From positions 327,456 through 391,455 of the forward strand of contig NZ_CADFEN010000007.1 in NCBI RefSeq assembly GCF_902833145.1: 64,000 bases of DNA, in the 5' to 3' direction. Made by a program: the position numbers and the translations under genes. Of the stretch, positions 1-64,000 are shown piece after piece (position 1 is the stretch's first letter; every line of letters begins with the position of its first letter). The stretch is from Burkholderia sp. BCC0506 (lineage in GTDB: Bacteria; Pseudomonadota; Gammaproteobacteria; Burkholderiales; Burkholderiaceae). The notes under the pieces are model-generated. The model had not been told where the DNA came from. It searched no databases and worked only from the letters and a program-made list of their open reading frames with translations.

Positions 1-3000
1 TCGGTGAACGTGAGGCCGTTGCCTTCCTTGCGCCCGACGTCGCGCTTGCCCCATTCGGTGAGGCGCTCGAGCGTCGACGCGAAATCGGCGATCTTCGCGT
101 TGCCGTAGCGCGTGACCGCTTCGACGATCGAGCCCGACACGTACGCGGGCTGGTACGGCGCGAGTGCGATCGGTTTGGGCGGCGGCGCGGCAGGCGCGGC
201 GGCGGCCCTGGCCGGTGCGCCGGCGGCCGGCTGCGTTCGCTGGGTGCCGCGCGCGGCCTGCCTGCCTTTGCGACCTTTTCGGCCAGCCTTGCCGCCTTTG
301 CCCGCTTGCGGGCCGGCGCCGCTTGGGGGCGCGGCGGGCGGGGACGCCGCCGCTGCCGGCTGCGCGGCTTGCAGCGCGGCCGCCTTGAGCGCGGCCGCGC
401 GCGGCTCGAATACGTCGGGGGCGAGCCTCGACAGCAGGAAATGCTGATTGCCGCCATACGGCCCGCGGCCGATCGTCGCCCGCTCCAGCGGCAGGCCGGC
501 GTTGTCCGGGTCGCGAAACTGGCCGACGTCGTCGTACCAGCGCACCGTGCCGTTCTCCACCGCGATGAGGCCGGTCAGCGACCCGGTCAGCACATCGGTG
601 ACCGTGCCTTCGTGGTCGTACACGTACACGTAGTGCCCGTCGGGAATCTTGCCCATCTCGAGCGCGCGTTTCAGCTCGTCCGCGTGGTGCGCGTTGAAGT
701 CGAGCGCGCTGTCCGCCGTCGTCGGGAGGATGTCGGGCAGGTCGGCCTCGGCTGCCGCGCGGTTCTGGCGCCGCAGCGACGGATGCAGGCTCCCGAGCCA
801 GCGCTGCACGTACGCGTCCGGCTTCGACAGCGGTGCCTTCGGCTTGCCGATCGGGCGGCGCATCTTCGCGGGCGCGAAGCCGCCGTAGCTTTCGACGACG
901 TCGTGCGCGACCCTCGTGACGAAGAACTTCACGCCGCGCCGCCCGCCGGGCAGCGCCCGGAAGCGGCGCCGGAACGCGGCGGCGAGCTCGCGCGATTCGA
1001 TCGTGGCGTCGCCGAGCGACGTCGTTTCGACGTAGGTCCATTTCCCCGCGGCGTCGCGTGTCGCGTAGCCGAGCACGGTGCCGGTCTCGCATTCGACCGC
1101 ATAGACCGTCGTTCCCGCATCGGGATCGTGTCGCGCCGCCGGCTTCGGTCGGTAGAAGCGCGGCGCGCTGTCGAGCTGGTGCACGTTGTCGACGACCTGC
1201 GCGTCGACACCCGCATCCGACGGCTCGACGTCCCACGCGCGGCGTTCGCCGAAATACGCGTCGATGCGCGCGGCGCCGCCGAACTTGCGCAACTCGGCGA
1301 GCGCGACGGGCGACACGTAGTAGTCGTACTTCGCGCGGCTCGCGGCGCCTTTGTCCTTCAGCGCGAGAAACGCGTCCTGCAACAGGTGCGGATCGACGTC
1401 GTCCGATGCCCCCGTCTTGTCGACGAACTTGCCCTGCGCGTTGGTCCGGAAGCTCGCGATGAATTCGGGCTGCGGGTGGATCGCGTCGCGCCGGTCGGCG
1501 GGGCGGTCGGTGCGCAGCGCGATCAGCACGTGCGCGTCGGGGCCGAACGCCGCCTTCATCGCGTCGATGCTGTCGAGCTGGTCGCCGTCGACGCGCAGCA
1601 GGTCGCGCTTGCCGTGCGACGCGAGCAGGTCGAGCGCGCGCTGTTCGCGCTTGGCGGCCCGGCGCGCGGCGAGCCCGCGCGCGGGCCGCGGCGCGGGGGC
1701 AGCCGGCGCGGCCATTTCGCGCGGTACGCCGCCGGCCTGCATGCGCGCGATCCGGCTCGCGTAGTAGTCGCGATAGGTCGCGTAGCCGGGCACCGACGGC
1801 TCGGCGTCGCCGAACGCATCCGCGAGCCGGCGCAGGCCGGCTTCGTCGCCGGGCATCACGCGATCGGCTTCGCGCGCGATCGCGTCGGGCAGGCGCACAT
1901 CCTTCGAGATGTCGATGCCCGTGTCGTCGATCAGCTCGCGGCGCACCGCGAACGCGTTCGCCTGCGCACGCGCTTCGGCCGTCAGCGCGCGGTCGACCAG
2001 CGTATCGCCGGGCGCGCCGTCGAGCAGCAGGCGTCCGGCGATCGCGTCCACCGCGTGCTGCGCTTCGTGCGCGAGCGCATACACGAGCGTACCGGTGTGA
2101 CGCATGCGGCCGTCGAGCACGATGCGCTGCTTGTCCGTGTCGATCCGGCTGCCGCGCCCGGGCCGAACGACCACGACGGTCCAGCCGGCGGCCTGCGCGT
2201 GCGCCAGTTGGCCGCTCAGCAGCGTCGAGCGGTCCACCAGCGCGAGCGCTTCCTTCGACAGCGGCGCGCCGCCGAACCACATCCGTATCTGCGTGATGAC
2301 GGACGGTTTCTGCACGAACGCGTCGGGCGGCAGCGTGTCGGCGATGAGCGGGCGCGCGACGGCGATGTCGCCCTGTTCGAGGCCGTGCGCGAGCAGCCGT
2401 TCGAGTTCGGCGAGCTTGTCGAGCGTGCTCAGGTGTTCGACCGGGTCGCGCGAGACCGGGCCGGGATCGCTCAGCAGGAAGTCGCCCTTGCGCGTGAAGA
2501 TCCCCTGCAGGTCGAATGCGAGGCCTTCGCGTTCGACGACCGCGCGAATCGTGCGGATGTGCTCCAGCGCGGCCCGCGTGACGACGCGCGGCAGCGTGCC
2601 GGTCTCGACCATCGTGTGCGTATGCAGGACGCCGAGCGGGCGGTACAGGACGCCGACGCGGCCGAGCGCCGAAAACGGGCCGCTCATCGTGACCGTCTGC
2701 AATCCATACGAACGCAGGTCGTCGAGCGCGAGCCGTTCGTCGACGGCCGCGCGTACGTGACCGTCTGCCGACTGCGCATGGCGATCGTAGAGGCCGAGCG
2801 CGGCGTCGTCGCCGAGCGCGAAGACGGTCTTTTCGCCGCCGGCGCCGAGCAGCTCGCCGGCTTCGCGCGCGACGTCGACACGCGCGTTGCGGTCGCCGCG
2901 CGCATAGACGCCGAGCGGGTCCGCATGCAGCGGGCCGAGATCGTGCGGCGCGGCGGGCGCGGGATCGAGACGCTGAAACGTGCCGGTATCGAGCAACGCG

Positions 3001-6000
3001 CCGTGTTCGCCGACCGCCTCCGCGGGCGCGGCATACACGGGCCGTTGCCACAGGTTCGCGAGCCGCGCCGCATGCGCGGCGCCGTCGTGCCGCGCGGCGA
3101 GCACGATCGCATAGCCTTCCTGCACGACGAACGGCGGCGCCATCTCGAGCAGGTATTCGTGCGCGCCGACCGGCTGGCCGTCGACGAGCAGGGTGCCGTC
3201 CGCGCGCGTGTCGGCGTGCAGCACGACCACGCGGCGCACCGGGTCGATCGTGAAATGACGCGTGCGCGCGGCGGCCAGCTCGGCGGCATCGGGGCGCTCG
3301 CCGGCGCGGTACGGCGACGCAATCTCGGCATGCGCGCGACTCCAGGCGACGCGCGCATCGAAGCGGGCGACGCCGCGCGGCGCGGCAGCGGTTTCGTCCA
3401 TCCGCGGCGCGGGCATCCGGCGCGGCATGCCGCCGCGCCCCTTCTGGCGCGACCACGCGTCGTTGTAGAACGCGCGATAGGTCGGGCCGTCCGCGCCCGA
3501 CGTCGGCACGCTGCCCAGCGTGCTCGCCAGCCGGTCGACCGTGCCTGCGTAGTCGTGCGACCGGCCACGCCAGTTCGCGCCTTCGCGCGCGATTGCGTCC
3601 GGATGAACGAGGTGCGCGGCAATGTCGATGCCGGTTGCCAGCTTGATTTCGTAGCGGGCCTCGAACGCGCTGATCTGCGCGCGTGCCTCGGCCTCGAGCG
3701 CCTTGCGCGTGAAGCCGCCGCGCGGCCCGTAGTCGTGATCCAGCACGCCGGCCATCGCCTCGACGGCCTTGCGCGATTCGCGCGCGAGCGCGTACGTGAT
3801 GCTGCCGGCATCGCGCAGGCCGCCGTCGATCGTCACGCGGCGCTTGCGCGTATCGACGTGGCTGCCGCGGCCGCGTTTGCCGATCGTCACGCGCCAGCCG
3901 GCGTCCTGCAGCATGCGCAACTGCGTCGCGAGCGTGCCCGACTGCAGCGCGAGCGCCTGTACGGCTTCCGGCAGCGACGCGCCGCCCAGACGCATCTGCA
4001 TCCGCGTGATCCAGCCGGGATGCGGGGCGGCGTAATCGGGCGGCGCGGTGCCGGGCGCTTCCGCGGGCGCCGGATCGTCGGTCGTCACCAGCGGGCGCTC
4101 GTCCCCGGCATGCGTGCGGACGGTCTTGTCGCCGGTGGCTTCGGCAGGCGTCTCGTCGCGTGGAGTGGATGCGGCCGACCCGCGATCGGCTGCGGATTCG
4201 CCCGCTGCCTCGGCAATGGCGGGGTGGTCGGGCTTGACCACCACGAGCACGCGGTTCGGCGCGCTGAAGATGCCGTCGTGCGCGGTGACGGGTTCGGGCG
4301 TCGCGACCGCGCGCGGCATCGCCGGCTCGTTCGGGCCGCGCTTGCCGGCGAGTATGACCACCGTTTCGTCGGGCGCAGCGGGGCGCGACGAGGCCGGTGG
4401 TGCTGCTTCGGCCGCGGCGGCGGCAGGGCCGCGTTCCGCCGCCGCCGTTTCCGGCGCCGGATCGAAGCGCAGCACCCGCGCATCGGCGCGCAACTGTCCA
4501 TCGGCGCCGAATGCGTCGGGCGTGGCCGCGTAGACGGGTTTCCGCCAGCGGTTCGCCAGCTCGGGCGCGAGTGCCGCGTCGTGCTCGCCGGCGACGACGA
4601 TCACGGGCTCGTCGAGATCCTGCGGACGCGGCGCAGGCGCGGCCGGATCGCGGTGCGCGCCGTTGCGCACGAGATAGACCGTGCGCTCGCCGACCTGCAT
4701 CGGCTCGATACCCGGCCCGCGCGGTACCGCGATGCCGGCCGGGGCGGATGTCGCGGGCCGCGTCGCGGGCGCTTCGTTCGTCAGGTCGACGACGCGCACA
4801 TTGACGCGCGGCGGCGTGCCGTCCGGCTGCTTGCGCGTGCCGGCGCCGGCCGGTTCGTCGATATCGGCGACGCGTGCCGCGGCGCCGCGGGTGGCCGTCG
4901 TGCGGTCCGCGTCGATGTCGTCGTGCTGCCGGTCGGCCTGCGCGCGCGCCTCGCTCGTGCGCTGCGTGCTGCGGGCATCGTGGGCCGCATTCGCGCCTTC
5001 GCCTTCGGCGGCGGCCCGCTGGACGCGGCGCGCCTCCCTCGCGGCGGTGTCGCGCAACTGGCGGTGCAGGTCCTTGCCCTGGTCGATGACCTCGTCCAGC
5101 CGGTCGAGCCGCGATTTCGCGACGATGTTCGACGTCGTGCCGATGGCGCCGTCGGGGCCGAACGTCATGCGCTCGCCGGTGTCCGTCACGCTGTCGATCC
5201 GCGTGCCGTGGGTCCAGGCCTTCGGTGAGGCCGACACGACGGACAGCGTGCCGTCCTGGCCCAGCACCACCGACTTGCCGGGCGGCATTTGCCTGGCCGA
5301 TACCTTGTCGAGCACGCGGATCGGCTGGTCTTCGTAGGTCAGCACCTTGTCGCCGACCATCAGGGTCCCGTCGGGCGCGACCTTCACGGCCTCGCCGTCG
5401 AGCGTCGCGCGCGTGCGGTCGGCCGACAGCGACGCGGCGCCGTCCCTGTTCAGGATTTGCCCGATCGTCCGGTCGTCGACCTTGACGACGTTGCCGTCCG
5501 TCGTATGCGCGGCGATCGGCCGTCCGGTGCGGGTGCGGATGCCCGTGACCGCGCGTTGCTTCGCGACGCCCGCGCCCATCAGCGCGGTATTGATGACGCC
5601 GGACTCGAACGCTTCGCCGGCCGCCTTCGTATTGCCTTGCAACAGGTCGACACCGGATTCGACGAATGCCTCGCCGGCGCCGGCGACCCCGGTCACGAAC
5701 GCCGTGCGTTGCGCACCCTTGGCGACGACCGACGCGACCCGGGTCGTGACCGCGCGCTCGAACAGCTTCGTGCCGGCGAGTTTTGCGGCGCCGCCGGCCG
5801 CCATCGGCACGAGGTTGATGTAGTCGGCGCGGGCGCCGGCGTCGAACGGACTGATGCTCTGGTCGTGCTCGACGCGGTTGGCGAGATCGAGGCCGGCCTT
5901 CGTCATCGCGGAACCGATCGCCGTATACGTCATGCCCGCGCCGAGAATGTTCAGCGGCACGCCGATCGCCGCGCCGATCACCGTGCCGTCGAGCGCCGTG

Positions 6001-8756
6001 CCGATCACCTCGAGCGCCATCCCGCCGAGCAGCATCCCCACGTTGACGCCGGTGCCCGTGAAGAAATTCAGCACGGAGTCGGCTGCGCTGTCGTGGTGCG
6101 CGGCCTTCTGCACGAGCTGCGGCGAGCCGTCCGCGTTGTGGCCGGTCAGGATGTCGACGGTGCCGTCCGACGACAGCTGGTTGCTGTCGAGATAATCGTC
6201 GATGCTGTCGTAGTTGCCGGCCGATTCGTCGATGTAGTGCGTTTTGCCGTCCTGGTCCGTGACCTTGAACAGCGCGCTCGTCATCGTCCCGGTTTCCTTC
6301 GCGGCATACACCATCGGCAGCACGCTGATCTTCGTGTCCTTGCCGCCGCCGACCGACAGCAGCTTGTCGCGCACGCTGTCGATCGCCGACAGCTTGTCCT
6401 TGTCGACGAAGCGCGCGGTCGAATCGTCGGCGGCCGACAGGGCGGGCGACGAGGGATCGGCCGGCACGTCCGGCTGTTGCCCGAGCGCGATGCCGATCAG
6501 GTTGCGCTGCTGGTTCTCGTTGAGCGAGCCGAACGCGATCGTGCCGCCGTTCTGCGTACTCAGGCTCGCCGCGTCGAGCATCGAGTTCGACATTTCGGTG
6601 CGATGCGCTTCGTAGAAGTCGTGCATCGCCTTCTTGTAGTCGTCCGCCGCGTTGGACTTCTCGTCGACATAGCGCAGCCGCTCGTCGAGGCTCGCGTCGA
6701 ACTGGTCGAGCAGGACCTGCTGGCGCGACGTGTCGCGCAGCAGCTGCAGTTGCGGCACGGCGTTCTCCGCCTTCGTGACGGCGGCCCGCGCGTCGTTCAG
6801 CTCGGATTGGTACGGGTTCGCGCGATACGACGGCGCCGGTATCACGTCGCCGTCCGGCAACGTGCGCAGCCGTACCGGCGGCGGATTGGCGGCGGCCCAT
6901 GCGTCGTACTGCTGCTGTTTGGCGGCGAGCGCGCTCCTGGCGTGATCGACGTCTTCCTGCGCGTTGCTCAGTGCGACGCCGGCTGCGCGCGAATTGACGT
7001 CGTCCGCCAGCCGGTTGCTGGCCATCCGCAGCGCGCCGGCGACCACCTGCAGGCGCGTGGCGTCGAGTTGCGTGGGGCCGCTCGGCGCGGCGGGCAGCGG
7101 CAACGTCGAGCGCGACGGGGCGGTCAGCGGGAAGATCGGCGGCGACGACGCGGCAGGCTGGCCGGCCGGTAGAGGGGCCGCGAACGCCGAGGGCAGCGAC
7201 GGGCTCGTGCCCGGCGCGGCGCCGGCGGCCGTCGACAGCGACGATGACGGGGCCGGCTGCGCGGCGTTCCACGTCGATTGCGGCGGTGGCTGGAAAAACG
7301 GCTTCAGCAGCGGCTGCCGCGCCTTCACCTGCGCGCTGATCTTCGCCGCCTGATCGTCGTACTGTTGCGCGAGCGTCGCACCGTACGCGGCGACGAAGCC
7401 GTCGTGCGCGATGCTCGCCTGCTGCTTCGCGTTGGAGAGCTTCCCGTACGCGGCGGCGAGATCGAGATCGACCTGCGCGTCGACGGGCGGCAGGTGCGGC
7501 GGCCGCGGATTCTCCCGGTGCCACTTGTCGGACGCCTGCTGGGCGGCCGTGCAGTCGGCCTGCGCCTGGTCGACCTGTTGCTGCGCGGCCAGCATCTGCA
7601 GATAGCCGCCGCTCGTGTTGGCGGCCGTCTGCGCGCGCTTGAGCGCGGCGTTCGCGTCCGACACCGAATTCGGCGCGACGATCACCGTTCCCTGCCTGCC
7701 GGCGACCACGTCGAATTTCTGCTGCGCCTGCGCGAGCGCGATGGCATCGTTGGCCGCGGCGAGCGCCGCGTTCGTGGTGTTCGCCGCTTTCGCCGCGGCC
7801 GTGACGGCCTTTTGCGCGGCGTCCGGCGAGTCGGGCGCCTCCGGCAGGTTCACCTGCAGATCCTGCTCTGCCAACGCGTCGTTCAGCCGGCCGATGCCCG
7901 CGTCGAGCGCCGCCTTGTAGTCTGGATCGACGAGGTATGACTGGAGCTGCGTACGGGCCAGGTACGCATTCGACAGATCCGAAAAGTATTTCGCGGTACC
8001 GGCGGCCGCGTGCGCGTCGGCGCTTCGCCACTCGTCGTAAAGCTTCGATTGCGCCGCGGTCTTGCAGTCGCCCGGCTTCGGTATCCACGTCGGATCGTTC
8101 GCGTGGTCGGGAAACGCGGCCTGCAGCGTCTTGAGCTTGTCGTTGGCCGCGTTCTGCGCGTCGCCCGGATTCGTCACCTTGCCGTCGGCGTCGATCTGGA
8201 TGCCTGACGGCTTGTCGGCGTCGGCCTGTTCGCCGTACAGGATCGTGTAGCCGGCGTCGGTCGTCACGTTCAGCTCGCGCTGGGCCGTGTCGGCCGCCGT
8301 GCGCGCCTTCGCGTAATCGGCCTGCGCGGCCTGGCGGGCCTCCGGCGTCGATTCGGGATCGCGGTTGACCACGTGCAGCACGTTCTGCGCGCCCTGCAGC
8401 GATTTCGACGCGTCGTCGTATTTCGTCTGCGCGTCCTGGATGGCCTGCCGCACGGCCTGTGTCGTCTTGTTTTCGACGGTGATGTCGGGCGGCGGCGCCG
8501 TGTATTGCGCGGCCATGCGCTGCATCAGCGACGTCGCGTCGGCGATCTCCGCGTTGGTCGGCTTCGACGGATCGGTGAACGACGACGCGTTGACGGGAAT
8601 CGGCGGGGCGACGACCGGGTTCGCGGGGCCGGCTGCCGGATCGTCCTGTTTCGGCGGCGGAGGCGGAGGGGGCGGCGGCGCGACGACGGGATTGAGCGTT
8701 TCCGACAGGAAGCGCTGCCAGTTGACGCCCAGTCCCATTCCGTCGATCAACAGCAT
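1..8756 (-). CDS. Giant T3SS-linked protein with duplicated metallopeptidase-like module (3' end outside window)
   Basis: At least 2,918 residues are visible and the end lies beyond base 1. The ATG is preceded by GGAG 8 bases upstream. N-terminus: a short leader, an eight-proline run (about residues 28-35), then long Ala/Gln-rich helical or coiled-coil sequence to about residue 700. Residues about 730-1080 contain a hydrophobic, glycine-rich stretch (about 902-947) and resemble DUF4781-type proteins; that family name is from memory. Two related modules follow, about 1579-1772 and 2149-2339. The second has HEAQH (2230-2234), a zinc-peptidase HExxH motif; the equivalent in the first is RESRK (1659). 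Each module is preceded by a related stretch with a KPVYA or RPVYA core (about 1382-1434 and 1880-1932). A basic Gly/Lys/Arg stretch lies near 2820. It follows the secretion genes on the same strand, so a secreted effector or toxin is a reasonable inference, not proven. Confidence 0.8.
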   Translation of the reverse strand, partial: MLLIDGMGLGVNWQRFLSETLNPVVAPPPPPPPPPKQDDPAAGPANPVVAPPIPVNASSFTDPSKPTNAEIADATSLMQRMAAQYTAPPPDITVENKTTQAVRQAIQDAQTKYDDASKSLQGAQNVLHVVNRDPESTPEARQAAQADYAKARTAADTAQRELNVTTDAGYTILYGEQADADKPSGIQIDADGKVTNPGDAQNAANDKLKTLQAAFPDHANDPTWIPKPGDCKTAAQSKLYDEWRSADAHAAAGTAKYFSDLSNAYLARTQLQSYLVDPDYKAALDAGIGRLNDALAEQDLQVNLPEAPDSPDAAQKAVTAAAKAANTTNAALAAANDAIALAQAQQKFDVVAGRQGTVIVAPNSVSDANAALKRAQTAANTSGGYLQMLAAQQQVDQAQADCTAAQQASDKWHRENPRPPHLPPVDAQVDLDLAAAYGKLSNAKQQASIAHDGFVAAYGATLAQQYDDQAAKISAQVKARQPLLKPFFQPPPQSTWNAAQPAPSSSLSTAAGAAPGTSPSLPSAFAAPLPAGQPAASSPPIFPLTAPSRSTLPLPAAPSGPTQLDATRLQVVAGALRMASNRLADDVNSRAAGVALSNAQEDVDHARSALAAKQQQYDAWAAANPPPVRLRTLPDGDVIPAPSYRANPYQSELNDARAAVTKAENAVPQLQLLRDTSRQQVLLDQFDASLDERLRYVDEKSNAADDYKKAMHDFYEAHRTEMSNSMLDAASLSTQNGGTIAFGSLNENQQRNLIGIALGQQPDVPADPSSPALSAADDSTARFVDKDKLSAIDSVRDKLLSVGGGKDTKISVLPMVYAAKETGTMTSALFKVTDQDGKTHYIDESAGNYDSIDDYLDSNQLSSDGTVDILTGHNADGSPQLVQKAAHHDSAADSVLNFFTGTGVNVGMLLGGMALEVIGTALDGTVIGAAIGVPLNILGAGMTYTAIGSAMTKAGLDLANRVEHDQSISPFDAGARADYINLVPMAAGGAAKLAGTKLFERAVTTRVASVVAKGAQRTAFVTGVAGAGEAFVESGVDLLQGNTKAAGEAFESGVINTALMGAGVAKQRAVTGIRTRTGRPIAAHTTDGNVVKVDDRTIGQILNRDGAASLSADRTRATLDGEAVKVAPDGTLMVGDKVLTYEDQPIRVLDKVSARQMPPGKSVVLGQDGTLSVVSASPKAWTHGTRIDSVTDTGERMTFGPDGAIGTTSNIVAKSRLDRLDEVIDQGKDLHRQLRDTAAREARRVQRAAAEGEGANAAHDARSTQRTSEARAQADRQHDDIDADRTTATRGAAARVADIDEPAGAGTRKQPDGTPPRVNVRVVDLTNEAPATRPATSAPAGIAVPRGPGIEPMQVGERTVYLVRNGAHRDPAAPAPRPQDLDEPVIVVAGEHDAALAPELANRWRKPVYAATPDAFGADGQLRADARVLRFDPAPETAAAERGPAAAAAEAAPPASSRPAAPDETVVILAGKRGPNEPAMPRAVATPEPVTAHDGIFSAPNRVLVVVKPDHPAIAEAAGESAADRGSAASTPRDETPAEATGDKTVRTHAGDERPLVTTDDPAPAEAPGTAPPDYAAPHPGWITRMQMRLGGASLPEAVQALALQSGTLATQLRMLQDAGWRVTIGKRGRGSHVDTRKRRVTIDGGLRDAGSITYALARESRKAVEAMAGVLDHDYGPRGGFTRKALEAEARAQISAFEARYEIKLATGIDIAAHLVHPDAIAREGANWRGRSHDYAGTVDRLASTLGSVPTSGADGPTYRAFYNDAWSRQKGRGGMPRRMPAPRMDETAAAPRGVARFDARVAWSRAHAEIASPYRAGERPDAAELAAARTRHFTIDPVRRVVVLHADTRADGTLLVDGQPVGAHEYLLEMAPPFVVQEGYAIVLAARHDGAAHAARLANLWQRPVYAAPAEAVGEHGALLDTGTFQRLDPAPAAPHDLGPLHADPLGVYARGDRNARVDVAREAGELLGAGGEKTVFALGDDAALGLYDRHAQSADGHVRAAVDERLALDDLRSYGLQTVTMSGPFSALGRVGVLYRPLGVLHTHTMVETGTLPRVVTRAALEHIRTIRAVVEREGLAFDLQGIFTRKGDFLLSDPGPVSRDPVEHLSTLDKLAELERLLAHGLEQGDIAVARPLIADTLPPDAFVQKPSVITQIRMWFGGAPLSKEALALVDRSTLLSGQLAHAQAAGWTVVVVRPGRGSRIDTDKQRIVLDGRMRHTGTLVYALAHEAQHAVDAIAGRLLLDGAPGDTLVDRALTAEARAQANAFAVRRELIDDTGIDISKDVRLPDAIAREADRVMPGDEAGLRRLADAFGDAEPSVPGYATYRDYYASRIARMQAGGVPREMAAPAAPAPRPARGLAARRAAKREQRALDLLASHGKRDLLRVDGDQLDSIDAMKAAFGPDAHVLIALRTDRPADRRDAIHPQPEFIASFRTNAQGKFVDKTGASDDVDPHLLQDAFLALKDKGAASRAKYDYYVSPVALAELRKFGGAARIDAYFGERRAWDVEPSDAGVDAQVVDNVHQLDSAPRFYRPKPAARHDPDAGTTVYAVECETGTVLGYATRDAAGKWTYVETTSLGDATIESRELAAAFRRRFRALPGGRRGVKFFVTRVAHDVVESYGGFAPAKMRRPIGKPKAPLSKPDAYVQRWLGSLHPSLRRQNRAAAEADLPDILPTTADSALDFNAHHADELKRALEMGKIPDGHYVYVYDHEGTVTDVLTGSLTGLIAVENGTVRWYDDVGQFRDPDNAGLPLERATIGRGPYGGNQHFLLSRLAPDVFEPRAAALKAAALQAAQPAAAASPPAAPPSGAGPQAGKGGKAGRKGRKGRQAARGTQRTQPAAGAPARAAAAPAAPPPKPIALAPYQPAYVSGSIVEAVTRYGNAKIADFASTLERLTEWGKRDVGRKEGNGLTFT

Positions 8757-8966
8757 GCTCGTCTCCGTTGAGCCGCGCGACGCGCGGGGCACCCGGCGCA
8801 CGGGATGCCGCGCCGCGAGCTTTCAAGTGTAAGGAGGCGCATCGCGGCTGGCATGCCGCTGTTTCGTAGCGTGGCGGCGCGGCGAGGACGCGCGCGCGAC
8901 GCGTGCTACGAGGCGTGAGCGGCCGCGCGTTCGAGCGGCGCGCCGCGGCCCGTGCACGTCGTCACG

Positions 8967-9755
8967 TCACTGATCGAGACACCGCACGCACAGCCGCTTC
9001 GCCTGGTTCGCCGGCAGCCCGCGGCACATCATCACGACCGGCCGCGCATGGCACGACGGCGCATCCGCGGACGCGGCGGGCAACGGCAGGCGGCGCGCGC
9101 GTTCGGGCGGCGTCGTGGCGGCCGCGGCCATGCGCCGCTCGCGCGCCTGCGGCGGCGTGTCGGTCACGACGGGAATCGGCTCGATGCCGCCTTCGCGCGC
9201 GTTGCGCTGCGCGCTCGCGACGACGCGGCTCACGTAGCCGCTCGAAAAGCCGGTCGTGAAGTTGCCGCTGTAGTAGCACGACAGCGCCGCGCGCAACGCG
9301 GCCTGCGTCGCGCGGCCGGTGCCCGACGAGCGCGCGAAGCATTCGGTCAGGATCGCGCCGCCGGCCCGCAGGTTGCGGCACGGCTCGAACATCGTCGCAT
9401 CGTCGAGCCCGTATTTCGCGAAATTGCGTTCGTTCACCTGCGCGAGGCCGACGCTGTAGCTGAAACCGCGCGACGCCAGCTCGCGCGCGGTCGCGCGTGC
9501 TTCGTCGAGCGACGCGGGCTGGCGCGCCAGGTGCCCCCCGACCACGCCGATCGCATACGGATTGAAGCCCGACTCGGTGCGCACGAGCGCGGCGAGCGTC
9601 GCCGGGTCGACGTTCGGCGCGCAGGCGCGCGCCAGTTGCGCGAAAGCGGCGCCGCCGCCGGCCGCCAGCGCGACGCGCGGCGGCAGGCACGCGAGCGCGA
9701 GCAGGGCCAGTGCGCCCAGGCACGCGGCGAGTGTTCGCAGGCGGCGCGCGTTCAT
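8967..9755 (-). CDS. Type III secretion-associated lytic transglycosylase
   Basis: 262 residues, with an N-terminal signal-like segment (basic start, Leu/Ala core, about residues 1-32) and an SLT domain. The catalytic-type motif RTESGFNPYAIG is followed by VGLAQVN and a CYYSGNF-like segment, as in IagB/VirB1-type enzymes that open peptidoglycan for a secretion machine. Two cysteines (CAPN, EPCRN) fit a periplasmic disulphide. The ATG overlaps the TGA of sctR (ATGA), so translation is probably coupled. The C-terminal 70 residues are Arg/Pro-rich with several cysteines and fall outside the catalytic domain. Role in T3SS assembly is inferred from family and position. Confidence 0.85.
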   Translation of the reverse strand: MNARRLRTLAACLGALALLALACLPPRVALAAGGGAAFAQLARACAPNVDPATLAALVRTESGFNPYAIGVVGGHLARQPASLDEARATARELASRGFSYSVGLAQVNERNFAKYGLDDATMFEPCRNLRAGGAILTECFARSSGTGRATQAALRAALSCYYSGNFTTGFSSGYVSRVVASAQRNAREGGIEPIPVVTDTPPQARERRMAAAATTPPERARRLPLPAASADAPSCHARPVVMMCRGLPANQAKRLCVRCLDQ

Positions 9756-10426
9756 CCCGCACCCGCCACGCGGTACGACAGCACGAGCCCGTGCACGAGC
9801 AGCGACCAGCCGTCGAGCGCGACGAACAGGAGCAGCTTGAACGGCACCGAGATCGTCGTCGGCGAGATCATCTGCATGCCGAGCGCCAGCAGGATGTTCG
9901 CGACCAGCAGGTCGACGACGATGAACACGATGTAGATCACGAAGCCGATCTGGAACGCCTTCGTCAACTCGGCGAGCGTGAAGCTCGGCACCAGCACGAG
10001 CAGGTCGTCGTCCTTGATGCCGTCCGCGCGGTTCTTCGGCCACACCGACGTCGCGGTGCGCACGAAGAACTCGCGGTCGCGCTGGCGCGTATGCGACACG
10101 AGGAAATCCTTGATCGGCGGCAGCGCGGCATCGGCGAGCGCGCCGATGTCCGAGGTCGACAATTGCCCCGACGCATCGAAGTGGCGCGCCTGCAGCGCGT
10201 CGCGGATCGACATCCCGACGGGCGCCATGATGAACAGCGACAGGATCAGCGCGATGCCGTTCAGCACGAGGTTCGGCGGCACCTGCTGGATCCCGAGCGC
10301 GGAGCGCAGCAGGCCGAGCACGACCACCAGCTTCGTGTAGCTCGTCACCATCAGCGCCGCGAACGGCGCGATGCCGAGCGCGGCGATCACCGCGATCAGC
10401 GCGACCGGATTCGGCAGGTTGCCCAT
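9752..10426 (-). CDS. sctR: Type III secretion export-gate protein SctR
   Basis: 224 residues, the usual size of the SctR/FliP family. The sequence shows an N-terminal hydrophobic helix, the family signature MVTSYTKLVVVLGLLRSALG, then QQVPPN and a second membrane helix. A periplasmic segment follows (about 75-150) and then two membrane helices with FQIGFVIYIVFIVVDLLVAN and MISP-type motifs. It forms part of the inner-membrane export gate with SctS and SctT. It lies 3 bases after sctQ and overlaps the transglycosylase. No sctS or sctT follows inside the window, which is unusual; they may lie to the left of base 1. Confidence 0.95.
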   Translation of the reverse strand: MGNLPNPVALIAVIAALGIAPFAALMVTSYTKLVVVLGLLRSALGIQQVPPNLVLNGIALILSLFIMAPVGMSIRDALQARHFDASGQLSTSDIGALADAALPPIKDFLVSHTRQRDREFFVRTATSVWPKNRADGIKDDDLLVLVPSFTLAELTKAFQIGFVIYIVFIVVDLLVANILLALGMQMISPTTISVPFKLLLFVALDGWSLLVHGLVLSYRVAGAG

Positions 10427-10429
10427 CGT

Positions 10430-11530
10430 TCAGCGCTCGCGCGGCGCGGGCTGCGTCAGCGTGACGACGCGCACGCCGAGCTTCTGGCCGACCGCGATCA
10501 GGTGGCCGGTGCCGATCAGCATCCCGTTCGCGACGAGATGGATCACGCTCTGGTTGATCCCCTGCTGCAGCTCGATCACGGCGCCCGGCTGCAGCGCGCT
10601 CAGCTCGCCCAACGGCATCGACGTGGGCGGCAGCTCGAAGCGCAGGTCGACCGCGAGGCCGTCGAGCGAGCGCGGTGCGTCGGCGGCCGGCGCGTCGTGC
10701 GTCGTCGGCGGGGCGGAGTCGGTGCGGGTCGGTTCCAAAGGCATCTCCCTGATTCGTTCGACGGTCAGCCGGTTGCCCGACGGCCGTCCGGTGATCTCCC
10801 ACGCCGGCGCGGCCGGCAGCCGCGCGACGCACAGCAGGTTCTGCTCGTGCGCCTGCCAGCGCTCGATCGCGATGATGTCGCCGGCGACGACGTCGGCCAG
10901 CTCGGCTGTCGTCAGCTCGGTGCGGCCGATCTCGAACACGAGCGGCACGGGCAGGCTCGCGTAGGCCGCGCGCGCGTCGGCGAGTGCGGGCGGTGCGGCC
11001 GCGAAGAACACGGCCAGCGCATCCGGCGCGTCGAACAGCAGCGCGCCGTGGCAGCGCCATGCGGCGTCGGCGCGCCGCAGCTCGAAGCGCAGCGCGGCCG
11101 GCGATGCGTGCCAGGCGCGTGCGCCGTCGGGGGGCGGCAGCAGTTCCACGCGCTGCCGCGTCGCCGCCCGCAGCACGGCCGCGAGCGGCGCGCACAGATC
11201 GGCGAGCAGCGCCGCGCGGATCACGGCCGGAACCGCCGGGTCGGCCGCGTCGCCGAGCCATTCGGTTTCCGCGACCGGGTCGATCCACAGCGTGCCGGCG
11301 GCCGGGCCGACGACGAAGCGGTACGCGTGCGCATCGGCGGCCGGTTCGGCGTCGACGCGCCAGCGCACCTCGTACGCGTGTTCGCCGAGCGTGATCGGGA
11401 CGGCGGCCGTCGCGCCGTACGCATGCGACAGCCCGCGCGCGGCGGCGGCGGACAGGCGCGGCAGGTAGGGCGACGCGTCGAGCGCGACCGCGGCCGGCGC
11501 GGCGGCGGGCGGTTCGGAAGCGGCGGGCAT
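10430..11530 (-). CDS. sctQ: Type III secretion sorting-platform protein SctQ
   Basis: About 366 residues if the ATG at 11530 is used. The frame is open further upstream, but that part is Arg/Pro-rich and reads through the intergenic hairpins. No strong ribosome site was seen for either, so the start is uncertain. The C-terminal ~75 residues form a FliN/SpoA domain: DLRFELPPTSMPLGELSALQ, then a PGAVIEL turn and an IVANG-like strand ending GVRVVTL. SctQ builds the cytoplasmic C-ring or sorting platform that presents substrates to the ATPase. Immediately upstream of sctR, so sctQ, sctR and the transglycosylase form one transcription unit. Confidence 0.88.
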   Translation of the reverse strand: MPAASEPPAAAPAAVALDASPYLPRLSAAAARGLSHAYGATAAVPITLGEHAYEVRWRVDAEPAADAHAYRFVVGPAAGTLWIDPVAETEWLGDAADPAVPAVIRAALLADLCAPLAAVLRAATRQRVELLPPPDGARAWHASPAALRFELRRADAAWRCHGALLFDAPDALAVFFAAAPPALADARAAYASLPVPLVFEIGRTELTTAELADVVAGDIIAIERWQAHEQNLLCVARLPAAPAWEITGRPSGNRLTVERIREMPLEPTRTDSAPPTTHDAPAADAPRSLDGLAVDLRFELPPTSMPLGELSALQPGAVIELQQGINQSVIHLVANGMLIGTGHLIAVGQKLGVRVVTLTQPAPRER

Positions 11531-11805
11531 GGCCCGGTTCGCGGCGTCGCCGGCGTCGGCATTCGTCAGGAACAGCGCAGGCACGGCGGGATCGGGGCGG
11601 ATTCGGCGTTGGTTCGACGGGTTGTTCCGGGGCCGGCGGCGCCGAGGGGCGCGCGGCTGCTGCGTCGATTGTAGGGACGGCGATGGCCGCGTGCCGCGCC
11701 GGAATCCGTAGTCGCGGCCACCGCCCGGAGGCGGCGGAAGCGGGGCGCTACGAAGCGTGCCGCAGTGCGGCGCAGCGGCGGCGGGCGCGACGCGACGCCC
11801 GGCGG

Positions 11806-11838
11806 TCAAAAGCAACCGCCGCCCGGAGGCGGCGGTTG
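11806..11838 (-). terminator. Rho-independent terminator after the OmpR-type regulator
   Basis: A perfect 11-bp stem (CAACCGCCGCC at 11813-11823, GGCGGCGGTTG at 11828-11838) with a 4-base loop; on the minus strand it is followed by CTTTTGA. It lies about 140 bases past the regulator stop, so the sctQ unit probably has its own promoter between here and 11530. A shorter copy of the same core (CCGCCCGGAGGCGGCGG) occurs at 11721-11737. Confidence 0.75.
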
Positions 11839-11975
11839 GAGCGCGACTGACTGGCGGGCCGGGCGGTGTGCAGGCCGCATCCGGCTGGCAGGTCGCGAGG
11901 GGCTGCGAATCCGCGCAGCGCGGCGAGGGGGCGCGTGGCCGGCGTGCCGCGAACGGGCGGCGCGCCGGCGCAGCG

Positions 11976-12374
11976 TTACGCGTAGTCGGCGGCCACCGCG
12001 GCGTGCGGCGCCGTGCGCGGCATCGGCGCCGCGTCGTGGCGCTCGACGTGCGTCATCGCGGCGCCGAACAGGACCAGCCGATAGCCGACCGCGTAGATCG
12101 GGATGATTCGCAGGTTCTTGTCGTGTTCGAGCTGCAGCTTCGAGCGGATCCGCGAGATATGGGTGTCGAGCGTGCGCGACGACACGCCGAGCTCGCGGCC
12201 CCACACGGCTTCCTGGATGGCCTGCCGTGTCACGATCTTGTTCATGTTGTCGAGCAGGAATTCGACCACGTCGAATTCGCGCGGCGTAACGTCGACGACC
12301 TTGTTGTCGATTTCGATCGTGCGGCGCACGAAGTTGATTTTTATGTTGTCGATGTACAGGTATTTGCAATCCAT
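11976..12374 (-). CDS. OmpR/PhoB-type winged-helix regulator without receiver domain
   Basis: 132 residues from the ATG at 12374, which has GAGGG about 8 bases upstream; a longer frame to 12458 lacks support. Residues 1-100 are a trans_reg_C winged helix: short beta strands, TPREFDVVEFLLDN, the recognition region SSRTLDTHISRIRSKLQ, and the wing AVGYRLV. There is no receiver or sensor domain, as in HilA/ToxR-like or HrpG-related virulence regulators stripped of their input domain. The 30-residue tail is Ala/His/Pro-rich. It sits just upstream of sctQ with its own terminator and a long upstream region with an operator-like palindrome. Control of the adjacent secretion genes is inferred from position. 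Confidence 0.85.
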   Translation of the reverse strand: MDCKYLYIDNIKINFVRRTIEIDNKVVDVTPREFDVVEFLLDNMNKIVTRQAIQEAVWGRELGVSSRTLDTHISRIRSKLQLEHDKNLRIIPIYAVGYRLVLFGAAMTHVERHDAAPMPRTAPHAAVAADYA

Positions 12375-12850
12375 GGTGGCCCTCGCATGTCCGTAAAGGA
12401 TTGGTTGCGGGCCCTGTGCTGCAACTTCCGGGCCAAGGGGGCGGTTGTCAGGTAGCAATAGCGGGCGGTAGGGGGGGCGGACGGCGTGACAGCCTTGAAT
12501 TCAAAAGAATTTTTAATGGGAACCGCCGGACGATCGATGAAAGGGCCCGACCAATATTGAAGGATTGTTACGTAGCATCGAATGGCGACGTTACGGGACG
12601 TTACGTCCGACGTAACGTGAGGCAAGGCGCCGGTAACAGCGCTCGCCCCGGACTGCCGGCGGGCGGTGGAAACGCTACATGGAACCGTACAACGAAGCAT
12701 GACGACCGTCACTGCCTTCGAACCTCGGGTTGCGCGCTGCCGATCCGACCCACGGTCTCTGGTCGCCGCTTCGAGGGTTGGCGCGCGAGCGTGAGCAGTG
12801 TTACGCGAGGCGGGGCGAGGCCGATCAACGAAACCGTGCTCATGATGGTC
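12375..12850. other. Intergenic region upstream of the T3SS regulator
   Basis: About 480 bases with lower GC than the flanks, between the regulator start and the terminator of the molybdenum hydroxylase operon. Short open frames here have no ribosome sites or recognisable products. The notable content is the TTACG-rich operator-like cluster at 12568-12618. Confidence 0.5.
12587..12618. promoter_or_regulatory. Operator-like palindrome upstream of the T3SS regulator
   Basis: A perfect dyad, ACGTTACGT-CCG-ACGTAACGT (12598-12618), is preceded exactly 10 bp earlier by a direct copy of GACGTTACG (12587-12595). A further TTACG lies at 12568. One-turn spacing suggests a tandem protein-binding site about 215-245 bases before the regulator ATG. 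No binding protein can be named. Confidence 0.5.
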
Positions 12851-12896
12851 CCCAAAAAGAACAATCCCCACTCAGCGTAGTCCGCTAAGAGGGGAT
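12851..12896 (-). terminator. Rho-independent terminator of the iorAB-like operon
   Basis: Minus-strand stem of 14 positions (12883-12896 with 12864-12877) containing one mismatch and one wobble pair, a 5-base loop, then TGTTCTTTTTGG. It lies about 68 bases past the stop of the large subunit. Confidence 0.8.
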
Positions 12897-12963
12897 CGGG
12901 CTGACCATCTCGTTAACGCCGGCCGCCGGGTACCCGTCGCCCCGCAGCCGGCGTCCCGCCGCA

Positions 12964-15168
12964 TCAAGCCTTCGCGCTATCCGCCGAATCGAACGGCAGC
13001 ACGTAATGCCGCTTGCCCGTCGCCGCGAAGATCGCGTTCGCGACGGCCGGCCCGACCGGCGCGACGCCCGGCTCGCCGACGCCGGTCGGCGCTTCGGCCG
13101 ACGGCACGATATGCACCTCGACCTTCGGCATCTCGGCCATCCGCAGCACGTGGTAGCCGTCGAAGTTGCGCTGCTCGACCTGCCCGCCCTTCAGCGTGAT
13201 CGCGCTGTGCATCGCCGCGCCGAGCCCGAAGCCGATGCCGCCCTCCATCTGCGCGGCGACGATGTCGGGATTGATCGCGATCCCGCAGTCGACCGCGCAC
13301 ACCACGCGCTCGACCTTCACCTTGCCGTCCGCATCGACCGAGACCTCGGCCACCTGCGCGACATAGCTCTTGAACGCCTCGGCCACCGCGATCCCGCGCC
13401 CGCGGCCCTTCGGCAGCGGCTTGGCCGGATCCCAGCCGGCCTTCTGCGCGGCCAGATCCAGTACCGCGCGCATGCGCGGCTCCTTCGCGAGCAGGTCGCG
13501 GCGGAACGCGTACGGGTCCTTGCCGGCCGCGTGCGCAGCTTCGTCGATGAACGCCTCGACCGCGTAGGCCGTGTGCGAGCTGCCGACCACGCGCCACCAC
13601 AGCACCGGCAGGCCGACCTTGGTCGTCGTGAGTTCGACCGACACGTTCGGTACCGCGTACGGCAGATTCGCCGCGCCCTCGACCGACGTCGCGTCGATGC
13701 CGTTCTTGACCATGAACGCCTCGAACGGCGTGCCGGCGAGGATCGACTGACCGACGATCCGGTGGCGCCAGCCCACGAGCCGGCCGTCCGCGCTCAGGCC
13801 CGCGTCGAGCTTGTGGAAGTACATCGGCCGGTAGAAGCCGCCCTGGATGTCGTCCTCGCGGGTCCATTGCAGCTTGACGGGCGTGCCGTCCGCGCCGAGC
13901 GCCTTCGCGATCGACACGGCCTCGACCACGTAGTCCGACCACGCGTTCGCGCGCCGGCCGAAGCTGCCGCCTGCGTACAGCGTATGGATCTTCACCTGTT
14001 CCGGCTTCAGCCCGGCCGTCCTGGCCGCGTTGCCCTGGTCGACCGTCTGGAACTGGTCGCCGGCCCAGATCTCGCAGCTGTCCGCGGTCAGCTTGACGAC
14101 CGCGTCGAGCGGCTCCATCGGCGCATGCGCGAGATACGGGAATTCGTACGTCGCGCTGATCTTGCGCGCCGCGCCGGCGATCGCCGCATCGGCGTCGCCG
14201 TCCTTGCGCGCGGATGCGCCCGGCTTCTCGGCGAGCTGCCGGTATTCGCGCATCAGTTCGGCCGAGCCGCGCTTTTCCGCCTGCGTTTCGTCCCAGTCGA
14301 CCTTCAGCGCGTCGCGGCCCTGTTTCGCGGCCCAGAAGCCCGTCGCGACGACCGCGACGCCGCCCGGCACCTGCACGACCGAGACGACGCCCGGCACGGC
14401 CTTCGCGGCCGTCGCGTCGAACGATTTCACCGTCGCGCCGAAGCGCGGCGGCCGCTGCAGCAGCGCGACGCGCATGCCGGGGAAGGTCGTGTCCAGCGTG
14501 AAATGCGCGGTGCCGTCCGATTTCGACGACGCGTCGACGCGAGGAATCCGGTGCCCGATCAGCTTGAAATCGGCCGGCTGCTTCAGCGTGACCTTGTCGG
14601 GCACGGGCAGCTTCGACGCATCGGCGACGAGCGTGCCGTATGCGGCCGTCCTGCCGCTCTTCGCATGCGAGACGACGCCGTCGGCGGTGGTCAGCTCGCC
14701 GGCCGGCACCTTCCAGCGGGCCGCCGCGGCCGACACGAGCATCGCGCGCGCCTTGCCGCCCGCTTCGCGCAGTTGCTGCCACGAGTTCGACATGGCCGAG
14801 CTGCCGCCCGTGCCCTGCATCGTGCCGAACGCGAGGTTCGCATAGCGTTTCGCATCGGCCGGCGCGCTTTCGACGCGCACGCTCGACCAGTCGGCGTCGA
14901 GCTCCTCGGCGACGATCGTCGCGATGCCCGTATACGCGCCCTGGCCCATTTCGACGTGCTTCGCGATGACCGTGACGGCGCCGTCGGGCGTGATGCGCAG
15001 GAATGCGTTCGGCGCGAAATCGCCGGCCGGCGCGGTCGCGGCGAGCGCGCGGCGGCCGAGGCCGGCCCAGTCGAAGCCGATGGTCAGGCTGACGGCGGCC
15101 GCGGCCCCCGCGGCTTTCAGGAACGTGCGGCGCGACGGGCGCACCGTGTTGTCGAGTTCGATCGTCAT
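12964..15168 (-). CDS. Molybdopterin-binding large subunit, isoquinoline 1-oxidoreductase (IorB)-like
   Basis: 734 residues from ATG 15168, with GGGAG just upstream overlapping the stop of the small subunit. The N-terminus has a twin-arginine signal, [16 protein letters not shown], so the folded enzyme is probably exported. The body matches IorB-type single-polypeptide members of the xanthine dehydrogenase family: [18 protein letters not shown] near the start, GGSFGRRAN in the middle, and [17 protein letters not shown] at the C-terminus, where the cofactor-binding Glu normally lies. Together with the preceding iron-sulphur subunit it would hydroxylate an N-heterocycle or oxidise an aldehyde; the substrate cannot be read from sequence. 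Divergent AraC regulator nearby. Confidence 0.88.
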
Positions 15169-15170
15169 GG

Positions 15171-15632
15171 TCAGGCTCCCAGCGTCGCGGCCGCGTCGTG
15201 GATCGCGGCCCGGATGCGGGCGTAGGTCGCACAGCGGCACAGGTTGCCGTTCATCGCGGCGTCGATGTCCGCGTCGGTCGGCTTCGGGTTCTGTTCGAGC
15301 AAGGCCGTGGCCGACATGATCTGGCCGGACTGGCAATAGCCGCATTGCGGCACCTGCAGCTTGACCCACGCGGCCTGCACGGCCTGCGCGGGCTTGCTCC
15401 GTAGGCCTTCGATCGTCGTGACGTGCTTGCCCGCGATGCCGGCGAGCGGCAGCACGCACGAGCGGACGGCCTGGCCTTCGAGATGCACCGTGCACGCGCC
15501 GCACTGCGCCATGCCGCAGCCGAATTTCGTGCCGGTCAGTCCCGCGTGTTCGCGAATCGCCCAGAGGACGGGCATCGACGGATCGGCGTCGAGCGTGACG
15601 TTCTTGCCGTTCAGGACAAACGAGGTAGGCAT
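15171..15632 (-). CDS. [2Fe-2S] small subunit of the IorAB-like hydroxylase
   Basis: 153 residues from ATG 15632, with GGAG 8 bases upstream; the frame is open further but lacks support. The N-terminal plant-type ferredoxin fold has [16 protein letters not shown] plus a later single Cys (VRSCVLP). The C-terminal helical domain holds the second cluster, [11 protein letters not shown] and [11 protein letters not shown]. It passes electrons from the molybdenum site to an external acceptor. It has no signal of its own and presumably travels with its Tat-tagged partner. Two bases separate it from the large subunit, so the pair is one operon. Confidence 0.92.
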
Positions 15633-15714
15633 GTTGGTTGTCTCCGTGGGGAAAACCCGCCACACGGGCAGGTTAGCCGGGAGTGTGCGCGAGCCGCCGG
15701 TTTTTGCGTCTACC

Positions 15715-15749
15715 CAATCCTGCAAATTTATTGAACAATCCTGCAAATT
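15715..15749. promoter_or_regulatory. Tandem 14-bp direct repeat between AraC gene and iorAB-like operon
   Basis: CAATCCTGCAAATT occurs twice, at 15715-15728 and 15736-15749, with a 21-bp period (two helical turns). It lies 82 bases before the small-subunit ATG and 64 before the AraC gene. Same-face direct repeats are the typical layout of an AraC-family binding site, and the neighbouring AraC protein is the obvious candidate. Confidence 0.6.
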
Positions 15750-15813
15750 CCCCGCACGCGGCAAGCCGTTTCGCTATGCTCGCGCGACACGGGAAATCAT
15801 TCGAGGATGCGTC

Positions 15814-16737
15814 ATGGACATGACCGATATCGTCGCGTCGCGCGAATCCGGGCGGCGCGAGCTGGCGTCGCTGATCGGCCGTTTCGCGCCGACGGACGGC
15901 TCGCATTCGACGGCCGTGCCGGGCCTGATGCTGCATCGGCACACGCGGCCGGTCGATCTCGGCTGCGCGGTATCGCGCGCCGCGCTGGTGATCGCCGCGC
16001 AGGGCGCGAAGCGCGTGATCGTGGCCGGCCACGCTTACGAATACGACGCCCACAATTGCCTGATTACGTCGATCGACTTGCCGATCCTCTCTCGCGTGAC
16101 GCGCGCGTCGGCGGACGAGCCGTACCTGTGCCTGTCGCTGACGCTCGACCCGCAGCGCATCGTCGAGCTGGCGGCCGAGATGCGGCTGCCCGAGCCCGAC
16201 GCGGGCCCGGAAGGCGAGGGGATCGCGCTCGCCGAGCTGACGCCGCCGCTGCTCGATGCGGCGTTGCGCCTGCTGCGCCTGCTCGATACGCCGGCCGACA
16301 TCGCGGTCGTCGCGCCGCTGATCGAGAAGGAGGTGCTGTACCGGCTGATGACGAGCGGGCAGGGCACGCGGCTGCGGCACATGGCGATCGCCGGCAGCCA
16401 GACGCACCGGATCGCGCGCGCGATCGAATGGATCCGCGATCATTTCGCGGAGCCGATGCGCGTCGAGTCGCTCGCGCAGGCGGTCAACATGAGCGTGTCG
16501 TCGCTGCACCATCATTTCAAGCACGTGACGACGCTGAGCCCGTTGCAGTACCAGAAGCAGCTGCGGCTGCACGAGGCGCGGCGGCTGTTGCTGCGGCAGG
16601 GCGGCGACGTCGGGTCGGTGGCGGCCGTCGTCGGCTACGAAAGCGCGTCGCAATTCAGCCGCGAATACAGCCGGCTGTTCGGCGCGCCGCCGATGCGCGA
16701 CGTCGTGCATCTGCGCAAGAAGGAACTGCTCGGCTGA
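15814..16737 (+). CDS. AraC-family regulator (AraC_N type)
   Basis: 307 residues from ATG 15814 with GAGG about 10 bases upstream. Residues 30-190 look like the AraC_N ligand-sensing domain (HRHTRPVDLGCAVSRAALVI, then AYEYDAHNCL and LPILSRVTRAS). Residues 205-307 carry the double helix-turn-helix (VESLAQAVNMSVSSLHHHFK and VAAVVGYESASQFSREYSRL). It is divergently transcribed from the iorAB-like operon and shares an intergenic region holding a tandem repeat. It probably activates that operon in response to substrate; the inducer is unknown. Confidence 0.88.
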   Translation: MDMTDIVASRESGRRELASLIGRFAPTDGSHSTAVPGLMLHRHTRPVDLGCAVSRAALVIAAQGAKRVIVAGHAYEYDAHNCLITSIDLPILSRVTRASADEPYLCLSLTLDPQRIVELAAEMRLPEPDAGPEGEGIALAELTPPLLDAALRLLRLLDTPADIAVVAPLIEKEVLYRLMTSGQGTRLRHMAIAGSQTHRIARAIEWIRDHFAEPMRVESLAQAVNMSVSSLHHHFKHVTTLSPLQYQKQLRLHEARRLLLRQGGDVGSVAAVVGYESASQFSREYSRLFGAPPMRDVVHLRKKELLG

Positions 16738-16762
16738 CGGGCGGCCGGCCGCCGGCCGCGCA

Positions 16763-19420
16763 TCATTTCGCGACGACCGTCGTCTGCAGGAACGCGGGCG
16801 CGATCCGCCAGTCCGGCACATAGTGCGCGGGCCACGCGCCGGGCGTATCGACGGCGTTGAAATAGACCACCGCGTTCAGCAGCGGATAGCGCCACAGCGA
16901 GCGCTGGAATTCGTCGAGTTCCGCACGCTTGCGCGCATTCGAGCCGTCGACGCCGAGCTCCGCGACCATCACCGGCAATCCGTAGTCGGCTACCCGTTCG
17001 TATTTGGCGCGCAGGATGTTCGCGGCCGAGAACGGGCCGCCGAGCGGCCAGATCGCGCAGCGCGGACAGTCGAACACCGACAGGCCCACTTCGTCCACAT
17101 AGCCGCGCCCCGGGAAATAGTCGTCGAGATTCCGGTTGCCGGCCGGCGACCACACGAAGCGGATCCGGTCGGTCATCGCGCGGCACGCGGTGACGACGCG
17201 CCGGTACGCGGCGACGTAAGCCGACGCGTCGCCGACGGCCCACGGATAGCGTCCGGTGTCCGTCTCCATCTCGTGGCCCCATCGCACGAACACGGGCCCT
17301 TTCAACGCGGCGAGCGCTGAACAGGTCGCGGCGATTCGCGCGTCGTAGCGCCCGTGCGCGATATCGTCGAGCAGCGCGCCCGGGCGCGTGCCGTCCGCCG
17401 CCCACGGCTCGACGGTCAGCAGCAGCGAGCGGTTGTGCGCTTGCGAGGCACGGTACGCGTCGCCGATTTCCGCGTCGATATCGGGTGCGTTCCACGACAC
17501 GAACACGTGGTCGAACGCGATGCCCGGCATGGCCGTGAACACCTTGCCGGGATCGTACGCGCCGAGCGCGGGCTGCTTCACCGCCGCGCCCGGCGCGGGT
17601 TCGGCCACCGCGACGGCCGGCACGCCCGAGCGCCACACCATCGCCTGCCAGCCTTTCGGCGCGCGCAGCCCGATGCCCGTCAGCAGCATCGCCAGCGCGA
17701 AGACGAACAGCGCGTTGCGCACGGGCAGGCGGCTCGCGAACATCTGCCTGAACGTCGACGCGCCGAGCCCTTGCTCCTTGCCGTGCTGCACGGCGATGAC
17801 GGCTGCGATCACCAGATACAGGATGCTCGTGAGCGTCGAGAACAGATAGAAGCCGGCCGCGTTGCGCGGGTTGTCGATCGCGACCACCGGCAGGCTGCAG
17901 AACAGCGAGATCAGCAGGTAAGGCGCGACGACGCGCAGCGGCGCGTCCAGCTCGACCGTGCCGCCCTTCGGCGTGACCTTGAACGGAAATTCCCGGCCGC
18001 GCACGCAATCGAGCAGCGCCGACACGCAGCCGAGCACGACCCACGGCCAGCGCGCGAACACGAACGTGAGCCCTTCCCACGACAGCAGCTTCGTGTTCAG
18101 CGGCCGGCACGACTGCGTCGCCTGCGTGGCCCAGGTCACGACGCAGAGGATCAGCACGGAGAGCGGCAACGCGTAGGTGAGGTACGTGAGGTAGTCGACG
18201 TGCGCCCACACGCGGCCGGTCAGCAACGCGACGACCGGAATCGCGACGCTGCCGGCCATCGCGAGCGCGCACAGCGGGTACCACAGCTGGCAGAACAGGA
18301 ACTGCGCCTTGAGCTTCGGCGGCAAGCCCATGAAATAGCGGCGCGTGTAGCGCAGCATGATGATCATCACGCTCCTGGACCACTGGAATTCCTGCGTGGC
18401 GAGGTCGCCGAACGTGCGCGGCCCTTCGCCGTTCGCGATCGCGTTCAGCGCGTGCATGCCGCGCCAGCCTTTCGCGTTGAAGATCATCGTGGTCGAGTGA
18501 TCCTCGGCGAGTTCCGGCCCGAGCCCGCCGATCTCGCGCAGCGCGCGGCAGCGCACCGCGTAGTGCGAGCCGATGCAGAGCGGCGCGAGGCCGCCCGCGT
18601 AGCCGGCCTGCATCGTGCCGTGCAGCGGCCCCTCGACGTTCACGCGGCCGCGCGCGCTCCAGCTCCCGGCCGCGTTGCTGTCGCAGATGCTCGGGGCCGA
18701 CACGTAGCCGATGCCCGGATCGACGAACGGCCGCAGCATCTCCTCGAGATAGGTGCGGGTCGGCACATGGTCGGCGTCGAGCTGCGACACGAAATCGTAG
18801 TGGTCGTAGCCGACCGTGTCGTAGAAGTACGCGAGGTTGCCTTCCTTGCAACGGGTCCGGCGCGGCCAGCTCGCGCGGTGATACGCGGCAATGCCGCGCC
18901 GCGTCGACACGAACACGCCGTGCGCGCGGCACCAGTCGAGCGTGGCGGGCGACGGGTCTTCATCGGCGAGCCACGTGTCGTGCGGATAGGTCTGGTCGAG
19001 CATTGCGAGCAGCGTCGTGCGCACGATGTCGAACGGCTCGGACGGCGCCTTGGTGACGACCATCGCGACGCGCCAGTCGCGCGGCACGGGCAGGGCGGGG
19101 TTCGGCACCACCGCCGAGCGGATGATGAAGATGAAATAGCCGGGGATGAAGGTGGTCCAGAACAGCACGAAGCCGTTGACGCCGAAGCGGAACGCGTCGA
19201 CATAGTGCTCGTCGCGCAGCCACCAGCGCCAGAAGATGCCGAGCGCGACGAACCAGCCCAGCGCGAGGATCTGGAAGACGATCCGCGTGCCGCTGTCCAT
19301 CAGCGGGACGACGAACGGAATCGCCGCTTGCCGCGCATCGCTGCGATCGGCTTCGGCGTCCGCGGTGTCGGCGGTAGCCGGCGCGTGCGCGCCGGCAAGC
19401 GATGCAACCAGCTTCTCCAT
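16763..19420 (-). CDS. GT2 polysaccharide synthase fused to a GH26-like glycoside hydrolase
   Basis: 885 residues from ATG 19420 (GGAG upstream). N-terminal half: two membrane helices (about 45-105), a family 2 glycosyltransferase domain with DADH (D215, D217) and the AEDHST acceptor motif, QEFQWSRS in place of the usual QxxRW, and several further helices (about 365-620) like cellulose/hyaluronan-type synthases. After a linker, residues about 640-885 form a GH26-like barrel: RWGHEMETDTGRYPW with acid/base E717 and MVAELGV with nucleophile E821, so both catalytic glutamates appear intact. The single protein would polymerise and export a glycan and carry a mannanase-type hydrolase or transglycosidase facing it. 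Last gene of a four-gene operon with sugar-nucleotide enzymes; glycan composition unknown. Confidence 0.87.
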   Translation of the reverse strand: MEKLVASLAGAHAPATADTADAEADRSDARQAAIPFVVPLMDSGTRIVFQILALGWFVALGIFWRWWLRDEHYVDAFRFGVNGFVLFWTTFIPGYFIFIIRSAVVPNPALPVPRDWRVAMVVTKAPSEPFDIVRTTLLAMLDQTYPHDTWLADEDPSPATLDWCRAHGVFVSTRRGIAAYHRASWPRRTRCKEGNLAYFYDTVGYDHYDFVSQLDADHVPTRTYLEEMLRPFVDPGIGYVSAPSICDSNAAGSWSARGRVNVEGPLHGTMQAGYAGGLAPLCIGSHYAVRCRALREIGGLGPELAEDHSTTMIFNAKGWRGMHALNAIANGEGPRTFGDLATQEFQWSRSVMIIMLRYTRRYFMGLPPKLKAQFLFCQLWYPLCALAMAGSVAIPVVALLTGRVWAHVDYLTYLTYALPLSVLILCVVTWATQATQSCRPLNTKLLSWEGLTFVFARWPWVVLGCVSALLDCVRGREFPFKVTPKGGTVELDAPLRVVAPYLLISLFCSLPVVAIDNPRNAAGFYLFSTLTSILYLVIAAVIAVQHGKEQGLGASTFRQMFASRLPVRNALFVFALAMLLTGIGLRAPKGWQAMVWRSGVPAVAVAEPAPGAAVKQPALGAYDPGKVFTAMPGIAFDHVFVSWNAPDIDAEIGDAYRASQAHNRSLLLTVEPWAADGTRPGALLDDIAHGRYDARIAATCSALAALKGPVFVRWGHEMETDTGRYPWAVGDASAYVAAYRRVVTACRAMTDRIRFVWSPAGNRNLDDYFPGRGYVDEVGLSVFDCPRCAIWPLGGPFSAANILRAKYERVADYGLPVMVAELGVDGSNARKRAELDEFQRSLWRYPLLNAVVYFNAVDTPGAWPAHYVPDWRIAPAFLQTTVVAK

Positions 19421-19446
19421 GGTGCTCTCCCGTCGAGGTCGGACCG

Positions 19447-20850
19447 TCAGTTCTGAAGCAGGCCGCGGAGCAGCGGGGTGTCCTCGCTCGCGTCCGGCGG
19501 TGTCGTCGGCGGCTCTGCCGGCGCGCGTTCGCCGCACGAGCGGCCCACGCGTTCGTAACGGCGAAAGCCGCTGTCGGCGGCCAGCCGTTCGCTGAACAGG
19601 TTGCGCATGTCGAGCATCACGGGGTCGGCCATGTGATCGGCGAGGTCGGCGAGATCGAGCGTCTCGAACGCCTTCCATTCGGTCATCACGACGACGGCGT
19701 CCGCGCTGCGCACCGCGTCGACCGCGGAGCCTTCCATGAAGACCTGCGGCAGCAGCCGCGACGCCTCGTGCGGACGCGCGGGGTCGTACGCACGGATATG
19801 CGCGCCCGCGCCGACGAGCAACTGGATCACGTCGATGCTCGGGCTTTCGCGCACGTCGTCGGTCTGGCCTTTGAAGGTGAGGCCGAGCACCGCGATGCGC
19901 TTGCCCTTGATCGAGCCGCCGCACGCGTGCTCGATGCGTCGGAGGATCCGTTCCTTGCGCAGCGCGTTCGATTCGATCGCCGCGCTGACGATGCGCAGCG
20001 GCACCGCATGCTCGGAAGCCGTCGCCTTCAGCGCGCGCGTGTCCTTCGGGAAGCATGAGCCGCCCCAGCCGGGGCCGGCCTTCAGGAACGACGCGCCGAT
20101 GCGCCGGTCGAGGCCCATTCCGTTCGCGACCAGCTCGACATCGGCGCCGACCGCTTCGCACAGGTCGGAGATCTCGTTGATGTAGCTGATCTTCACCGCG
20201 AGGAACGCGTTCGCCGCGTATTTGACGAGTTCGGCCGTCTCGATCTCGGTCGCGAGCACGAGATGGCCGGCCGCTTCCAGCGGCGCGTAGATCGCCTTCA
20301 TGATCGCGATCGCACGCGGATGCTCGGCGCCGAACACGATGCGATCCGGATGCATGAAATCGTCGATCGCCGAGCCTTCGCGCAGGAATTCCGGATTCGA
20401 CGCGATCGCCGCTTCGATGCCGTCCGGCGCGCAGCGCTCGACGATCCGCGCGACGATCCGGTTGGTGCCGACCGGCACCGTCGACTTGGTGACGATCACC
20501 GCGAAGCCGGCCAGGTTCGCCGCGATTTCCCGCGCGGCCGCCTCGACGTATTGCAGGTCCGCGCGATCGGTGCCCGGCAGCGTCGGCGTGCCGACCGCGA
20601 TGAACACCGCGTCGCGGTCGCGCACGCTGGCGGCCAGGTCGCTGCTGAAGCGCAGCGCGCCGCGTTCGACGTTGCGGGCGACGACGGCGTCGAGGCCCGG
20701 TTCGTAGATCGGCATGCGGCCTTCGTTCAGCGCGTCGATCTTGCCGCGATTGTTGTCGATGCAGACGACGTCATGCCCGAGATCGGCAAAGCATGCGCCG
20801 CTGACCAGGCCGACGTAGCCCGTACCGACGATGGCGATCCGCACATTCAT
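19447..20850 (-). CDS. ugd: UDP-glucose 6-dehydrogenase
   Basis: 467 residues. The N-terminal NAD site is IAIVGTGYVGLVSGACFADLG. The catalytic cysteine is C266 in GWGGSCFPKDT, with the conserved NPEFLREG and KYAANAFLAVKISYINE motifs and a C-terminal UDP-binding domain (VLGLTFKGQTDDVRESPS). It oxidises UDP-glucose to UDP-glucuronate with two NAD+. The last 40 residues are Pro/Glu-rich and exceed the core enzyme. In this operon its product is the substrate of the UDP-glucuronate decarboxylase two genes upstream, giving a UDP-glucose to UDP-xylose route. Confidence 0.95.
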   Translation of the reverse strand: MNVRIAIVGTGYVGLVSGACFADLGHDVVCIDNNRGKIDALNEGRMPIYEPGLDAVVARNVERGALRFSSDLAASVRDRDAVFIAVGTPTLPGTDRADLQYVEAAAREIAANLAGFAVIVTKSTVPVGTNRIVARIVERCAPDGIEAAIASNPEFLREGSAIDDFMHPDRIVFGAEHPRAIAIMKAIYAPLEAAGHLVLATEIETAELVKYAANAFLAVKISYINEISDLCEAVGADVELVANGMGLDRRIGASFLKAGPGWGGSCFPKDTRALKATASEHAVPLRIVSAAIESNALRKERILRRIEHACGGSIKGKRIAVLGLTFKGQTDDVRESPSIDVIQLLVGAGAHIRAYDPARPHEASRLLPQVFMEGSAVDAVRSADAVVVMTEWKAFETLDLADLADHMADPVMLDMRNLFSERLAADSGFRRYERVGRSCGERAPAEPPTTPPDASEDTPLLRGLLQN

Positions 20851-20889
20851 GGTTGTTCCCCTGGGTGGCTTGCGATGACGCTTGTGTCG

Positions 20890-21879
20890 TTACCTGCTTG
20901 ATTCGAGTTGCCGCGCCTGCTGAAACCACGCCGCCGCGTGTTCGACCATCGGCTCGATCGCGGTGAAGCGCGGTCGCCAGCCGAGCACCCGCGCGGCCAT
21001 CGTCGCGTCGGCATACAGGGCCGGTGGATCGCCCGGGCGGCGCGCGGCCAGCACCGTCGGCACGCGACGGCCCGTCACGGCCTCGACCGCGCGCAGCGCG
21101 GCGAGCACCGACGTCCCGTTGCCGGTGCCGAGATTCAGCGCGACGCTCGGGCCGCCGCCGCACAGATAGGCGGTCGCCTTCAGGTGGGCGTCGGCGAGAT
21201 CGCTCACGTGCACGTAGTCGCGAATCGCGGAGCCGTCGGGCGTCGGGTAGTCGGTGCCCATCACGCGGAACGCGTCGCCGGTGCGCAGCGCCGCGCGGAT
21301 CGCCAGCGGCAGCGCATGCGTTTCCGGCGCGTGACATTCGCCGATCTCGCCGTCCGGGTCCGCGCCCGCCGCGTTGAAGTAGCGCAGGGCGACCCATTTC
21401 AATCCGTAGGCGCGGTCGAAATCGGCGGCCATCCGTTCCATCGCGTATTTCGTGAAGCCATACGGATTGATCGGCCGCTGCGGCGTGCGCTCCGAGATCG
21501 GCAGCGCATCGGGAATGCCGTACGTCGCGCACGACGACGACATCACGATCCGACCGACGCCGGCCGCGTGCATCGCGCTCAGCAGCGTGCAGGTGCCTGT
21601 CAGGTTGACCGTGTAGTAGCGCTCGGGCGCGAGCACCGATTCGCCGACGTACGCGAGCGCGGCGAAATGGATCACGACGTCGGGCCGGTGCACGGCGAGC
21701 GCTTTCGACAGCGCGGTGCGGTCGAGGATGTCGGCCGCGACGAGCGGCCCCCAGCGGACCGCGTCGCGATGGCCGGTCGACAGGTTGTCGTACGCGACCG
21801 GCTCGTGTCCCGCTTGCGCGAGCGCCTTGCACGTATGGCTGCCGATGTAGCCCGCGCCCCCTGTCACGAGCACCTTCAT
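20890..21879 (-). CDS. galE: UDP-glucose 4-epimerase-like enzyme
   Basis: 329 residues from ATG 21879, which overlaps the stop of the preceding gene (ATGA). It is an extended SDR with VLVTGGAGYIGSHTCKAL at the N-terminus, the SSSCATYG serine motif, catalytic YGFTK, and LRYFNAAGADPDG typical of GalE. It interconverts UDP-hexoses such as UDP-Glc/UDP-Gal, or possibly UDP-Xyl/UDP-Ara given the operon; sequence alone does not decide. It lies between the decarboxylase and UDP-glucose dehydrogenase genes and supplies the glycosyltransferase. Confidence 0.9.
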   Translation of the reverse strand: MKVLVTGGAGYIGSHTCKALAQAGHEPVAYDNLSTGHRDAVRWGPLVAADILDRTALSKALAVHRPDVVIHFAALAYVGESVLAPERYYTVNLTGTCTLLSAMHAAGVGRIVMSSSCATYGIPDALPISERTPQRPINPYGFTKYAMERMAADFDRAYGLKWVALRYFNAAGADPDGEIGECHAPETHALPLAIRAALRTGDAFRVMGTDYPTPDGSAIRDYVHVSDLADAHLKATAYLCGGGPSVALNLGTGNGTSVLAALRAVEAVTGRRVPTVLAARRPGDPPALYADATMAARVLGWRPRFTAIEPMVEHAAAWFQQARQLESSR

Positions 21880-22883
21880 GCGATCGCTCCGGTCCCGTGC
21901 AGCACCGGCGCGAGCCACAGTTCGCGGCTGAAATGGTCGACCGTGCGGCGCAGGCCTTCGTCGAGATCGATCGCGGGCCGCCAGCCGAGCTCCGTCGCGG
22001 CGACCGAGATGTCGGGTTTGCGCTGGTGCGGATCGTCGATCGGCAGCGGCCGGAACACGATCTCCGACGTCGAGCCGGTCAGCGCGAGGACTTGCTCCGC
22101 CAGCTCGATCATCGTGAATTCGCCGGGATTGCCGAGATTGACCGGCGTGCCGACGTTGCGCGGGGCATCCATCAGGCTGAAGAAGCCGTCGATCAGGTCG
22201 CTGACGAAGCAGAACGAACGCGTCTGCCGGCCGTCGCCGTAGATCTCGAGCGCGGCGCCGTTGAGCGCGGCGACGATGAAGTTCGACACGACGCGGCCGT
22301 CGCGCGGCGACATGCGCGGGCCATAGGTATTGAAGATGCGCGCGACGCGCACGTCGACACCGTGCAAACGGTAGTAGTCGTAGCACAGCGCCTCGGCCGC
22401 ACGCTTGCCCTCGTCGTAGCACGCGCGCGGGCCGATCGTGTTGACGTTGCCGCGATAGGTTTCCATCTGCGGATGGACGCCCGGGTCGCCGTAGATCTCG
22501 CTGGTCGACGCCTGGAACACGCGCGCACCGGTCTTGCGCGCGAGCGCGAGACAATGGTTCATGCCGAGCACGTTCGTCATCATCGTGTGGACGGGATCGA
22601 TCTGGTAGGTGGGCGGCGACGCCGCGCACGCGAGATTCCAGATTTCGTCCACCTGCAGTTGCGGCAGGCCGAGCGACACGTCGCCGTTCACGAATTCGAA
22701 ACGGCCGGACGCCTTCAGATCGGCGACGTTGAGCTTGCGTCCGGTCAGCAGGCTGTCGACGCAGGTGACGAACGCGCCTTCCATCACGAGGCGCTCGCAC
22801 ACGTAGCTGCCGAGAAAGCCCGCGCCGCCCGTGACCAGTGCGTGCCGGCCGGCGCGCGCGTCGATCGCGACCCGGTCATTCAT
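21876..22883 (-). CDS. UDP-glucuronate decarboxylase (UDP-xylose synthase)-like SDR
   Basis: 335 residues from ATG 22883 with AAGGAG 8 bases upstream. Extended SDR fold: ALVTGGAGFLGSYVCERL, the VDSLLTGRKLN ribose-binding loop, NLACAASPPTYQIDPVHTM, FQASTSEIYGDP, CYDEGKRAAE with the YxxxK pair, and RIFNTYGPRM. These motifs are typical of UDP-glucuronate decarboxylases, which release CO2 to give UDP-xylose. First gene of the polysaccharide operon, about 300 bases downstream of a sigma-54-type promoter on the same strand. Confidence 0.88.
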   Translation of the reverse strand: MNDRVAIDARAGRHALVTGGAGFLGSYVCERLVMEGAFVTCVDSLLTGRKLNVADLKASGRFEFVNGDVSLGLPQLQVDEIWNLACAASPPTYQIDPVHTMMTNVLGMNHCLALARKTGARVFQASTSEIYGDPGVHPQMETYRGNVNTIGPRACYDEGKRAAEALCYDYYRLHGVDVRVARIFNTYGPRMSPRDGRVVSNFIVAALNGAALEIYGDGRQTRSFCFVSDLIDGFFSLMDAPRNVGTPVNLGNPGEFTMIELAEQVLALTGSTSEIVFRPLPIDDPHQRKPDISVAATELGWRPAIDLDEGLRRTVDHFSRELWLAPVLHGTGAIA

Positions 22884-23189
22884 GGCTTTCTCCTTCGTCG
22901 AGCATCTGCAGGAACCACACGTCGATTGGCTCGACGGCGTCGCGCACGCGTGCCATCCCGCTGCACGGGTATCGCGTCGGCAGGCGCCGGTCCGCCTGTG
23001 CCGATGTCGACGAAGCGCCGCGACAGGCGCTCCGGTTTCGCTGACAACCCCGTTGATGCTTGAACGACGCAAGCGTCGATCGATCGGTGGTGATCTTCAT
23101 CGCCTTTTCCCCGACACGCTGATTGACGAGCGGCCGCCGCTTGGTTTTCGTGTGCCTGGGCGTGCCGCTCGGTGAGAGCCGGACATCAG

Positions 23190-23204
23190 GCAATCGGCAT
23201 GCCA
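23190..23204 (-). promoter_or_regulatory. Sigma-54 (-24/-12) promoter for the polysaccharide operon
   Basis: Minus-strand sequence TGGCATG-N4-TTGC (TGGCATGCCGATTGC) has the invariant GG-N10-GC spacing and matches the consensus TGGCACG-N4-TTGC at all but one specified base. It reads left into the UDP-glucuronate decarboxylase gene, whose ATG is about 300 bases away. Confidence 0.75.
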
Positions 23205-23268
23205 TGACCGACGCAGTCCCGCTGCATGCGGGCGTGGCCGTGCAATGGCCGTTCGGCCCGCGCATTTG

Positions 23269-23275
23269 TGTTTCA
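23269..23275 (-). promoter_or_regulatory. TGAAACA dyad, proximal to leftward sigma-54 promoter
   Basis: TGAAACA on the minus strand, forming TTCA-N4-TGAAACA, with 64 bases between it and the -24 box. It overlaps a perfect 12-bp palindrome, TTCACGCGTGAA (23272-23283). Candidate upstream activator site. Confidence 0.45.
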
Positions 23276-23402
23276 CGCGTGAATCGTGGGGACAGGGAAG
23301 CGCCCGTGGCGAGCGCGGGATCGATACGGTTCGATACGACGAAATGCGCGATAAATCAGGCTTTTACAGGATTGAAGGTGTAAAAACCGTTTTTAATCGG
23401 CA

Positions 23403-23409
23403 TGTTTCA
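23403..23409 (-). promoter_or_regulatory. TGAAACA dyad, distal to leftward sigma-54 promoter
   Basis: Minus-strand CTCA-N4-TGAAACA, 198 bases upstream of the leftward -24 box; same orientation relative to its promoter as the other three copies. Confidence 0.42.
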
Positions 23410-23817
23410 GTGATGAGAATTGGGCAGGTAAAGGATCGAACATGTCTCTTCAATGAATTGATCGTCCGTGGCTCATGGATGAGGCGTGAATCGAGTGAAA
23501 ACGAAAAGAAACGATGCGCTCGCTTGCGACAGGATCGCGTTTACATTTGTTTTAATTATTACGTCCGCAGAGCGCCGGATGACAAGGCTTTTTACCGCGT
23601 GATCGTGTCGGTATTTTCACGGATGAATCAAATTCGTTTCGAGTTTTGGGGTGAATCGGTGTTCCGGCCTTGTCGGCAGCCGTGCGACGTGGGGCAACGG
23701 ACGCCAGGAACCTCGTTCGCCGGGGGAATGGACGGCATGCCGGCATGCGGTAACCCGCTGTTTGTCAGCGGAAACGCGCGAACCGCGGGCCATGCGACGA
23801 GGAACGCTTCTCAAGTT

Positions 23818-23824
23818 TGAAACA
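23818..23824 (+). promoter_or_regulatory. TGAAACA dyad, distal to rightward sigma-54 promoter
   Basis: Plus-strand CTCA-N4-TGAAACA, 200 bases upstream of the rightward -24 box, mirroring the distal leftward site. Confidence 0.42.
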
Positions 23825-23943
23825 CCGGTTCGCACGGGCGTCCGGCGGGCTTCGGCGGGCCGGATTCGTCCGTCAAATCACGGGATTGCGTCGCAATGTT
23901 CAATGATCGCCCCGAAGTGCCCCTCGTTATCGCGATACATTCC

Positions 23944-23950
23944 TGAAACA
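23944..23950 (+). promoter_or_regulatory. TGAAACA dyad, proximal to rightward sigma-54 promoter
   Basis: Plus-strand TACA-N4-TGAAACA, 74 bases upstream of the rightward -24 box, mirroring the proximal leftward site. Confidence 0.45.
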
Positions 23951-24024
23951 AAAAATGTCGTTCCAGGCGAAATGATCAGGCCACGCGGGCGCATGCCGCG
24001 CGCAGCGTCCGGTGGAATATCGCA

Positions 24025-24039
24025 TGGCATGTGGTTTGC
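24025..24039 (+). promoter_or_regulatory. Sigma-54 (-24/-12) promoter for the secreted-protein operon
   Basis: TGGCATG-N4-TTGC (TGGCATGTGGTTTGC) with exact GG-N10-GC spacing; the -24 heptamer is identical to the one facing left at 23198-23204. It reads right toward the gene at 24946, leaving a leader of about 890 bases. No sigma-54 activator gene other than the one at 28796 lies nearby. Confidence 0.72.
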
Positions 24040-24623
24040 GACATTGGACGCACCGGCGAGCGGTCGACACGATGCAACAACGATGTGGGGGCGGCCAGTT
24101 CGTCATGAGCCAGTCGGGGAAGCGGCGATGAACACTATAAGCAGTGGCTTGATCCGCGCGTTTCTTGCGCACCATAGGGGTAGTCGGCACGATCGGGGTG
24201 TGGCTTGCGGCGCAGTGCCAGCGTCGCCGGTTGCGCCTTGCCCATTTCCCGCCCTCCGCGCGCGCCGCGTGCTGGAGCGACTGTCATTTCGCGCGACGAC
24301 CGGTCGACAGCGGTGCTCGACTGCGTTCAGCGTGCGCGGAAGGGCTAGGTTGTTCGTGCTGGACAGCGTGGCGCCGATTCCGCTTCAACCGTGCAGAGCC
24401 GTTTCGATCGCGCCGGACCAGTGCCGGCGCCGGCCGGATTAGATCGAACGCGCATCGGCCGGATTATCCGGAAGGCCTTTCTTCGATCGCTCAGGGAGCA
24501 GACATGCCGTCTGGCTGCAATGCACGCCAGTTATCGCCCGGCTGACGGGCGCGTGACGAACGGCCGCTGCATTTTGCGGTAACGAAACCATTCGCGAATT
24601 TTCGATTCCGGAAATGGACGCCG

Positions 24624-24869
24624 GTGCCGGCGCCCGTTTTAGAAGGGGTATTGAAAATCGCGAAATGGAAGGCTGCATGCAGCATTTCGGTTGATTTTAT
24701 TTGGGTGTTTTTAAATTGGCTCAATGTTCATAAAAATAATAGAAAACACCTACCAATAAATTTTGGACAACTTAAAAACATAAAACTAGACTTCGGCTGG
24801 CCAAAAGCAGAAGCGACAGTTCTAGATCCGGAAATAATTTCTCTATTTGATAGTGATCCTTATTTTTAA
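24624..24869 (+). other. AT-rich open frame, possible remnant of a foreign gene
   Basis: An 81-codon open frame starting at GTG 24624, with no clear ribosome site. From about 24640 to 24870 the base composition is much more AT-rich than anything else in the window. The last third reads like real protein (LDFGWPKAEATVLDPE, then a stretch ending FDSDPYF). It may be a fragment of a horizontally acquired gene, or AT-rich regulatory DNA that happens to be open. Not recognised. Confidence 0.3.
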
Positions 24870-24945
24870 GGATTGCTCGAGGCAGGAAGATCGATGGCGT
24901 GCGGTCTTCCATGCTCATTCTGTCCACGCCGTTTTGGAGTCGACC

Positions 24946-25269
24946 ATGAAGAAGCTTCTGATTGCAGCAGCAGTTCTGGCGGTTTCGGGTGCAGCGTTTG
25001 CCGGCAGCGGCACGGTGTCGAGCAGCAACTCGTCGAGCGGTGGCCAGACGATGGCCGGGGTCGTCGGGTTCGGCCACTTCTCCGCGACCGATTCGGGCTC
25101 GGCACTCGGCGCAGCCGGCGCAACGGCCGGTGGCGGCAGCAGCGGTTCGATCTCGTACACGAACCACACTCAAACGTCGACGGTCGGCGGCTTCGGCTTC
25201 GGCGGCGCACAAGCGGGCGGCAGCAGCGGTGCGAACGCCGGCTCGATCGGCTGGACGTATCACCACTAA
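24946..25269 (+). CDS. Small secreted Gly/Ser/Thr-rich protein
   Basis: 107 residues from ATG 24946 (GGAG 9 bases upstream). A clear signal peptide, MKKLLIAAAVLAVSGAAFAG, is cleaved after AFA. The mature chain is almost entirely Gly, Ser, Ala, Thr and Asn, with short aromatic-containing repeats (VGFGHFSA, VGGFGFGGA) and ends GWTYHH. There are no cysteines or catalytic motifs. Such composition is seen in fibre, amyloid-like or surface-coat subunits; function is not known. It leads a run of five secreted-protein genes and is followed by a strong GC hairpin that may favour its own mRNA, as for a major subunit. Confidence 0.8.
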   Translation: MKKLLIAAAVLAVSGAAFAGSGTVSSSNSSSGGQTMAGVVGFGHFSATDSGSALGAAGATAGGGSSGSISYTNHTQTSTVGGFGFGGAQAGGSSGANAGSIGWTYHH

Positions 25270-25311
25270 GCCGCGACGCGTAGCGTTCGTCATTGGCTGG
25301 CGGTGCGGATG

Positions 25312-25341
25312 CCGGGCCTTGCCCCGTGCGGGCAGGCCCGG
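25312..25341 (+). terminator. Strong intercistronic hairpin after the first secreted-protein gene
   Basis: CCGGGCC-TTGCCC pairs with GGGCA-GGCCCGG around a 5-base loop with one bulged base. No T-run follows, so it is better read as an mRNA-stabilising or pausing hairpin than a full terminator. Confidence 0.5.
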
Positions 25342-25380
25342 CTCCGCCGCCGTCGAACTTCCTCACAGCAAGGAATTGCT

Positions 25381-25971
25381 ATGAAAGCCAAAGTCATTTT
25401 AGCGACAGCGCTCACCGTCATTTCGTCCGCTGCGTTGGCGGCCGGTTCGTCCACGACCAACCAGACGCAATCCGTTGCGGCGGGTGTTTCCGGTTCGGTG
25501 CTGGTCGGCTCGGGCAGCTATACCAGCAATTCGACCTCGACGGCCGGCGCGAATGCAGGCAGTACCGTGACACCCGCCGGCTCCGCCGGCACGGCGTCCG
25601 CGTATCACAACTCGACTTCGACGGCCAGCGGTTCGGGCACGAACGGAGGCGCGTTCGCGGCAGGCGGCGGTATCGGCGCCGCAGGCTCGTTCGCCGGCAA
25701 CAGCAAGACGAACGAGAACGCGAATGCGCTGTCGGGAGGGGTGACTGCCACGATCGTACTCGGCGCGAACCACTACACCGCCACGGGTGCGAACGACAAC
25801 GGCAATGCCAACGCGGGTGCCGTGGGACTGACGGGCAGTGGCGGGTCGGGCGCGATCGCGGGCTCGAATCACTACAACGCGTCGACCGTGTGGAGTACCG
25901 GTCCGGCCGGTTCGCCGTCCGCATCGGGCGGAAGCCAGGCCGACTCGAGCGCGACCGGGAGCAGTCATTAG
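25381..25971 (+). CDS. Secreted Gly/Ser/Asn/Thr-rich low-complexity protein
   Basis: 196 residues from ATG 25381 (AAGGA upstream). Signal peptide MKAKVILATALTVISSAALA. The mature protein is built of Ser/Thr/Asn/Gly/Ala with recurring short units (NSTST-AGA, HNSTSTASGSG, GSNHYN, GANHYT) and no cysteines. The regular polar and glycine pattern and the NHYT/NHYN pairs suggest an extended or beta-solenoid-like fibre rather than an enzyme. Second gene of the sigma-54-linked operon, 111 bases after the first. Not recognised; a matrix or surface role is inferred. Confidence 0.78.
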   Translation: MKAKVILATALTVISSAALAAGSSTTNQTQSVAAGVSGSVLVGSGSYTSNSTSTAGANAGSTVTPAGSAGTASAYHNSTSTASGSGTNGGAFAAGGGIGAAGSFAGNSKTNENANALSGGVTATIVLGANHYTATGANDNGNANAGAVGLTGSGGSGAIAGSNHYNASTVWSTGPAGSPSASGGSQADSSATGSSH

Positions 25972-25984
25972 TCAGGTGTGGGGG

Positions 25985-26015
25985 GACCAGTATCCCAGCG
26001 ACGCTGGTCTCTTTT
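25985..26015 (+). terminator. Attenuator-like terminator between secreted-protein genes 2 and 3
   Basis: GACCAG (25985-25990) pairs with CTGGTC (26004-26009), followed by TCTTTT. The short stem suggests partial termination, stepping down expression of the downstream genes. Confidence 0.5.
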
Positions 26016-26043
26016 CCGCATTGTTGTCACGTAAGGAGTTGGC

Positions 26044-26325
26044 ATGAAGCAGAACCTGATTGCCGCCGCTCTGATGCTCGCGTCTCTGACGGCGTATGGC
26101 GCCGACCGTGCCGCCGATGGTGGGCAATCGACTATGCAGACGTCAAACAACCCTGACCAGACAACCAAACCGTCAGAACAACACACGCTTTCGTCGGGCA
26201 GTGCCATCGGCGGACCGGACGCCCAGCAGTGGCAGGGCATGTCGGCCGGCTCGTGGTCCCAGCTGGGCAGCGGCTGGAAGCAGTTCGGGGAAGCAGCGAA
26301 AACTGAAGGCATTCAGGGGAATTAG
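26044..26325 (+). CDS. Small secreted Gln/Ser-rich protein
   Basis: 93 residues from ATG 26044 with AAGGAG 8 bases upstream. Signal peptide MKQNLIAAALMLASLTAYGA. The mature ~74 residues are polar (DGGQSTMQTSNNPDQTTKPS) and end in WSQLGSGWKQFGEAAKTEG, a probable amphipathic helix. No cysteines and no known domain. It lies between the low-complexity proteins and the 524-residue protein, and could be an accessory or nucleator subunit; that is inference from order and size. Confidence 0.75.
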   Translation: MKQNLIAAALMLASLTAYGADRAADGGQSTMQTSNNPDQTTKPSEQHTLSSGSAIGGPDAQQWQGMSAGSWSQLGSGWKQFGEAAKTEGIQGN

Positions 26326-26369
26326 TACGGTTGCCTGGGTGGGAGGTCAAACCTCGTCCGGAGAGTGAA

Positions 26370-27944
26370 ATGAACAGCAACAGGATCAAGGTGGCATGTG
26401 CGGCGATGTTCGCGATGACCACGATCGGTGCCCAGGCGCAAACCGCCGATTCGACGTCGAGCGCGCAGTCGTCGACTTCGTCGACGGCGATCAGCCAGGG
26501 CGGCGGCTCGAGCATGAACACGAACACCACGAGCTCGCGCGGCGGCAATGCCACCAGCAGCAGCGGCGTGCGCGGCAGCGGCAATTCGAGCGTGAATGTC
26601 AACGTGACGATGCCGTCCGGCACGGCCGGCGGCAACGTGACGCCGCAGAGCGTGAACTCGCTGCAGTCCGCCGGTGCGCCCGGCACCAATCCGTACAACA
26701 CCCAGATTTCGGAAAACGTCAACTACTCGGGCACGCAAACGATCAAGACGAATCCGTCGATCCAGGCGCCGGGCCTCACGACCACGCTGTCCGATACCTG
26801 CATGGGCTCGGTGAGCGTCGGCGTGTCGTTCCCGGGGTTCGGCGCGACGGGCGGCACGACGCTGGTCGACCAGGCCTGCGTGCGGCGTCTCGATGCGCGC
26901 GAATTCCGGGCGATGGGGCTGACCGACGTGGCGCTCGCGCTGCTGTGCCAGAGCGACGCGAACCGGCGCGCGGTCGAAGCGACCGGGCACCTGTGCCCGG
27001 GCACGACCGCGCCGCTCGCGCGTTCGAACGTGGCGCCCAGCGTCGAAGCGACCGTCGCGGACGACATCAAGTATCGCGATCCGATCGTGCGCGACCGGAT
27101 GGGCCTGCCGCCGCTCGGCTCGGCGGCGCCGGTATCCGCCCCGACGCGCCCGATCGAGACGGCGTCGATGCGTGCCGCGCCCGTTTCGGTGCCGGTGCCC
27201 GTTCCGGTTCCGGCGCCCGCGCCGGTCGCCGTCGCGCCGGCAGTCGCGACGCCGACCGTTGCCGCGGCCGCACCGGCTGTCGCGGCGCCGGCCGCTGCCG
27301 CCGCCGTCCCGGCCGCCGCGGCACCTGCGGCGTCGGTCGCACCGGCCGCCGCGATGGCTGCCGTGCCGGCGGCAGCGGTCATCGCCGCGCCGGCCGTGGC
27401 GGACAAGGCATCGCCGGCGCCTGCCTCACCGATCGCCGATACGAAGGCGCCGGAGCCCGCTCAGCCGGTCGCCGACAAGGCGCCCGAGCCCGCGCCTGCC
27501 GTTGCCGACAAGGCGCCCGAGCCTGTCCAGCCCGTTGCCGACAAGGCACCGGAGCCGATGCCGGCCGCGACCGACACCGCGCAGGCCGCCGGCGAGCCGG
27601 TTGCCGAACCGATGCCGGCGGCGGCCGTCGTCGCGGCACCGGCATCGGCACCGGTAGCCGACGCGAAGGCAACCGAGCCGGCGCCGCAGGCAACGGCCGT
27701 AGCGCCCGCACCGGAAGCCGCGCAGCCTGCCGTTGCCGCGGCGCCGGCCGACGTGCCGGCAGCCGAGGCGAAAGTGCCCGACGCGGTCGAGCCCGCGGCC
27801 GCGGCCGCTGCGCCGCCCGCCGACATGCCGGCGTTGACCGATCCGGCGCAAGCATTGCCGCCGGCCACGGTCGACCAGCAGGCCGCCCCGGCCGCACCGG
27901 TCGCGCCGGCGCCTACCGTCATCTCGACGAGTACCTCGTCGTAG
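26370..27944 (+). CDS. Secreted protein with Ser/Asn-rich head and long Ala/Pro/Glu-repeat tail
   Basis: 524 residues from ATG 26370 (GGAGAG upstream). Signal peptide ends AQA at about residue 24. Residues 25-120 are Ser/Thr/Asn/Gly-rich like the two upstream proteins. Residues about 145-215 form a folded-looking domain with four cysteines (DTCMGSVSVGVSFPGFG, VDQACVRRLDAREF, ALLCQSDANRRAVE, HLCPG). From about 270 to the end the chain is almost only Ala, Pro, Val, Glu and Lys, with repeated units such as VADKAPEPA. That tail suits a wall- or peptidoglycan-spanning spacer or a matrix linker. Function unknown; it looks like the anchor or large subunit of the set. Confidence 0.75.
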   Translation: MNSNRIKVACAAMFAMTTIGAQAQTADSTSSAQSSTSSTAISQGGGSSMNTNTTSSRGGNATSSSGVRGSGNSSVNVNVTMPSGTAGGNVTPQSVNSLQSAGAPGTNPYNTQISENVNYSGTQTIKTNPSIQAPGLTTTLSDTCMGSVSVGVSFPGFGATGGTTLVDQACVRRLDAREFRAMGLTDVALALLCQSDANRRAVEATGHLCPGTTAPLARSNVAPSVEATVADDIKYRDPIVRDRMGLPPLGSAAPVSAPTRPIETASMRAAPVSVPVPVPVPAPAPVAVAPAVATPTVAAAAPAVAAPAAAAAVPAAAAPAASVAPAAAMAAVPAAAVIAAPAVADKASPAPASPIADTKAPEPAQPVADKAPEPAPAVADKAPEPVQPVADKAPEPMPAATDTAQAAGEPVAEPMPAAAVVAAPASAPVADAKATEPAPQATAVAPAPEAAQPAVAAAPADVPAAEAKVPDAVEPAAAAAAPPADMPALTDPAQALPPATVDQQAAPAAPVAPAPTVISTSTSS

Positions 27945-28032
27945 GCATGCGGACCGGTCTGCCGTGCGACCGGCGCGCCGGTCGAACGGCAGGCGGTCGG
28001 CCCGATGCCCGACAGTCTTTTCCTGTTTGACG

Positions 28033-28069
28033 GGTGTTGCTCCCATCCCCGAGGTCAACACCTCTTTTT
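28033..28069 (+). terminator. Rho-independent terminator or attenuator after the 524-residue protein gene
   Basis: GGTGTTG (28033-28039) pairs perfectly with CAACACC (28056-28062), followed by TCTTTTT. It lies about 90 bases after the stop and 30 before the next gene, so read-through probably feeds the last two genes. Confidence 0.65.
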
Positions 28070-28099
28070 GCGTGACGAGGATGCAAGGAGGCCTCAATC

Positions 28100-28684
28100 A
28101 TGAGGATCTTTTTGGTCGCTTTGCTGCTGGTCGGCGTGCAAGCCGCCGCGCAGTCGGTTTTCCAGAATCCCGCGGTCTTCGTCATCCTGAACGAGCAGAC
28201 GCTCGCGAACGCCGCGAGCGTGCAGCAGGCGCTGTCGACGCTCGGCCGTCCCGACAACACCGCGTGCGCGCCGATGATGATGATCGGCGACCCGCAGATG
28301 GTCTACATGATGCCGGAAGCGGGACACGCGCCGTCGTGGCAATCGCCGGCGTACGGCCGCGGTGCGCCGTTCGACGCGCAGAGCGGGCCGAAGCCGACCG
28401 GCAAGACGGTCGGCGCGATGCAGCACACCGAGGACATGCGGACGCAGCCGTGGAGCGACGGCAGCGCGATCACGCAGAAGATCGCCGGCGAGTCGAGCAT
28501 CGCGGCGTCGGACCGGGTGAACGAATGGCGGCACGCCGGGCTCGACAGGATCGAGACGGCCCGCGCGTCCGACGTGACGGTGAACGGCAAGACCTACCGC
28601 GCCTATCGCGACGATCTCAACGGATCGGCGCAGCCCGTCGTCGAGCCGCAGATCTACACGCAGCGCGTCGTGTTCTGCCGATGA
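28100..28684 (+). CDS. Secreted hypothetical protein of the matrix-like operon
   Basis: 194 residues from ATG 28100 with AAGGAGG 8 bases upstream. Signal peptide MRIFLVALLLVGVQAAAQS. Unlike its neighbours the mature protein has ordinary composition. It contains ACAPMMMIGDPQMVYMMPEA, several charged helices and two cysteines (CAPM and the penultimate VVFCR) that may form a disulphide. No known domain recognised. Position between the fibre-like proteins and the activator suggests a periplasmic chaperone, protease inhibitor or outer-membrane accessory role; none is shown by the sequence. Confidence 0.72.
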   Translation: MRIFLVALLLVGVQAAAQSVFQNPAVFVILNEQTLANAASVQQALSTLGRPDNTACAPMMMIGDPQMVYMMPEAGHAPSWQSPAYGRGAPFDAQSGPKPTGKTVGAMQHTEDMRTQPWSDGSAITQKIAGESSIAASDRVNEWRHAGLDRIETARASDVTVNGKTYRAYRDDLNGSAQPVVEPQIYTQRVVFCR

Positions 28685-28795
28685 CGCAGCATCGATTCGA
28701 GGACGGAGCGGCGGCGTGCCGCGCGGCCACGGGCCCCGCCACGCGCGACCGGACAACGGCCGCTCCGATGGACAACCTTATGCGGCGAGGCGAAC

Positions 28796-30217
<1,422 letters not shown>

Positions 30218-30345
30218 CGCGCCGCGGCGCGCGCCCGCTCAAGACCGCGCGGCGGCTGCCGTTAAAGCACGCAAAGGCCCGGCCGGAACGCGCGATCGAT
30301 GCGCGCGCAACCGGCACGCGGCGCATCACGCTAATCGAGGTCATC

Positions 30346-30852
30346 GTGGCAGAGTGCAGTCAGTGCGGCAGGACGTTCCTGGTCGGCGGGCAGTCGATCG
30401 ACGGCCGCCGCTATTGCAGCCCGGTGTGCGCAGAGGCGCATCCGGTCGTCGTCGAGGCGGAACGGATGCCTGACGCGAAGGTGCGGCAGTACGTCGACGA
30501 CTGGCGCTACGGGCCCTGTCCGATCTGCTTGCGCGAAGGGCAGCCGGTCGACGTCCATGCGTCGCATCGCATCGTGTCGCTCGTGTTCGTCACGCGCTGG
30601 GCGACGCGGCGCCACGTGTGCTGCCGCCGGTGCGGCCGCAGGAAGCAGGCGCTCGCGCTGCTCGCGTCGGCCACGCTCGGCTGGTGGGGGCTGCCGTGGG
30701 GCATCGTGCTGACGCCGATCCAGCTCGCGCGCAATCTGCTGGGCCTGGCCGCGCGCGACCCGGAGGTCGCGACGCGGCAGTTCGAGGAACTCGTGCGGCG
30801 CAAACTGGCCGCCCGCCGGCTCGCACGCGCGCAGCGGGGCGCCGGCGCCTGA
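30346..30852 (+). CDS. Cysteine-rich zinc-ribbon-like protein with C-terminal membrane segment
   Basis: 168 residues from GTG 30346 (GAGG upstream). Two CxxC pairs occur at the N-terminus (CSQCG and CSPVC) and two more further on (CPICL, CRRCG), consistent with two zinc ribbons. A hydrophobic stretch follows (ALALLASATLGWWGLPWGI), then an Arg-rich tail. Not recognised by name. It follows the sigma-54 activator by about 128 bases on the same strand and may or may not belong to that unit. Confidence 0.7.
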   Translation: MAECSQCGRTFLVGGQSIDGRRYCSPVCAEAHPVVVEAERMPDAKVRQYVDDWRYGPCPICLREGQPVDVHASHRIVSLVFVTRWATRRHVCCRRCGRRKQALALLASATLGWWGLPWGIVLTPIQLARNLLGLAARDPEVATRQFEELVRRKLAARRLARAQRGAGA

Positions 30853-30860
30853 CGCGGCCG

Positions 30861-31352
30861 TTAAGCCGGCCGTTCGAAGCCCGATGCGACCCAGCGCTCG
30901 GCGCTGGCCTTGTTGAGCTTGAAGCCGGCCGACACCTTCGCTTCGGCCAGCAGCTCGCCATACGGATCGCATGCCTTGAGCTGCGCATACGGCTCGAACT
31001 CGTCCGGCACGATGTCGAGCGTCACCGACACATCCTGCCCGGCTTCGTCCTGCACCGTCACTTCCTTGTGCAGCATCGCGCGCCGCTGCTGCTCGTGCCG
31101 CATCAGCACTTCGGTCGCGGTTTTCACGAGCGTGCGGAACGCGTTCGCGTCCATCGGCTTCGGGTTCTTCTTGTCGCGGCCCATGGTCCACGGCCCGACG
31201 AGCGCGGGCTCGGACTCGCCGTCCTTGACCATCTCGACGGCCCAGCCGTCGTCGTCTTCGTTCTTGATGATGCGGGCCGTCCAGCCGTTGTCGCGCCAGA
31301 GGCCGTCTTCGTGGATGGAGGTGTCGTCGGATTGCAGGTCGGAATCGGTCAT
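30861..31352 (-). CDS. Conserved hypothetical acidic cytoplasmic protein
   Basis: 163 residues from ATG 31352; the frame is open upstream but that stretch is Arg/Pro-rich and unlikely to be translated. The protein starts with an acidic segment (DSDLQSDDTSIHEDGLW), then DDGWAVEMVKDGESEPALVG and PWTMGRDKKNPKPMD, a helical region, and a C-terminal VSAGFKLNKASAERWVASGF. No signal peptide, membrane helix or catalytic motif. Function unknown. Its start faces the NarL-type regulator gene across 372 bases. Confidence 0.7.
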   Translation of the reverse strand: MTDSDLQSDDTSIHEDGLWRDNGWTARIIKNEDDDGWAVEMVKDGESEPALVGPWTMGRDKKNPKPMDANAFRTLVKTATEVLMRHEQQRRAMLHKEVTVQDEAGQDVSVTLDIVPDEFEPYAQLKACDPYGELLAEAKVSAGFKLNKASAERWVASGFERPA

Positions 31353-31724
31353 GAGGAAAGCGGGCAGTACGGGCAAGCCGGCGAAGGGCGGGGCGCGCGG
31401 CCGGCAGCGGCGCGTCGCTCGCCGCCGGCGGGCCGGGATGGCATGCAAAGGCGCAATTTTACCTGCTGGCCGGCCGCGCGGCGCGCCACGCTGGCCGTCC
31501 GGCCGATGCCGCTGCACTCGAGCGCCGGCCGCCGGACGTCGAACCGGTGCAAATATCAAACCCGTATTACGGCTCCGGCAGCCAATTCGTACGCTGTCCG
31601 ATATCGCGCTCGCACAGACGTTCATAGAATCGATATTCAGGCTAAAAATAGCCTGAGCATCCTTTCAACGCCCAACCGGCCGCCCCATTTCGCAGGATGG
31701 CCGGTGAACCACCAGGAACCGCGC
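31353..31724. other. Divergent intergenic region
   Basis: About 370 bases between the hypothetical gene on the minus strand and the NarL-type regulator on the plus strand. The half near the regulator is less GC-rich (around 31590-31670) and probably holds its promoter. No distinct repeat or terminator was recognised. Confidence 0.4.
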
Positions 31725-32402
31725 ATGAGGAAATTCAATGTTCGCATCGTCTTCGCATACGACTGGCCGCTGACGCTGGCCGGTATCGAGCAGATCGCCG
31801 GCAGCCGCTGCGCGATCGAGCTCGTCGCGGTCTACCGGAGCGCGGCCGAACTGGTTGCGTCGCTCGGCGGCGTCGACTGCGACATCGTGCTGGTCGACTA
31901 TGCGATTCGCGGCGACGAGCAGATGGACGGCCTCGCGCTGTTCGACTGGCTGCGCCGCACGCGGCCGAACGTCGGGATCGTCGCGCTGGTCGCGAACGAA
32001 AACCCGCTGATCTTCCGGTCGATCCTTGCGAGCGGCGGCGTGAGCGTCGTCAGCAAGTACGACGAGGTCGGCCATATCGTCACCGCGATCCATTCGAGCT
32101 ACAGCGGCGGGACCTACCTGTCGCCGTCCGTCCGGCGCGCGGTCGATGCACTCGGCTCGCGCGGCGACGCGCCCGTGAAGCTGTCGGCGCGCGAGATCGA
32201 GGTGATTCGCCTGTATCTGTCGGGCGTGCCGATCAAGACCATCGCGCAGCGCCTGAGCAAGGGCAAGCAGACGGTCAGCGCGCAGAAGATCAGTGCGATG
32301 AAGAAGCTCGGCGCGAGCAACGACGTCGAGCTGATTCACCGGGCGGCGGGGCTGGGGCTCGGCAGCGGCGAGGCCGCGCTGCGGGCGGGCGGCGCGGCGT
32401 GA
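31725..32402 (+). CDS. NarL/FixJ-type response regulator
   Basis: 225 residues from ATG 31725 (AGGA upstream). The N-terminal receiver has VRIVFAYDWPLTLAGIEQI and the phospho-acceptor region CDIVLVDYAI, with the conserved Lys in VVSKYDEVG. The C-terminal LuxR-type helix-turn-helix is KLSAREIEVIRLYLSGVPIK, then IAQRLSKGKQTVSAQKISAM. This resembles RcsB/BvgA-type regulators that are phosphorylated by hybrid kinases. No kinase gene is adjacent, so it is an orphan here. It is convergent with the chemoreceptor gene, 22 bases apart. Confidence 0.9.
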   Translation: MRKFNVRIVFAYDWPLTLAGIEQIAGSRCAIELVAVYRSAAELVASLGGVDCDIVLVDYAIRGDEQMDGLALFDWLRRTRPNVGIVALVANENPLIFRSILASGGVSVVSKYDEVGHIVTAIHSSYSGGTYLSPSVRRAVDALGSRGDAPVKLSAREIEVIRLYLSGVPIKTIAQRLSKGKQTVSAQKISAMKKLGASNDVELIHRAAGLGLGSGEAALRAGGAA

Positions 32403-32424
32403 GTGCGGGACAGGCGGGGCGGCG

Positions 32425-33978
32425 TCAGGCCGGCAATGCGAATCGCGTCACCGCGTCGCGCAGCGCCTCGGCCTGATCGCGCAGCGAATGCGCGGCCGCC
32501 GCGGCCTGTTCGACGAGCGCCGCGTTTTGCTGCGTGACCTGATCCATCTCGCCTACCGCGCGGTTGACCTGCTCGATTCCGGCGCTCTGCTCGCGCGATG
32601 CGTGGCTGATTTCGTCGAGGATCTCGTTCACGCGCCGCACCGACTGCACGATTTCGGCCATCGTCTCGCCCGCATGCGTGACGAGCGTCGCGCCGTGCTG
32701 GACCGTCTCGTTCGACGACACGATCAGCGACTTGATCTCCTTGGCCGCTGTCGCCGAGCGTTGCGCGAGCGAGCGCACTTCGGCCGCGACGACCGCGAAG
32801 CCGCGGCCCTGTTCGCCCGCGCGGGCCGCCTCGACGGCCGCGTTCAGCGCGAGGATGTTGGTCTGGAACGCGATTCCGTCGATCACGCCGATGATGTCGC
32901 CGATCTTGTGCGAACGGTCGGTGATTTCATTCATCGTGCGCACGACGTCGTCGACCACCGCGCTGCCGCGCGTCGCGACTTGCGCGGCTTGATCGGCGAG
33001 CGACGCGGCCTGCGCGGCGCTGTCCGCGTTCTGCTTCACGTTCGCGGTCATCTGGTCCATGCTCGACGCGGTCTGCACGAGCGCGGCCGCCTGTTCCTCG
33101 GTGCGCTGCGACAGATCCGTGTTGCCGGACGCGATCTCGCTCGCGCCGACGTTGATGTTCTCGGTGCCGGTCCGGACACGCGACACCATGTCGATCAACC
33201 CGCTCTGCATCGTGTGCAGCGCATGCAGCAGGCTGCCGCGATCGTCGTGCTTCACGACCACGCGCGCGGTCAGGTCGCCCTGCGCGATGCGTTGCGCGGC
33301 GTCGAGCGCCACTTCGAGCTCGCCGCCGAGGTTCGCGCGCACGCTTTTCAGCACCAGCACCATCACGGCGGTCGCGAGCGCGCCGAGCACGGCCGTCATC
33401 GCCAGCCAGCGGCCGACGCTCGCGAGCACCGCCGAGCGCACGTCGTTCATGTACATGCCGGTCACGAGATACCAGTCCCACGGCGCGAAGCGCTGCACCG
33501 CGCTGGTTTTTTCCTGCGGCTTGTCCGCGCCCGGCTTCGGCCACAAATATTCGACGAAACCCTTGCCGCCTTCCGCGTTGCCGGCCTTCACGATCTCGAT
33601 GAACAGGTGCTTGCCGTCCGGGTCGGTGAAATTCGACACGTCCTTGCCGTTGAGGTCGGATTTGATCGGATGCATCACGATCACCGGCTTCGAATCGTTG
33701 ATCGAGATGTAGCCGTCGGCACCGTGGCGCATCGCGGCGATCGCCTCGATTGCCTTCTGCTTCGCATCGGCTTCAGGCATCACGTTCTGCTGCGACAGCT
33801 TGTAGTAGTGGTCGGTCACGCTCGCGGCCTGCGCGACCAGCGACGCGAGCTGGTCGCGGCGGTCCGCGATCATCGACGCGCGGGTCTGCCATGCGCCGAG
33901 CCCGGCGATCACGAGCAGGCCGAGCCACAGGATGACGATCATCGAGGCGAGTTTCTGATTCAGGGAAAGATTGCGCAT
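32425..33978 (-). CDS. Methyl-accepting chemotaxis protein with single Cache domain
   Basis: 517 residues from ATG 33978. Transmembrane helix 1 is at about 10-30 ([20 protein letters not shown]). The periplasmic part (about 31-190) reads as a single Cache domain ([19 protein letters not shown], then [14 protein letters not shown]). Helix 2 is at about 190-212, followed by a HAMP-like segment and the signalling domain with the hairpin tip [20 protein letters not shown]. It senses a small ligand, often an organic acid, and signals through CheW/CheA. No che genes are in the window. Upstream 250 bases are shared with the divergent ketopantoate-reductase-like gene. Confidence 0.93.
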
Positions 33979-34226
33979 GGTATGAGATCGGTCAGTCGAG
34001 AAAGCTTGCCGGGACGGCGTGACGGGATATGTGTCTTGACGGCGCGCCATGCGCGGCGCCGTAGACGGGAAATCCCTTAGAAGCCGCCAGGTCCCTATGC
34101 CCGCGACACGGGCACGGCCATCTATGCATATGCATAACAGCGGCCGCTATACTGTCGGGCGATGGTCGGCGTCGCGCCCGCACGGGCGGCAGCGCGAGCA
34201 CCGAACGAAACCGAAAGGAGGCAACG

Positions 34227-35174
34227 ATGCGGATTCTGGTGGTAGGGGCCGGCGCGGTCGGCGGATACTTCGGCGGCCGGCTGGCCGCGGCGGGGCGCGA
34301 CGTGACGTTCCTGGTGCGCGACGGCCGCGCCGCCGCGCTCGCGCGCGACGGGCTGCTGATCCGCAGCCCGCGCGGCGACCTGACGCTCGCGAACGTGCAG
34401 ACCGTGCGCGCGGCCGACGCGGGCGCCGGCGCCGCGCCGTTCGATCTCGTGCTGCTGAGCTGCAAGGCGTACAGCCTCGACGATGCGATTCTGTCATTCG
34501 CGCCGTTCGTCAGGCCGCGGACGCTGATCCTGCCGATGCTCAACGGGATGCGCCACCTCGACGTGCTGCGCGAGCGCTTCGGCGCCGCGCAGGTGCTCGG
34601 CGGGTTGTGCGTGATCGCGGCGACGCTCGATCGCGAGCAACGCATCGTGCACCTGAACGACACGCACGGCGTGTCGTTCGGCGAGCTGGCCGGCGGCGAA
34701 TCGCCGCGCGTGCGCGCGGTGGCCGACGTGCTCGGCGGCGCGGGTTTCGACGCGACGCTCAGCGACGACATCGCCGCGCGGATGTGGGACAAGTGGGTGT
34801 TCCTCGCGACGCTCGCCGCGAGCACGTCGCTGTTTCGCGGGTCGATCGGCGACATTCTCGCCGCGCCGGACGGCCGCCGCCTGCTCGAAACGATGCTCGC
34901 CGAATGCAGCGCGATCGCCGAATACAACGGCCACCGGCCCGACGCGGCGGCCAGCGAGCGGATGCAGCGGATGGTGCTGACGCCGTCGCCGCTGACCGCG
35001 TCGATGCTGCGCGACGTCGAAAACCACGCGCGCGTCGAAGCCGATCACGTGATCGGCGACCTGCTCGCGCGACGCGACCCGCAGGCGGCCGATACGCTGT
35101 CGCTGCTGCGGATCGCGTACAACCACCTGAAGACGTACGAGGTGCGCACGGCGCGCGAGCACGCGGTGGCGTAA
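34227..35174 (+). CDS. Ketopantoate reductase (PanE/ApbA) family protein
   Basis: 315 residues from ATG 34227, preceded by AAGGAGG. The N-terminal NADPH site is MRILVVGAGAVGGYFGGRLA, the catalytic-type lysine sits in LSCKAYSL, and the C-terminal domain has MWDKWVFLATLAA with the second conserved Lys and AEYNGHRP. The family reduces 2-dehydropantoate to pantoate in coenzyme A synthesis. Burkholderia carry several paralogues, so this copy could act on another 2-keto acid. Monocistronic, divergent from the chemoreceptor. Confidence 0.85.
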   Translation: MRILVVGAGAVGGYFGGRLAAAGRDVTFLVRDGRAAALARDGLLIRSPRGDLTLANVQTVRAADAGAGAAPFDLVLLSCKAYSLDDAILSFAPFVRPRTLILPMLNGMRHLDVLRERFGAAQVLGGLCVIAATLDREQRIVHLNDTHGVSFGELAGGESPRVRAVADVLGGAGFDATLSDDIAARMWDKWVFLATLAASTSLFRGSIGDILAAPDGRRLLETMLAECSAIAEYNGHRPDAAASERMQRMVLTPSPLTASMLRDVENHARVEADHVIGDLLARRDPQAADTLSLLRIAYNHLKTYEVRTAREHAVA

Positions 35175-35190
35175 GCCGGCACGGGCGACC

Positions 35191-35211
35191 GGCGCGGGCG
35201 GCCCCCGCGCC
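35191..35211 (+). terminator. GC hairpin after the ketopantoate reductase-like gene
   Basis: GGCGCGGG pairs with CCCGCGCC around a 5-base loop, 16 bases past the stop. No T-run follows, so termination is uncertain. Confidence 0.35.
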
Positions 35212-35425
35212 CGTTCCGCGCTGCAACAAATTTGCCATCCGGCGCCATTTCGGCCCACGGGCGGCAAAAAAGTATCGAAAATCAGGCGTAAAGTTGGTGG
35301 AGCCGCGCGCTCGATCGACCTACATTGCTTCCCATGCGACCGGTCGCGGTGCCGCGCGAAATATGCGGCGCACGCGCGCACAGCCGAACAGGCCGCAAGA
35401 GAACCATGGGAATGGAGACGCCAAC

Positions 35426-36385
35426 ATGATGCACCCCGATCTCGAAGTGGTCGACGTGCGACGCGACGAGTCGTTCAAGGTCTGGTCGCACGGCTACCCG
35501 TATCGCACGATCCGCTGGCATTTCCATCCCGAATTCGAATTGCACCTGATCGTGGCGACGCACGGCAAGTATTTCGTCGGCGATCACATCGGCTCGTTCG
35601 GCCCCGGCCATCTCGTGCTGCTCGGCCCGAACCTGCCGCACAACTGGGTCAGCGACATGGCCGAAGGCGAAACCGTCGAGCGCCGCAATCTCGTGATCCA
35701 GTTCGATCCGTCGTTCGTGCGCCGCTGCATGGACGCGTTTCCCGAATGCCGCGATGCGCAGGCGCTGCTCGACGATGCGCGGCGCGGGGTCGGCTTCGAT
35801 GCCGCGACGAGCGCCGCGATCGCGCCGCTGTTCGACGAACTGCTGACCGCGCGGGGGATGCGCCGCATCGCGCTGTTCATGACGATCCTCGAGCGGCTGT
35901 GCGGCGCGGCCGAACGCACGCTGCTCGCGAGCCCCGCGTACGACCAGGCCGACGTCACGCCGACGCGGCTCAGCCACGCGCTGTCGTATATCGGCAAGAA
36001 CCTCGCGTCAGAGCTGCGCGAATCCGATCTCGCGCAACTGACCGGGCAGAGCGTGAGCGCGTTCTCGCGCGCATTCCATCGCCATACGGGCATGCCGTTC
36101 GTGCAGTACGTGAATCGTCTGCGGATCGAGTCCGCCTGCCAGATGCTGCTCGCCGACGACGCGAGCATCACCGACATCTGCTTCCAGGCCGGCTTCAACA
36201 ACGTGTCGAACTTCAACCGCCAGTTCCGCGCGGTGAAGGGGATGGCGCCGTCCGAATTCCGCGCGCTGCAGCGCCTGAACGCACGCAGCCGCGAGCTGGC
36301 GCTGCATGCGGCGCCTACCGGCAATCCGCTGCCGCCGCGCGTGCTGACGCCCGGGGCGCCCGAGCTCGCACCGCAGCCCGGATGA
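35426..36385 (+). CDS. AraC-family regulator of the polyol/sugar operon
   Basis: 319 residues from the first of two adjacent ATGs at 35426 (GGAG 8 bases upstream). A cupin-type N-terminal sensor domain has IRWHFHPEFELHLIVATHGK and LLGPNLPHNW. The C-terminal double helix-turn-helix is DLAQLTGQSVSAFSRAFHRH and ITDICFQAGFNNVSNFNRQF. It precedes, on the same strand, a complete ABC importer and catabolic gene set by 120 bases and is most likely their activator. The last 25 residues are Pro-rich and outside the fold. Confidence 0.9.
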   Translation: MMHPDLEVVDVRRDESFKVWSHGYPYRTIRWHFHPEFELHLIVATHGKYFVGDHIGSFGPGHLVLLGPNLPHNWVSDMAEGETVERRNLVIQFDPSFVRRCMDAFPECRDAQALLDDARRGVGFDAATSAAIAPLFDELLTARGMRRIALFMTILERLCGAAERTLLASPAYDQADVTPTRLSHALSYIGKNLASELRESDLAQLTGQSVSAFSRAFHRHTGMPFVQYVNRLRIESACQMLLADDASITDICFQAGFNNVSNFNRQFRAVKGMAPSEFRALQRLNARSRELALHAAPTGNPLPPRVLTPGAPELAPQPG

Positions 36386-36505
36386 CCGCCGGGCCGTTGC
36401 CCGCCTGAGTTTTTCCAACCGTTTTACCCAGCCGATCGCGTCGTTTACGTCGCGAGGGGCGCATTCACCCACGAAAAAGCCGCACACAATTCCGGAGACA
36501 CCGTC

Positions 36506-37447
36506 ATGACGCACGCATCGCCCGCTTCATCCCCCCGTCGCGCCGCCCGCCTGGCGGCCGTTGCCGCGCTCGCCGTCGCGGCCCTGCTGCCCGCTGCCGC
36601 GCACGCCGCGCCGCTGCGGATCGGCATGACGTTCCAGGAACTGAACAACCCGTACTTCGTGACGATGCAGAAGGCGCTGAACGACGCGGCCGCATCGATC
36701 GGCGCGCAGGTCGTCGTCACCGACGCGCATCACGACGTCAGCAAGCAGGTGAGCGACGTGGAGGACATGCTGCAGAAGAAGATCGACATCCTGCTCGTGA
36801 ACCCGACCGATTCGACCGGCATCCAGTCCGCGATCACGCAGGCGAAGAAGGCCGGCGCGGTGGTCGTCGCGGTCGACGCGAACGCGAACGGCCCGGTCGA
36901 TTCGTTCGTCGGCTCGAAGAACTACGACGCGGGCGTGATGTCGTGCGAATACCTCGCGAAGGCGATCGGCGGCAGCGGCGAGGTCGCGATCCTCGACGGC
37001 ATTCCGGTCGTGCCGATTCTCGAACGCGTGCGCGGCTGCAAGGCCGGCCTCGCGAAATTCCCGAACGTGAAGCTCGTCGATACGCAGAACGGCAAGCAGG
37101 AGCGCGCGACCGCGCTGTCGGTCACCGAGAACATGATCTCCGCGCATCCGAACCTGAAGGGTCTCTTCAGCGTGAACGACGGCGGCTCGATGGGCGCGCT
37201 CGCCGCGATCGAGGGTTCCGGCAAGGATATCAAGCTGACGAGCGTCGACGGCGCACCGGAGGCGATCGCCGCGATCCAGAAGCCGAACTCGAAGTTCATC
37301 GAGACGACCGCGCAGTTCCCGGCCGACCAGGTGCGCATCGCGCTCGGCATCGCGATCGCGCGCAAGTGGGGCGCGACGGTGCCGAAGGCGATTCCCGTCG
37401 ACGTGAAGGTCGTCGATCGCGGTAACGCGAAGGGTTTCAGCTGGTGA
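36506..37447 (+). CDS. Periplasmic sugar/polyol-binding protein of ABC importer
   Basis: 313 residues from ATG 36506 (GGAG upstream). Signal peptide with a basic start and Ala/Val core, cleaved near AHA at about residue 34. The mature chain is a Peripla_BP_4 (ribose-type) protein: [20 protein letters not shown], then [34 protein letters not shown] and [13 protein letters not shown]. It captures a sugar or polyol and delivers it to the ATPase/permease encoded next. Ligand identity cannot be read; the catabolic genes suggest a polyol. Confidence 0.92.
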
Positions 37448-37509
37448 ACGACGTGCGACGCGACGCGAAGGGCGGCGGCGCGACCGATGCCCTTCGCACG
37501 GAGAAGCCG

Positions 37510-39030
37510 ATGGACACGATACTCAGGCTCAGCCACATCACGAAAAGCTTTCCCGGCGTGAAGGCGTTGTCCGACATCGATCTGGAGATCGCGCGCGGCG
37601 AGATCCATGCACTGCTCGGCGAGAACGGCGCCGGCAAGTCGACGCTGATGAAGATCCTGTGCGGCATCCACCAGCCGGATGCCGGCACGATCGAGATCGA
37701 CGGCACCGCACGCCGTTTCGCGGACTATCACGACGCGGTCGCGGCGGGCGTCGGCATCGTGTTCCAGGAGTTCAGCCTGATTCCGCACCTCGATGCCGTC
37801 GACAATCTGTTCCTCGGCCGCGAGCTGCGCAACCGCTGGGGCGCGCGCGACCGCACGCGAATGCGCGCCGCGGCGGCCGCCATCTTCGCGCGGCTCGGCG
37901 TGGCGATCGATCTCGATGCGCCGATCCGCACGCTGTCGGTCGCGCAGCAGCAGTTCGTCGAGATCGGCAAGGCGCTGTCGCTCGACGCGCGCATCCTGAT
38001 CCTCGACGAGCCGACCGCCACGCTCACGCCGGCCGAGGCCGAGCACCTGTTCGCGATCATGCGCGAGCTGAAGCGGCAGGGCGTCGCGATGATCTTCATC
38101 TCGCATCACCTCGACGAGATCTTCGCGGTGTGCGACCGCATCACGGTGCTGCGCGACGGCCAGTACGTCGCGACGACCGATGTCGCGCGCACCGACGTCG
38201 AGCAACTGGTGCGCATGATGGTCGGCCGCCGGATCGAAAGCAGCTTTCCGCCGAAGCCGGCGCGTGCGGCCGATGCGCCGGCCGTGCTCGAGGTCGATGC
38301 GCTGCAGATCGAGCGCGACGGCCCGGTGAACCGCTTCGCGTTGCATGAAGGCGAGATTCTCGGCTTCGCCGGCCTGGTCGGTTCGGGCCGCACCGAGACC
38401 GCGCTCGCGGTGATCGGCGCGACGCGGGCGCACCGCAAGGAACTGCGCGTGCGCGGCACGGCGGCGAAGCTGGCCGATCCGGCCGACGCGCTGCGCGCGG
38501 GCATCGGCATCCTGCCGGAAAGCCGCAAGACGGAAGGGCTTGTCACGTCGTTTTCGATCCGCGACAACATCTCGCTGAACAACCTCGGCAAGTACCGGTC
38601 GATGCGCTGGCTGATCGACCGGCGCGGCGAGGCGCGCACCACGCTCGACGTGATGCGGCGCGTCGGTGTGAAGGCGCCGTCGATCCACACCGAGGTCGCG
38701 ACGCTGTCCGGCGGCAACCAGCAGAAGGTCGTGATCGCGCGCTGGCTGAACCATCACACGTCGGTGCTGATCTTCGACGAGCCGACGCGCGGCATCGACG
38801 TCGGCGCGAAAGCCGAAATCTACGGGCTGATGCGCGAACTCACCGCGCGCGGCTACGCCATCATCATGATCTCTTCCGAATTGCCGGAAATCGTCGGCAT
38901 GTGCGATCGCGTCGCCGTGTTCCGGCAGGGCCGCATCGAGGCGACGCTCGCCGGCGACGAGATCGATCCCGACACGGTCATGACTTACGCCACGGCCGGC
39001 ACGCGAGGAGCGACCCATGAACCTGCCTGA
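37510..39030 (+). CDS. Sugar ABC transporter ATPase (RbsA-type, two nucleotide-binding domains)
   Basis: 506 residues from ATG 37510, chosen because GGAG lies 8 bases upstream; an earlier GTG at 37444 would overlap the binding-protein gene and add an unconserved leader. First domain: Walker [20 protein letters not shown]-loop [24 protein letters not shown], Walker [13 protein letters not shown]. Second domain: degenerate Walker A ([12 protein letters not shown]), signature [27 protein letters not shown]. This two-domain layout is typical of CUT2 importers for ribose, xylose and polyols. Its end overlaps the permease gene by 14 bases. Confidence 0.95.
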
Positions 39031-40024
39031 TTCTTCTTCCACGCCTTCCACGACGCTCGCGGCCACGGCCGGCGACGCGCCGCCGCCGCGCGCGATGTGG
39101 GCGCAGTTGCGCCGCTCGACGCTGTTCTATCCGCTCGTCGGCCTCGTCGTCGTGTGCATCGCGATGATGATCGCGAGCCCGAGCTTCCTGTCCGCCGCGA
39201 ACCTCGAGAACGTGCTGCGCCAGGTCTCGATCAACGCGATCATCGCGGTCGGCATGACCTGCGTGATCCTGACCGGCGGGATCGACCTGTCGGTCGGCTC
39301 GGTGATGGCGCTGTCGGGCACGCTCGCGGCCGGGCTGATGGTCGCGGGCGTCAATGCGGTCGCCGCGCTGGCGATCGGCATCGCGGTCGGCGTCGGGTTC
39401 GGCTTCCTGAACGGCGTGTTTGTCGCGTTCGCCGGGATGCCGCCGATCATCGTCACGCTCGCGACGATGGGCATCGCGCGCGGCCTGGCGCTGATCTACA
39501 CGGGCGGCTATCCGATCGACGGGCTGCCCGACTGGGTCGCGTTCTTCGGCAGCGGCAAGGTGCTCGGCATCCAGGCGCCGGTGCTGATCATGCTGGCGGT
39601 CTATGCGATCGCGTGGCTGCTGCTCGACCGGATGCCGTTCGGCCGCTACGTGTACGCGATCGGCGGCAACGAGCAGGCGACGCGGCTCACCGGCGTGCGC
39701 GTCGCGCGCGTGAAGCTGATCGTCTACACGCTGGCCGGGCTCACGTCGGCGCTCGCGGCGATCGTGCTGACCGGGCGCCTGATGAGCGGGCAGCCGAACG
39801 CGGGCGTGGGCTTCGAGCTCGACGCGATCGCGGCCGTCGTGATGGGCGGCACGTCGATCTCCGGCGGGCGCGGCGCGATCCTCGGCACGCTGGTCGGCGC
39901 GCTGCTGCTCGGCGTGCTCAACAACGGGCTCAACATGATCGGCGTGAACCCGTACGTGCAGAACGTGATCAAGGGCGGAATCATCCTGCTCGCGATCTAC
40001 ATCAGCCGCGAGCGATCGCGGTAA
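39017..40024 (+). CDS. Sugar/polyol ABC transporter permease (RbsC-type)
   Basis: 335 residues from ATG 39017 (GGAG upstream), overlapping the ATPase gene. About eight to ten hydrophobic helices and the BPD_transp_2 family signatures: [20 protein letters not shown] near residue 85, [14 protein letters not shown] and the loop [20 protein letters not shown]. It forms the membrane channel of the CUT2 importer with the two preceding genes. The N-terminal 40 residues are Ser/Thr/Pro-rich and cytoplasmic. Confidence 0.95.
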
Positions 40025-40070
40025 CGGTCTATTCATCAGTGATCCAGATTAATCAGGAAAGAGACAACTC

Positions 40071-41159
40071 ATGACGACACCCGAAAACCGGCCGCACATG
40101 ACCGCGGTCGTCTGCCACGGCCCGGAGGACTATCGCGTCGAACAGGTCGCGAAGCCGCTCGCCGGTCCGAACGAGCTCGTGATCCAGATCGCCGCGTGCG
40201 GGATCTGCGCGAGCGACTGCAAGTGTTACACCGGCGCCAAGATGTTCTGGGGCGGACCGAGCCCGTGGGTGAAGGCGCCGGTAATTCCCGGCCACGAATT
40301 CTTCGGCTACGTCGAGGCGCTCGGCGACGGCGCGGCCGAGCATTTCGGCGTGGCGATGGGCGACCGCGTGATCGCCGAGCAGATCGTGCCGTGCGGCAAG
40401 TGCCGCTATTGCAAGTCGGGCCAGTACTGGATGTGCGAAGTGCACAACATCTTCGGCTTCCAGCGCGAGGTTGCCGACGGTGGGATGGCCGAGTACATGC
40501 GCATTCCGCCGACCGCGATCGTCCACAAGATTCCGCTTGGCGTATCGCTCGAGGATGCCGCGATCATCGAGCCGCTGTCGTGCGCGATCCATACGGTGAA
40601 CCGCGGCGACATCCAGCTCGACGACGTCGTCGTGATCGCAGGCGCGGGCCCGCTCGGGCTGATGATGACGCAGGTCGCGCATCTCAAGACGCCGAAGCAG
40701 CTCGTCGTGATCGACCTGATCGACGAACGGCTCGAACTCGCGCGGCAGTACGGCGCCGACGTGACGATCAACCCGAAACGCGACGACGCGCGCGGAATCG
40801 TCCGCGCGCTCACCGACGGCTACGGCTGCGACGTGTACATCGAGACGACCGGCGCGCCGGTCGGCGTGAACCAGGGGCTCGACCTGATCCGCAAGCTCGG
40901 CCGCTTCGTCGAATTCAGCGTGTTCGGCGAGGATGCGACCGTCGACTGGTCGATCATCGGCGACCGCAAGGAGCTCGACGTACGCGGCGCGCACCTCGGG
41001 CCGTACTGCTATCCGGTCGCGATCGACCTGCTCGCGCGCGGGCTCGTCACGTCGAAGGGCATCGTCACGCACGGCTTCGCGCTCGAGGACTGGGACGACG
41101 CGATCCGCGTCGCGAAGTCGGCCGAATCGATCAAGGTGCTGCTGAAGCCGGCCCGCTGA
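40071..41159 (+). CDS. Zinc-dependent polyol dehydrogenase (erythritol/L-threitol dehydrogenase-like)
   Basis: 362 residues from ATG 40071. It is a medium-chain alcohol dehydrogenase: catalytic zinc ligands in AACGICASDCK and PGHEFFGYVE, structural zinc cysteines in VPCGKCRYCKSGQYWMCE, and the Rossmann motif VVIAGAGPLGLMMTQ. The overall sequence resembles proteins annotated as erythritol/L-threitol dehydrogenase. It would oxidise an imported polyol to a ketose for the kinase encoded next. The substrate (tetritol or pentitol) is inferred, not read. Confidence 0.85.
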   Translation: MTTPENRPHMTAVVCHGPEDYRVEQVAKPLAGPNELVIQIAACGICASDCKCYTGAKMFWGGPSPWVKAPVIPGHEFFGYVEALGDGAAEHFGVAMGDRVIAEQIVPCGKCRYCKSGQYWMCEVHNIFGFQREVADGGMAEYMRIPPTAIVHKIPLGVSLEDAAIIEPLSCAIHTVNRGDIQLDDVVVIAGAGPLGLMMTQVAHLKTPKQLVVIDLIDERLELARQYGADVTINPKRDDARGIVRALTDGYGCDVYIETTGAPVGVNQGLDLIRKLGRFVEFSVFGEDATVDWSIIGDRKELDVRGAHLGPYCYPVAIDLLARGLVTSKGIVTHGFALEDWDDAIRVAKSAESIKVLLKPAR

Positions 41160-41188
41160 CGGCCGGCGTGCGCCTCACCGGAGACATC

Positions 41189-42736
41189 ATGGAATACGTC
41201 ATAGGCGTCGACATCGGCACGCAGAGCACCAAGGCGCTGCTGGTCGACCGGCACGGCACGATCGTCGCGCGGCGCTCGGCCGGCTACCAGCCCGATACGC
41301 CGCGCCCGCTGTGGGCCGAGCAGTGGCCGCAGGTGTGGTTCGATGCGGTGCTCGACTGCATCGCGGGCTGCGTGAGCGATGCGCGCGCGCAGGGCGTGCC
41401 GGCCGATGCGATCCGTGCGGTGTGCGTGAGCAGCCTGTACGGCGGCTCGGGCATCCCGGTCGACATCGACATGCGGCCGCTGCATCCGTGCCTGATCTGG
41501 ATGGACCGGCGCGCGACCGCCGAAGTCGACTGGGTCAACGAACACGTGAACGTCGAGCGGCTGCGCGTGATCACCGGCAACGGCGTCGACAGCTACTACG
41601 GCTTCACCAAGATGCTGTGGCTGCGCGACCAGCGGCCGGACGTGTGGGCGAACGTGCGCTATTTCCTGCCGCCGAACGCGTACGTGATCTACCTGCTGAC
41701 CGGCGAAGTCGCGGTCGATCACAGTTCGGCCGGCAATATCGGCGGCGTGTACGACGTGGCGCGCCGCGAGTGGTCCGACGCCGCGCTCGACATGCTCGGC
41801 ATTCCGGCGACGATGATGCCCGAGCGCCTCGTCGATTCGACGGATATCGTCGGCGGCCTGCTGTCGCAATGGACCGCTCCGCTCGGGCTGCCGGCCGGCA
41901 CGCCCGTCGTCGCGGGCGGCGTCGATGCGGCGGTGGCGACCTTCGCGGCCGGCGCGACGCGGGCCGGGCAGCATGTCGCGATGATCGGCACCAGCATGTG
42001 CTGGGGTTACGTGAACCGGCACGTCGATGCGCGCCACGCCCTCGTCAGCATGCCGCACGTGTTCGACGGCCAACGCGACCTGTACGTGTTCGGCGGTGCG
42101 ATCACGGCCGGCGCATCGGTCGCGTGGTTTCGCGACCAGTTCTGTCACGCGGAAACCGATGCGGCCCGCCTGCTGCCGCACGGCGATCCGCACGTGCTGC
42201 TCGAGGAGGCGGCCGAGCGCGTGCCGGCCGGTGCCGACGGCGTGTTGTTCCTGCCGTATCTGATGGGCGAGCGCAGCCCCGTGTGGGATGCGAAGGCGAG
42301 CGGCGCGTTCGTCGGGCTGAGTCTCGCGCATACGCGTGCGCATCTATATCGTGCGGTGCTCGAAGGCGTCGCGTTCGCGTTGCGCCACAACATCGAGGCC
42401 GGCCGCCGCGGCGCGGTGGCGCTGGACGACCGGCTGATCGTCGTCGGCGGCGCCGCGCATTCGGCGCTGTGGATGCAGATCATCGCGGACGTGACGGGTT
42501 TTCCGGTGTGGACGATCGAGCAGGATGTCGAAGCGGCGATGGGTGCCGCGCTGCTCGCCGGTGTCGGCGCAGGGCTCGTGTCGCGCGACGACGCGCAGGG
42601 CGGCTGGGTTACGCTCGCCGAGCGCGCACGGCCCGATGCCGATCGCGCGAAAACCTACGACGCGCGCTTCTCGCTCTACACGGCGCTGTACCCGGCACTC
42701 AAACCGATCATGCACAGGCTCGGATCATCATCATGA
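41189..42736 (+). CDS. FGGY-family carbohydrate kinase
   Basis: 515 residues from ATG 41189 (GGAGACATC upstream). N-terminal phosphate loop YVIGVDIGTQSTKALLVD, central VDHSSAGNIGGVYDV and VAGGVDAAVATFAAGA, C-terminal FLPYLMGERSPVWD and IVVGGAAHSALWMQIIADV. The family phosphorylates xylulose, erythrulose, ribulose or glycerol. Placed after the polyol dehydrogenase, it most likely phosphorylates the ketose product. Its TGA overlaps the ATG of the following SDR (ATGA), implying coupled translation. Confidence 0.92.
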   Translation: MEYVIGVDIGTQSTKALLVDRHGTIVARRSAGYQPDTPRPLWAEQWPQVWFDAVLDCIAGCVSDARAQGVPADAIRAVCVSSLYGGSGIPVDIDMRPLHPCLIWMDRRATAEVDWVNEHVNVERLRVITGNGVDSYYGFTKMLWLRDQRPDVWANVRYFLPPNAYVIYLLTGEVAVDHSSAGNIGGVYDVARREWSDAALDMLGIPATMMPERLVDSTDIVGGLLSQWTAPLGLPAGTPVVAGGVDAAVATFAAGATRAGQHVAMIGTSMCWGYVNRHVDARHALVSMPHVFDGQRDLYVFGGAITAGASVAWFRDQFCHAETDAARLLPHGDPHVLLEEAAERVPAGADGVLFLPYLMGERSPVWDAKASGAFVGLSLAHTRAHLYRAVLEGVAFALRHNIEAGRRGAVALDDRLIVVGGAAHSALWMQIIADVTGFPVWTIEQDVEAAMGAALLAGVGAGLVSRDDAQGGWVTLAERARPDADRAKTYDARFSLYTALYPALKPIMHRLGSSS

Positions 42737-43491
42737 ACACACGATTCGATTTCGGCGGAGCAACGGTGCTCGTCACGGGCGCGTCGAGCGGAATCGGCCG
42801 CGCGTGCGCGGTCGCGCTGGCGCAGGCGGGGGCGCGCGTCGTCGCGGCAGCGCGCGACGGGGTCGCGCTCGATGCGCTCGCCGGCGAGATCGCGTGCGAT
42901 ACGGTGCGCATGGACGTCGGCGGCGACGAACACGCGATCGATGCCGCGCTCGCCGCCTACGATGCGTTCGACGGCCTCGTCAATTGCGCGGGGATCGCGT
43001 CGCTCGAACCGGCGCTCGATGTCGGCGCCGCGCAGTTCGATCGCGTGATGGCCGTCAATGCACGCGGCGCGGCGCTCGTCGCGCGGGCCGTGGCGCGCAA
43101 GATGATCGATCGCGACGGGCGCGGTGCCGTGCACGCACGGGGCAGCATCGTCAACGTGTCGAGTCAGGCCGCGCTCGTCGGCCTGCCCGCGCATCTGAGC
43201 TATTGCGCGTCGAAGGCGGCGATGGACGCGATCACGCGCGTGCTGTGCATCGAACTCGGGCCGTACGGCATTCGTGTGAACAGCGTGAACCCGACCGTCA
43301 CGTTGACGCCGATGGCGCAGTTCGCGTGGAGCGAACCGGAGAAGCGCGAGCCGATGCTCGCTGCGATCCCGCTCGGCCGATTCGCGCAGCCGGACGAAGT
43401 CGTCGAGCCGATCCTGTTTCTGCTCAGCGATGCGGCGTCGATGATCAGCGGCGTGTCGTTGCCGATCGACGGGGGATACACGGCGCGCTAG
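42733..43491 (+). CDS. SDR oxidoreductase of the polyol operon (xylulose/carbonyl reductase-like)
   Basis: 252 residues from ATG 42733. Classical short-chain dehydrogenase: VLVTGASSGIGRACAVALAQ, NCAGIAS, INVSSQAA-type serine region, catalytic YCASK and INPT-like NSVNPTVTLTPM. The length and the GIASLEPALD segment resemble L-xylulose/dicarbonyl reductases. It may interconvert a polyol stereoisomer with its ketose, complementing the zinc enzyme. Last gene of the operon. Confidence 0.9.
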   Translation: MNTRFDFGGATVLVTGASSGIGRACAVALAQAGARVVAAARDGVALDALAGEIACDTVRMDVGGDEHAIDAALAAYDAFDGLVNCAGIASLEPALDVGAAQFDRVMAVNARGAALVARAVARKMIDRDGRGAVHARGSIVNVSSQAALVGLPAHLSYCASKAAMDAITRVLCIELGPYGIRVNSVNPTVTLTPMAQFAWSEPEKREPMLAAIPLGRFAQPDEVVEPILFLLSDAASMISGVSLPIDGGYTAR

Positions 43492-43542
43492 ACCGCCATC
43501 GCGGAAGTAGCGGGTCGAATTCGCGCAGCGGCCGGCGCGCGG

Positions 43543-43683
43543 CTAGACCGGATCCTTGCTCGGCGGTCCGTCCGGCTGCTGCGGGTTGTCGTGATGACCG
43601 GGCGGCGACGAGAACGGATCGTCTTCCGGATCGCGGTTCGGATCGGCTGGTGGCTCGGGCGTCGGGATCGTATGGTCGCTCAT
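43543..43683 (-). CDS. Small Pro/Asp-rich hypothetical protein
   Basis: 46 residues from ATG 43683 with a weak GAG 9 bases upstream. Almost all Pro, Asp, His, Asn and Ser (IPTPEPPADPNRDPEDDPFS), so probably unstructured. No domain. It lies in the convergent gap after the polyol operon, about 170 bases downstream of the nucleotidyltransferase gene. It was kept because the composition is coherent and a start and stop fit; function unknown. Confidence 0.5.
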   Translation of the reverse strand: MSDHTIPTPEPPADPNRDPEDDPFSSPPGHHDNPQQPDGPPSKDPV

Positions 43684-43855
43684 GGAGAACTCGCGCGGTG
43701 CGTGACGGCGGTGGCGCGGCGAACGCGCCTCGTCTCCGTTATAGCCAATCGGGCGCGCGTTTGCAGCCGGATTCTTGCGGCAGGGTTGCCGATCGTCGGC
43801 GAAATTCGTCCATTGGCGATGTTCGCGCGCGATCTCGCGGGCCGCGCAGTCGACG

Positions 43856-44440
43856 TCAGCGCAAGTCCGCCGGCGTATCGACGTCGCGCAGGATGCCGGG
43901 ATCGTCGACGTCGAGCAGGGTGACCGGCGCGCGGGCGAACAGCGCGCGGGCGCCTGTGTCGCCGTCGAGCGCGGCGAGTGCATCGAAGTGGTGCGCGGCG
44001 AAACCGACCGGATGGCCGCGCCCGCCGCGATACGCGGGCGCGACGATCGATGCGTTCTCCGCTTCGAGCGCGCGTGCGACCGTTTCGTACGTGGAAGCGG
44101 CGATCCACGGCATGTCGCCGAGCGCGACGAGCCAGCCGCTCGCGTCGGGCGTGGTGCGCACGCCGGCCGCGAGGCTCGCGCCCATGCCGCGCAACGCATC
44201 GGGCGCATAGACGACCTGACAGCCGGCTTCGTTCAGCAGAATCGCAAGTTTTTCGGCGCCGGGACGCACGACGGCGATCACGTCGGCGGTGGCTGCCGCG
44301 AGACGGCGGGCGGCGGCGACCGCCACCGGCGTGCCGTCGGGAAGCCGGGCGAGCAGCTTGCTGTGCAGGCCGCTCGGGTCGAAGCGTTGACCAAGGCCGC
44401 CGGCGAGCAGGACGCCGGTGGCGAGTGACGCATAGGACAT
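43856..44440 (-). CDS. MobA-like nucleotidyltransferase (MocA type)
   Basis: 194 residues from ATG 44440. The N-terminal LAGGLGQRFDPSGLHSKLLA holds the nucleotide loop and conserved Lys of the NTP_transf_3 fold. VALGDMPWIAASTY carries the metal-binding Asp and APAYRGGRGHPVGFAAHHFD is typical of molybdenum cofactor cytidylyl/guanylyltransferases. Such enzymes finish the cofactor of molybdenum hydroxylases, which fits the iorAB-like enzyme in this window though it lies 28 kb away. Monocistronic. Confidence 0.85.
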   Translation of the reverse strand: MSYASLATGVLLAGGLGQRFDPSGLHSKLLARLPDGTPVAVAAARRLAAATADVIAVVRPGAEKLAILLNEAGCQVVYAPDALRGMGASLAAGVRTTPDASGWLVALGDMPWIAASTYETVARALEAENASIVAPAYRGGRGHPVGFAAHHFDALAALDGDTGARALFARAPVTLLDVDDPGILRDVDTPADLR

Positions 44441-44751
44441 CGGCGCGCAGGGGAGTGAGGCAGGTGCTGCGATTGTGCGGGAGCCCGCGGGGATCGGCAA
44501 GTGAGGATGTTACCGGGTCACGCGTGCGCGATCGGGAAATCCGTCATCGCGACGCTACGTCGAGCAGGCTTTCCTCGACGGGACCGTAAATTGCATGCGA
44601 TTCGTTCTGCATGACGGCCCCATAGCGATCGCCGAACCTTGCGGGCCGCTGGCCAATGTAGAACGGGGCGGTCGCTTTGGTCAGACGAATCGCCAATCTG
44701 CCGGAGTCCGGGGAAGGTGCGCCGCGGTTCGATCCGACGGGCGGGCCACGC
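44441..44751. other. Intergenic region between the nucleotidyltransferase gene and the VapC-like toxin gene
   Basis: About 310 bases. No open frame with a ribosome site and no clear hairpin plus T-run was seen. It probably holds the promoter of the nucleotidyltransferase gene and the 3' end of the toxin transcript. Confidence 0.35.
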
Positions 44752-45147
44752 TTACCAGAGCGTCTTGACGTGCGCGTACGCGCGGATTTTTTCGTCGCGC
44801 GTGACGAGCGGCGCGCCGAGCCGCCGCGCGGTCGCGACGATCATGCGGTCGGCCGGATCCTTGTGGAACGCGCCGGGCAGGTCGGTGGACTTCGCGGCGA
44901 TGTCGGCATCGACAGGAACGAAACGCATGCCGTCGATCTGCGCGACGGTGGCGAGCCACGCGTCGACATCCATCGTCAGGGCGAGGCGGTCGTTGCGCAC
45001 CAGCATCGCGATTTCCCACGCGGAAATCGCGGAGGCGGCGAGCGCGCCTTCGCTCCGTGCGCGCTCGATCGCGCTTCGCGCCTTCTTGCTGAGCGCAGGG
45101 TCGCCCGCTACCCACCACACCAATGCATGCGTATCCAGCACGATCAC
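44752..45147 (-). CDS. PIN-domain toxin (VapC-like)
   Basis: 131 residues from GTG 45147: GGAGG lies 7 bases upstream and the GTGA overlaps the antitoxin stop, which favours this over the upstream TTG. PIN fold with the metal-binding acidic residues in VLDTHALVWW, SAWEIAML and KDPADRMIVATARRLG, then LVTRDEKI. The family cleaves RNA, often tRNA or rRNA, when freed from antitoxin. It forms a classic two-gene unit with the preceding antitoxin. Confidence 0.9.
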   Translation of the reverse strand: MIVLDTHALVWWVAGDPALSKKARSAIERARSEGALAASAISAWEIAMLVRNDRLALTMDVDAWLATVAQIDGMRFVPVDADIAAKSTDLPGAFHKDPADRMIVATARRLGAPLVTRDEKIRAYAHVKTLW

Positions 45148-45383
45148 CGCGACGCCTCCCAATCATCTTCCGCAATCGGATCGAGAGGATTGTCGTAGCG
45201 CATGACCGACCCGCGCAATATGTCCAACGGCTGAGCTTCGCGCGAGCGATAGGGCCGGATCTCGAGCGTCGGCTTGCCGTGGTCGGTGACGATCAGGCTT
45301 TCGCCCGACGCCTCGACGAGCCGGAAGTATTCGAGTGCGCGAGCCTTGAATTCGGATTTCGATACGGGAGCGTGCGGCATCAT
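45144..45383 (-). CDS. Phd/YefM-type antitoxin (VapB-like)
   Basis: 79 residues from ATG 45383 (the second Met is also possible). The N-terminus (VSKSEFKARALEYFRLVEAS, then GESLIVTDHGKPTLEIRPYR) matches Phd/YefM antitoxins, with DNA-binding N-terminal half and toxin-binding acidic C-terminus (DNPLDPIAEDDW). It neutralises the adjacent PIN toxin and probably represses the operon. A direct repeat just upstream is a candidate operator. Confidence 0.88.
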   Translation of the reverse strand: MMPHAPVSKSEFKARALEYFRLVEASGESLIVTDHGKPTLEIRPYRSREAQPLDILRGSVMRYDNPLDPIAEDDWEASR

Positions 45384-45393
45384 GATATGAGCA

Positions 45394-45416
45394 TGGTCAT
45401 TTGACGCTGGTCATTT
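45394..45416 (-). promoter_or_regulatory. Direct repeat upstream of the VapB-like antitoxin gene
   Basis: TGGTCATTT occurs at 45394-45402 and 45408-45416 (AAATGACCA on the coding strand), period 14 bp, starting 11 bases before the antitoxin ATG. Likely autoregulatory operator; the binding is not shown. Confidence 0.45.
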
Positions 45417-45466
45417 TAGACTCGTCTTTCGACACGGCGCAAGCGCCGGGGCATGACCGACGCACG

Positions 45467-46150
45467 CTACGCATCCGCCCACTTCCTCAACAGGTTGTGA
45501 TAAATCCCGGTGAGCGCAATGACCATCGGATCCTTCGCGCCTTTCTCCGCCGACAACGCCTGAATCTGCGTATCGAGCTGAAACAGCAGCGTGCGATCGC
45601 CATCGTCGCGCACCATGCTCTGAATCCAGAAGAACGACGCCACGCGCTCGCCGCGCGTCACCGGCGTCACGTGATGCAGGCTCGATGCCGGATACAGCAC
45701 GAGATCGCCCGCCGGCAGCTTCGCGCGATGCACGCCGTACGTATCCTCGACGCATAGTTCGCCACCGTCGTACGCTTCGGGTTCCTCGAGGAACAGCGTC
45801 GCCGACAGGTCGCTGCGCACGCGGAAATCCGTGCCGCGCAGCAGCCGGATCGCATTGTCGACGTGCGTGCCGAACGTCTCGCCGCCTGCATAGCGATTGA
45901 ACAGCGGCGGAAACACCTTCAGCGGCAGTGCCGCCGAAAAGAACAGCGGATGGCGGGCGAGCGCATCCTGGATCGCGTCTCCCACCGCGCGCGCGGCTGG
46001 CGAACCTTCCGGCAATTGCCGATTGCGTTTCGCGAGCGCCGATTGCGCGCCGGACGTTGCGTTGCCGTCGACCCATTCCGCGGCATCGAGCAGCTCGCGG
46101 CATTGCGCGACCTGCGCCTGGGTCAGTACGCCGGGGATATGAAGCATCAT
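45467..46150 (-). CDS. piuC: PiuC-like Fe(II)/2-oxoglutarate dioxygenase (PKHD-type hydroxylase)
   Basis: 227 residues from the first of two adjacent ATGs at 46150. It has the double-stranded beta-helix motifs [14 protein letters not shown] (iron ligands H and D), [31 protein letters not shown] (third iron ligand H and the 2-oxoglutarate-binding R). PiuC/YbiX proteins accompany catecholate siderophore receptors and are induced by iron starvation. Here it is the last gene after a TonB receptor and a Sel1 protein, with overlapping start and stop codons. Confidence 0.92.
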
Positions 46151-46902
46151 GATGCGGATTCCGTTACGTGCGGCGCCAGTTGCATGGCCGCCGCACGAAA
46201 CGCGTCGAGCGGCGACGACGCGAGATACGCGCGCATCTTCGCGATGAACGCGGGTGTCGCGGTGGCCGGCACGCGGGCGAGCCAGACGAGCGCTTCGTCG
46301 ACGCGTCCGCGCTCGGCAAGCAGCCTTGCATAGTTGAACTGGCCGCGAAAATCGCCGGCCTCGGCTGCGCGGCGATAGTGGTCGAACGCGGCGTCGGTGT
46401 CGACCGATACGACCCAGCCGTCCTCGTAGAAGCCGCCGATCAGGTTGATCGATTTCGCGTGGCCGAGCGCGGCCGCGCGGCGGAACCAGTCGAGCGCGTC
46501 GGCACGGTTCTCGTCGACGCCGTGGCCGAGGGCAAGGGCAGTCGCGTAGTTGTACATGCCCCAGTCGAGGCCTGCCTGCGCGGCGAGCCGGTACCAGTAC
46601 ACGGCGACCGGTGCGCACGCGGCCGTGCCCCAGCCGAACTCGTAGCAGCGCCCGAGCATGTTCATCGCCATCGCGTGGCCGGCCCGCGCCGCGTGCCGGA
46701 ACCAGTTGAACGCGGCGGCCGGATCGCGTGCGACGCCGTGTCCGTCGAGCAGGTATTGCCCGTAGACGGCCTGCGCGTCGACGATGCCGTTGCCGGCCGC
46801 CGCCGCGACCCACGCGGCGGCGCGCTCGGGCGGCCCGGCCAGGATGTCGGCGAATTCGCGCGGCGATACCGACGCGAGCGCCTTCAGCGACACGGCCTCC
46901 AT
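46147..46902 (-). CDS. Sel1-repeat protein of the iron-uptake operon
   Basis: 251 residues from ATG 46902. It contains about five Sel1/TPR-like helical repeats, e.g. [60 protein letters not shown] and [20 protein letters not shown]. No signal peptide is apparent. Sel1 proteins act as scaffolds; genes of this kind are often found between Fiu-type receptors and piuC. It lies 3 bases after the receptor and overlaps piuC by 4 bases, so all three are co-translated. Exact role unknown. Confidence 0.88.
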
Positions 46903-46905
46903 CGA

Positions 46906-49149
46906 TCAGTAGCGCGCGTTCAGCGTGACGAACGCCGAGCGGCCCGGCGCGATCGACGCATAGTGCGCGGGATACGCCTGATCGAAGTACGTGCGGTTGA
47001 ACAGGTTGTTCACGTTCAGCTGCAGGTCGAGCTTCTTGTTGATCCGGTACTGCGCCATCGCGTCGAAGCGCCAGTACGACGGCACGGCGCGCAGGTTCGC
47101 GGGATCGCCGAACACTTCCGACATGTAGAACGCGCCGCCGCCGACCGTGAACTTCGGCGTCACGTCGTAGTTCGACCACATCGTGAGGCTGTGCTTCGGC
47201 GTGTTCGGGAAGCGGTTGCCGTTGTTCGCGGTGTCCTTGCCGTTGTCGCGCAGTTGGCTCTTCATGTACGTGTAGCCGCCGAATACCTGCCACTGCTTCG
47301 TGATCTGGCCGGCGAGGCCGAGCTCGAGACCCTGCACGCGCTTGTTGCCGACCATCGCGTACTGGTTGTTCGGCAGCGTCACGCGTGCGTTCGTCGTGTC
47401 GATCTGAAACAGCGCGGCCGTCAGCGACAGCTTGTCGTTCAGCACGTTCCACTTCGTGCCGAGCTCGATGCTGCGGTTCTTTTCCGGCGAAAGCTGATCG
47501 GCGTTCGGGCCGACGCCGCCGCGGCCCGGCGTGAGCGACTGCGTCTCGCTGCCTTCGCCGAGCAGCATGCCGGCCGGCGTCGACGACGTCGCATACGACG
47601 CGTAGATGCTGCCGTTCTGCGCGGGCTTGAATACGAGGCCGGCCTGCCAGTTGAAGAGCGTGTCGTCGCGCGTATACGTCTTGCCGCCATTCGCCTTGGT
47701 GTCGGTGAAGCGGGTCGAGTAGTCGTCGACGCGCACGCCGGCGTTGACCTGCCAGCGCGGCGTGATCTCGATCGTGTCGAAGCCGTAGATCGACTTCGTC
47801 GTGGTGCGCGCATGCGCATAGTCGTTGTTGCGCTTGATCGAGCCGGCCCACGGATCGTTCGGGTTCGGCGACCACAGGCTCGTGCAGTTGTAGCCCGACG
47901 CCGCGCCGATGCCCTTCTGGCAGATCTTGCCGGTGTCGGCCGCGACCGTATACGAATCGCGCTTGCCCCATTCTCGGGACAGCTCGATGCCGGTCGTGAA
48001 GCTGTGCTTGAACGGCCCCGTGCGGAATTCGCCGAACAGCTCGGTCAGGTTCGCGAGGCTGTTGATCGAGCTGTTGCGGTTGTTGTTGCGGCGCCAGACC
48101 TTGCCGTTGATGACGTTGCCCGCGCTGTCGTCGGGCTGCGTCCAGATGTAGTCCTGCGTCGATTCCGTGTAGCGCGTGGTGTTGCGCACCGTGAGGTTCG
48201 GCGTGATGTCGTGCTCGATCTTGATCGTGCTGATGTCCGACGTGGTCTTGCGGAAATCGCGATCGATCAGGCCGTAGAAGTTGTGGCGATCGACGGGCGC
48301 CGGATAGATCGTGCCGACGTTCGCGGGCTTGTTCGACGTCGTGTAGAAGTACGGGATGCCGCCGTCGGGCATGTCGTCCGTCTGCAGGTGGTAGTAGCTC
48401 GCGGTCACGCGCGTCGGCGTGCCGAGGCCGAACGCGATCGACGGCGCGACGCCCCAGCGTTCGTTGTTGACGGCGTCGCGGCCGGCGACGTCGTTGTTGT
48501 GGCTCATCAGGTTCAGGCGGAACGCGGCGTGATCGGCGAACTGCCAGTTGCCGTCGGCGGTGAAGCGCCGATAGCGGTCGGTGCCGAGGCCCGCGCTCGC
48601 GGCGGCCGTGGTGCCCAGATGCGGGGCCTTCGTGATCAGGTTGATGCTGCCGCCGGCGCCGCCGCGGCCGCCGTACGCGCCGTCGGAACCCTTGGTGATC
48701 TCGACGCGCTCGGTGTTGAAAATCTCGCGCGTGGTGGCGCCCGTGTCGCGCATGCCGTCGACGAACATGCTGCCCTGCGTGTCGTAGCCGCGGATGAACG
48801 GACGGTCGCCGAGCGGGTTGCCGCCTTCGCCGGCGCCGAACGTGATGCCGGGCACGGTGCGCAGCGCTTCGGTCAGCGTTGCCGCGCCGCTGCTCTGGAT
48901 CAGTTCCTGCGGGATCACGGTGACGGATTTCGGCGTGTCGACGAGCGGCGCGGTGAATTTCGCGGAAGCGGAAAAGTCGGCCTTGTAGCTGTGCTCGGTC
49001 TTGCCCTGGATCTCGATCGGCGCGAGATGGCCTTCGGTGCTGGCGGGCGCCGCGGGCGGCGTGCCGTCGGCGAAAGCGGGACTCGCGGCGAGCACGCTGC
49101 ACAGGGTGGTGAATTTACCGAGCTTCAGCTCGTCCGGACGGGATTTCAT
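46906..49149 (-). CDS. TonB-dependent catecholate siderophore receptor (Fiu-like)
   Basis: 747 residues from ATG 49149. A signal-like start ([17 protein letters not shown]) precedes the mature chain. A plug domain follows ([55 protein letters not shown]) and then a long barrel ending in the outer-membrane consensus [20 protein letters not shown] and final aromatic ALNARY-like end. It imports ferric catecholates or their monomers using TonB energy. First gene of an operon with Sel1 and piuC, behind a Fur-like box. Confidence 0.93.
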
Positions 49150-49264
49150 GGTGCGCTTCGACCTCGCGGTGTGGCCCCGGGGCAATGCATTGCGGAAATG
49201 TGCACGCCGTCGGGAATTATTACGATTTGTTTTCAGGTGGCATTCTATGTAATTTTTTCTTAAA

Positions 49265-49279
49265 TGAGAAGCGTTCTTG
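49265..49279 (-). promoter_or_regulatory. Fur-like box upstream of the siderophore receptor
   Basis: TGAGAAGCGTTCTTG (plus strand) resembles the 7-1-7 Fur dyad TGAGAAT-N-ATTCTCA with mismatches mainly on one side. It lies about 115 bases before the receptor ATG in an AT-richer stretch. Iron regulation fits the operon content. Confidence 0.5.
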
Positions 49280-49394
49280 TTCGCGTTTGTAAGGGAATTG
49301 TTGACGAATGTTGCGGGGTGGTTGTGGGGGCTGGCGGGGCGGGAGGATGGCCGAACGGCCGACTGGGAGAGGCGTGGCGCGTGGCTTACAGTGA

Positions 49395-49443
49395 TCGAAT
49401 CTTCATTCGACACAAATGACAGCAAGATACTAATATGACAGCA
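49395..49443 (+). promoter_or_regulatory. Operator-like repeats upstream of the FitAB-like pair
   Basis: A perfect inverted repeat, TCGAAT-N4-ATTCGA (49395-49410), is followed by two copies of ATGACAGCA (49416-49424 and 49435-49443, period 19). They cover the region just before the antitoxin start. FitA-type antitoxins bind inverted repeats in their own promoter, so autoregulation is plausible. Confidence 0.5.
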
Positions 49444-49470
49444 TTGAAAGCAAATGCGACAAGGTGCATC

Positions 49471-49710
49471 ATGCCCGTGATCACGGTTCGAAATCTGCCC
49501 GACGAGGTGCATCGCGCGCTTCGAATTCGGGCTGCACAACATGGCCGCAGTACCGAGGCCGAGGTGCGAGACATCCTCGAGCAAGCCGTTCGGCCGGGAG
49601 GGCGGCCGAGACTGGGAACGTTGCTCGCTGAAATCGGGCGAGAGGCTGGCGGCATCGATTTCGAAGTTCGGCGTGACAAGACGCGAACCGATCCGATGAG
49701 CTTCGAATGA
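49471..49710 (+). CDS. fitA: FitA-like ribbon-helix-helix antitoxin
   Basis: 79 residues from ATG 49471, chosen because the family starts MPVITVRNLP; an in-frame ATG at 49435 lies inside the upstream repeat. MPVITVRNLPDEVHRALRIR is the DNA-binding beta strand and first helix of an Arc/MetJ fold, followed by GRSTEAEVRDILEQAV. The C-terminus (IDFEVRRDKTRTDPM) is expected to insert into the PIN toxin active site. Its stop overlaps the toxin start (ATGA). Confidence 0.9.
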   Translation: MPVITVRNLPDEVHRALRIRAAQHGRSTEAEVRDILEQAVRPGGRPRLGTLLAEIGREAGGIDFEVRRDKTRTDPMSFE

Positions 49711-50126
49711 TCCTGGTCGATACCAACGTCATTTCCGAGCCGCTGCGGCGCGAGCCGAGCGCAACCGTGATCGAATGGCTCGACGCGCAGAACGTCGAGA
49801 CGTTGTTTCTAGCCGCAATCAGTCTGGCGGAGATTCGATTCGGCGTGGCCATGTTGCCGGTGGGGCGCAGGCGGGACTGGCTCGAGCAAAGCATCGAGCA
49901 GCGGGTCGTGCCGTTGTTTCGCGGCCGGATCCTGCCGTTCGACGATGCGGCCAGCAAGGCGTATGCGAGCCTTCGCGCGAAGGCGCGTGGTACGAGCAAC
50001 GCGATGACGTCGGCCGATGGCTTCATCGCTGCAATCGCCGCTGCGAACGGCCTGATCGTGGCCACGCGCGACATCGCGCCATTCGAAGCAGCGGGCCTGC
50101 GCGTGATCGATCCGTGGGCCAACTAA
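49707..50126 (+). CDS. fitB: FitB-like PIN-domain toxin
   Basis: 139 residues from ATG 49707. The PIN fold begins MILVDTNVISEPLRREPS (first metal-binding Asp), followed by SLAEIRFGVAMLP (Glu), SADGFIAAIAAANGLIVATR (Asp) and a final VIDPWAN, all typical of FitB/StbB/VapC. It probably cleaves RNA and is inhibited by the FitA-like partner. A second toxin-antitoxin unit of the PIN class within 5 kb of the VapBC-like pair. Confidence 0.92.
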   Translation: MILVDTNVISEPLRREPSATVIEWLDAQNVETLFLAAISLAEIRFGVAMLPVGRRRDWLEQSIEQRVVPLFRGRILPFDDAASKAYASLRAKARGTSNAMTSADGFIAAIAAANGLIVATRDIAPFEAAGLRVIDPWAN

Positions 50127-50259
50127 CGCGGGGTTGGCTGCGCCTGCATCGAAAATGAAAAACGCGCCGTGCAAGTCGGCGCGTTGCATGCGTGACGTCT
50201 GCGCGCGGCCCTTGAATTGGAGCAATTTCCCGTTCAACGCGCGCGACACCGGCCGCGGG

Positions 50260-51555
50260 TCAGTCGATCCCGTGAAACACCGCATCCTCCGGCCCGAGGT
50301 ACGCCGGCGGGCGCCACGTCGCGTCGCGCATCGAATGCTGGACGAGATTCTCGACACCGAGCAGCACCGCGAAGATCGCCATGCGCACCGGAATGCCGTT
50401 GTCGGTCTGCCGGAAAATCGCGAGACGCGGGTCGCGGTTCAGGTCGACCGACAGGTCGTTCGCGCCGGGCCGGCTGTCGCGCGGCAGCGGGTGCATGATC
50501 AGCGTGTCGGGCTTGCACACCGAGTCGACGAGCGCCTGGTTGATCTGGAAATCCGGTGTGTACCCTTCGAACGACTCGTCGGTGAAGCGTTCTTTCTGGA
50601 TGCGCGTCGCGTAGACGACATCCGCGCCGCGCAAGCCCGCCGCGAGATCGTTCGTCTGCTCGACCACATGGCCGTTCGTCGCGATCTGGTCGACGATGTA
50701 CGCCGGCATCTCGAGCGTCGGCGGCGACACGAGCGTGAACTTCAGGCCGCGGTACAGCGCGAGCAGCTTGACGAGCGAGTGCACGGTGCGGCCGTACTTC
50801 AGGTCGCCGACCAGCGCGATGTGCGCGCCGTCGACGATCTTGCCGAGCCGCGAAAATTCGCGCTGAATCGTATAGAGGTCGAGCAGCGCCTGGCTCGGAT
50901 GCTCGCCGGGGCCATCGCCGCCGTTGATCACCGGCAGGTTGGTCGCGCGCGCGAATTCGGCCACCGAGCCTTTCTCCGGATGGCGGATCACGAGCGCGTC
51001 GACGTAGCCGGCCATCACGCGGCTCGTGTCGTAGATCGATTCGCCCTTGGCCATCGACGAGAACGTGAAGCCGGTGGTGTCGCACACCGAGCCGCCGAGC
51101 CGGCAGAAGGCCGCACCGAACGACACGCGCGTGCGCGTGCTGGCCTCGAAGAACAGGTTGCCGAGCACGGCGCCTTCGAGCACGCGCGAAATCTTGTGGC
51201 GTCGCGCGATCGGCTGCATGACGTCGGCCACGCGGAACAGCGCCTCGACCGAATCCCGCGAGAACTGGTCGACCGAGATCAGCTGCGGCTTGCCTTCGAA
51301 CAGGAATTGCTTCGCGAGCCCTTGTTTGTCTACGCTTTGCGTATAGTTTTCGCCGTCCGGCGCCGAGCGGTCGACGATTTCCGATACGAAGCGCTCGACG
51401 ATCTCGGGCATTCCGCGCGATTCCTGCGAATCGTCCGGAAGCAGCCAGGTATCCAGCGCGCGCCGGCTGACGCCGATGCGATTCGCGAATGCCTCGCGGG
51501 TCATGTTGAGGCGGCGCATCGCGTCGCGGAGGAAGGCTTGCTGGGGAACGGTCAT
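50260..51555 (-). CDS. pyrB: Aspartate carbamoyltransferase with N-terminal HTH-like extension
   Basis: 431 residues from ATG 51555 (AGGAG 8 bases upstream). Residues about 1-65 are an extra domain reading as a Cro-like helix-turn-helix (LRDAMRRLNMTREAFANRIG, SRRALDTWLLP). The catalytic part starts near residue 80: FFEASTRTRVSFGAAFCRLG carries the carbamoyl-phosphate STRTR motif, then SRVMAGYVDALVIRHPE, INGGDGPGEHPSQALLDLYT, LVGDLKYGRTVHSLVK and MHPLPRDSRPG. It makes carbamoyl-aspartate for pyrimidines. The usual enzyme is about 310 residues. The fused HTH plus a matching palindrome at its promoter suggest self-regulation (inference). Confidence 0.92.
   Translation of the reverse strand: MTVPQQAFLRDAMRRLNMTREAFANRIGVSRRALDTWLLPDDSQESRGMPEIVERFVSEIVDRSAPDGENYTQSVDKQGLAKQFLFEGKPQLISVDQFSRDSVEALFRVADVMQPIARRHKISRVLEGAVLGNLFFEASTRTRVSFGAAFCRLGGSVCDTTGFTFSSMAKGESIYDTSRVMAGYVDALVIRHPEKGSVAEFARATNLPVINGGDGPGEHPSQALLDLYTIQREFSRLGKIVDGAHIALVGDLKYGRTVHSLVKLLALYRGLKFTLVSPPTLEMPAYIVDQIATNGHVVEQTNDLAAGLRGADVVYATRIQKERFTDESFEGYTPDFQINQALVDSVCKPDTLIMHPLPRDSRPGANDLSVDLNRDPRLAIFRQTDNGIPVRMAIFAVLLGVENLVQHSMRDATWRPPAYLGPEDAVFHGID
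51331..51343. promoter_or_regulatory. Second TACGC-N3-GCGTA palindrome, inside pyrB
   Basis: TACGC-TTT-GCGTA lies in the coding sequence at about residue 71-75, in the linker between the HTH-like region and the catalytic domain. It repeats the core and spacing of the promoter palindrome about 240 bases away. Confidence 0.4.
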
Positions 51556-51574
51556 CGGCGGCTCCTGGGCGAAA

Positions 51575-51595
51575 AATATACGCGATGCGTATATT
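51575..51595. promoter_or_regulatory. Palindromic operator in the pyrB promoter
   Basis: AATATACGC-GAT-GCGTATATT is a perfect 9-bp inverted repeat with a 3-base spacer, 20-40 bases upstream of the pyrB ATG. It is AT-rich, so probably at or near the -10 region. The same TACGC-N3-GCGTA core recurs inside the gene. Confidence 0.6.
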
Positions 51596-51788
51596 AGTTT
51601 CTCGCGCCATGAAGTCAAGAGAAATCTGTGTGCCCGCGTGGTGTGGCGCGCATGACACTCGGCGGGGCCGTACTGGCGCGCCGCGTGCGTCTCCGTATAA
51701 TCAGGTCAGGCCCCGTGTCCGGCAGCGTGCCGGGCGCCAGCCCACACGATTCGCCCGGTCGGGCTTGTTGATTCGAAGGAGAATGAGA

Positions 51789-51923
51789 ATGACGCGTACG
51801 ATTGCTGCAATGCTGCTGGTGGTGACCGCCGCGCTCGCCGGTTGCAATACGGTCGCCGGCATGGGCCAGGACATTTCGAAGGGCGGCCAGGCGATCAGCG
51901 ATTCGGCTGAAAAGGCCAAATAA
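51789..51923 (+). CDS. Entericidin-type small lipoprotein
   Basis: 44 residues from ATG 51789; AAGGAG lies 7 bases upstream, whereas the ATG at 51783 is too close to it. The lipoprotein signal ends in the lipobox LAGC, followed by NTVAGMGQDISKGGQAISDS, the entericidin A/B signature. These are small outer-membrane lipoproteins linked to stress or stationary phase. It is followed by a strong terminator, so a single short transcript. Confidence 0.9.
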   Translation: MTRTIAAMLLVVTAALAGCNTVAGMGQDISKGGQAISDSAEKAK

Positions 51924-51947
51924 GCCGACCGGTTCCGGCATGCAGAA

Positions 51948-51993
51948 GGCGCCGGGCCTTCCCGCGATGGCGGGGCGGCCCGGCGCCTTTTTT
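51948..51993 (+). terminator. Rho-independent terminator after the entericidin gene
   Basis: Perfect 11-bp stem GGCGCCGGGCC / GGCCCGGCGCC (51948-51958 with 51977-51987) followed by six T residues; an inner CCCGC/GCGGG stem extends it. Confidence 0.9.
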
Positions 51994-52017
51994 ACGCCCG
52001 GGTCGACGCTGCCGGCG

Positions 52018-52566
52018 TCACGCGCGTTCCACGAACGCGTAGCGGCCCTCGACCTTGCGCGGCGTGAACCAGCCGTAGTCGGGGAACAACCGGTTACGGA
52101 CGAACCAGACATAACCGACCAGCACGACCGTGACCGCGAGGCTCGGCAGCGCGGCCGACGGATCGCGGCCGAGATCGGCGACGGTCTTCGGCACCTGCAG
52201 CAGCGACAGCAGGATGAACGCGTGATACGCGCCGACGCGATGGGTCGCGAAGCCCCAGACGAACAGCAGCGACAGCGGTACGGTCAACGCAAGGAAAACG
52301 GTGACGAGGACGCCGCCGGCGCCTGACGCGAAGAAGTAGTACGCAAGCATCAGGCTGATGACCAGCTGCGCGACGCCGAGCGCGATCAGGACCCGGATGT
52401 GCAGCTTGTTCTTGCGGCAGCGTTCGGGGTCGGGGCGCGACGCGATCAGGTGCGCAAGTACGCGATCCTTGAGCCCCTGTCCGGACAGTTCGGCCAGTGC
52501 GTCGGCTTTCCTCGTTCCCGCGGACAGCAGCACCGCGATTCTTGTTTTGGCTTCCTTCCTGTTCAT
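52018..52566 (-). CDS. Small integral membrane protein, unknown
   Basis: 182 residues from ATG 52566 (weak ribosome site). Residues 1-55 are cytoplasmic with a Lys/Arg-rich start (NRKEAKTRIAVLLSAGTRKA). Four hydrophobic helices follow (HIRVLIALGVAQLVISLMLA, VLVTVFLALTVPLSLLFVWG, YHAFILLSLLQVP, LPSLAVTVVLVGYVWFV) and the chain ends in PRKVEGRYAFVERA. No known family was recognised. It converges with the entericidin gene across the terminator. Confidence 0.75.
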   Translation of the reverse strand: MNRKEAKTRIAVLLSAGTRKADALAELSGQGLKDRVLAHLIASRPDPERCRKNKLHIRVLIALGVAQLVISLMLAYYFFASGAGGVLVTVFLALTVPLSLLFVWGFATHRVGAYHAFILLSLLQVPKTVADLGRDPSAALPSLAVTVVLVGYVWFVRNRLFPDYGWFTPRKVEGRYAFVERA

Positions 52567-52768
52567 TGCGTGGCGGATTGTTGTTCGATGGTTGTCAAAG
52601 GGTCCGGCCACGCGAATATTGCATCTTGCGCAGTCGTGCGCAACGGTTTTGCGGTGCGCGGACACATTCCTACAGTCGCCGGCCGTGTTGTCGGAGGGCG
52701 GGGATCGACGGGCGATGTGGTGGGACGGCGCCGTTGCTGTTTCCGCCGCGAGGCAACGAGCACGCGAG

Positions 52769-53701
52769 TCAGTCGCTGGCCGTCCGCGCCGCGAGCGTAG
52801 CGCCCGGCTCGACGGGCGGTTCGCGCCGCCGCGTCGCGCCGACGAGCATGCCGCCGACGACGAGCGCGATGCCGGCGACACGCGTGCCGGTCAGCGTCTC
52901 GCCGAACAGCGCAACCGCGAACAGCACGGCCGAAACCGGCGCGACCGCCGTGAACAGCGCCGCTTCGGTGCCGCTCGTGCGCGCCGAGCCCGCATACCAG
53001 CACAGATAGCCGAGCACGGTCGGTACCAATGCGTAGTAGGCGACGGCCGACACGGCGCCGACGGTCCAGCCGCTCGCCACCGCACGCCATTCGAACGCGG
53101 CCGGCACGAGTGCGAGCACGAAGCCGAGGCCCGACATCGCGGTGGAAAGCGCAAGCGGCGGCAACGGCGCGGCAAGCCGCCGGTTGAGCAGGATGAAGAC
53201 CGCTTCGCATGCGACGGCCGCCAGCACCAGCGCGTCGCCCGCAAGCGTCTGCAGCGACGGCAGCGCGTGGCCCGGCGCGAACGTGACGAACAGCACGCCG
53301 GCCGTGGCGAGTGCGGCGGCCAGCCAGTCGCGCGGCGTCTGCCGCTCGCGCAGCACGACGGCCGCGATCAGGGTCGACATGGCCGGCAGCGTGCCGAGCA
53401 TCACGCCCGCATCGAGCGGCGACGACAGTGTCGTGCCGCTGATCAGCAGCACCGTATAGCCGACGCCGCCCGCCGCAGCCTGGATGACGAGCAGCACGGC
53501 ATCGCGTGCGCAAATGCGTGGCCAGCACATGCGCTGCGCGCGCATCAGCGCGAACAGCAGCGGGGTCGCGATCAGGAAGCGCAGCGCGGTGGCCGCGAAC
53601 GGCGGCAGGCCGCCGGCCGCGAGACGGCTCGCGATGACGGTGCTGCCGACGCCCGCCATCGCGGCGGCGAGATAGAGATAGCCGATCAGTCGTGTCTTCA
53701 T
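52769..53701 (-). CDS. EamA/DMT-family exporter
   Basis: 310 residues from ATG 53701; an ATG at 53710 is also possible and neither has a strong ribosome site. Ten hydrophobic helices in two EamA repeats, each of about 140 residues. Recognisable pieces are IGYLYLAAAMAGVGSTVIAS, ATALRFLIATPLLFALMR and, in the second half, LVPTVLGYLCWYAGSARTSG and ALFGETLTGTRVAGIALVVG. These proteins export metabolites such as amino acids. It follows the AraC gene on the same strand by about 180 bases. Confidence 0.88.
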   Translation of the reverse strand: MKTRLIGYLYLAAAMAGVGSTVIASRLAAGGLPPFAATALRFLIATPLLFALMRAQRMCWPRICARDAVLLVIQAAAGGVGYTVLLISGTTLSSPLDAGVMLGTLPAMSTLIAAVVLRERQTPRDWLAAALATAGVLFVTFAPGHALPSLQTLAGDALVLAAVACEAVFILLNRRLAAPLPPLALSTAMSGLGFVLALVPAAFEWRAVASGWTVGAVSAVAYYALVPTVLGYLCWYAGSARTSGTEAALFTAVAPVSAVLFAVALFGETLTGTRVAGIALVVGGMLVGATRRREPPVEPGATLAARTASD

Positions 53702-53882
53702 GCGCCGCATCGTCGCGTACGGCGGCAGGGGTGTCTTGAACGAAATTGCAACCGACGGCGGTGCTGAATGCGGTACGCCGTCGACATGCTTCGATGCAAC
53801 AGGTCTCGCGGCTGCCGTCGAGGTGGCGACCGTCTTCGACGGAGGCGCTCCCCGGCGGCCCCACACGGTGCAGGCGACAGCG

Positions 53883-54680
53883 TTATTGACCCGCCTGCGT
53901 GAACCGCCCCGGCGTGATCCCGAACTGGCGCGCGAACGCGCGGGTCAGGTGGCTCTGATCGGCGAAACCGGCTTCGGCCGCCGCAACGGCGATCGGCAGG
54001 CCACGGGCCAGCAACGCGCGCGCGAGCCGCGTGCGCGACTGAACCAGATAGGCATGCGGCGTGATGCCGAGCTCGCGCGCGAAGCCGCGCAGCAACTGGA
54101 AGCGGCTGACGCCGCTCAGGCCGGCCAGTTCGGCGAGCGACACGGGCGCGCCCGGCGCCGCATCGAGCCGCTCGCGGGCGATTCGGATTGCCGGCGCGAC
54201 GCCGGCCGCCGGCAGCGTGCGGTTCGCGTGCCGGGCGAGCAACCCGGCGACGAGCATCACGAGCGCTTCGTCGCGGGCCAGCGGCCGGGTGTCGCCTGCG
54301 ACGATGCGTGCATGCAGCCGGCCGACGGCCGCGGCGAGCCGTGCGTCGCGCACGGCCGGATGCGCAAGCTCGACGCCGCCGAGGCCTTCCTCCTGCGCGA
54401 CGCCCGCGATCAGCGCGGGGGCGAGGTACAGCATCCGCCAGTGGCGGCCGGTGCCGGCCTCGAGCGGCGCGCCGTCGTGCATCTCGCCCGGATTGACCAT
54501 GATCGCGTCGCCGGCCAGCGCGTCGACCTGCCCGCGGCCGCTCCACGACCGGTGCGCGCCGCTGACGATCACGCCGACCCCGAATTCGTCGTGCGCGTGG
54601 CGCGGAAACGCGCGGTCGGATTCGAGGCTGATCGCCTCGATGCCTTCGCCGGTGCGTCGGTAGTGGGTGACACGGTGCAT
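53883..54680 (-). CDS. AraC-family regulator divergent from moaF
   Basis: 265 residues from ATG 54680 (GAGGAG upstream). Cupin N-terminal sensor domain: FPRHAHDEFGVGVIVSGAHR and DAIMVNPGEMHDGAPL. C-terminal double helix-turn-helix: LAELAGLSGVSRFQLLRGFA and VAAAEAGFADQSHLTRAFAR. The layout (AraC gene facing moaF) recalls the monoamine regulon of enteric bacteria, where MoaR controls amine oxidation genes. Regulation of the divergent moaF-SDR pair and of the exporter downstream is inferred. Confidence 0.88.
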   Translation of the reverse strand: MHRVTHYRRTGEGIEAISLESDRAFPRHAHDEFGVGVIVSGAHRSWSGRGQVDALAGDAIMVNPGEMHDGAPLEAGTGRHWRMLYLAPALIAGVAQEEGLGGVELAHPAVRDARLAAAVGRLHARIVAGDTRPLARDEALVMLVAGLLARHANRTLPAAGVAPAIRIARERLDAAPGAPVSLAELAGLSGVSRFQLLRGFARELGITPHAYLVQSRTRLARALLARGLPIAVAAAEAGFADQSHLTRAFARQFGITPGRFTQAGQ

Positions 54681-54850
54681 GTGCGCTCCTCGCGCCGGTC
54701 GCGGCGCGGATCACGTGCACTTTAGCGCGTTCCGTCGCCGCGCGCCCTTCATCCTTTTGGCCGATACCGCACGGCGCGCGCAGCCGTCACCATGGGCACA
54801 TCGGCAGCGTACACGGCCCGCCGGGCCTGAAGCTGCGCGGGAGACGGCAG

Positions 54851-55684
54851 GTGGAACGACACGATCCGGTATTCATTCAGGTGGGCGCGCTCGCGGACGG
54901 CTTCGCGCCGGAGGCGAACATCCTCGCACCCGTCGACGCGCTCGTCGGGCGGACACTCGCGCTCGACGACGCATCGGGCGCATGGCGCGTCTATACGTTC
55001 GAGCCGGGCGCGCTGCGATGGCGCGACGCGGCGGCCGACACGGGCGGTCGCGCGTCGTGCCGCGTGACGCAGTTGCGCGACGGCCTGTACTTCGTCGACT
55101 ACATCGATGCCGCCGCTCGGGCGACGTCGGTCAGCCTTGTGATCGATGTCGACAACGGCGTGTGGACGTCGGTCGTCGGTACGCTGCCGACCGAAGCCGA
55201 CACGCGCATCGATGCGTTCACGCGCGTCGCGCGCGGGCTGCCGCTGACGGCCGTCGATGCGCAGTTCCGGCACGGCACGCTCGGCGGCCATGCCGGGCCG
55301 GGGCCGCTGCATGCGCCCACGCGCGAGCTGATCGGCAAGCGGACGATGTACCGCTACAGCCCGACCGAATGCTACGAGCACATCTACCTGAACGACAATT
55401 TCTACGCGTGGCAGTGCCTGCAGGGCGTCGAAGGCGGGCTGGCCGATGTCGACCGCTGCCATTACTTCAAGATTGCAGACGCGCTGTATCTGTTCGTGTG
55501 GCGCGAAAAGGTGGTGCCGACGCTCGGTGTCGTGCTGATCGACCTCGCGCAATGCAAGACCGACGGCAAGATCTTCGGCTATCAGGGCGGCGATTTCGGC
55601 ACGCTGTCGAATTTCCAGATGGGCGCTTACGCGCAGGTGCTGAACGAAACCGTGCACCCGTTCGGCGGCGAGGCGCGGCGATGA
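54851..55684 (+). CDS. moaF: MoaF-family protein
   Basis: 277 residues from GTG 54851 with GGAG upstream. Two related lipocalin-like halves: FIQVGALADGFAPEANILAP, LYFVDYIDAAARATSVSLVI and DVDNGVWTSVVGTLP in the first, and RYSPTECYEHIYLNDNFYAW, CHYFKIADALYLFVWREKVV and FGYQGGDFGTLSNFQMGAYA in the second. This matches MoaF, a protein of uncertain biochemical role linked to molybdenum cofactor and monoamine metabolism. Its TGA overlaps the ATG of the SDR that follows (ATGA). Confidence 0.88.
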   Translation: MERHDPVFIQVGALADGFAPEANILAPVDALVGRTLALDDASGAWRVYTFEPGALRWRDAAADTGGRASCRVTQLRDGLYFVDYIDAAARATSVSLVIDVDNGVWTSVVGTLPTEADTRIDAFTRVARGLPLTAVDAQFRHGTLGGHAGPGPLHAPTRELIGKRTMYRYSPTECYEHIYLNDNFYAWQCLQGVEGGLADVDRCHYFKIADALYLFVWREKVVPTLGVVLIDLAQCKTDGKIFGYQGGDFGTLSNFQMGAYAQVLNETVHPFGGEARR

Positions 55685-56490
55685 CTGCCGTGCCGGGCAG
55701 CGGCAGTCTGCGTGCGGATTTCAGCGGGCGCGTCGTGCTCGTCACGGGCGCCGCGCAAGGGATCGGCGCGGCGATCGCGCGCCGTTTCGCGGAATCCGAC
55801 GCGTTCGTCGCCGTGGCGGACCTGAACGGCGACGCGGCTGCCGCGCAAGCCGAGGCGCTCGCGCGCGCGGGCGGCGACGCGCGCGCGTATCGGGTCGACG
55901 CCGCGAACCGTGGCGAACTGGATGCGCTCGTGGCGACAGTCGAGCGCGACGGTGGCCGGCTCGATGTCGTCGTCCACAATGCCGCGTATTTTCCGCTGAC
56001 GCCGTTCATGCAGATCGACGAGCCGACGCTCGACCGGACGCTGTCGGTCAACCTGTCGGCGCTGTTCTGGCTCGCGCAGGCCGCGTTGCCGGCATTCGAG
56101 CGCGCGGGGGCCGGGCGGCTGCTCGTCACGTCGTCGGTGACGGGGCCGCGGGTCGTCTATCCGGGGCTTGCGCATTACGCGGCGTCGAAGGCCGGCGTGA
56201 ACGGCTTCATTCGGGCGGCGGCGCTGGAGCTGGCGCGTCGCAACGTGACGGTCAACGGCGTCGAACCGGGGATGATCCGCACGCCGGCGGCCGGCAATCT
56301 CGGTGGCGCGTCGGTCGCCGCGCAGATCGCGCGCGACATTCCGCTGGCGAGAATGGGCGAGCCGGAGGACATCGCGAACGCGATGCTGTTTCTCGCATCG
56401 GCCGACGCGGCGTACATCACCGGGCAGACGATCGTCGTCGACGGCGGGGCGACCTTGCCGGAAAGCGGAGCGGTGCTGGGGGACGGGTAG
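55681..56490 (+). CDS. SDR oxidoreductase paired with moaF
   Basis: 269 residues from ATG 55681. Classical SDR: VVLVTGAAQGIGAAIARRFA, VVHNAAYFPL, VTSSVTGPRVVYPGLAHYAA with the catalytic Ser and YAASK, and NGVEPGMIRTPAA. It ends AYITGQTIVVDGGATLPESG. Overlaps moaF by 4 bases, so they are translationally coupled. Substrate unknown; linked by context to amine or aromatic degradation. Confidence 0.9.
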   Translation: MTAVPGSGSLRADFSGRVVLVTGAAQGIGAAIARRFAESDAFVAVADLNGDAAAAQAEALARAGGDARAYRVDAANRGELDALVATVERDGGRLDVVVHNAAYFPLTPFMQIDEPTLDRTLSVNLSALFWLAQAALPAFERAGAGRLLVTSSVTGPRVVYPGLAHYAASKAGVNGFIRAAALELARRNVTVNGVEPGMIRTPAAGNLGGASVAAQIARDIPLARMGEPEDIANAMLFLASADAAYITGQTIVVDGGATLPESGAVLGDG

Positions 56491-56584
56491 CGGTGAGTCG
56501 CGCGAGGGCGGCGGCCGCGGCGAGGCCGTGCCGGCCTTGGCGCGCGGCCCGCGCCATGGGGCCGTGCCGCACGCCGGGCCGCGA

Positions 56585-57262
56585 CTACAGCCAGCCGTTG
56601 CGGATGAATTCGACGACCGAATACCGACGCTGTTCGAGATGGTGCTGCCGGACCGCCTCGACGATGCGCGATACGCCATCCGCATAGGGTGTATCGCCGG
56701 CTACGCGCGATTCGAACTGCAGGCTGCATGCGCCATCGTCGATGCGTATCCGGTGAATCGCATGGCGGCCGAGCTGATCGTCGGGGATGCCGAATTCGCT
56801 GCGCTGTACGGCCGGGTCGCGCACGGAGCGGATGTCTTCCGGCCGCGCGCCGAGCGACCGGGCGATGCCGACGGCCGTGCCGGGCACGGACGTCTTGCCG
56901 GCCTGATGCGACTCCGTCACGCTGATCTCGCAGTCGCGGAACAGGTGGCCGTTGGTGTCCAGCATGCTCATGAACTTGAGCATCAGGATGTTCGTATTCG
57001 GGCACAGCACGACCGGAAAGCCGTACGTCCCGGTTTCGAGCTCGGAGCCGGTCGACAACTCGACGAGCGGCGACGCGGTGGCCTCGCAGAACGCGATCGC
57101 CGCGGCGAGTTCGCGGCCGGAACCGGCATGGATGACGATCGACCGGGCGTCGGTTCGCGTGCTGTCCAACCATGGCATCACGCGACAGGCGGCCGGATCG
57201 AGCTGGTGCGAACCGAGCAACTCGTTGGCGAGCTTGCCGGTTCCGATGACGAGTACTTGCAT
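56585..57262 (-). CDS. Dihydrodipicolinate reductase-like NAD(P)-binding protein
   Basis: 225 residues from ATG 57262. The N-terminus MQVLVIGTGKLANELLGSHQ is a Rossmann-type start. ELSTGSELETGTYGFPVVLC and NTNILMLKFMSMLDTNGHLF resemble the substrate-binding domain of DapB, and CEISVTESHQAGKTSVPGTA contains the E-xHH-like/K region in the form ESHQAGK. The family also includes non-lysine homologues. Stand-alone gene; real substrate unknown. Confidence 0.78.
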   Translation of the reverse strand: MQVLVIGTGKLANELLGSHQLDPAACRVMPWLDSTRTDARSIVIHAGSGRELAAAIAFCEATASPLVELSTGSELETGTYGFPVVLCPNTNILMLKFMSMLDTNGHLFRDCEISVTESHQAGKTSVPGTAVGIARSLGARPEDIRSVRDPAVQRSEFGIPDDQLGRHAIHRIRIDDGACSLQFESRVAGDTPYADGVSRIVEAVRQHHLEQRRYSVVEFIRNGWL

Positions 57263-57585
57263 GGGATTGACGGGTTGAAGTGGGGGATGCGAGCCGGCGG
57301 TGGCGCGGGCGTCGCGCAGGCTGGCCCGGTCGTCGTGCCGCGCGCCACGCCTGGCGAGGCTCGTGCATTATGCCCGGCCGTTCGATTGCGCGCTCGTCGA
57401 GCAGCGCGCGCAACGTCGCGACGCCCGTGATGCGTGAATCGCGAGGCGTCTCGCGACGCTGCCAGCCACCGCGAAACGACAGGGCGCTGCGCTGCCGCAC
57501 TGTCATCCCGGTTCGCATGAACGCGTGAACGGCGCTACGCTGTCGGCATTTCATCCCATCACCCTCGATCCAGGAGAACACATCG
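57263..57585. other. Intergenic region between DapB-like and SDR genes
   Basis: About 320 bases between divergent genes. Open frames across it are continuations of shadow frames. It probably holds both promoters; no distinctive repeat was seen. The ribosome site CAGGAG for the SDR gene is at its right end. Confidence 0.4.
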
Positions 57586-58299
57586 ATGGAACACGACCTG
57601 AAAGGCAAGGCAGTCGCGATCACCGGCGGCTTCGGTCATCTGGGCGTCGCGACGGCCGCGTGGCTGGGCCAGCGCGGCGCGCGCATCGCGCTGATCGGCC
57701 GCGGCGCAGCTCCCGCGGCGCAGGCGCTGCCCGGCGTGCCGGCCGAAGCGCTGCGCATCGGCGGCATCGATCTCGTCGATCCGCAGGCCGCCGCACAGGC
57801 GCTCGAAACGGTCGATCGCGAATTCGGCCGCGTCGACGCGCTGCTCAACATCGCGGGCGCATTCGTGTGGCAGACGATCGCCGACGGCGATGCCGCCACG
57901 TGGGACCGCATGTACGAACTGAACGTGAAGACGGCGCTGAACGCGTCGAAAGCCGCGCTGCCGTACCTGGTGGCGAGTCAGGCCGGGCGCATCGTCAACA
58001 TCGGCGCGGGTGCGGCGTTCAAGGCCGGCGCGGGGATGGGCGCGTATGCGGCCGCGAAGGCGGGCGTCGCGCGGCTCACCGAGGCGTTGGCGGCGGAACT
58101 GCTCGATCGCGGCGTGACCGTGAACGCGCTGCTGCCGAGCATCATCGATACGCCGCCGAACCGCCGGGACATGCCCGACGCCGACTTCTCGCGCTGGGTC
58201 CGGCCCGAACAGCTCGCGGCGACGATCGGATTCCTGCTGTCGGCCGACGCGCAGGCGATCACCGGTGCGTCGATTCCGGTGAGCGGCCGCGTGGCGTAG
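57586..58299 (+). CDS. SDR oxidoreductase
   Basis: 237 residues from ATG 57586 (AGGAG upstream). Classical SDR: AVAITGGFGHLGVATAAWLG with a GGxxxxG variant of the cofactor loop, LLNIAGAFVW, RIVNIGAGAAFKAGAGMGAY with catalytic Y in YAAAK, and NALLPSIIDTPPNRRDMPDA. The protein ends ITGASIPVSGRVA. Substrate not recognisable. It precedes creB by 89 bases on the same strand but is probably a separate unit. Confidence 0.88.
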   Translation: MEHDLKGKAVAITGGFGHLGVATAAWLGQRGARIALIGRGAAPAAQALPGVPAEALRIGGIDLVDPQAAAQALETVDREFGRVDALLNIAGAFVWQTIADGDAATWDRMYELNVKTALNASKAALPYLVASQAGRIVNIGAGAAFKAGAGMGAYAAAKAGVARLTEALAAELLDRGVTVNALLPSIIDTPPNRRDMPDADFSRWVRPEQLAATIGFLLSADAQAITGASIPVSGRVA

Positions 58300-58388
58300 T
58301 GCGCCGGGGAAGGGTTCGCCGGGGCCATCCGTGCGTACAATGTCGCACCGGATTGCGCGACCCGAACCCGAGACCCGAACCACAGACC

Positions 58389-59102
58389 ATGACGCCGCCC
58401 ACCATCCTGATCGTCGAAGATGAGCAGGCGATCGCGGACACGATCGTCTATGCCCTCGGCACCGACGGCATGCAGACCATCCACTGCACGCTCGGGCAGG
58501 CGGCGCTCGACCGCCTGCGCGACACGCATGTCGATCTCGTGGTGCTCGACGTCGGCCTGCCGGACTTCAGCGGCTTCGAGGTATGCCGGCGGCTGCGCAC
58601 GTTCACCGATATTCCGGTGATCTTCCTGACCGCGCGGCACGACGAGATCGACCGGATCGTCGGGCTCGAGATCGGCGCCGACGATTACGTGGTCAAGCCG
58701 TTTTCGCCGCGCGAGCTGGCCGCGCGGGTGCGCGTGATCCTGCGCCGCTTTCATCGGGCGGCCGCCTCGGAGCCGGCGCCCGCACCCGCGCCGGCCGATG
58801 CGCGTGCGCCGGTCGCTGCCGGCTTCACGCTCGACACCGACGGCGCGCGCGTGTCGTGGCTCGGCCACGCGCTGGACCTCACGCGCTACGAATTCGGGCT
58901 GCTCGCGCTGCTGGTCCGGCATCCGGGGCGCATCTACTCGCGCGAACAGTTGATGGACCTCGTCTGGCACGAGGCGCTCGATTCGGCCGACCGCACGGTC
59001 GACACGCACGTCAAGACGCTGCGCGCCAAGCTGCGCGCGATCGATCCCGAGCGGGACCCGATCCGCACGCATCGCGGGATGGGTTATTCGCTGCAACCGT
59101 AA
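58389..59102 (+). CDS. creB: Response regulator CreB
   Basis: 237 residues from ATG 58389. Receiver: ILIVEDEQAIADTIVYALGT, phospho-acceptor VVLDVGLPDFSGFEVCRRLR, FLTARHDEIDRIVGLEIGAD and VVKPFSPRELAARV. A short Ala/Pro linker leads to the OmpR-type winged helix (LTRYEFGLLALLVRHPGRIY, RTVDTHVKTLRAKLR, HRGMGYSLQP). It is followed by creC and creD, and recognises TTCAC-N6-TTCAC tags, which occur upstream of creD here. In related bacteria the system reports on carbon status or cell-wall stress. Confidence 0.93.
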   Translation: MTPPTILIVEDEQAIADTIVYALGTDGMQTIHCTLGQAALDRLRDTHVDLVVLDVGLPDFSGFEVCRRLRTFTDIPVIFLTARHDEIDRIVGLEIGADDYVVKPFSPRELAARVRVILRRFHRAAASEPAPAPAPADARAPVAAGFTLDTDGARVSWLGHALDLTRYEFGLLALLVRHPGRIYSREQLMDLVWHEALDSADRTVDTHVKTLRAKLRAIDPERDPIRTHRGMGYSLQP

Positions 59103-59117
59103 CGAGCGGCACCGCCC

Positions 59118-60578
59118 ATGCATATCGGCCTGCGCATCTTTTTCGGCTTTTTCCTGATCGTCGGCCTGGCCGCGCTGATCACGCTGCGCGTGTTCGTGCA
59201 GGAGGTGAAGCCCGGCGTGCGCGAAGCGATGGAGGACACGCTCGTCGATACTGCACAGGTGCTGGCGACGCTGGCCGCCGACGACATGGCGAACGGGCAT
59301 ATCGCCGACGGCACATTCGCACGGCAGCTCGGGAAACTGCACGAGCGCCCGGTCAGCGCGAACGTGTGGGGCATCCAGAAGAACGCGATCGGCTACCGCC
59401 TCTACATCACCGATGCGCACGGGATCGTGCGCTACGACTCGGCCGGCCGCGCGCTCGGGCAGGACTATTCGCGCTGGAACGACGTGTACCGGACGCTGCG
59501 CGGCGAATACGGCGCGCGCAGCACGCGCAGCGACCCGAACGACGACAGCAGCACCGTGATGCACGTCGCGGCGCCGATCCGGCGCGGCAACGAGATCATC
59601 GGCGTGTTGACGATCGCGAAACCGAACCAGACGGTCGCGCCGTTCATCGCGCGCAGCCAGCGCAAGATCATGCTGTACGGGGCATTGCTGATGGGCGGCG
59701 CGATCCTGATCGGCGCCGCGTGCACGTGGTGGCTGGTGCTCGGGCTGCGGCGCCTGCAGCGCTATGCACGCGCGATCGCGGCCGGCGAGCGCGCGTCGAT
59801 GCCGCTGCAGGGCGCGAACGAGCTGGCCGAGCTCGGGCGCGCGGTGGAAAGCATGCATCAGCGGCTGGAAGACCGGCAATACGTCGAAACCTACATCCAC
59901 ACGCTCACGCACGAGATGAAGAGCCCGCTGGCCGCGATCAGCGGCGCGGCCGAGCTGTTGCAGGAAGACATGCCGGTCGCGAATCGCCGGCGCTTCGCCG
60001 AGAACATCCGCCGCCAGGCCGGCCGCCTCGAACAGATGATCCGCAAGCTGCTCGCGCTGGCCGAGGTCGAGCAGAAGCAGCGGCTGTCGGTGCACGAGCC
60101 GGTCGCGCTGCGGCCGGTGCTCGAACAGCTCGTCGACGATATCGAGCCGCGCGCGCGGCAGCGCGGCGTGAGCCTGCGGATCGACGCGAACGATGCGGCC
60201 GATGAGGGCGGTGCGGCGATCGTCGACGGCGATCCGTTCCTGCTACGGCAGGCGCTCGGCAACCTGCTCGACAATGCGCTGGATTTCGCGCCGCACGGCA
60301 GCACGATCCGGATCGCGCTCGAGCGGCAGCCGGCGGGCAGGGCGCACGTCGCGGTCGTGCGCGTCGCGGACGACGGCCCCGGCGTGCCCGACTATGCACT
60401 GTCGCGCGTGTTCGAACGTTTCTATTCGCTGCCGCGGCCCGACGGGCAGGATCGCAGCACGGGCCTCGGGCTGTGTTTCGTCCGCGAAGTCGCGATGCTG
60501 CACCGTGGCCAGATCGCGCTCGCGAACCGCGCGGAAGGCGGCGCGTGCGCGACGCTCACGCTGCCGTCGGCCGGTTGA
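59118..60578 (+). CDS. creC: Sensor histidine kinase CreC
   Basis: 486 residues from ATG 59118, 15 bases after creB. Transmembrane helix 1 (LRIFFGFFLIVGLAALITLR), a periplasmic sensor domain (about 30-180), helix 2 (about 184-207), HAMP-like segment, and HisKA with the phospho-histidine in YIHTLTHEMKSPLAAISGAA. The ATPase domain has LGNLLDNALDFAPHG (N box), VADDGPGVPDYAL (G1) and STGLGLCFVREV (G2). It phosphorylates CreB. The signal is unknown. Confidence 0.93.
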   Translation: MHIGLRIFFGFFLIVGLAALITLRVFVQEVKPGVREAMEDTLVDTAQVLATLAADDMANGHIADGTFARQLGKLHERPVSANVWGIQKNAIGYRLYITDAHGIVRYDSAGRALGQDYSRWNDVYRTLRGEYGARSTRSDPNDDSSTVMHVAAPIRRGNEIIGVLTIAKPNQTVAPFIARSQRKIMLYGALLMGGAILIGAACTWWLVLGLRRLQRYARAIAAGERASMPLQGANELAELGRAVESMHQRLEDRQYVETYIHTLTHEMKSPLAAISGAAELLQEDMPVANRRRFAENIRRQAGRLEQMIRKLLALAEVEQKQRLSVHEPVALRPVLEQLVDDIEPRARQRGVSLRIDANDAADEGGAAIVDGDPFLLRQALGNLLDNALDFAPHGSTIRIALERQPAGRAHVAVVRVADDGPGVPDYALSRVFERFYSLPRPDGQDRSTGLGLCFVREVAMLHRGQIALANRAEGGACATLTLPSAG

Positions 60579-60586
60579 CCGCGCAC

Positions 60587-60635
60587 TTCACGCTCGCCAC
60601 ACGTTCGCTTCACACCGGCTTCAATCGCCCTTCAC
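60587..60635 (+). promoter_or_regulatory. CreB-binding tags upstream of creD
   Basis: TTCAC at 60609, TTCAA at 60620 and TTCAC at 60631, each exactly 11 bp apart (N6 spacers), with another TTCAC at 60587, two periods further up. This matches the known cre tag TTCAC-N6-TTCAC. The last copy lies 50 bases before the creD ATG, so creD is very probably activated by CreB. Confidence 0.8.
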
Positions 60636-60684
60636 CGGGGACGCTCATGCTGACCGTACCTTCCACTCCCGGTACCTGCCAGCA

Positions 60685-62073
60685 ATGAATCGAGTCCTGT
60701 TGTTCAAGTCCATGATTACCGCGTTTCTCGCGCTGGCGATCCTGATCCCGCTGCAGATGGTCCAGGGCATCGTGCGGGACCGCGCCGACTATCGGCAGAG
60801 CGCGCTGCAGAGCATCTGGGCGAGCTACGCGGGGCCGCAGACGGTGACGGGGCCGGTGCTCGTCGTTCGCTACACGGAAGTCACGCGCGTGAGCGACGAC
60901 GTGCGGGCCGGCGGCAAGGCGAAAACCAGCCTGAAGAGCGAGACGAAACGGCTGCTCGTGTTCCCGAAGACGCTGAACGTCGACGGCACGCTGTCGGTCG
61001 GCGTGCGCTATCGCGGCATTCACAAGGCGCTCGTGTACGGCCTCGACAGCCGGATGACGGGCACGCTGCCGCTGCCGGACCTGAAGAAGCTGCCGCAGGC
61101 GGATGGCCACGTGAGCTTCAAGATCGACGGCACATACGTCGCGCTCGGCATCGGCGACCTGCGCGGGCTGAAGGCGCAGCCCGACCTGCGCATCGGCGGC
61201 AAGCGAATCGACGTGGAGCAGGGCACGCGGCTCGACAGCCTGCGCCAGGGCGTGCATGCGAACGTCGATCTCGCGGCGCTGGCGGAGGCAAACGCGGGCG
61301 CGACGGTCGTGCCGTTCAGCATCGGCTTGCCGCTGGTTGGCGCGGAATCGGTCGCGTTCGCGCCGGTGGGCGACCAGAACGACTTCTCGCTGAAATCGAC
61401 GTGGCCGCATCCGAGCTTCGACGGCGAGTTCCTGCCGGCCGAGCGCACGGTCGATGCGCGCGGCTTCGTCGGCAACTGGCATGTGACGTCGTTCAACACG
61501 AAGGCGCGCGAACAAGTGGCGTCCGGCAACGGCGGGGGCGAGATCGAAACGGCGTCGGTGTCGGTGATCGAACCCGTGAACGTGTACCTGCAGGCCGAAC
61601 GCGCGACGAAATACGGCGCGCTGTTCGTGATGCTCACGTTCGCGAGCTTCTTCATGTACGAGCTCGTGAAGCGGCTGCGCATTCACCCGATCCAGTACAC
61701 GCTGGTCGGCCTGTCGCTCGCGCTGTTCTTCCTGCTGCTGCTGAGCCTGTCCGAGCACATCGCGTTCGGCCATGCGTATCTCGCGGCGAGCGGCGCATGC
61801 ATCGGGTTGCTCGCGTTCTATCTGTCGTTCGTGCTGCACAGCGTGAAGCGCGGTGCGGTGTTCGCGGCGCTGCTCGCGGTGCTGTACGCGGCGCTCTACG
61901 GGCTGCTGCTGTCGGAGGACAATGCGCTGATGCTCGGTTCGCTGCTGCTGTTCGCGATTCTCGCCGGCATCATGACGCTCACGCGCCGCGTCGACTGGTA
62001 TTCGCTCGGCGCCGCGTGGCAGCCGCTGGCCGACAAGCCGGGGGCGGTGAAGCCGGGTGCGCCGGCGAAGTAA
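60685..62073 (+). CDS. creD: Inner-membrane protein CreD
   Basis: 462 residues from ATG 60685. N-terminal membrane helix (SMITAFLALAILIPLQMVQG) and RADYRQSALQSIWASYAGPQ, then a large periplasmic domain (about 35-310) with GPVLVVRYTE and GVRYRGIHKALVYGLDSRMT. The C-terminal third has five to six membrane helices (KYGALFVMLTFASFFMYELV, then IHPIQYTLVGLSLALFFLLL and later helices). CreD is the best-known target of CreBC and affects envelope properties and beta-lactam response. Preceded by clear cre tags and followed by a terminator. Confidence 0.95.
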   Translation: MNRVLLFKSMITAFLALAILIPLQMVQGIVRDRADYRQSALQSIWASYAGPQTVTGPVLVVRYTEVTRVSDDVRAGGKAKTSLKSETKRLLVFPKTLNVDGTLSVGVRYRGIHKALVYGLDSRMTGTLPLPDLKKLPQADGHVSFKIDGTYVALGIGDLRGLKAQPDLRIGGKRIDVEQGTRLDSLRQGVHANVDLAALAEANAGATVVPFSIGLPLVGAESVAFAPVGDQNDFSLKSTWPHPSFDGEFLPAERTVDARGFVGNWHVTSFNTKAREQVASGNGGGEIETASVSVIEPVNVYLQAERATKYGALFVMLTFASFFMYELVKRLRIHPIQYTLVGLSLALFFLLLLSLSEHIAFGHAYLAASGACIGLLAFYLSFVLHSVKRGAVFAALLAVLYAALYGLLLSEDNALMLGSLLLFAILAGIMTLTRRVDWYSLGAAWQPLADKPGAVKPGAPAK

Positions 62074-62093
62074 GGGAGCGGGTGACGAGCATG

Positions 62094-62132
62094 CGCGCGC
62101 CGGTCGGGAATACAGCGGCCGGCGCGCGTTTT
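62094..62132 (+). terminator. Rho-independent terminator after creD
   Basis: Perfect 10-bp stem CGCGCGCCGG / CCGGCGCGCG (62094-62103 with 62119-62128), 15-base loop, then TTTT. Confidence 0.75.
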
Positions 62133-62151
62133 CGTGCGTGACCGACGCGTT

Positions 62152-62574
62152 TCAAGCAGGCGTCGGCGGACGACGAAACCGCGCCGGCGGAATCTCGGCG
62201 ACGGCCGCGATTTCGATCAGCAGGTCGGGACGGTAAAGACGCTCGACCTGGACGGTCGTCGTCACCGGATAGGGTTCCGCGAAGTACGTGTTGCGGATGT
62301 CGCCGGCCTGCATGAATGCCTCGATGTCGGTGGCGTAATGGACGAGCGAGATCACGTCGCGCATCTGTCCGCCCAGGGCGGCCAGCACGTCGCGGATGTT
62401 GTCGAGTGTCTGGCGGACCTGAGCACGCATGTCGCCGGCGCCGACCACCTGTCCGTCGCGGTCGAGCGCGACCTGCCCCTTCAGACGCACGATGCGGCCG
62501 TCGCCCTGGATCACGGCCATTGAAAACGCGCCGAACGGCGCCCAGACTTCCGGTGGATTGACGGTTTCGGCCAT
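62152..62574 (-). CDS. RidA (YjgF/YER057c) family protein
   Basis: 140 residues from ATG 62574 (AGGAG upstream). The trimeric chorismate-mutase-like fold motifs are visible: VRLKGQVALDRDGQVVGAGD, QVRQTLDNIRDVLAALGGQM and RNTYFAEPYPVTTTVQVERL, with LYRPDLLIEIAAVAEIP containing the loop with R that binds the substrate in RidA. Family members hydrolyse reactive enamine/imine intermediates. Monocistronic; which pathway it protects is unknown. Confidence 0.9.
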   Translation of the reverse strand: MAETVNPPEVWAPFGAFSMAVIQGDGRIVRLKGQVALDRDGQVVGAGDMRAQVRQTLDNIRDVLAALGGQMRDVISLVHYATDIEAFMQAGDIRNTYFAEPYPVTTTVQVERLYRPDLLIEIAAVAEIPPARFRRPPTPA

Positions 62575-62724
62575 CGCGCAGCTCCTGTGGAATCGGAACG
62601 AGGCGTGCCACGCCCTCGCGATCGCGCCATGATGGCGCGTTCATCGTCGATCCGCCCGGCCGGCCGAAAGCGGCGGCGGCCCGGATCGCCCTATACTGAC
62701 CGTTCCACATTACCGGACCACGCC

Positions 62725-62922
62725 GTGCCGAACCAAGCTTCACAAGATCCGTCCGTCGACGATCCCCGTCCGACCCCGCCTGTCCAACCCGAACTGGAAG
62801 ACTGCTGCAACAGCGGCTGCTCGCCGTGCGTCTTCGACCTGTACGACGAGGCGCTCGCGCGCTATCGCGTCGAGCTGGCCGAATGGGAGGCGCGACAGGC
62901 GCAGCGCGAGCCTCACCGATGA
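62725..62922 (+). CDS. Small oxidoreductase-like domain protein
   Basis: 65 residues from GTG 62725; ribosome site not clear and longer upstream starts are less likely. A Pro/Asp-rich N-terminus is followed by CCNSGCSPCVFDLYDEALAR and YRVELAEWEARQ. The Cx3-4CxxC cluster with the YDEAL helix is the oxidoreductase-like N-terminal domain found alone in many beta-proteobacteria. Function unknown; the cysteines suggest metal or redox chemistry. Confidence 0.75.
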   Translation: MPNQASQDPSVDDPRPTPPVQPELEDCCNSGCSPCVFDLYDEALARYRVELAEWEARQAQREPHR

Positions 62923-63013
62923 ACCGGCGGCCGGCGCGTCGCCACGCCGCGCATGCGCCGCGCCTGTATTACGGGGCTCGACCGAAGGGATGGATTCGGT
63001 CGCGTGTCAGCGC

Positions 63014-64000
63014 TCATGCATCCGCATGCAGCCGTCGATGCAGCGGCCCGAGCGCGGTCGACAGCGCGATGCAGCCCACCAACACGGCCGCCAGCGTGAA
63101 CATCGACACCCTGAACCCCTGCACGTAGTCGAGCGCGGCCGGATGCACGCCGAGCCGCGCGAAGAACACGCCGCCGATCGTCGCGGCGCCGACGGCCGCG
63201 CCGATCTGCAGCATCGCGCTGACCATCCCGGACGCGACCCCCGCGCGGGCCGCGTCGACTTCCGCGAGCACGATCCGCACGACCGACGGCAGCACGAGCC
63301 CTTGCCCGATGCCGATCGCCGCGATGCCCGCGTAGAAACCCGCGCCCGGCGCACCGTCGCGGGCGAGCGCGGCGGCGACCGTGACGCCGGCCGCGAGCAT
63401 CGCGAAGCCGAGCGTGAGCACGCGATACGCGCCGAACCGGGCGACGAGGCGCGGCATCAGCAGCGGGCTCGCGAGGAAGCCGAGCCCGAGCGGCAGGATC
63501 GCGAACCCGGACGCGAGCGGTGACCAGTTCAGGCAGCCCTGCAGATAGATGCCATAGCTCAGGAAGAACGCGCTCAGCATGTAGAACAGGAACGCGAGCA
63601 GGAGCCCGAGTGCGACGACCGGGTTGCGGAACAGGCGCACGTCGAGCAGCGGATCGTGGCCGCGCGCGAGCCGGCGTGCTTCGACGGTCAGCAGCGCGCC
63701 GAGCATCGGCAGCGCACCGACGCCGCACGCGATCATCCACAGCGGCCAGCCGGCTTCTCGGCCATGCGTGAGCGGGTACACGAGCATCAGCAGGAACAGC
63801 GACATCAGCACCGTGCCCGGCACGTCGATCCGCTGGCCGCGCGGCGGGCGGTTTTCCGGGATGAAGCGCCAGCTGCCGATCAGCGCGAGGATGCCGATCG
63901 GCAGATTGACGAGGAAGATCGCGCGCCAGCCGAGCCCGAACGGATGCAGGCTGATCAGCGCGCCGCCGCCGAGCTGGCCGATCACGGCCGCGAGACCGAA
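63014..64000 (-). CDS. MFS drug/metabolite exporter, DHA2 (14-helix) type, N-terminus outside window
   Basis: 329 residues visible; the beginning lies beyond base 64000. Visible part starts within the helix VIGQLGGGALI and continues WRAIFLVNLPIGILALIGSW (motif WRxxFxxNxPIG, typical of the EmrB/QacA family), IDVPGTVLMSLFLLMLVYPL, VALGLLLAFLFYMLSAFFLS, GFLASPLLMPRLVARFGAYR and ASGMVSAMLQIGAAVGAATI. About nine to ten helices remain. It would use the proton gradient to export drugs or metabolites. No regulator is visible inside the window. Confidence 0.9.
   Translation of the reverse strand, partial: FGLAAVIGQLGGGALISLHPFGLGWRAIFLVNLPIGILALIGSWRFIPENRPPRGQRIDVPGTVLMSLFLLMLVYPLTHGREAGWPLWMIACGVGALPMLGALLTVEARRLARGHDPLLDVRLFRNPVVALGLLLAFLFYMLSAFFLSYGIYLQGCLNWSPLASGFAILPLGLGFLASPLLMPRLVARFGAYRVLTLGFAMLAAGVTVAAALARDGAPGAGFYAGIAAIGIGQGLVLPSVVRIVLAEVDAARAGVASGMVSAMLQIGAAVGAATIGGVFFARLGVHPAALDYVQGFRVSMFTLAAVLVGCIALSTALGPLHRRLHADA

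Follow-up and report, generated by a model that had tools for sequence, protein, structure and literature searches.

A conserved divergent region with two putative sigma-54 promoters and paired dyads between a predicted polysaccharide operon and a predicted secreted-protein operon in Burkholderia

In sigma-54 systems, an activator binds to upstream sites, forms a loop and uses ATP to open the closed complex. The described systems closest to the Burkholderia locus analyzed here are those of BerB, BrfA and VpsR. As far as described in the parts of the reports available to us, BerB and BrfA are triggered by c-di-GMP and work together with sigma-54 (PMC5552954 for BerB; PMC9207406 and PMC13101488 for BrfA). 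BerB acts through berA, a second regulator (PMC5552954, PMC9684580), whose promoter needs RpoN and BerB and binds BerB in vitro (PMC5552954), and BrfA works in the same c-di-GMP-dependent way for fap in Pseudomonas fluorescens PF07 (PMC9207406, PMC13101488). According to the available text on Vibrio cholerae, VpsR together with VpsT activates the glycan (vps) and rbm clusters (PMC8754643); the GAFTGA motif of this VpsR has a deletion, and it has been argued that the protein is no sigma-54 activator (PMC3162934). Literature searches made without the locus tags of reference strains listed no study of the locus described in the following.

The locus lies in a stretch of 64,000 nucleotides from Burkholderia sp. 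BCC0506, referred to as the window. Its central part is a gap of 2062 bases (22884-24945), bounded by an ATG at 22883 on the minus strand and an ATG at 24946 on the plus strand. A sequence-only reading of this DNA had placed two divergent sigma-54 promoters in the gap that share TGGCATG and TTGC at exact spacing. Direct reading and pattern search showed both to be perfect, the left one at 23190..23204 (minus strand, TGGCATGCCGATTGC) and the right one at 24025..24039 (plus strand, TGGCATGTGGTTTGC); each carries a sigma-54 element of the TGGCAYR-N4-TTGC type with GG and GC at fixed distance. These are the two perfect matches to TGGCATG-N4-TTGC in the 64-kb window, and the whole genome of 7.29 Mb contains seven, including these two, compared to one for the reversed control. 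Only the perfect matches are informative, because a search allowing up to two mismatches gives no excess in the window (15 matches versus 16.5 expected).

The same reading had described four copies of TGAAACA in the gap, two per strand and each oriented with the promoter it precedes, all of them part of a dyad. This was confirmed for every copy. The heptamers are found at 23269(-), 23403(-), 23818(+) and 23944(+). The left dyads are located at 23269..23283 (minus strand, TTCACGCGTGAAACA) and 23403..23417 (minus strand, CTCATCACTGAAACA), 64 and 198 bp from the left -24 box, respectively; the right ones at 23936..23950 (plus strand, TACATTCCTGAAACA) and 23810..23824 (plus strand, CTCAAGTTTGAAACA), 74 and 200 bp from the right -24 box. 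TGAAACA occurs seven times in the window versus 1.96 expected, with four of the seven copies in the gap. First-order Markov simulations of the gap gave a mean of 0.24 copies, in agreement with the earlier estimate of well under one, and four copies were reached in 1 of 5000 simulations. Genome-wide, the full dyad YWCA-N4-TGAAACA was found eight times, four of these in the gap, and the reversed control yielded none. With the density outside the gap as reference, four dyads in 2062 bases correspond to a Poisson P of about 7e-14.

Conservation was assessed in 49 gaps, namely those of 45 genomes with an orthologue of the activator encoded by the last gene of the right operon (own genome included), that of the fragmented genome G079, in which the gap is present and this orthologue was not found, and those of three named records. 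In five of the 49 loci (G041, G046, G059, G071 and G079) the activator gene is off the fetched stretch, and its linkage to the gap is not visible there. The counts are not independent of each other, because the species are related. Orthologous gaps devoid of promoters and dyads, which the sequence-only reading had named as the outcome that would speak against it, were not what we found: the right promoter pattern TGGCAY-N5-TTGC is exact in 49/49 gaps. The right proximal dyad is exact in 45 of the 49, with one mismatch in the remaining four, and the right distal dyad in 41. Exact right dyads are spaced 74-75 bp (proximal, all 45) and 188-201 bp (distal) from the -24 box, exact left dyads 64-65 bp (14 cases) or 76-85 bp (5 cases) and 197-220 bp.

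With respect to the left operon, the 49 gaps fall into three groups: 21 with the complete operon, 10 with a remnant and 18 without it. In these groups, an exact left promoter was found in 21/21, 9/10 and 8/18 gaps and at least two exact left dyads in 18/21, 3/10 and 2/18, respectively. For the pair of left dyads, 18/21 gaps with a full operon thus compare to 5/28 without one (4/28 if an exact left promoter is also required), and the corresponding P value of 2.5e-6 in Fisher's test overstates the evidence, given the relatedness of the species and the possibility that one species is represented by several records. All 21 gaps with the full left operon contain at least one exact left dyad, compared to 18/28 without it. 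By sequence comparison, the left dyads are kept more weakly where the left operon was lost. The retention of at least one left dyad in these 18 gaps and of the left promoter in 17 of the 28 counts against our preferred explanation; some of these left sites perhaps persist due to recent operon losses. In three genomes R1 to R4, the first four genes of the right operon, were not detectable and R5 is absent or a fragment. Here, 274-539 bp separate the right promoter from the activator gene, which fits autoregulation. Overall, the gap is a real, conserved and probably functional divergent sigma-54 control region.

The gene layout on both sides was derived with a simple codon-usage caller and Pfam, and gene order and strand suggest one operon on each side. 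The first gene to the left (21876..22883, minus strand; Pfam Epimerase, 1e-45) encodes a UDP-glucuronate decarboxylase-like (UXS) protein, which among solved structures comes closest to UDP-glucuronate decarboxylases (PDB UDP-glucuronate decarboxylase 1, E 5e-106). It is followed on the same strand by genes for a UDP-glucose 4-epimerase-like protein (GalE, by similarity; 20890..21879), a UDP-glucose dehydrogenase with Pfam UDPG_MGDP_dh domains (19447..20850) and an 885-aa GT2 protein (16763..19420) that is cellulose-synthase-like with a GH26-like C-terminal part according to Pfam and PDB comparisons. Its Pfam GH26 match is just under the cut-off of that family, and its NCBIfam CelA match has an E value of 7e-17, yet is far under the CelA cut-off. 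Among solved structures the protein matches cellulose synthase (4e-12) and beta-1,3-xylanase (3e-9), the latter also being the best solved match of the C-terminal 215 aa alone (1e-9). The left operon combines a GT2 synthase with nucleotide-sugar genes, as expected for a synthase-dependent exopolysaccharide, and looks like a UDP-xylose/cellulose-synthase-like/GH26-xylanase-like system. Because of the UDP-xylose route and the synthase with its xylanase-like domain, the gene content suggests that the product may be a xylose-containing polymer.

The right operon begins with five genes whose products all have signal-peptide-like starts (by eye), which suggests that they are secreted: R1 (24946..25269, 107 aa, Gly/Ser-rich), R2 (25381..25971, 196 aa, Gly/Ser/Asn-rich), R3 (26044..26325, 93 aa), R4 (26370..27944, 524 aa, with an Ala/Pro-rich C-terminal half) and R5 (28100..28684, 194 aa), all on the plus strand. 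R2 is weakly similar to R1, with R1 matching R2 of genome G006 at E 0.001. None of the five had an NCBIfam match at E 0.01, and the three scanned against Pfam (R1, R4 and R5) had none at gathering score; neither the FapD C39 peptidase nor the FapF coiled-coil porin that mark a Fap operon was found in these scans. The mean AlphaFold pLDDT of 28 for R2 and 40 for R1 is too low for any fold reading, that of an amyloid included. From the gene content, a role of both operons in the matrix appears plausible.

The right promoter would give rise to a 5' leader of about 0.9 kb (24040..24945, plus strand). This is unusually long and counts against the preferred explanation; a promoter nearer to R1 than 24025-24039 is possible. 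Roughly the first 500 bases of the leader (24055-24534) are mostly 80-96% conserved in 46 sequences and show no clear 3-base periodicity. Its end can be folded into two hairpins on the plus strand, H1 (24852..24877, nine pairs) and H2 (24885..24910, eight pairs, three of them changed on both sides), the latter with an invariant GGCGTG loop. An equally invariant CACGCC (24925..24930, plus strand) directly before the GGAG ribosome site is complementary to this loop in 43/43 sequences. Since neither element ever varies, a pseudoknot between them is only a possibility. In the 43 distinct sequences, 99.0% of the H1 cells are paired, with one-sided changes only. For all 23 leader pairs, including the six of the possible pseudoknot, the value is 99.4%; a further 21 pair types occur, and the three pairs with changes on both sides all belong to H2. 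The covariation score of 0.192 was not reached in any of 500 shuffles (0.155 in shuffles), and the number of pairs changed on both sides was reached in 23 of 500.

The fold of the window leader sequence alone has a z score of -2.65, with 3 of 200 shuffles being as good. A scan with column shuffles gave z -19.0 for the plus strand at 24820-24939; the argument is nevertheless carried by the pair counts, because the scan also scores the minus strand of this interval (-8.2) and 24400-24519 (-4.2). A covariance model of the leader yielded one strong match in each of the 43 R1-bearing genomes, which are its training set. Outside of this set it matched once, in G006 just upstream of R1 (E 2.8e-7), and all other matches had E values above 0.01. 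An Rfam search of 22800-25400 (E up to 5) returned four matches with E values of 3.2-4.3, all under their gathering scores, which were taken as chance.

The gene at the end of the right operon (28820..30217, plus strand) encodes an enhancer-binding protein with a VpsR N-terminal domain, a sigma-54 AAA+ domain (PF00158, 1.5e-70) with an intact GAFTGA motif and a Fis-type helix-turn-helix (HTH_8). VpsR-like, as it had been called, is appropriate with regard to the N-terminal domain (PDB VpsR, 4e-57), and the closest functional models are BerB and BrfA. It had also been regarded as the only sigma-54 activator of the window; it is the one located there among the 20 genome matches listed, and the Pfam scans covered some of the window ORFs. 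The own genome contains four activators of this type, the three paralogues being 56-58% identical to the window protein. One of them is BerB, which is 56% identical to the window activator and groups with other Burkholderia paralogues. The C-terminal helices of the four are closely similar, so that another paralogue could act at the gap. An orthologue of the window activator with at least 80% identity is present in 45/65 Burkholderia genomes (own included; next best 68%), and all 45 have the gap with the right promoter.

Furthermore, the combination of half-site and promoter (TGAAACA-N55..83-TGGCAY-N5-TTGC, referred to as the module) was searched in 65 genomes with a reversed control. The own genome contains three matches (control: 0), two in the gap and a third at G000:C4:266388-266483, roughly 290 bases upstream of a gene for a 219-aa outer-membrane-type protein, which is CarO-like at 36 bits compared to a cut-off of 300. 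Overall, the module was found in 47/65 genomes, comprising 44 of the 45 with an activator orthologue and 3 of the 20 in which none was found (G009, G073 and G079, the last of which has the gap); the reversed control gave 12 matches in 12 of the 65 genomes. These control matches count against the preferred explanation, as do the four module matches of the two genomes G009 and G073, where no close orthologue of the activator was found. Strong homologues (at least 81%) of the outer-membrane-type protein exist in 35/65 genomes. A sigma-54 site is present upstream of the gene or its 5' remnant in 15 of the 16 relatives fetched, and G011 kept the site while having lost most of the gene. The dyad pattern occurs in 8 of the 15, and the other seven as well as G011 have a TGAAACA half-site at module spacing. 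For G009, one of the 15, no close window activator orthologue was found, and its sigma-54 site is a weaker one with TGGCGC.

With relaxed settings, six modules were detected in the own genome, of which two correspond to the gap, one to the outer-membrane-type gene and one to a promoter linked to thyA- and folA-like genes. Of the remaining two, one falls within a called ORF and the other between genes. Extra modules were also observed in G023, G063, G064, G001 and G015, and those at L155 (G023) and L156 (G001) had no clear target on inspection. At six of the distant loci, no dyad with a sigma-54 site at module spacing was found.

Similar boxes are found at promoters linked to other members of the activator family. 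In the own genome, the neighbourhood of the BerB paralogue holds bep-type genes, and upstream of a nearby Crp/Fnr gene the berA RpoN site is present letter for letter as published (PMC5552954). Another Crp/Fnr gene, in L063, was dismissed as berA, since the published promoter string marks a different gene. A TGAGAC ends 75-77 bp before the -24 box of the berA promoter in 30/30 loci, own genome included (the best 30; the stretch was matched in 49/61 genomes), with a poor left half-site. By our count this TGAGAC lies only about 6 bases inside the fragment of the published shift assay, as far as the latter is described in the available text (PMC5552954); this and the poor half-site count against the preferred explanation, whereas the constant presence of the element speaks for it. 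The TGAGAC version of the module has a single match in the own genome, the berA promoter.

A second paralogue is located between the thyA- and folA-like genes (named by eye), with a dyad-bearing promoter divergent to it. In 20/20 relatives fetched, this promoter reads TGGCAYG-N4-TCGC and has a TTTCA-N4-TGAAACA-type dyad at 73-75 bp from it. One of these dyads starts with TTACA instead, and the final base is either G or A. Ten of these 20 are without a close orthologue of the window activator; downstream of the promoter they have several called genes (L129, L131, L132, L134, L135 and L136), two (L138) or none (L130, L133 and L137). The L129 operon, the one scanned with Pfam, encodes a C39 peptidase (E 2e-20) and a weak beta-barrel/coiled-coil protein, which are Fap features, and the operons of L131, L132, L134, L135 and L136 resemble it by eye. 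A called activator gene follows the operon in the same direction in L129, L131, L132 and L134. In a FastTree tree of 32 sequences (topology only), seven activators of this kind group together as the sister clade of the window activator. G006, in which the best activator match to the window protein is 63% and thus not a close orthologue, has diverged R1-R5 homologues (37-70% identity) behind a sigma-54 site. This site is preceded at 74 and 200 bp by dyad-like sequences with two and three mismatches, respectively, to TTCA-N4-TGAAACA, and a tblastn search of the 16-kb stretch revealed no relative of the window activator. Because the berA, the thyA/folA-linked and the outer-membrane-type gene promoters have a like box at a like distance, recognition of the box seems to be a property of the whole activator family.

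Taken together, shared control of the glycan operon and the secreted-protein operon is the best reading of these results, and we consider it likely that the divergent sigma-54 promoters of the gap are regulated together by a BerB/BrfA-type activator, mainly the one encoded by the right operon. The proposal that one activator switches on both operons is borne out as far as the conserved paired sites and the co-encoded GAFTGA activator are concerned, and does not extend to sole action of the window gene. An unlikely but serious alternative is that the dyads control both operons mainly via another paralogue, i.e. BerB, the thyA/folA-linked or the third one, with the window gene having a minor or redundant part. 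The similar C-terminal helices, the comparable box and spacing at promoters associated with other paralogues and the two upstream sites kept in G006 would agree with this. It is opposed by the co-occurrence of the window activator orthologue and the gap with its right promoter in all 45 genomes, and by the three genomes in which activator and right promoter were kept together without detectable R1 to R4. The window protein is the best candidate for the activator, though not the sole one, and is probably autoregulated.

We regard it as very improbable that the two halves are not co-regulated, with a functional right module and left dyads bound by something else or serving another signal. The differing spacings on the two sides would be in line with separate control; the same promoter heptamer, box and paired layout on both sides, together with the preferential presence of two exact left dyads where the left operon is complete, argue against it. 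That the whole pattern arose by chance or from base composition is hardly conceivable: the lack of an excess in relaxed promoter matching might be taken as a hint in this direction, but given the genome-wide rarity of the elements and their conservation in the 49 gaps we take this explanation as already refuted.

In the favoured model of co-regulation, RNA polymerase with sigma-54 would wait silently at both -24/-12 promoters until a hexameric BerB/BrfA-type enhancer-binding protein binds the paired dyads, loops to the promoter and opens it. The main activator would most likely be the protein whose gene comes last in the right operon; owing to this position it would raise its own level once triggered, i.e. 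by positive feedback. The trigger would probably be c-di-GMP, a signal transferred here from the reports on BerB and BrfA. Leftward transcription would provide the enzymes for a synthase-type exopolysaccharide, rightward transcription the five presumably secreted proteins and the activator, and a third, unlinked target the small outer-membrane-type protein.

Beyond this, we tentatively put forward a more far-reaching proposal that may well not hold in full: the locus could be a matrix system not covered by the publications examined, in which a self-amplifying activator of the BerB/BrfA type drives, from one divergent region, a xylose-based exopolysaccharide (made by the cellulose-synthase-like enzyme with its GH26 xylanase-like domain) and new Gly/Ser-rich secreted proteins, whose translation would be gated by the conserved leader with two hairpins and a pseudoknot. 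In these Burkholderia, the system would take the place that a Fap-type amyloid with a similar box has in related species. Independently of this proposal, the locus would tie the production of glycan and protein matrix to a single feedback switch and extend Burkholderia biofilm biology by an unstudied polysaccharide operon and an unannotated set of secreted proteins, as well as by an example of operon loss accompanied by decay of regulatory sites. It also offers a precise and testable binding code for the BerB family and perhaps for BrfA, for which the available passages give no written site: a sigma-54 promoter is preceded by a dyad at about 74 bp and often by another at about 200 bp.

When compared with the known systems, the region resembles matrix control of the BerB/BrfA type, with the polysaccharide operon, the unannotated secreted proteins and the structured leader as new parts. 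The window activator has the N-terminal domain of VpsR, but in contrast to V. cholerae VpsR as described in the available part of the report (PMC3162934) its GAFTGA motif is intact. With the Fap-like operons of other Burkholderia, the right operon shares the promoter architecture (20/20 relatives fetched) and differs from them in that R1, R4 and R5 (Pfam) and R1-R5 (NCBIfam) gave no C39 peptidase or coiled-coil porin match. Like in the BrfA/RpoN/fap system, a sigma-54 activator, which is c-di-GMP-responsive in the case of BrfA, is encoded beside a secreted-protein operon with a -24/-12 promoter; this likeness is drawn from the published descriptions that were available and not from the BrfA sequence or binding site. 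According to these descriptions brfA is a reverse gene downstream of fap, whereas the right operon of the window differs from fap and lies opposite a polysaccharide operon. Finally, the locus shares with BerB/RpoN/berA of B. cenocepacia (Bcam1342, Bcam1349), as far as the available text describes it (PMC5552954, PMC9684580), the protein family, the GAFTGA motif, the sigma-54 promoter and an exopolysaccharide output, which is predicted in the case of the window, and the TGAGAC half-site at 75-77 bp of the berA promoter is a counterpart to its dyads. Unlike in the BerB system, the promoters of the window stand directly before the glycan and the protein operon with two dyads each, and the activator gene is found at the end of its own probable target operon.

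A conserved two-hairpin RNA element lies immediately upstream of the start codon of R1, the first gene of the right operon (window 24852-24930), and may include a pseudoknot. Each genome having R1 gives one strong match to the element, and it was matched as well in G006, a Burkholderia genome, alongside diverged R1-R5 genes (locus L267). No Rfam family matches it at gathering score. The leader is otherwise GC-rich and conserved, with a less conserved, AT-rich patch at window 24690-24870.

In the left operon, window 16763-19420 encodes a cellulose-synthase-like GT2 with a GH26 beta-1,3-xylanase-like part. A UDP-glucuronate decarboxylase gene shares this operon, and together the two genes point to a possible bacterial xylan-type exopolysaccharide. 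The left part of the window also holds FliP-like and FliN-like genes of the export-apparatus type (9752-11584), and a small ORF starting MILVDTNVIS (49707-50126) appears PIN/VapC-like by eye only.

A third dyad/sigma-54 module, unlinked to the window (L067:9389-10432, corresponding to G000:C4:266388-267431 in the own genome), precedes a gene for a 219-aa outer-membrane-type protein, strong homologues of which occur in 35 of the 65 Burkholderia genomes. In a few species such modules occur sporadically (loci L155 and L156, and genomes G063, G064 and G015). The box reads GTATCA-N4-TGAAACA in L155 and L156, the two loci examined, where a clear target gene was not found.

A promoter with the same architecture as the window promoters adjoins the thyA/folA-linked activator, a paralogue of the window activator (L061:10085-10541); downstream of it, the own genome carries an ORF of 107 aa that begins like a signal peptide. 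Absence of fap genes from the B. cepacia complex is stated in PMC3792158. In several relatives where the window activator has no close orthologue, Fap-like operons stand at the thyA/folA-linked promoter.
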